Assembly: GCA_030746295.1 (NCBI GenBank)
Contig: JASLMY010000075.1
Location: 1-19,557, forward strand
Direction of reading: 5' to 3'
Source: Alphaproteobacteria bacterium
Lineage (GTDB): Bacteria > Pseudomonadota > Alphaproteobacteria > GCA-2731375
DNA length: 19,557 bases
Every line of letters starts with the position of its first letter. Position 1 is the first letter of the stretch. The notes beneath the pieces are model-generated. The model worked only from the letters and a program-made list of their open reading frames with translations, was not told where the DNA came from and did no database searches. Shown here one piece after another: positions 1-19,557 of this stretch. A program made the translations under genes and the position numbers.

Positions 1-807
1 CGCGAGCGCTACTACGAGGCGCACGACCTGATCATGAAGGCCTGGCAGACGCCCGAGACCTTCGCCTTCAACGGCCGCCACAACCAGCAGCGCTACGTCA
101 ACATCTGGCCCCGGCCGGTGCAGAAGCCGCACCCGCCGATCTGGATCCCGGGCGGCGGCTCGGTCGAGACCTGGCAGTGGTGCGCCGAGATGGACTACGT
201 CTACTCCTACCTCTCCTATTTCGGCTACAAGGCCGGGCAGTCGACGGTGAAGGGCTTCTGGGACGAGATGGACCGGCTGGGCAAGGACCGGAACCCCTAC
301 CGGGCCGGATTCCTGCAGTTCGTCGGCGTCGCCGAGACGCACGAGGAGGCGTTGCGGCTCTATAAGGAACCGGCGGAATACTTCTACGACCGCTGCCTGC
401 GCCTCGACCCCCGCTTCGCCCAGCCGCCCGGCTACACGACCGAAGCGACCGTGCGCGCCCGTGTCGAGTCCATGATCAGCCGGGCTGCCGACCAGGCGCT
501 GGCCCGGCGGCCAACGGCGCGCGAGTTCCAGGACATTCTCGACGAAGGCTACGTCATCGTCGGCACCCCCGACGAGGTCGCCGAGCGGCTGCGCGAGGTG
601 GTGACCGACCTCAACATCGGCCATCTGATGCTGCTCTTGCAGTTCGGCAACATGGGCGCCGATCTCGCCAAGTACAACACCAAGCTCTTCGCCGAAGAGG
701 TCAAGCCGCAGATCGAAGGCCTCTTTGACGACGAGTGGGAGGATCACTGGTGGCCCCGCCCGATGGCCCGCAAGCAGCCGGCCGCGCCGTTGGCGGCGGC
801 GTCATGA
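1..807 (+). CDS. LLM-class flavin-dependent oxidoreductase, 3' part
   Basis: This is the C-terminal part of a luciferase-like (bacterial luciferase TIM-barrel) monooxygenase. The frame is open from base 1, before the internal Met codon at 34, so the true start lies upstream of the window; 268 codons are visible. The family uses reduced flavin and O2 to oxidise small organic molecules in the cytoplasm. Visible support is the family-like segment KPHPPIWIPGGGS near residues 44-56 of the visible part (sheet leading into the flavin phosphate region), then a helical part ending in GTPDEVAERLREV, a hallmark of the LLM C-terminal barrel (the 'G(T/S)P' turn before the last helix). The stop codon overlaps the next start as ATGA, so the pair is very probably translationally coupled. 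Family assignment is firm; the substrate is not identifiable from this sequence. Confidence 0.88.
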   Translation, partial: RERYYEAHDLIMKAWQTPETFAFNGRHNQQRYVNIWPRPVQKPHPPIWIPGGGSVETWQWCAEMDYVYSYLSYFGYKAGQSTVKGFWDEMDRLGKDRNPYRAGFLQFVGVAETHEEALRLYKEPAEYFYDRCLRLDPRFAQPPGYTTEATVRARVESMISRAADQALARRPTAREFQDILDEGYVIVGTPDEVAERLREVVTDLNIGHLMLLLQFGNMGADLAKYNTKLFAEEVKPQIEGLFDDEWEDHWWPRPMARKQPAAPLAAAS

Positions 808-1586
808 ACGGTGTGTCGGAGCGTACCGTCGAGGTCGGCGGCCAGGCTTGCCGGGTCTGGGAAAAAGGCACCGGCGCGCCGCTCGGCTTCCTGTCCGGGC
901 TCGGCGGGCTCATGCGCTGGACGCCTTTCCTCGACCGCCTGGCCGAGCACCGGCGCGTCATCGCCCCTTCACTGCCGGGATTTCCGGGCTCGGGCCGGGG
1001 CCACGACGCTCTCGACAGCCAGCTCGACTGGATCCTGGCAACGCACGACCTCTTGGCCGCGGCGGAGCTGAAGGGCGCCGACCTCGTCGGCGTCTCGATC
1101 GGCGCCTCGCTCGCCGCCGAGGTTGCGGGCATCTGGCCGGAGATGGTCCGCCGCCTGGTGCTGGTAGCACCGCTCGGCATCTTCGACGAGGCCGAACCGG
1201 TGGCGGACGTCTGGGCCCAGCCGCCGGGCGAGCAGGGCGTCGTGCTGGCGCGCGACGCGCAAGCCTACGAGGCGGCGACGGCGGTGCCCGACGGCGAGGA
1301 CCTGGCGGAATGGCAGATCCTGGGCATTCGCGCCAACGAGGCGGCGGCGCGCATCCTCTGGCCGTTGAGCGATACCCGGATCGCCAAGCGGCTCGGCCGC
1401 ATCGGTCAGGACACGCTGATCCTCTGGGGCGAGGACGATGCCGTGATCCCGGCGAGCTATGCCAAGCGATTTGCGAACGAAATCTTGGGGCCGACGACGC
1501 TGGCGACGATCCCGGGCGCGGGGCATCTGGCCGAGATCGACGCGCCCGATCAGGTCGCCGAAGCCGTGCTCGAGTTTCTCGGCTGA
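804..1586 (+). CDS. alpha/beta-fold hydrolase
   Basis: A 260-residue alpha/beta hydrolase, typical length for the single-domain family. The nucleophile elbow is GVSIG (Ser98). The acid is one of the Asp pair in WGEDDAVIP (Asp211/212) and the histidine is in GAGHLAEID (His241), so the catalytic triad is complete. The N-terminal loop GLGGLMRW resembles the oxyanion-hole region. I chose the ATG at 804 because it overlaps the upstream stop codon (ATGA); an in-frame ATG at 735 would add 23 residues read inside the upstream gene with no family similarity. Coupling to a flavin monooxygenase suggests it hydrolyses the oxygenated product, such as an ester or lactone, but that is inference. Confidence 0.9.
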   Translation: MNGVSERTVEVGGQACRVWEKGTGAPLGFLSGLGGLMRWTPFLDRLAEHRRVIAPSLPGFPGSGRGHDALDSQLDWILATHDLLAAAELKGADLVGVSIGASLAAEVAGIWPEMVRRLVLVAPLGIFDEAEPVADVWAQPPGEQGVVLARDAQAYEAATAVPDGEDLAEWQILGIRANEAAARILWPLSDTRIAKRLGRIGQDTLILWGEDDAVIPASYAKRFANEILGPTTLATIPGAGHLAEIDAPDQVAEAVLEFLG

Positions 1587-1637
1587 GACTCCGGGCGGCG
1601 ATCGGCAGGGCATATCGGCGTCGATCGGATCGGAGAC

Positions 1638-3542
1638 ATGAACAGGGCGTCGCCGGCTGACACGGAGAGCGGCGCCGGTGGCGGCGAGCCTCGGCGGCTC
1701 GGCATTCTCTGGTTGCCGCTCGTCCTTCTCGTCGTCCTGCATCTGGGTAGTCTCGCGCGCGACGGCGGCGCCGTCCTCGGCGGGGTACTGGACGGGCCCG
1801 ATTCATACATGCGATTGGTCCGGGTGGCGGAGTTGGCCGAGAGCGGTGCCTGGTACAGCTCGCGCATGCCACGTAGCAACACGCCCTACGGCGAAGAGCT
1901 GCATTGGACGCGCCCTTTTGACGTTCTGCTCCTCGCTGGTGGTTCCGCCTTTGGCCTCGGTGGTGGCCTCGATTTCGGCCTGCGCCTCTGGAGCCTACTC
2001 TTTGGTCCGCTCCTGCATCTCGCCACGGTGCTGGCTCTGATCTGGTCGGTACGGCCGCTGCTCGACCGTCAGACACAGTTCCTGATGGCCTTGATGGCGC
2101 TCTTTCAGGCCAGCGTCTTTTACCAGTTCCTCCCCGGACGGGTCGACCACCATGGCTTGCTGGCGTTTCTCTTCGTCGTCTTGACGGGGCTCGGCATTCG
2201 GATCATCGGTGCGCCGGAGGCGCGACGCCCGGCCATCGTGGCCGGCGCATTGGCGGCCCTGGCCGTCTGGTTGAGCGTTGAAGGCGGGCTCGCCATTGCC
2301 GTCGCTCTGGCGGCCATCGTCATCGTCTGGCTCACCCGTCCTGCCGAGGGCGCCGTCGCCGGCCTTCGGTTCTCGGCCTCGGCAGCGCTCGGCCTCGCCC
2401 TGGCGATCGCCATCGAGCGGCCGCCGGCGGAGTGGCTCGCCGACGAGTACGACCGCATATCGATCGTGCATCTCTGGGCCTTCGTCTCGAGCGCCCTCTT
2501 CTGGCTCTGCCTCCATCTCTGGTTCCGACATGGCCGCGAGCCGCCGCTGACGGCACGGCTGTCGCTGCTGGGCCTCGGCGTTGTTGTCGGGGGCGCCGCC
2601 ATGTGGGCGGGCTATCCGAAGTTCTTCGCCGGACCGATGGCCGAAGTGGCACCCGCGATCAAGGCGCTCTGGTTCCAGCGTGTTACCGAGGTCATGTCGC
2701 CGGTCGCCCAACCAGGCCTTGGCCACACGATCCATCTTCTCTGTCTTTATCTGGGGGCGGTTCTGCCGGCCCTGCTCTATCTGCCGGCCTTGATCCGGCA
2801 CATCGAAGGTGTTCGGCGACGATGCTGGTTGCTGCTGGCGCTGACGCTCGTCGCGGCGACGGCGCTGGGGCTCTACCAACTCAGGTGGAGCACCTATGCG
2901 CAACTGGCCGCGATGCCGGCCTATGCGGTGCTGTTGAGCCGCACCTTGGCGTTGCTGGGCCTCTCGCTGACCGGAGATACCGTGGTGCCGCGATCGATAG
3001 CCCGCCTGTTGGCACCGGCCTTCGGCCGCGTGATCGTGCTGCTGGCCTTCGGCTTCGGCTTCATCGCCTTCGGCTGGCTTTTCAAGCCTGGCGGAGAGGC
3101 CGCGGCGACGGAGACCGCGGCACAGATAGTGCGGGCCTGCGATCTCAGATCCATCAGCCGCCATCTCGATGATTCATCCATCCATGGCAACCGCTCGCGA
3201 CGGATCCTCACCTATATCTTCGACGGCCCGGAGATCCTCTATCGGACCCGGCATCAGGTGGTCGGGACACCCTATCATCGAAACGACGCCGGCATGCTGG
3301 ACACCTATGCCTTCTTCAGCGCGGCCGAGGACGCGACCGCGCGCCGGATCGCGGCGAAGCGCGGCATCGAGCTCGTGCTGCTCTGCCCGAGCGGCAGCGA
3401 GCGGCTCTTCTACACCGGTGGCGAGGCGGAGATCCTGCTCGACCGACTGGCCCGGGACGCGGCACCGGCCTGGCTGAAGCCGTTGCCGCTGCCACCGGCG
3501 CTTGCCAGCCAATACCGCCTCTTCGAGGTCCGGCTCCGATGA
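1638..3542 (+). CDS. polytopic membrane protein, remote STT3/PglB-like (GT-C), copy 1
   Basis: A 634-residue protein with a short polar N-terminus, about a dozen hydrophobic segments up to roughly residue 480, and a soluble C-terminal domain. Several landmarks line up with oligosaccharyltransferase-type GT-C enzymes: GPDSY (53-57) after the first membrane segment, where STT3 and PglB have the first acidic motif; NTPYGEELHW (81-90), like the STT3 loop with Pro-Gly and Trp; DHH (170-172) in FLPGRVDHHG, like the archaeal AglB Asp-His-His; and TYIFDGPE (525-532), placed like the WWDYG motif but degenerate. If real, it would move a lipid-linked sugar or similar group at the periplasmic face. A GGAG lies just before the ATG with short spacing. 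The next gene is a paralogue. No glycan-biosynthesis gene is nearby. The GT-C reading is inference; 'conserved membrane protein' is the cautious call. Confidence 0.72.
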   Translation: MNRASPADTESGAGGGEPRRLGILWLPLVLLVVLHLGSLARDGGAVLGGVLDGPDSYMRLVRVAELAESGAWYSSRMPRSNTPYGEELHWTRPFDVLLLAGGSAFGLGGGLDFGLRLWSLLFGPLLHLATVLALIWSVRPLLDRQTQFLMALMALFQASVFYQFLPGRVDHHGLLAFLFVVLTGLGIRIIGAPEARRPAIVAGALAALAVWLSVEGGLAIAVALAAIVIVWLTRPAEGAVAGLRFSASAALGLALAIAIERPPAEWLADEYDRISIVHLWAFVSSALFWLCLHLWFRHGREPPLTARLSLLGLGVVVGGAAMWAGYPKFFAGPMAEVAPAIKALWFQRVTEVMSPVAQPGLGHTIHLLCLYLGAVLPALLYLPALIRHIEGVRRRCWLLLALTLVAATALGLYQLRWSTYAQLAAMPAYAVLLSRTLALLGLSLTGDTVVPRSIARLLAPAFGRVIVLLAFGFGFIAFGWLFKPGGEAAATETAAQIVRACDLRSISRHLDDSSIHGNRSRRILTYIFDGPEILYRTRHQVVGTPYHRNDAGMLDTYAFFSAAEDATARRIAAKRGIELVLLCPSGSERLFYTGGEAEILLDRLARDAAPAWLKPLPLPPALASQYRLFEVRLR

Positions 3543-5353
3543 CGATCAGGGGCGCGATCGCGGGTGGGCTCGCCCTCCTGGTCCTGATCCATGTCGCGAT
3601 CCTCGCCGTCGGCCGCCAGCCGCTCGCCGAGCGCGGGCTGAGCGGCCCCGATTCCTACACCCGCATGGTGCAGGTGGGTGAGCTCTGGCGGAGCGGCGAA
3701 TGGCACCAAGCGACCCTGCCGCGCAGCAACACGCCCTTCGGCGAGCCTCGGGTCTGGACCCGCGCCTTCGATATCGTGCTGCTGGCGGGCGCCTTGGTCA
3801 TGACGCCGGCGGTCGGCTTTGACACCGCACTACATCTCTGGGCCCTACTGGTCGGGCCATTGCTGCATCTGGCGGCACTGGCGGCGCTGCTTTGGGCGGT
3901 GGCGCCGTTGTTGGGTGTCGAGGCGCTGGTCTATCTCGCCGTCCTGTTCCCGTTCCAGGTCTCGGTCACGGCCCAGTTCATGAGCGGGCGCCCCGATCAC
4001 CATGCCTTGCAGGCGCTTCTCTTCGTCGTCCTGGTGGGCCTCGGCATTCGTCTCCTGGCCGACGTGGCGCGGCGATCGGTGGTGGCGCTGGCGGCACTGG
4101 CGGCGGCGGCGGCGCTCTGGGTCAGCGTCGAGGGCCTGCTCGTGGTCGGGCTCGTCTTCGCCGCACTGGGTCTGGCGTGGACCGGGCGCGGCCTGGCGGT
4201 GGCGCGCCGGGGCCTCGGCTTCGCCGCGCTGCTGGCTGCCGCTTTGATCGTGGTCCTGGCGATCGAGCGTCCGCCCGCACGCTGGCCGGCCGCGGACTAC
4301 GACCGCCTCTCGGCCGTGCACCTCTGGCTGGTGGTCCTCGTCGCCGGGGCTTGGCTGGTAGCGCTCGCGGGCGAAGCCTGGGCCCGGATCGTGATACCCC
4401 CTGGTTGGCGGGTGGTCCTGGCCGTGGCGCTCATCGGCGCCGTGGCGGCGGCGATGTGGCTCGTCTTTCCCGCCTTTTTCGGCGGGCCGATGGTGGCCGT
4501 GCCGCCGGAGGTTCTGGCGCTTTGGCAGCAGCACATCTCGGAGTTCCGGCCGGCGCTCGATCGGGCGAGCCTGGCGAACAGCCTACATCTGATCCTGGTC
4601 TTCCTCGGCCCGGCGCTGCCGGCACTGCTCTATCTGCCGTTTCTCGTCCGCCGCGCCGAGCCGTCGGCGCGGCGCGGCTGGCTCTTGCTTGGCCTGGCCC
4701 AGGCAGTTTATCTGCCGCTCTCGCTCTATCAGCTCCGGTGGGGGATCTATGCCGAATTGTTGAGCCTGCCGATCTATGCCCGGATCCTGCAGGATCTGGC
4801 GGCCGTCTTGCTGCGCCCCGCCATCGCCGCTCCGGTGCGTGGCCTGTCCAAGGCCGCACTGGTGCTGCTCTTCGCCCTCGGACCGGTCTCGCTCGGATGG
4901 CTGGCCCGGCCGGCACCGGCCCCGGACGTGGCGGGGGCGAGCGTCCAGTTCTGCGACATTCGCGCGGTCTCGGCCTACCTGATGCGTCCCGACACCTATG
5001 GCGATCGGCCGCGGCGCCTTCTCACCTACATCTTCGACGGCCCCGAGTTGCTCTACCGCACGCACCACAGCGTCGTCGCCACGCCGGACCACGCCAACGC
5101 CGAGGGCATTGCCGATACGCTCGCGTTCTTCGCCGCCGCCGACCCGGAGGCGGCACGAACGGTTGCCGCCAAACGCGGCATCGAGCTGTTGCTGCTCTGC
5201 CCGGCCGAGCGCGAGAGCCGACAGTATCTGAGGGAGGGAGAGGCCAGCCTGCTCGCGCGCCTGATCGCCGGCGCGCCGCCGCCCTGGCTGGCCCCGATGC
5301 CGCTGCCCGGCACGCTTGGCGACGATTATCTGCTGTTCGAAGTACGGCTTTAG
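3539..5353 (+). CDS. polytopic membrane protein, remote STT3/PglB-like (GT-C), copy 2
   Basis: A 604-residue paralogue of the preceding protein, similar along its whole length. Shared blocks are GPDSY (36-40), PRSNTPFGE (61-69), WTRAFD (73-78), DHH (153-155), the AIERPPA segment, YQLRW, LTYIFDGPE (495-503) and the C-terminal AKRGIEL–LLCP stretch ending in LLFEVRL. It lacks the 15 or so polar residues that start copy 1. Its ATG overlaps the stop codon of copy 1 (ATGA), so the two are probably made together, perhaps as a heteromeric pair or as enzymes with related specificity. The blocks kept in both copies are the best guide to functional residues. The 3' end lies only 10 bp from the end of the convergent GGDEF–EAL gene. 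Assignment limits are as for copy 1. Confidence 0.72.
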   Translation: MTIRGAIAGGLALLVLIHVAILAVGRQPLAERGLSGPDSYTRMVQVGELWRSGEWHQATLPRSNTPFGEPRVWTRAFDIVLLAGALVMTPAVGFDTALHLWALLVGPLLHLAALAALLWAVAPLLGVEALVYLAVLFPFQVSVTAQFMSGRPDHHALQALLFVVLVGLGIRLLADVARRSVVALAALAAAAALWVSVEGLLVVGLVFAALGLAWTGRGLAVARRGLGFAALLAAALIVVLAIERPPARWPAADYDRLSAVHLWLVVLVAGAWLVALAGEAWARIVIPPGWRVVLAVALIGAVAAAMWLVFPAFFGGPMVAVPPEVLALWQQHISEFRPALDRASLANSLHLILVFLGPALPALLYLPFLVRRAEPSARRGWLLLGLAQAVYLPLSLYQLRWGIYAELLSLPIYARILQDLAAVLLRPAIAAPVRGLSKAALVLLFALGPVSLGWLARPAPAPDVAGASVQFCDIRAVSAYLMRPDTYGDRPRRLLTYIFDGPELLYRTHHSVVATPDHANAEGIADTLAFFAAADPEAARTVAAKRGIELLLLCPAERESRQYLREGEASLLARLIAGAPPPWLAPMPLPGTLGDDYLLFEVRL

Positions 5354-5363
5354 GCCGGCCGTC

Positions 5364-7764
5364 TCAAGCGCTGGCGGCGCTCGCCTGGCCGTTGTGGGCG
5401 ATGACGAACTCGATGAAGGCGGCGGCGTGCAACGGCTTGCTGATCCAATAGCCCTGGGCCTCGTCGCAGCCCTTGGCGCGCAGAAACTCGAACTGGGACT
5501 CGTCCTCGACTCCCTCGGCGACGACGGCGAGGCGCAAGCTGTGCGCCAGATTGATGATCGCCGTAGTTATATTGGCGCTGTCGCCGTCGGTGATCACGTC
5601 CCGGACGAAGGTCTGGTCGATCTTCAGGCTGTCGATCGGGAAGCGTGACAGATAGGCCATCGAGGAATAGCCGGTGCCGAAGTCGTCGATCGCCAGGCTG
5701 AGGCCGAGCTCGCGCAGCTCTGACAGGATGCTGTTGGCCGACGCGCCCGTCGCCATCGCCATGCCTTCGGTGATCTCGAGCTCCAGGCTGCGGGGGTCGA
5801 TCCGGGAGTTCTCCATGGCATTCTTGATGACGTCGATCAGGTTTTCGCGCTTGAAGTCGGCCGGCGACAGGTTGAAGGAGATCTTCAGGCTCGGCAGCCC
5901 GGCATCGCTCCATTCCCTGATCTGCTGACAGAGCTTGCGCAGCACGGTGTCGGTGACCTTGGGGATCAGGCCGGTGTTCTCGGCGACCGGAATGAAAAGC
6001 CCGGGCGAGACCATGCCGCGTTCCTCGTGGTACCAGCGAACCAGGGCCTCGGCGCCGACGACGCGCCCGCTGGCGAGGTCGACCTTGGGCTGGAAGTTGA
6101 GGAACAGGTCCTCGGCCTCGAGCGCCTTGCGAAGGTCTTGCTCGAGGGCTTTGCGCTCCTGCACATCGGCGTTCATGTCCGAGTCGTAGAGCCGATACTT
6201 GTTCCGCCCTTCCTGCTTGGCGCGATAGAGCGCGAGGTCGGCGTTCTTGATCAGCTTGTCGGGCTCCACGTCGTCGTGCGGGAACACCGTGACGCCGATG
6301 CTGGTGCCGGTGAAAACGCGCTCGTCGCCGAGATCGAAAGGCTGCGCGAGGCTGTTGATGATCCGTCGGGCCAGCACCTCGACGCCGATTTCGCTGTTGA
6401 GGTTGGTCTGGATGATGCCGAACTCGTCGCCGCCGAGGCGGCAGACGGTGTCCGACCTTCGGGCGCATTCCAACAGCCGTTCCGCGACCTGCTTCAAGAG
6501 CGCGTCTCCGGCGGGGTGGCCGAGTGTATCGTTGACGTCTTTGAAATGGTCGAGGTCCAAGAGCAGCACCGCCACCATCCGCTCGATGCGGCCGGCGCTG
6601 CTCAGCGCCTCGGCCAGGCGTTCCTGAAAGACGACGCGGTTCGGCAGACTGGTCAGCGAATCCAGATTGGCGATTCGGCGCAAGGCTTCCTCCGAGCGCT
6701 GTCGCCGCTCGGCGATGCGATTGATGGTCTCGGCCAGCTTTCCGAACTCGTCGTCTCGCTCCATGGAGATGCGATAGCCGAGGTCGCCGCTGCCCATGGA
6801 CCGGGCGCCCTCGGTCAGGGCCACGATCGGCCTGACAATGCCGCGAATCAGAACCAGGGCCGTACTGGCGCCCATCAAGCCGCCGAACGCTGTCATGACG
6901 CTGAGGTAGATGATGACCCGGTCGATGCCATCGGCCACGTCTTTCCAGGTGGTGCGTCGCAGTTCCTCCAGCCGTGGCAAGGTGATCGTCTCGACATCGT
7001 CGGCGAGCGCCGCTATCGCCTTCTCGAAGTCGCCGACGGCGGCGAGCCGCCGCGTCCGCGGCCCCGACCACGAGCGCGGCCTGCCGGCGAACCTCGGCGA
7101 AGTCGGCCGCCAGGTCGCGGAACCACCGCTGGCCGGCGTCGCTGGTGCCGCCGGCCGAATAAAGCGAGCCCAGCGTCTCGAAACTCGTCTCGGCCTGCTT
7201 CAGCACCGGCTGGTAGGAGAGGCCCGGCGCGCCCGCGTAAGCGTTGATCGTGTTTTCCAGTTGGTGCAGCCGGGTCTGGACCTCGCGGGCACGGTTGCGG
7301 CGCTGTAGCGACCACACTTCGCCGGCGGGGCCGCCGCTCTCGATATAGCGATCGATTCGCTCGGAGGCCTTCCGGCCCGAGGACTGGAACAGCCGCAATG
7401 CGGCCTCTCTCTTCTCGCCCTCGTCCTTGGCCCCTGTGCCCAGTCGGCGCAACTCGTCCAGTCGTTTCGCGATCGCGTCACCGGCCGCGGCACCGATTGT
7501 GCCCAACTCGGCGTTCCGGGCCTGGGCTTCGTCCAGGGCGTCGAGCCATGCATCGCCGCCATCGCGCAGGCTCGGGACACTGGCCCGCAGGGCCCGACCG
7601 AGGCCTCTGACGGCGTCTGCTTGCCGGCCTTCGAACGCGGAAACACGGTCGAAGTCCGCCTCTGTCCGCGTGCTCAGCAAGGAGGCGACGGCGCTGGTGA
7701 TGAAGAAGAGAAATAGGAGGACGCCGAATGCCAGCGCTACCCGCTTCGCGATGCCGAAGGTCAT
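5364..7764 (-). pseudogene. membrane-bound GGDEF–EAL c-di-GMP enzyme, split by a frameshift
   Basis: Read from the ATG at 7764, the frame encodes a transmembrane helix (about residues 8-30) and a helical, presumably periplasmic, sensor domain to about residue 240. It then turns into an arginine-rich stretch. The proper continuation (EKAIAALADDVET, second membrane helix near 283-310, HAMP linker, GGDEF, EAL) lies in another frame ending at 5364. Removing one base gives 2,400 bases, a 799-residue protein. In that numbering GGDEF is at 444-448 with an RRSD inhibitory site just before it, and EAL is at 572-574. EAL-domain residues are intact (LELEITEG, DDFGTGYSS, AEGVED), so both cyclase and phosphodiesterase sites look functional. 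The ATG is the only usable start because an in-frame TGA lies close upstream, though the ribosome site is weak. A sequencing error, a real mutation or programmed shifting are all possible. Confidence 0.85.
7036..7060 (-). other. probable frameshift point in the GGDEF–EAL gene
   Basis: On the minus strand the N-terminal frame makes sense up to VVGAADAAA and then reads five arginines in a row. The other frame makes sense from LAAVGDFEKAIAALADD onward. The switch requires skipping one base within a GC-rich stretch of repeated gcc/gcg units, a typical place for a one-base insertion or a base-calling error. The wrong frame stays open to 5350, so it forms one 804-codon open frame whose last two thirds are not the real protein. 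Confidence 0.75.
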
Positions 7765-7926
7765 GCCCGGTCGCCCAGTGCCACGTCCACCTCAGTCGCG
7801 ACCGACGGCTCAATGTGACGAGGTCCGCGGCCCTGGCCTCGTCCCAAAAGACCGGATCCATCGAACCCGATCGCAACGGCTACGGTCGGTAGCCCTCGAC
7901 CCCGAAGGCGAATCATCTGGAAAATT

Positions 7927-7954
7927 ACTATCATCGGCGGGCCGAGCTTGTCCA
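7927..7954 (-). promoter_or_regulatory. candidate promoter for the GGDEF–EAL gene
   Basis: On the minus strand TGGACA (7949-7954, five of six match to the -35 consensus) and GATAGT (7927-7932, four of six match to the -10) are separated by 16 bases. The site lies in the 220-bp gap 7765-7984, the longest non-coding gap of the minus-strand block, about 160 bases before the ATG at 7764. The gap is locally AT-richer here. I see no convincing terminator in the gap. Inference from consensus only. Confidence 0.35.
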
Positions 7955-7984
7955 ACGAGGATGGTTTCGGCGGTGGCGGGGAAG

Positions 7985-9124
7985 TCAGTGCCGCTCGATC
8001 GTCAGCTCGAAGACGGCGCCGCGATAGACGATCAGGATCTTGGTGTCGCCGGCGGCGATGCGCGCGTTCAGCTTGGCGCTGTTCACGTAGTCGTGGTGCG
8101 TCACGTATTTGCCCATGCTCTTGTCGATTGCCTGGCCCGGTGCGGCGACCGCCTTTTCGATGTCGGGAAAGACGCCGCTCTGCATCTCGCCGTCGGGTAT
8201 GACGATCGCGCCCGCGCTGCGCGCGGCTTCGGCCTCGCTGCCCGAGAGGCGTCGCGCCGTGATCGTATCGGACTTCCGATAGTAGCCGAGGCGCTGCATT
8301 TCCTTACCCGTCCGCAGCCGGGCCTCGCCTTCCGGCAGCCCTTGGCTCTTGAATCTCCGCAGCGCCTCGGCATGGGCGGAGCGCATCGCTCTGAGGCGCT
8401 CGACCTCGGCGAAGATCGAGCGCTCCTCGAGCCAACGCGGCTCGGGCATGCCGTTGGGAAACAATTTGCGGTAGCGCGCGCTTTCGAGCTGGATGTCCAG
8501 GCCGCCACTGCCGTGATCCACGGCCAGGATGGCGAGCGGGTAATATTGGGGGCCACGCGGCGTCATCAGCTCTTTCCCGTCCCGGACAGCGTCCTCGTTG
8601 TAGCCCGTGGTGGTGAAATGGCCGTTTTGCCATGAATCGGTCTCCTCGAAGCTGTCGGTGAGGTTGTTCCAGCGACGGCGGAGGCCGAAACTCTCGGAGC
8701 GGGGGACCTTGGGCAGGCTGACGGCGACGGTGTATTCGAGGCCGCCATTCTCGGCCCAGCGGAGGCGGACCCGCGGGATGGCGTAAAGGCGGCCGCGGTA
8801 GTGCCTCAGGTGCCGGCCTTCGAGGGGCGAGGCGGGCCAACGCTTCAGCGCTTCGATGCTGCTGCTTTCAAGGTCCAGGCGGTTCAAGGAGAAGCGATCG
8901 CCGAGCACGTAGGCGTGTGCCGGCGGCGTGAAGTGCTCGTAGCCGAGGCCCCAGCTGATGCCTTCCGTCTCGCGGTGCACGAAGTAGATGCCGCTACCGT
9001 CCTGGGCGTAGATCGGGGCGTAGAAGCCTTCCAGCCGGTCGTAGCGCACCCGATAGACGACGCCCAGGCCAACCAGCCCGGCGATGACGACGGCGACGAG
9101 CAGGGCGACGAGCCATTTCGCCAT
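7985..9124 (-). CDS. membrane-anchored protein of unknown function
   Basis: A 379-residue protein I do not recognise. Residues 4-26 form one strong hydrophobic helix after a short Lys-containing start, so the rest is probably held on the periplasmic side by an uncleaved anchor. The remainder is hydrophilic and rich in aromatic and basic residues, with short blocks such as DGSGIYFVHRETEG (about 43-56), PRGPQYYPLAILAVDHG in the middle and GKYVTHHDYVN near the end. A charged helical stretch around residues 235-290 may be coiled or extended. There are no Cys-based or obvious catalytic motifs. It starts 17 bases after the HisI-like gene and is the last gene of the NadC-like run, so it is probably co-transcribed. 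Nothing in the sequence gives its role. Confidence 0.75.
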   Translation of the reverse strand: MAKWLVALLVAVVIAGLVGLGVVYRVRYDRLEGFYAPIYAQDGSGIYFVHRETEGISWGLGYEHFTPPAHAYVLGDRFSLNRLDLESSSIEALKRWPASPLEGRHLRHYRGRLYAIPRVRLRWAENGGLEYTVAVSLPKVPRSESFGLRRRWNNLTDSFEETDSWQNGHFTTTGYNEDAVRDGKELMTPRGPQYYPLAILAVDHGSGGLDIQLESARYRKLFPNGMPEPRWLEERSIFAEVERLRAMRSAHAEALRRFKSQGLPEGEARLRTGKEMQRLGYYRKSDTITARRLSGSEAEAARSAGAIVIPDGEMQSGVFPDIEKAVAAPGQAIDKSMGKYVTHHDYVNSAKLNARIAAGDTKILIVYRGAVFELTIERH

Positions 9125-9141
9125 CGTAGGCCGCCGGTGCC

Positions 9142-9510
9142 TCAGTGCTCGGCGCCCGCCACCTTGGCCGGCACCTCCTTATAGAAGCAGCTCAAGTAGC
9201 CGTGGCCGCAGACCGGGTGCTCGGGCACGGTCTCGAAGACGACGGTGTCGTCGTCGCAGTCGACCAGGACGCGGCCGATCCGAACCTCGTGGCCGTCGTC
9301 CTCGCCCATCCGCCAGACCCGGCCGAGGGTGCGGCGATAGAGCGTCAACAGCCCGGTCTCGCAGGAGAGGCGCCAGGCCTTCTCGTTCATGAAGCCGACC
9401 ATCAGCACTTCGCGCGTGTAGGCGTGTTGCAACACGCAGGGCACCAGGCCGCCCATCTTGTCGAAGTCCAGCGTCACCGGTTCGAAGACAGGACTATCGC
9501 TCGCTTGCAT
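9142..9510 (-). CDS. divergent HisI-like (phosphoribosyl-AMP cyclohydrolase family) protein
   Basis: A 122-residue protein of the HisI fold, about the length of stand-alone HisI. The metal-binding acidic cluster DCDDD (84-88) and the two zinc-type cysteines (Cys101 and Cys108, in VCGHGYLSCFY) match the family's DCDxD and CHTGxxSCF motifs. VLMVGFMNEKAW (35-46) matches the usual VLMLAYMN block. However, the substrate-side motif SRSRxxLWxKGxTSG is changed to RRTLGRVWRMGEDDG, and CHTG is changed to CGHG. HisI opens the purine ring of phosphoribosyl-AMP in histidine synthesis. The changes suggest a paralogue acting on a different phosphoribosylated ring. A GAGGAG lies seven to eight bases before the ATG. 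It is fourth in the NadC-like run, 20 bases after the amidohydrolase, and no other his gene is nearby. Confidence 0.85.
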   Translation of the reverse strand: MQASDSPVFEPVTLDFDKMGGLVPCVLQHAYTREVLMVGFMNEKAWRLSCETGLLTLYRRTLGRVWRMGEDDGHEVRIGRVLVDCDDDTVVFETVPEHPVCGHGYLSCFYKEVPAKVAGAEH

Positions 9511-9530
9511 CGTCTTCTCCTCATCCCAGC

Positions 9531-10790
9531 CTAGGTGTCCTGAAGCGTGTCCTTGTAGACCCGGCCGTCCTTCATCACCAGGCGCACGCGTCTCGCCTCC
9601 GCCAGGCCGCGGATGTCGTCGAGGGGGTCGCCGTCGTAGACGACGACGTCGGCGATCTTGCCCGCCTCCAAGGTGCCGAGGTCGGGATAGCCGAGGAACC
9701 GTGCCGCCGTTGCCGTTCCCGCGACGATCGCCTCCATCGCCGTCATGCCGAGGTAGTCGACCATGTAGGCGAGCTCGATCAGGTTGCGGCCGGTCAGCAG
9801 GCGGTGCGATTGGTCGGTGCCCATCGCCACCTTGACGCCGCGGCGAACGGCCTCCTTGAAGAGCGGGATCTGCCGCTCGAGGCCGGCCATGATGCGGGCC
9901 TCCTTACTGTCCTCGTCGGCGAGCTGTTGTGCCGCCCAGGCCCGGTCCTGACGGCGATGCTTGGCACCCTCGGGCACCAGGGCCAGCGTCGGCACCCACC
10001 AGGTGCCTTGCGACAGCATTTGATCGACGCATTCCTCGTCGAGGAACCAGCCGTGCTCGAGCGAGCGGATGCCGCCCGCGAGCGCGTTCTTGACGCCTTG
10101 CCGGCCCTCGGCGTGGACCGCGACATAGGTGCCCTTGGCGGCGGCCTCGGCCACCGCGACCCGGATCTCGTCCAGGCTGAACTGGGTCTCGTCGTAGTCG
10201 TCGGTCACCGAGGTGACACCGCCGGTGGTGCAGATCTTGAGGAAGTCGGCGCCGCGCATCAGGAACTCGCGGCAGACCCGGCGCATGCCGTCGACGCCGT
10301 CGGCGATGTTGTTCGGCAGCCAGCCGCGCTTGGGCACGTGAAAGCCCGCCGGCACGAAGCAGTCGCCGTGGCCGCCCGACTGACTGATCATGGCGATCGC
10401 GACCTGGAGGCGCGGCCCGGCGACGATGTCTTCCGCCACCGCTTGGCGAAAGCCGGCATCGGCGCCGCCGGTGTCGCGCGCCGTGGTGATGCCGCAGTGA
10501 AGCGTCCGGCGCAGGATCTCGGCCGAGCGGAAGACGTTGTAGGTGGCCGGGTTCTTCAGGTGCTGGCCATAGTCGCGCGCCCTGTAGCTGCAATGTAGGT
10601 GGCAGTCGACGAAACCGGGCAGGATGGTGCCGCCGCCGGCGTCGATCCGTGTTGCGTCAGTCGGCAACGCCACCGCGCTCGCCGCCCCGGCGGCGGCGAT
10701 TCGGCCCTCGACGATGACGACGACGCCGTCCTCGACCGGGTCGCGGCCGGTGCCGTCGATCAGCCTGCCGCCGACGATTGCCAGGCTCAT
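9531..10790 (-). CDS. metal-dependent amidohydrolase (prolidase/imidazolonepropionase-like)
   Basis: A 419-residue amidohydrolase-superfamily enzyme with the standard architecture: N-terminal beta-sandwich strand (VGGRLIDGTG), HxH on strand 1 in FVDCHLHCSY, a lysine that would be carboxylated in DFLKICTTGG, His in VAVHAEG, His in SLEHGWF, Asp in AMGTDQSH, and the C-terminal return to the sandwich (GKIADVVVYDGDPL). These features fit a binuclear zinc enzyme of the Xaa-Pro dipeptidase / imidazolonepropionase group, which cleaves amide or cyclic amide bonds. No signal peptide is seen, so it is cytoplasmic. I chose the ATG at 10790, preceded by GAGGAG and GAGGA, over an in-frame ATG at 10814 that adds eight Arg/Gly-rich residues. 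It begins 25 bases after the decarboxylase-like gene. The substrate is unknown. Confidence 0.88.
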   Translation of the reverse strand: MSLAIVGGRLIDGTGRDPVEDGVVVIVEGRIAAAGAASAVALPTDATRIDAGGGTILPGFVDCHLHCSYRARDYGQHLKNPATYNVFRSAEILRRTLHCGITTARDTGGADAGFRQAVAEDIVAGPRLQVAIAMISQSGGHGDCFVPAGFHVPKRGWLPNNIADGVDGMRRVCREFLMRGADFLKICTTGGVTSVTDDYDETQFSLDEIRVAVAEAAAKGTYVAVHAEGRQGVKNALAGGIRSLEHGWFLDEECVDQMLSQGTWWVPTLALVPEGAKHRRQDRAWAAQQLADEDSKEARIMAGLERQIPLFKEAVRRGVKVAMGTDQSHRLLTGRNLIELAYMVDYLGMTAMEAIVAGTATAARFLGYPDLGTLEAGKIADVVVYDGDPLDDIRGLAEARRVRLVMKDGRVYKDTLQDT

Positions 10791-10815
10791 TCCTCGGGCT
10801 CCTCTCGTCCGCACA

Positions 10816-11544
10816 TCACGCGTATTTCAACGCCTCCTCGGCGAAGCGGCGTGCCATCGTCGCCGGCCGTCGGGCGCCGATGATCGAGCGGCCGATGATG
10901 GCGTAGCGCCGGCAGCCGTCGGCGGCCCCGAAGGCGTCGTCGATGCTGCCGCCGAGCGTGCCGATCCCCGGCAGGAAGACCGAGGGTCGCTCGAAGCGCT
11001 TTCGCACCTTGCCGACATGGCGACGCACTTTTCGCGGCTCGTTGGCGGGGATGATGACATGGTCGACGCCGGCCGCCGTCGCCTCGTCCAGGATGCGCCC
11101 CAGCGCGCCGTCGTGGACGAAGCCGCCATGGCGGGCGCGGTATTCGGGGTAGGGCAGCTCACCGCCGACGAGCGGCGTCATGCCGCGCTGGCGCGTCCGC
11201 TCGGCGAACTGGCGCACCGCCTCGCGGCCGGCCAGCGGGAACAGAACCAGGCCGTCGGCCCCGGCATCGCGGCAGGCCTTGGTGAAGCCGTCCGACATCG
11301 AGGGGATGTCGGTTCCGGCCTTCTGGTGGTCGTAAAGCACCGGCAGGTCGGTGAGCCCACGCACCGCGTCGATCGCCGGGCCGAGGCCGAGACGGAGCGC
11401 GATCACGGCGCCGAGCTTGTAGCCGACCACGCCGTCCACCTCGCAGGTCGCCGCGACGATGCGCTTCAGCCGCTCGGCGTCATCGACGTCCAGCGCCGGG
11501 ATGATGCCGGCCTCGGCGGTGATCAGGGGGCTGCGCCTCGGCAT
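10816..11544 (-). CDS. orotidine-5'-phosphate decarboxylase-like protein (OMPDC superfamily)
   Basis: A 242-residue TIM-barrel protein of the OMP decarboxylase superfamily. Strand 1 carries IIPALDV (Asp19), strand 2 VVGYKLG (Lys43), strand 3 LYDHQKAGTDIP (Asp72, Lys75, Asp79), and the phosphate-binding end has PGIGTLGG (192-199) and IIGRSIIGA (Arg219). The usual bacterial PyrF signature DLKxHDIPNT is replaced by the longer DHQKAGTDIP form, which I associate from memory with archaeal-type members. Known family members decarboxylate OMP or act on other phosphorylated sugars or acids. It lies nine bases after the NadC-like gene and before the amidohydrolase, with no pyr gene nearby, so a role other than UMP synthesis is plausible. 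Fold confident, reaction not. The ATG has a weak GGTAGG upstream. Confidence 0.82.
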   Translation of the reverse strand: MPRRSPLITAEAGIIPALDVDDAERLKRIVAATCEVDGVVGYKLGAVIALRLGLGPAIDAVRGLTDLPVLYDHQKAGTDIPSMSDGFTKACRDAGADGLVLFPLAGREAVRQFAERTRQRGMTPLVGGELPYPEYRARHGGFVHDGALGRILDEATAAGVDHVIIPANEPRKVRRHVGKVRKRFERPSVFLPGIGTLGGSIDDAFGAADGCRRYAIIGRSIIGARRPATMARRFAEEALKYA

Positions 11545-11553
11545 GCGCGACGC

Positions 11554-12444
11554 CTACCCGGCGGCCGACTGGCGCTCGGCGATGATGCGCCGGGCGCTGG
11601 GCTTGATCTCGCCCATGTCCATGCTGGCGTCGATGGCGGTGACACTGTGGGTGAGCGCGCCCACCGAGATGATATCGACGCCGGTGGCGGCAATCGGCAC
11701 GATGGTCTCTTCGTTGATGCCGCCCGAGGCCTCGGTCAGCACCCGGCCGTCGACCAGCTTCAGCGCCTCCGTCATCTCGCCGAGCGTCATGTTGTCGAAC
11801 ATGATGACGTCGACGCCGACGTCCAACGCTTCCTGCACCTGCTCGAGGGACTCGCATTCGAGCTCGATTTTGAACGTGTGCTGGGCGTGATGGCGCAGAG
11901 TCTCGACGGCCGGCCGGATGCCGCCCGCCGCCTTGATGTGGTTGTCCTTGACCAGGATCGCGTTGTGCAGGCCGAAGATGTGGTTGTGGGCACCGCCGAC
12001 CCGGACTGCGTATTTCTGCAAGAGCCGCACCCCGGGCACGCCCTTGCGGGTGTCGGTGACCCGGGTGCCGTAGGGTTTCACCAGCTCGACATAGCGCCGC
12101 GTCTTGGTGGCGATGCCCGACATGTACTGGATCCAGTCCAGCGCTACGCGCTCGCAGGCGAACAGGACCCAGGCCTTGGTCCGGATCTTGAGCAAGACGT
12201 CGCCGGGTGCCACTTCCGTGCCGTCCTCGACCATCCAAGTGACCTCGGCCTCGCGGTCCAGCGTCTTCACGGTCTCGTCGGCCAGCAGCAGGCCGCAGGC
12301 GATGCCGGCCTCCTTGACGTATATCTGGGCCTCGCCCGGCTGCGCATCGTCGACCAGAAAGCCGCCCGTGGTGTCGCCGGGATAGAGCTCTTCCTCCAGC
12401 GCGCGACGGATCGCGGGCCCGATGGTGAAGCGGTTGAGTTGCAT
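11554..12444 (-). CDS. nadC: NadC-like nicotinate-nucleotide pyrophosphorylase (quinolinate phosphoribosyltransferase)
   Basis: A 296-residue type II phosphoribosyltransferase. NadC decarboxylates quinolinate and joins it to PRPP to make nicotinate mononucleotide. Family blocks are present in order: YPGDTT (21-26), VEDGTEVAPGDVLL (72-85), ERVAL (98-102), MSGIATKTRRYV (108-119), DTRKGVPGVR (131-140), GGAHNHIFGL (150-159), VKDNHI (165-170), FDNM (216-219), EASGGI (238-243) and SVGALTHS (260-267). Two positions differ from my recollection of the family: TRKTTPG is here TRKGVPG, and the usual Asn in ERTALN is Asp. I start at 12444, where GGGAGGAGG precedes the ATG; an upstream in-frame start at 12510 adds 22 unrelated residues. 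It heads the five-gene run, without nadA or nadB. It may be the genome's ordinary NadC or a paralogue (as ModD is) with another acid substrate. Confidence 0.85.
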   Translation of the reverse strand: MQLNRFTIGPAIRRALEEELYPGDTTGGFLVDDAQPGEAQIYVKEAGIACGLLLADETVKTLDREAEVTWMVEDGTEVAPGDVLLKIRTKAWVLFACERVALDWIQYMSGIATKTRRYVELVKPYGTRVTDTRKGVPGVRLLQKYAVRVGGAHNHIFGLHNAILVKDNHIKAAGGIRPAVETLRHHAQHTFKIELECESLEQVQEALDVGVDVIMFDNMTLGEMTEALKLVDGRVLTEASGGINEETIVPIAATGVDIISVGALTHSVTAIDASMDMGEIKPSARRIIAERQSAAG

Positions 12445-12446
12445 GG

Positions 12447-12455
12447 CCTCCTCCC
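12447..12455 (-). promoter_or_regulatory. strong Shine–Dalgarno that fixes the nadC-like start
   Basis: The minus strand reads GGGAGGAGG followed by two bases and ATG at 12444. This is the best ribosome site in the window and decides the start over the in-frame ATG at 12510, which has none. Confidence 0.7.
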
Positions 12456-12463
12456 TTGCCTTT

Positions 12464-12478
12464 GGCGACGCCGTCGCC
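12464..12478. repeat. inverted repeat in the nadC-like leader
   Basis: GGCGAC–GCC–GTCGCC is a perfect 6-bp inverted repeat with a three-base loop, 20 bases before the nadC-like ATG. It would form a small hairpin in the leader RNA or act as an operator. In such GC-rich DNA a chance occurrence is possible. Confidence 0.4.
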
Positions 12479-12481
12479 TGA

Positions 12482-12510
12482 ACAATAGGACACCCGCCAA
12501 TGCTATCCAA
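12482..12510 (-). promoter_or_regulatory. candidate promoter for the nadC-like operon
   Basis: On the minus strand TTGGAT (12505-12510) and TATTGT (12482-12487) are separated by 17 bases, about 38 bases before the start codon. The -35 matches three of six and the -10 four of six, so this is weak. It is favoured mainly by its position in the 150-bp divergent gap 12445-12594. Confidence 0.28.
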
Positions 12511-12551
12511 TCCGTCTCACCGCGGGTGACACGATTTGACGGCATCGGCTA

Positions 12552-12574
12552 TTCAGAGATCTGAAGGTCACCTT
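12552..12574. repeat. two overlapping inverted repeats before the TauE/SafE-type gene
   Basis: TTCAGA–GA–TCTGAA (12552-12565) is a perfect 6-bp inverted repeat, and AAGGT–C–ACCTT (12564-12574) is a perfect 5-bp one sharing two bases with it. Both lie 21-43 bases before the permease start, in the gap shared with the divergent nadC-like operon. The arrangement resembles a transcription-factor operator, but no regulator gene is adjacent and the factor is unknown. Confidence 0.4.
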
Positions 12575-12594
12575 CCCGATCCCGAGGTCCGACG

Positions 12595-13350
12595 ATGCTG
12601 CCCTTCGAGCCGACTTTCGCGAGCTTCTTGCTGGTCGCGGTGGCGTTCTTTGCCGCCGGGCTCTGCAAGGGGGTGCTCGGCGTCGGCACGCCGTTGGTGG
12701 CGGTGCCGATCCTGACCGGCGTCATGCACCCGGCGACGACGATATCGGTGCTGGCGGTACCGATGGTGCTGGCCAACATCTGGCAGAGCGTCGAGGGCGG
12801 CGGCGCCGGCGAGGTCGTGCGTCGCTTCTGGCCGGCGGCACCGGCGAGCCTGGTCGGTGCGGTGATCGGGGCGCAGTTCCTGACCGAGGTCGACCCCGCC
12901 TCGATACAGCTTCTGATCGGCGCCGTCCTGGCGCTGTTCGCGGCGAGCCAGTTCAAGAGCTTCGTCGTGCCCCATCCGGGCGACCGGGAGGTCTGGCTGA
13001 CCCCCTGCGTCGGCTTCGCTTCGGGCTTGCTGGGCGGCATCACCACCTTCTTCGGGCCGCCGCTGATCCTCTATCTGGTGGCGCTGAGGCTCACCAAGGA
13101 CGCCTTCGTCGCCAGCATCGCGCTGCTCTATCTGGTCGGCACCGTGCCGCTGTTCACGGTGTTGGCCTGGAAGGGCGTGCTCGGGCCGTCCGAGCTCGTA
13201 ACCTCGCTCGCCGGCACGGTGGTCATCCTCGCCGCCATGGCGCTCGGCCGGTGGCTGCGCCAGCGCGTCCCTCAAGAGGCCTTCCGCCGGGCGCTCTTCG
13301 TGGTCCTGGTGCTGATGGGCTTGAACATGATCCGCCGCGCCCTGATGTAG
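12595..13350 (+). CDS. TauE/SafE-type membrane permease
   Basis: A 251-residue, highly hydrophobic protein with about eight membrane segments in two repeated halves. Each half opens with a glycine-rich signature: GLCKGVLGVGTPLVAVPIL (22-40) and GFASGLLGGITTFFGPP (about 143-159). This is the pattern and length of the sulfite exporter TauE/SafE (DUF81) family, which moves sulfite, organosulfur compounds or organic anions across the inner membrane. A GAGG sits seven bases before the ATG. The gene is divergent from the nadC-like operon and shares its control region, so it may carry that pathway's substrate or product; this is inference. Its 3' end is seven bases from the convergent enolase-family gene. 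Confidence 0.88.
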   Translation: MLPFEPTFASFLLVAVAFFAAGLCKGVLGVGTPLVAVPILTGVMHPATTISVLAVPMVLANIWQSVEGGGAGEVVRRFWPAAPASLVGAVIGAQFLTEVDPASIQLLIGAVLALFAASQFKSFVVPHPGDREVWLTPCVGFASGLLGGITTFFGPPLILYLVALRLTKDAFVASIALLYLVGTVPLFTVLAWKGVLGPSELVTSLAGTVVILAAMALGRWLRQRVPQEAFRRALFVVLVLMGLNMIRRALM

Positions 13351-13357
13351 GGCTGCG

Positions 13358-14542
13358 TCAGAGCGGTTCCGGCATCATTTCAAGGTGCAGCAGATTGTCC
13401 TCATAGGGATGCGCGGCCGCGACCGCCTCGTCCAGCTCGACGCCGAGGCCGGGGGCGGTGGGCGGGATGATGTAGCCATCCTCCCAGCGTATCGGCACCT
13501 TCAGGATCTCGGCGTGGAAGCCGCCCCAGGTCTCGATGCTCTCTTGGATCAGGAAGTTGGGGCTGCAGGTCGCGAGCTGGACGTTGGCCGCACCTTCGAT
13601 CGGCCCGCAATAGAGATGCGGGGCAATCTGGGCGTAGTGCGCTTCGGCCATGCCGGCGATCTTCTTCGCTTCCAGGATGCCGCCGACCCGGCCCAGCGCC
13701 GGCTGCAGGATACTGGCCGCCTGATGGCGCAGCAGGGCGGCGAACTCGTGCTTGGTGGCGAGCCGCTCGCCGGTGGCGACGGGGATCGGGGTGGCAGCCG
13801 CGACGCGGGCCATCTCGACGGCGTTCTCGGGCGGCACCGGCTCCTCGAACCAGAGCGGGTCCACCTTCTCGAGCCGCTTGGCGAGGCGGATGGCGCCGGC
13901 CGCGGTCATCTGGCCGTGCGTGCCGATCAGGAGGTCGCAGCGGCCGCCGACCGCCTCGCGCACCGCCACCGCGATCGCCTCTGCGTTCTCCAAGGCGTCC
14001 AGCGACAGTTGCCGCGGATCGAAAGCGGAGTAGGGGCCGACGGGGTCGAACTTGAGGGCGGTGAAGCCCTGGTCGGCGTAGACGGCGGCCCGCTCGGCCG
14101 CGATCGCCGGCTCGGTGTAGGCCCGCAAGTCCTCGGGCGGGTCGGGGTAGACATAGGTGTAGGACCGGAGCCGGTCGTGCACCTTTCCGCCCAGCAGGTC
14201 GTAGACCGGCCGGTCGAGCGCCTTGCCGACGATGTCCCAGCAGGCCATCTCGATGCCGCTCAAGACCCCCATAGCCGAGAGATCGGGGCGCTGGCTGTAG
14301 CCGCTCGAATAGACCGTTCGCCAAAGCCGCTCGATTGCGAACGGGTCGGCGCCAATGACATGGCGCTGGCAGACGTCCTCGATCATGCCGACGACCACGT
14401 TGGGGTGGAACGGCACGCCATAGACCTCGCCGACGCCCTCGATGCCGCTATCGGTCGTCAGCTTCAGGAAGACCCAATAGCGCCCACCGTTGCCGGGCGG
14501 CGGGTTTCCCACCACCCAGGTATCGAGGTCGGCGATCTTCAC
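13358..14542 (-). CDS. enolase-superfamily sugar-acid enzyme (mandelate racemase/muconate lactonizing type)
   Basis: A 394-residue enolase-superfamily protein: N-terminal capping domain to about residue 130, then a barrel. Catalytic landmarks are Lys164 in ALKFD, GTHG with His209 at the strand that usually carries the first metal ligand, Glu233/234 in WFEEP, Glu259 in ATGER and His309 in APHLY. The overall sequence, notably GPYSAFDPRQ, GTHGQ and YCGPIEGAAN, resembles proteins annotated as sugar-acid dehydratases and 3,6-anhydro-L-galactonate cycloisomerase, so an aldonate-type substrate is likely. The start is GTG at 14542 with no clear ribosome site, 18 bases after the acyl-CoA dehydrogenase stop, which suggests translational dependence on the upstream gene. 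The exact reaction is not decided. Confidence 0.88.
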   Translation of the reverse strand: MKIADLDTWVVGNPPPGNGGRYWVFLKLTTDSGIEGVGEVYGVPFHPNVVVGMIEDVCQRHVIGADPFAIERLWRTVYSSGYSQRPDLSAMGVLSGIEMACWDIVGKALDRPVYDLLGGKVHDRLRSYTYVYPDPPEDLRAYTEPAIAAERAAVYADQGFTALKFDPVGPYSAFDPRQLSLDALENAEAIAVAVREAVGGRCDLLIGTHGQMTAAGAIRLAKRLEKVDPLWFEEPVPPENAVEMARVAAATPIPVATGERLATKHEFAALLRHQAASILQPALGRVGGILEAKKIAGMAEAHYAQIAPHLYCGPIEGAANVQLATCSPNFLIQESIETWGGFHAEILKVPIRWEDGYIIPPTAPGLGVELDEAVAAAHPYEDNLLHLEMMPEPL

Positions 14543-14560
14543 GGGCCGGCGCTCGCGCGC

Positions 14561-15739
14561 TCAGTTCGCCCGCATGATCCGCCTGGCCAGCGCCCAGCGA
14601 TGCACCTCCGAGGGACCGTCGTAGATGCGGAAGGCGCGGATGTCTTTGTAGATCTTCTGCACCACGGTATCGCCGGTGATCCCTAAGCCGCCGAGCGTCT
14701 GCACCGAGCGGTCGACGACCCGGCCGAGTGCCTCGGAGCAGACCACCTTGGCCATGCTGCTCTCGCGGCCGCCGCGCTCGCCCTGGTCCAGGACCCAGGC
14801 GGCGTGCCAGATGGCGAGGCGCGAGAGGTGCATCTCCATCTCGTTGTCGGCGAGCTGAAAGCCGATGCCCTCGTGCTCGCCGATCGGCTTGCCGAAGGCG
14901 TGCCGGCCGCGGGCGTAGGCGACGGCGATGTCGTGCGCCCGCCGGGCCGCCCCCAGCCAGCGCATGCAGTGGGTGAGGCGCGCCGGTGCCAGGCGCACCT
15001 GGGCATAGCGGAAGCCCTTGCCGACCTCGCCCAGGACGTCGGCGCGTGCGAGCCGGAGGTCGTGGTAGTCGACCACCGAGTGACCGCCGGTCAGGTTGCT
15101 GTCCATGGTCTCCAGCACGCGCACGTTCTCGATCCCCGGCAGGTCGGCGTCGGCCAGGAACATGGTGGCGCCGACATCCTCGCCCCGGGCGTCGAAGGTG
15201 CGGGCCATGATGATGTGGTAGGCGGCACCGTCGACGCCGGTGACGAGCCACTTGCGCCCGTTGATCACGTAGCCGTCGCCGTCTTCCCGCGCCGTCGTCT
15301 TCAGCATCGTCGGGTCGGAGCCGGCGCCGCCGTCGGGCTCGGTCATCGAGAAGGCCGAGCGCACCTCGCCCGCCGCCAGGGGCCGCAGGTACTTCTCTTT
15401 CTGCTCGTCCGAGGCCACGACCTCCAGCATGTGCATGTTGCCCTCGTCGGGGGCGGAGATGTTGAGGGCATGCGCCCCCAACGTCGAGTAACCCGCCTCC
15501 TCGAAGACGATGGCCTTGCCGACGTGGTCGAGGCCGAGGCCGCCATAGGCTTCGCCGACATGCGGCGCCAACAGGCCGGCCGTCCTGGCCTTGGCCATGA
15601 GGTCGGCGCGAAGCGCGTCGCTCGGCCCCTCGGCGTCCTGGCGCGCATCGCCCTCCATCGGCATCACCTCGTCGGCGATGAAGCTGGCGGTGCGCTGGCG
15701 CAGTTCCTCGTGCTCGGCCGAAATCGAAAAGTCGATCAT
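14561..15739 (-). CDS. acyl-CoA dehydrogenase, ACAD10/11-like
   Basis: A 392-residue flavoprotein of normal acyl-CoA dehydrogenase length. Blocks are AFSMTEPDGGAGSDP (FAD and substrate binding), YVINGRKWLVTG, the region around RHAFGKPIGEHEGI (flavin contact), QTLGGLGITGD and the C-terminal IYDGPSEVHRWALARR. In most family members the tyrosine-glutamate-glycine at this last site supplies the catalytic Glu; here it is YDG, with Asp374 in that position, as in the ACAD10/11-like branch. It introduces a double bond at C2-C3 of an acyl-CoA and hands electrons to ETF. AGGGA lies about eight to ten bases before the ATG. It starts 34 bases after selD. The acyl substrate is unknown. Confidence 0.92.
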   Translation of the reverse strand: MIDFSISAEHEELRQRTASFIADEVMPMEGDARQDAEGPSDALRADLMAKARTAGLLAPHVGEAYGGLGLDHVGKAIVFEEAGYSTLGAHALNISAPDEGNMHMLEVVASDEQKEKYLRPLAAGEVRSAFSMTEPDGGAGSDPTMLKTTAREDGDGYVINGRKWLVTGVDGAAYHIIMARTFDARGEDVGATMFLADADLPGIENVRVLETMDSNLTGGHSVVDYHDLRLARADVLGEVGKGFRYAQVRLAPARLTHCMRWLGAARRAHDIAVAYARGRHAFGKPIGEHEGIGFQLADNEMEMHLSRLAIWHAAWVLDQGERGGRESSMAKVVCSEALGRVVDRSVQTLGGLGITGDTVVQKIYKDIRAFRIYDGPSEVHRWALARRIMRAN

Positions 15740-15773
15740 CCTGGTTTCCCTGTCCCCGTCATCGGCCCTGGCG

Positions 15774-16820
15774 TCAGTTGACGCGGACCTCGGCCGCGCC
15801 CCTCGCCATACGGCCGATCACCTTGGCCTGCCCGTAGCCCTGATCATGGAAGAGGCCGAGCACCTGGTCCACCGTGCCGGCCGCGGCAGCGACCAGCAGG
15901 CCGCCGTTGGTCTGCGGGTCGGTCAGGAGGTCACGCTGCCAGTCCTCGATGCGATCGCCAAGGCGGACCTCGTGGCCGTAGCTCGCCCAATTGCGCCCCG
16001 AGGCGCCGGTTTTCAGACCCCGCTCGGCCAACGCCCGCGCGCGCGACAAGATCGGCAGGTCGGCGTAGGCGACCTCCGCGGCGAGCCCGGCGCCGCGGCA
16101 GAGCTCCACCGTGTGGCCCAGCAGGCCGAAGCCGGTGACGTCGGTCATGGCGTGGACACCGGGCAGGGTGGCGAGGTCGGCACCGACCGCGTTCAGCTTG
16201 GTGGTGATCTCGATCATCTCGCCGTAGCCGGCCGCGTCCAGGCCGTCCTGCTTCAAGGCCGCGCTCAGGATGCCGATGCCGAGCGGCTTGCCCAGGATCA
16301 GGACGTCGCCCGCCTCGGCGGCGCTGTTACGCTTGATGGTGGCGACGTCGGCGAGGCCGATCGCGACCAGGCCATAGATCGGCTCGGGCGCGTCGATCGA
16401 GTGGCCGCCGGCGACCGTGATCCCCGCCGCCTCGCAGGCCGCGGCGCCGCCGGCCAGAATGTCCTGGATCGTCGCCACCGGCAGCTTGTCGATCGGCATG
16501 CCGACGACGGCGAGCGCCATCAGCGGCCGACCGCCGATGGCGTAGATGTCGGAAAGCGCGTTGGCGGCGGCGATGCGGCCGAAGTCGAAGGGGTCGTCGA
16601 CGATCGGCATGAAAAAATCCGTGGTGGCGATGACCGCCTGGGTCTCGTTGATCTGGTAGACGGCGGCGTCGTCGCTGGTCTCGGCGCCGACGAGCAGTGC
16701 CGGGTCGGGGCTGGCCAGCGGCAGCTTCTCCAGCATCTGGCTGAGCACTGCCGGCGCGATCTTGCAGCCGCAGCCGCCGCCGTGCGCGAGGCTGGTCAGG
16801 CGTAGGTTGGTTGCGTCCAT
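15774..16820 (-). CDS. selD: selenide, water dikinase (selenophosphate synthetase)
   Basis: A 348-residue SelD, colinear with the E. coli enzyme. It makes selenophosphate from selenide and ATP, the selenium donor for selenocysteine tRNA, 2-selenouridine in tRNA and some molybdenum hydroxylases. The N-terminal HGGGCGCK (13-20) holds catalytic Cys17 and Lys20 at the same positions as in E. coli, and the active residue is Cys, not selenocysteine. ATP-binding and metal blocks follow: [51 protein letters not shown] and DPQTNGG. GGAG lies seven bases before the ATG. No selA, selB, mnmH/selU or tRNA-Sec is present in the window, so which selenium pathway it serves cannot be told. It heads a three-gene minus-strand run with two unrelated enzymes. 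Confidence 0.97.
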
Positions 16821-16839
16821 GGCTTGCTCCGCTCATCAG

Positions 16840-16860
16840 GTTGCCGGTCCCGCTGGCAAC
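16840..16860. repeat. inverted repeat just upstream of selD
   Basis: GTTGCC–N9–GGCAAC forms a 6-bp inverted repeat about 20 bases before the selD start codon, in the divergent gap 16821-17006. It would be in the selD leader. Confidence 0.4.
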
Positions 16861-16885
16861 CAGTCGGGATCATAGGCGAGGCCCG

Positions 16886-16925
16886 GCACCCCACACTATC
16901 GGGGTGCGGCGATTATTCGCACCCC
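16886..16925. repeat. three-part repeat forming mutually exclusive hairpins
   Basis: GCACCCC (16886-16892), GGGGTGCG (16901-16908) and CGCACCCC (16918-16925) lie in a row. The middle element can pair with the left one (7 bp, loop of 8) or the right one (8 bp, loop of 9) but not both. It lies between selD and the divergent binding-protein gene. It may be an operator with repeated half-sites, or a switch in the leader of either gene. On the minus strand a TTGACC (16939-16944) and an AATAAT (16912-16917) flank part of it, but their 21-base spacing is too long for a standard promoter. Confidence 0.55.
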
Positions 16926-17006
16926 TTGCATCCAAAAGGGTCAAAAAAAGCGTGCATTTCCGGCCTTTTCGTCGTACCAAGACGGCGTGGGTGCAAGGGC
17001 ACGGAT

Positions 17007-18293
17007 GTGTCGGTCAAACTGAAAAGAACAAGAGTTGCGGCGCGCTTGTCGATATGGGGCGCGATCGCGGCCGTGGCGTTGCAAGTTCTCCCGCTCCGGG
17101 CGGCCGAGACGGAGGTCCGGATCGGCGTCCTCTATCCCTTGAGCGGGGCCAGTGCGGCCGGCGGCGAGGCGGTGCTGGCCGCCGTCCGGGCCGCCCAGGA
17201 CATCGCCAACAACCGCCACGACACGGCCCTGCCGCTGGCGCCGGGCGCCGGCCTCCAAAAGCTGGACGGGGCCAAGGTCCGCCTCGTCGTCGCCGATCAC
17301 GGCGGCGACCCGAAGCGCGGCAGTGCCGAGGCCGAGCGCCTGATCGTCGAGGAAAAGGTGGCAGCCCTCTACGGTGCCTACCATTCCAGCGTCACCGAGG
17401 CCGCCAGCGCCGTCGCCGAGCGTCACGGCATCCCCTTCGTCACCGGCGAGAGCTCGTCCCCGAGGCTGCACCGGCGCGGCTTCAAGTGGTTCTTCCGCAC
17501 CGGTCCGCACGACGGCCACTACACCAAGGTGATGTTCGATTTCCTGAAGGATTTTCAGGCCAAGCGGGGGATCAGCTTCGCCACCGTTGCCATCTTGCAC
17601 GAGGACACCGCCTTCGGCGTCGACAGCGCTGCCGTGCAGGACGACCTCGCCGCCGCCCAGGGCCTCGTCGTGGTCACCAAGACCGCCTATCGGGCCAACG
17701 CCGACTCGCTGGTGGCCGAGGTCGAGGACCTGAAGGCGACCCTGCCGGACGTGCTGTTGCCGACCTCCTACGCCAAGGATGCGATCCTCTTCGTCGAGGA
17801 CGCCAAGCATCTCGGCTACAACCCCAAGATCGTCATCGCCCAGAACGCCGGCTACACGGACCCGACTTTCCTGAAGGCGGTGGGACCGGCCGCCGAGGGC
17901 ATCATCTCGCGGGCGCCCTTCGCCTTGGACATGGTCGACCGGATCCCGCTGATCCGGGACATGAACGAGATCTACAAGAAGCATTCCGGCGGCAAGGAGA
18001 TCTTCGATCCGCCGGCCCGCAGCTTCGTCGGCGCGCTGGTGCTGATGGAGGCGATCGACCGCGCCGGCGCCACCGACCCGGAGGCGATCCGCCAAGCCTT
18101 GCGCGAGACCTACATCCCGGCGAGCCAGATCCCAATGCCCTGGTTCGACATCGAGTTCGGCCCCGACGGCCAGAACACCGGCGTCGCCGCGATCCTGGCG
18201 CAATACCAGGACGGCCGCTTCTACACCGTCTACCCCTTCCGCTTCGCCGCTCGGCCGGTGATCTATCCGATGCCGGCCTGGTCGGCGCCCTGA
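17007..18293 (+). CDS. branched-chain amino acid-type ABC transporter substrate-binding protein
   Basis: A 428-residue periplasmic binding protein of the LivK type (Peripla_BP_6). I start at GTG 17007 because the next residues form a clear signal peptide: KLKRTR, a hydrophobic run to about residue 29, and a likely cleavage after RAA. An AAGGGC lies about six bases upstream. An in-frame ATG at 16824 would add 61 Cys/Arg-rich residues and overlap the control region. The mature part begins VRIGVLYPLSGASA, as expected for the family, and continues with YGAYHSSVTEAAS, IPFVTGESS and the hinge regions. These proteins deliver amino acids, urea, aromatic acids or similar to LivHMGF-type permeases, none of which is in the window. 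The CoA-transferase that follows may act on the imported acid. The ligand is unknown. Confidence 0.88.
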   Translation: MSVKLKRTRVAARLSIWGAIAAVALQVLPLRAAETEVRIGVLYPLSGASAAGGEAVLAAVRAAQDIANNRHDTALPLAPGAGLQKLDGAKVRLVVADHGGDPKRGSAEAERLIVEEKVAALYGAYHSSVTEAASAVAERHGIPFVTGESSSPRLHRRGFKWFFRTGPHDGHYTKVMFDFLKDFQAKRGISFATVAILHEDTAFGVDSAAVQDDLAAAQGLVVVTKTAYRANADSLVAEVEDLKATLPDVLLPTSYAKDAILFVEDAKHLGYNPKIVIAQNAGYTDPTFLKAVGPAAEGIISRAPFALDMVDRIPLIRDMNEIYKKHSGGKEIFDPPARSFVGALVLMEAIDRAGATDPEAIRQALRETYIPASQIPMPWFDIEFGPDGQNTGVAAILAQYQDGRFYTVYPFRFAARPVIYPMPAWSAP

Positions 18294-18375
18294 AGCGGGC
18301 AGGGGTGTTGCCAGGCGGTTGCCGATCGGCTTGACTCGGGCGCGACCCAATCGGCGAGCCTGATCGAACCGGAAC

Positions 18376-19557
18376 ATGGCCTTCACGCACATCCTGGACG
18401 GCGTCACCGTCCTCGACCTGACCCAATTCATCGCCGGCCCCGTGGCGACGCGGCAGTTGGCGGCGATGGGGGCCGAGGTGATCAAGGTCGAGCTGGCGCC
18501 CGCCGGCGACCAGGCCCGCGCCCTGCCGCTGATCAAGAACGGCCGCAGCGCCTATTACGCCCAGCAGAACCAGGGCAAGAAGGGGCTTTGTCTCGACCTC
18601 CGCGACGCCCGGGGCCGCGACCTCGTCAAGCGCCTGGTGCCGCACGCCGATGTCCTGATCGAGAACTTCGCGCCCGGCGTCGTCGGCCGGCTCGGCCTCG
18701 ACTGGGAGACCGTGCACGAGATCAACCCCGAGCTCATCATGTGCTCGATCTCGGCCTTTGGGCAGACGGGGCCGCTGGCCGACATGCCGGGCTTCGACTT
18801 CACCGCCCAAGCCTATACCGGCATCACCAGCATGGTCGGCGAGCCCGGCGAGGCGCCGCCGTTGATGGGGGTGGCAATCGGCGACGTCGGCACCTCGATG
18901 ACCGCGGTCGCGGCCATCAACGGCGCCCTCTTCCACCGCCAGCGGACGGGCGGCCCAGGCCAGTATCTGGACATGGCCCTGATCGACTTCTACATGCTCG
19001 GCCATAGCCTCAACGTCGAGCTGGCGAGCGCCAGCGACGGCGCCATTCAGCCGACCCGCGCCGGCAGCCATCACGGCGTCGTCGCACCGGTCGGGATCTT
19101 CCGGGCGGCGGAGCAGTTCATCGTCATCCTGGGCGTCAGCCAGGACATGTGGCTGCGTCTGGTCGAGGCGATGGGGCAGCCGGAGCTGGCCCAGGACCCG
19201 CGCTTCCTGACTTCCAAGGAGCGGATCGAGAACCGGGAGGCGCTGGTGGCGATCATCGAGGCCTGGCTGCAAGCGCAGGCGAGCGACGCCGAGGCCCTGC
19301 GCATCATTCAGGAGGCGCGGGTGCCGGCAGCGCCGGTGCTCTCCGTCGCCGAGGCGATCCGCGAGCCGCACCTCCTGGAGCGCGGCACCGTGCGCTGGGT
19401 CGAGGATCCGACGGTCGGCCGCTTTCAGATCCCGGGCATGCCGCTTCGCTTCTCGGACTTCGCCACCGAGGACACGGGCCGCGCACCCTATCTCGGCGAG
19501 CACAACGGCGAGGTCCTGGGCCGCCTGCTCGGCATGGCCGAGGCGGAGGTGGCGGCG
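18376..19557 (+). CDS. CaiB/BaiF-family (class III) CoA-transferase, 3' end missing
   Basis: The frame is open from the ATG at 18376 to the last base, 394 codons, so only a few residues should be missing. Features are LDGVTVLDLTQFIAGP (7-22), GAEVIKVE (32-39), the ENFAPGVVGRLGLD segment (96-109), SAFGQTGP (127-133) and GQYLDMALID, whose final Asp (Asp204) matches the aspartate that carries the acyl-anhydride intermediate in this family. It moves CoA between organic acids. It lies 82 bases after the binding-protein gene on the same strand and may be co-transcribed; the ribosome site is a weak GGA. The acid is not identifiable. Confidence 0.93.
   Translation, partial: MAFTHILDGVTVLDLTQFIAGPVATRQLAAMGAEVIKVELAPAGDQARALPLIKNGRSAYYAQQNQGKKGLCLDLRDARGRDLVKRLVPHADVLIENFAPGVVGRLGLDWETVHEINPELIMCSISAFGQTGPLADMPGFDFTAQAYTGITSMVGEPGEAPPLMGVAIGDVGTSMTAVAAINGALFHRQRTGGPGQYLDMALIDFYMLGHSLNVELASASDGAIQPTRAGSHHGVVAPVGIFRAAEQFIVILGVSQDMWLRLVEAMGQPELAQDPRFLTSKERIENREALVAIIEAWLQAQASDAEALRIIQEARVPAAPVLSVAEAIREPHLLERGTVRWVEDPTVGRFQIPGMPLRFSDFATEDTGRAPYLGEHNGEVLGRLLGMAEAEVAA

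Follow-up and report, generated by a model that had tools for sequence, protein, structure and literature searches.

An unusual run of bacterial genes raises the question of why relatives of three housekeeping enzymes, namely the phosphoribosyltransferase NadC, OMP decarboxylase (OMPDC, PyrF) and the phosphoribosyl-AMP cyclohydrolase HisI, should be encoded together with an amidohydrolase, and what such a set could do. The window analyzed here, i.e., the whole stretch of 19,557 nucleotides, corresponds to contig JASLMY010000075.1 (positions 1 to 19,557). In the reading preferred here, which we hold with belief and doubt in about equal measure, positions 9142–12444 constitute a rare and patchily distributed cassette of repurposed housekeeping enzymes, where the phosphoribosyl group serves as a disposable activating handle for breakdown.

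Gene Organization of the Locus

Five genes follow one another on the minus strand, separated by gaps of 9, 25, 20, and 17 bases. The run starts with a NadC-like phosphoribosyltransferase of 296 aa (11554..12444; Pfam QRPTase_N and QRPTase_C), followed by an OMPDC-like protein of 242 aa (10816..11544; OMPdecase), an amidohydrolase with its ATG at 10790 (9531..10790; Amidohydro_1), a HisI-like metal hydrolase of 122 aa (9142..9510; PRA-CH), and, 17 bases downstream of the latter, a membrane-anchored protein of 379 aa lacking any Pfam match (7985..9124). The open reading frames and the Pfam results thus agree with the five-gene run outlined in the preliminary description. The 150 bases between the NadC-like gene and a divergent TauE/SafE gene (12445..12594) are a probable promoter region, and a search for a sigma-70-like match in this interval found none. 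On the plus strand, an ABC-transporter substrate-binding protein (16824..18293; profile match to Peripla_BP_6) scores 449 bits against a profile of cassette-linked binding proteins, a similarity that makes a tie to the operon possible. Molybdenum hydroxylase genes, which would be expected of the known hydroxylase-type catabolism of pyridine acids, were not found beside the cassette among the window ORFs tested. XdhB-like ORFs (cluster 40, named by eye) occur in 7 of the 80 loci fetched.

The predicted model of the 379-aa protein starts with a helix at residues 2–25, beyond which lie a beta-rich region and a helical one, an arrangement that fits the label "anchored". The protein is perhaps co-transcribed with the run. 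No sign that it belongs to the recurring set emerged from the contigs of the homologue lists, where contigs were equated by size and one longest contig was taken per protein cluster: its 58 listed homologues share only the window's own contig with the best 120 OMPDC-like and the best 120 HisI-like homologues, while these last two lists have 14 contigs in common.

Recurrence of the Cassette across Bacteria

The best 80 of 314 loci were kept, and the bacterial set among them comprises 41 loci (the window and 40 others) from five phyla. ORFs were called mechanically, so that gene starts and some neighbors in the relatives are approximate, and the family counts rest on score cut-offs chosen by the analysts. 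A phosphoribosyltransferase gene of the NadC or NAMPT family lies within 9.6 kb of the OMPDC-like gene in 35 of the 41 loci, being NadC-like in 30 and NAMPT-like in five. The NadC gene is found at most 1.25 kb upstream of the OMPDC gene in 18 loci, and the HisI gene directly downstream of it in 11. The partner genes encode an amidohydrolase (26 of 41 loci), an aldehyde dehydrogenase (25), a CinA/PncC-like protein (23), CobW-type metallochaperones (18), a HisI-like protein (12), a pyrimidine-5'-nucleotidase-type HAD protein (9), and a PRPP synthase (6). Genes for uptake and regulation are also present, i.e., a LivH-type permease (13/41) and a MocR-type regulator (11/41), together with PsuG-type (Indigoidine_A) and nucleoside-hydrolase genes; for each of the labels MocR, LivH, binding protein, and NAMPT type, one or two members were tested.

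The four families (NadC-like, OMPDC-like, amidohydrolase, and HisI-like) recur together, the pairing of the OMPDC-like gene with a phosphoribosyltransferase gene (35/41 loci) exceeding chance, and the expectation that the combination would reappear in distant genomes holds for five phyla. It does not extend to the exact order or to the five-gene set, since all four families share one locus in the window only (1/41). No fewer than 4 of the 30 genomes contain all of them (G018, G025, G026, and G028), a count for which the amidohydrolase was scored at the loci. Carriage of the cassette is low among the genomes sampled. HisI-like and CinA-like genes were never found at the same locus (0/35), although this exclusion amounts to only two switches on the OMPDC tree and two independent pairs (p 0.5).

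Altered Residues in the NadC-like and OMPDC-like Proteins

The window NadC-like protein passes the NCBIfam nadC model (TIGR00078) with 303.4 bits against a cut-off of 198.4, and yet it carries Ile at the position of Mycobacterium tuberculosis (Mtb) Arg162, RKG for RKT, and LD for LN. This is a general trait of the cassette: at the Arg162 position (human Arg161), located by motif and with one gap row left outside the NadC residue counts, Ile, Leu, Met, or Trp occupies 35 of 35 cassette-type rows, whereas all 16 second copies and three further ones have Arg. The positions of Arg105, Arg139, Lys140, and Lys172 are kept in all 35 cassette-type rows. According to passages of PMC4726147 and PMC3633916, Arg162 contacts the 3-carboxylate of quinolinate. 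In a tree from which both pieces of the split NadC of locus L018 were left out, the 34 cassette-type rows are separated from 16 second copies by one branch with 100/100 support.

A similar pattern is displayed by the OMPDC-like protein, where the Lys-Asp-Lys-Asp tetrad is conserved in 81 of 81 rows, in the window within the motif DHQKAGTD and together with the phosphate-binding Arg. Two other positions are altered, with Pro at the Ser127 position and Leu at that of Gln185 in the window. The former is Pro in 41/41 cassette rows versus Thr in 40/40 archaeal-type rows, and the latter is Leu or Met in 41/41 versus Gln in 40/40. Proline has no backbone NH and, thus, the contact between the Ser127 NH and O4 would be lost in the cassette proteins. 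Parts of PMC12395307 and PMC12874384 describe this NH as bonding to O4 of orotidylate. The window protein remains below both NCBIfam pyrF cut-offs (60.8 versus 208 bits and 28.2 versus 92.3 bits), and the cassette proteins form a clade apart from the compared copies in a tree built without locus L079.

Further Copies in the Genomes of Relatives

The simplest account would regard these genes as ordinary extra copies of NadC, PyrF, and HisI that keep their housekeeping activity and are grouped by chance or for dosage. Besides the window NadC-like protein, which scores above the nadC cut-off, this account can draw on the genomes themselves, since no second NadC with canonical residues was found in 6 of the 20 genomes with NadC in the cassette. 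Similarly, 3 of the 12 genomes with a HisI-like cassette showed no high-scoring second HisI; several genomes of these two groups are metagenome assemblies. However, the same partners recur in five phyla, the OMPDC-like and HisI-like proteins fall below their NCBIfam cut-offs, the substrate-reading residues are lost clade-wide, and other copies exist in most relatives. A further PF00215 (PyrF/HUMPS) match above cut-off is present in all 30 relatives' genomes (partial in G020, G028, and G030), a second NadC with canonical residues in 14/20, and a high-scoring HisI elsewhere in 9/12. Among the relatives, further copies elsewhere were thus found for the PyrF family (PF00215) throughout and for NadC and HisI in the majority. 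Because of these further copies and of the separate clades, the objection that the genes might simply be the canonical ones of their hosts does not apply to most relatives tested, and the NadC-, OMPDC-, and HisI-like proteins stand outside the compared housekeeping families in both phylogeny and substrate-reading residues. This account is, therefore, very improbable.

HisI-like, Amidohydrolase, and CinA-like Partners

The metal sites of the HisI-like proteins are intact, with the Zn/Mg ligands (Cys126, Cys142, Cys149, Asp125, Asp127, and Asp129 positions) kept in 13/13. All 11 canonical rows carry the motif SRS, for which all 13 cassette rows have RRT, and the TS of WTKGETS is replaced by Asp/Glu and then Asp/Gly in these 13 (DD in the window). 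In canonical HisI, the Ser113 position is kept in 11/11, while Thr112 varies (Thr in 8/11). As described in sections of PMC8102479, WTKGETS makes contact with the N9-phosphoribosyl group of HisI's normal substrate. The general base His143 is Gly in nine of the 13 cassette proteins, and a His directly follows this position in eight. The window protein scores below both NCBIfam hisI cut-offs (90.8 versus 126 bits and 94.8 versus 187 bits), and the cassette proteins form a clade apart from the compared canonical copies. The nearest PDB sequences of the amidohydrolase include prolidases, amide hydrolases, and ochratoxinase, and its metal-ligand motifs are present by eye. In four genomes, a second locus also has this gene next to a cassette-type NadC.

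The CinA-like partner of the relatives, absent from the window, has Thr at the catalytic Ser31 position in 23 of 23 members, while the Lys63, Tyr58, and Ser48 positions are conserved wherever they could be read. The S31A variant of AtCinA is reported as inactive in portions of PMC5384747. Hence, this partner may not be an NMN amidase, and the two members tested lie above the PncC_domain cut-off and below that of the NMN-amidase equivalog. NAMPT-type genes accompany the OMPDC-like gene at L003, L006, L007, L009, and L013. The L003 and L009 proteins exceed the NCBIfam cut-off of PRK09198 (named nicotinate phosphoribosyltransferase), and a NAMPT_N match was obtained for the NAMPT type.

These two families bring up the disposal of NMN or NaMN, and with it a breakdown of NAD's pyridine moiety, in which nicotinamide would be converted into NMN by a NAMPT-type or altered NadC-type enzyme, deamidated by the CinA-like or HisI-like protein, and finally decarboxylated by the OMPDC-like protein. 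The five NAMPT-family loci, the PncC-family gene in 23/41 loci, and the composition of L009, where the profiled families are NAMPT-type, OMPDC-like, and CinA-like only, are consistent with such a route. Nevertheless, the L003 and L009 genes may belong to normal NAD salvage and simply adjoin the cassette, that of L009 lies on the opposite strand, and the Bacillota NAMPT-like protein is only 24–27% identical to the proteins of these two loci. The exchange of the catalytic Ser for Thr in the CinA-like protein also argues against it. Moreover, decarboxylation of NaMN at C3 would proceed without the direct stabilization enjoyed by a carboxylate beside the ring nitrogen, and is disfavored on these grounds. 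Finally, cassette NadC has lost the Arg that, according to excerpts of PMC4726147 and PMC3633916, binds the 3-carboxylate, which NaMN also carries. Altogether, we consider NMN/NaMN disposal unlikely.

A Proposed Pathway for Heteroaromatic Breakdown

The gene families and their neighbors lead us to infer the substrate of the cassette, its reactions and their sequence, and its role in breakdown as follows. The NadC-like enzyme (a NAMPT-family enzyme elsewhere) would use PRPP to phosphoribosylate a small heteroaromatic acid or amide at its ring nitrogen, after which the OMPDC-like protein would take a carboxylate off the cationic ribotide. The HisI-like metal hydrolase would then add water beside the ribosylated nitrogen, opening the ring; at other loci, a CinA/PncC-like protein is encoded in its place. 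The amidohydrolase would cut an amide, before or after ring opening. In the relatives, an aldehyde dehydrogenase may take the resulting aldehyde, while a phosphatase, a nucleosidase, or PsuG-type enzymes may release ribose.

Known phosphoribosyltransferases of the NadC and NAMPT families act on pyridine acids or amides, and the presence of both families together with a PncC-family partner suggests that the ring is most likely of the pyridine type. Canonical NadC itself decarboxylates; thus, an additional decarboxylase would need either a diacid or a NadC reaction without decarboxylation. Since the Arg lost is precisely that of the 3-carboxylate, picolinate and dipicolinate, with a carboxylate beside the ring nitrogen, are candidate substrates, the latter being a major constituent of spores. 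The catabolic sense is suggested by the aldehyde dehydrogenase, PRPP synthase, HAD, LivH, MocR, PsuG-type, and nucleoside-hydrolase genes and by the low prevalence. The same genes weigh on a biosynthetic alternative, where phosphoribosylation and decarboxylation would yield an unusual nucleotide or coenzyme-like ribotide, as PyrE and PyrF yield UMP. This alternative is favored by the formally PyrE-PyrF-like core pair, by the CobW-type metallochaperones in 18/41 loci, and by the archaeal-type relatives, whose OMPDC gene also lies near a phosphoribosyltransferase-like gene (cluster 5 in 28/40 loci; PF00156 in 3 of 7 tested). However, the uptake, aldehyde dehydrogenase, 5'-nucleotidase-type, nucleoside-hydrolase, and PsuG-type genes of several loci point to breakdown, and a rare, patchy distribution is at odds with it, so that biosynthesis appears improbable.

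The specific proposal of a new catabolism, in which pyridine-type acids or amides would be phosphoribosylated instead of being hydroxylated or activated with CoA, is put forward tentatively. An OMPDC paralogue lacking the O4 hydrogen bond would then decarboxylate the cationic pyridinium ribotide, and a HisI-type metal hydrolase would open it with water. This proposal is made with rather more doubt than the general reading as a breakdown cassette. No description of such a pathway was found in the open-licence PMC literature searched. If true, the NadC, PyrF, and HisI families would have been rebuilt together into a PRPP-activated route that could cleave a heteroaromatic ring with no step requiring oxygen. 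Moreover, a natural OMPDC paralogue without the Ser127 NH and Gln185, with its tetrad kept, would serve to test the disputed share of ring stabilization versus other effects in OMPDC. Many of the homologues listed (best 120 each) are named plain OMP decarboxylase or phosphoribosyl-AMP cyclohydrolase in the source annotation, and such names on cassette-type proteins can mislead pathway reconstruction.

Comparison with Known Systems

Cassette NadC resembles canonical NadC in both QRPTase domains and in the Arg105, Arg139, Lys140, and Lys172 positions, but differs in its hydrophobic residue at the Arg162 position, in RKG and LD, and in its own clade. The core pair is formally like the PyrE-PyrF module, i.e., a phosphoribosyltransferase and an OMPDC paralogue, although the former is of the NadC or NAMPT type and the latter lacks the Ser127 NH and Gln185 (41/41). 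The HisI-like protein shares the PRA-CH domain, Zn cysteines, and Mg aspartates with HisI, and differs in the replaced SRS and TS phosphoribosyl-binding motifs, sub-cut-off scores, and separate clade. The CinA-like partner is related to the PncC/CinA NMN deamidase by its PncC_domain match and the Lys63, Tyr58, and Ser48 positions, and departs from it by Thr at the Ser31 position. Finally, the proposed strategy is akin to that of the C-P lyase pathway, where a ribose phosphate handle is attached to phosphonates before their breakdown, although the one enzyme link found here between the two is a weak similarity of the amidohydrolase to PhnM.

The gene run of the window

The preliminary description had proposed a five-gene run on the minus strand with gaps of 9–25 bases, and both its ORFs and its families were borne out: an NadC-like gene (12444–11554) is followed by an OMPDC-like gene (11544–10816), an amidohydrolase (10790–9531), a HisI-like gene (9510–9142) and, lastly, an anchored protein (9124–7985), the successive gaps being 9, 25, 20 and 17 bases. 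A TauE/SafE gene is divergent from the NadC-like gene, with 150 bases between them. The anchored protein, for which 58 homologues are listed, is without a Pfam model, and its confidently predicted structure (pLDDT 92.5) gave only weak, propeller-like matches.

Elsewhere in the window, a HAMP–GGDEF–EAL gene (5350–7764, minus strand) appears split between two frames, with the three domains in the frame of ORF 5364–6980 and the apparent N-terminal part in another-frame ORF starting at 7764, which looks like a frameshift or an assembly error. At 1638–5353 (plus strand), a family without a name has been duplicated locally: the tandem genes encode proteins 634 and 604 aa long that are hydrophobic by eye, have no Pfam match and share 46% identity. 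A selenophosphate synthase gene, SelD (15774–16820, minus strand; over cut-off), has an MR/MLE enolase-type gene and an acyl-CoA dehydrogenase gene beside it; none of the other window ORFs that were tested is a selenium gene. Neither tRNAs nor Rfam families above the gathering score were found in the window.

Recurrence of the cassette in bacteria

One scan of genome contigs, with an alignment of 30 OMPDC-like relatives as the query, gave 314 relatives, of which the best 80 were used. Half of them, 40, are cassette loci in bacteria, from Pseudomonadota, Mycobacterium (three), Bacillota (three), a cyanobacterium and a Desulfovibrio, while the remaining 40, mostly archaeal, differ in setting. 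Together with the window, this makes a sample of 41 loci which, being drawn with the OMPDC-like protein, is not neutral. Partners were counted up to 9.6 kb from the OMPDC-like gene with score cut-offs that we set, on mechanically called ORFs and, for several relatives, metagenome assemblies; family names are based on one or two members each. On this basis, the 41 loci include NadC-type (30) or NAMPT-type (5) genes, amidohydrolase (26), aldehyde dehydrogenase (25), CinA-like (23), CobW (18), LivH-type permease (13), HisI-like (12), MocR-type (11), pyrimidine-5'-nucleotidase-type HAD (9), PRPP synthase (6), PsuG-type (3) and nucleoside hydrolase (2) genes. At 18 loci, NadC precedes OMPDC by no more than 1.25 kb, and at 11 HisI is the next gene downstream. 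The OMPDC-like and HisI-like homologue lists have 14 contig sizes in common, which suggests linkage, short of proof.

No phosphoribosyltransferase gene was found within 9.6 kb at six of the 41 loci (L022, L034, L035, L038, L042 and L001, the last on a contig of only 3.8 kb). In the genomes of L022, L034, L035 and L042, an amidohydrolase adjoins a cassette-type NadC away from the OMPDC-like gene, at L134, L131, L132 (where the NadC was assigned from its profile score and its LD motif, with the NHx motif read only in part) and L130, respectively. Beyond the search centres, the cassette is rare, with 0/397, 2/395, 0/384 and 0/368 genomes in the sampled phyla and classes.

Recurrence in distant genomes, which the preliminary description had set as a check, was seen for the partner families, which span five phyla, but not for the window's exact gene set, which is unusual: amidohydrolase and HisI-like genes share a locus in the window only (1/41). 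NadC, OMPDC, amidohydrolase and HisI occur in one genome, across two loci, in at least 4 of 30 cases (G018, G025, G026, G028), a lower bound, as the amidohydrolase was looked for around loci rather than genome-wide. No locus with both HisI-like and CinA-like genes was seen among the 41, and six have neither; since this exclusion amounts to two changes on the OMPDC tree, in two independent pairs, it is a lead only. The Rhodospirillales genome G018 has two cassettes (L098 on C68, L010 on C60), one with the amidohydrolase and a PsuG-type gene, the other with the HisI-like gene.

Separation from housekeeping copies

Judged by sequence, the cassette NadC, HisI and OMPDC are unlike the copies with which they were compared. 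In the NadC tree, a single branch (100/100) separates the 34 rows of cassette type from the 16 second copies (30-genome set), and the HisI tree gave the same result for 13 cassette rows and 11 canonical ones. A quick OMPDC tree parts 41 cassette from 39 archaeal-type rows (SH-aLRT 100), four of the latter group being labelled bacterial.

Further copies elsewhere were found in most of the related hosts. All 30 genomes have a further match above cut-off to PF00215 (partial in G020, G028 and G030), a family that also takes in non-PyrF relatives, and the eight further proteins fetched all have the DxKxxD motif. A further NadC with canonical residues was found in 14 of the 20 genomes having a cassette NadC (11 plus 3 from two readings), and a second high-scoring HisI in 9 of the 12 with a HisI-like cassette. 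No such NadC was seen in six genomes, five without a second full match (G008, G017, G019, G023, G029) and one whose extra copies are cassette-type (G018), and no such HisI in three (G018, G020, G026).

The archaeal-type OMPDC group

The other 40 loci (L029, L037, L039, L040, L044, L046–L080), from ANME-1, Thermoplasmata and others, encode OMPDC proteins with a DHQKAGTDIP motif, near a phosphoribosyltransferase-like gene (cluster 5) in 28 of 40; PF00156 was reached by three of the seven tested. Other PF00215 ORFs were sought in 16 of these genomes: in the four that were tested, the domain is fused to an RraA or Fae domain, and four more that were fetched resemble these by eye, while that at L126 (G043, labelled bacterium) has a PyrF-like DAKRNDIG motif. 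In many archaeal-type hosts the true PyrF may therefore be the DHQKAGTDIP protein, possibly an unrecognised PyrF class. The cassette enzyme would then be a derived paralogue, a direction that we infer.

Proposed chemistry

The CinA-like partner, absent from the window, belongs to the NMN-amidase family, although the position of the catalytic Ser31 (S31A is inactive in AtCinA; PMC5384747) is Thr in 23/23 members. Among the PDB sequences closest to the amidohydrolase are amidases and prolidases. In the proposed pathway, a pyridine-type acid or amide would be phosphoribosylated, decarboxylated on the cationic ring and then hydrolytically opened, with the amidohydrolase acting before or after these steps. 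The partners, which include uptake systems, aldehyde dehydrogenase, nucleotidases and nucleosidases, suggest a role in breakdown. A pyridine-type acid or amide is the favoured putative substrate, since known NadC and NAMPT family members act on pyridine rings and the CinA-like partner is related to NMN amidases.
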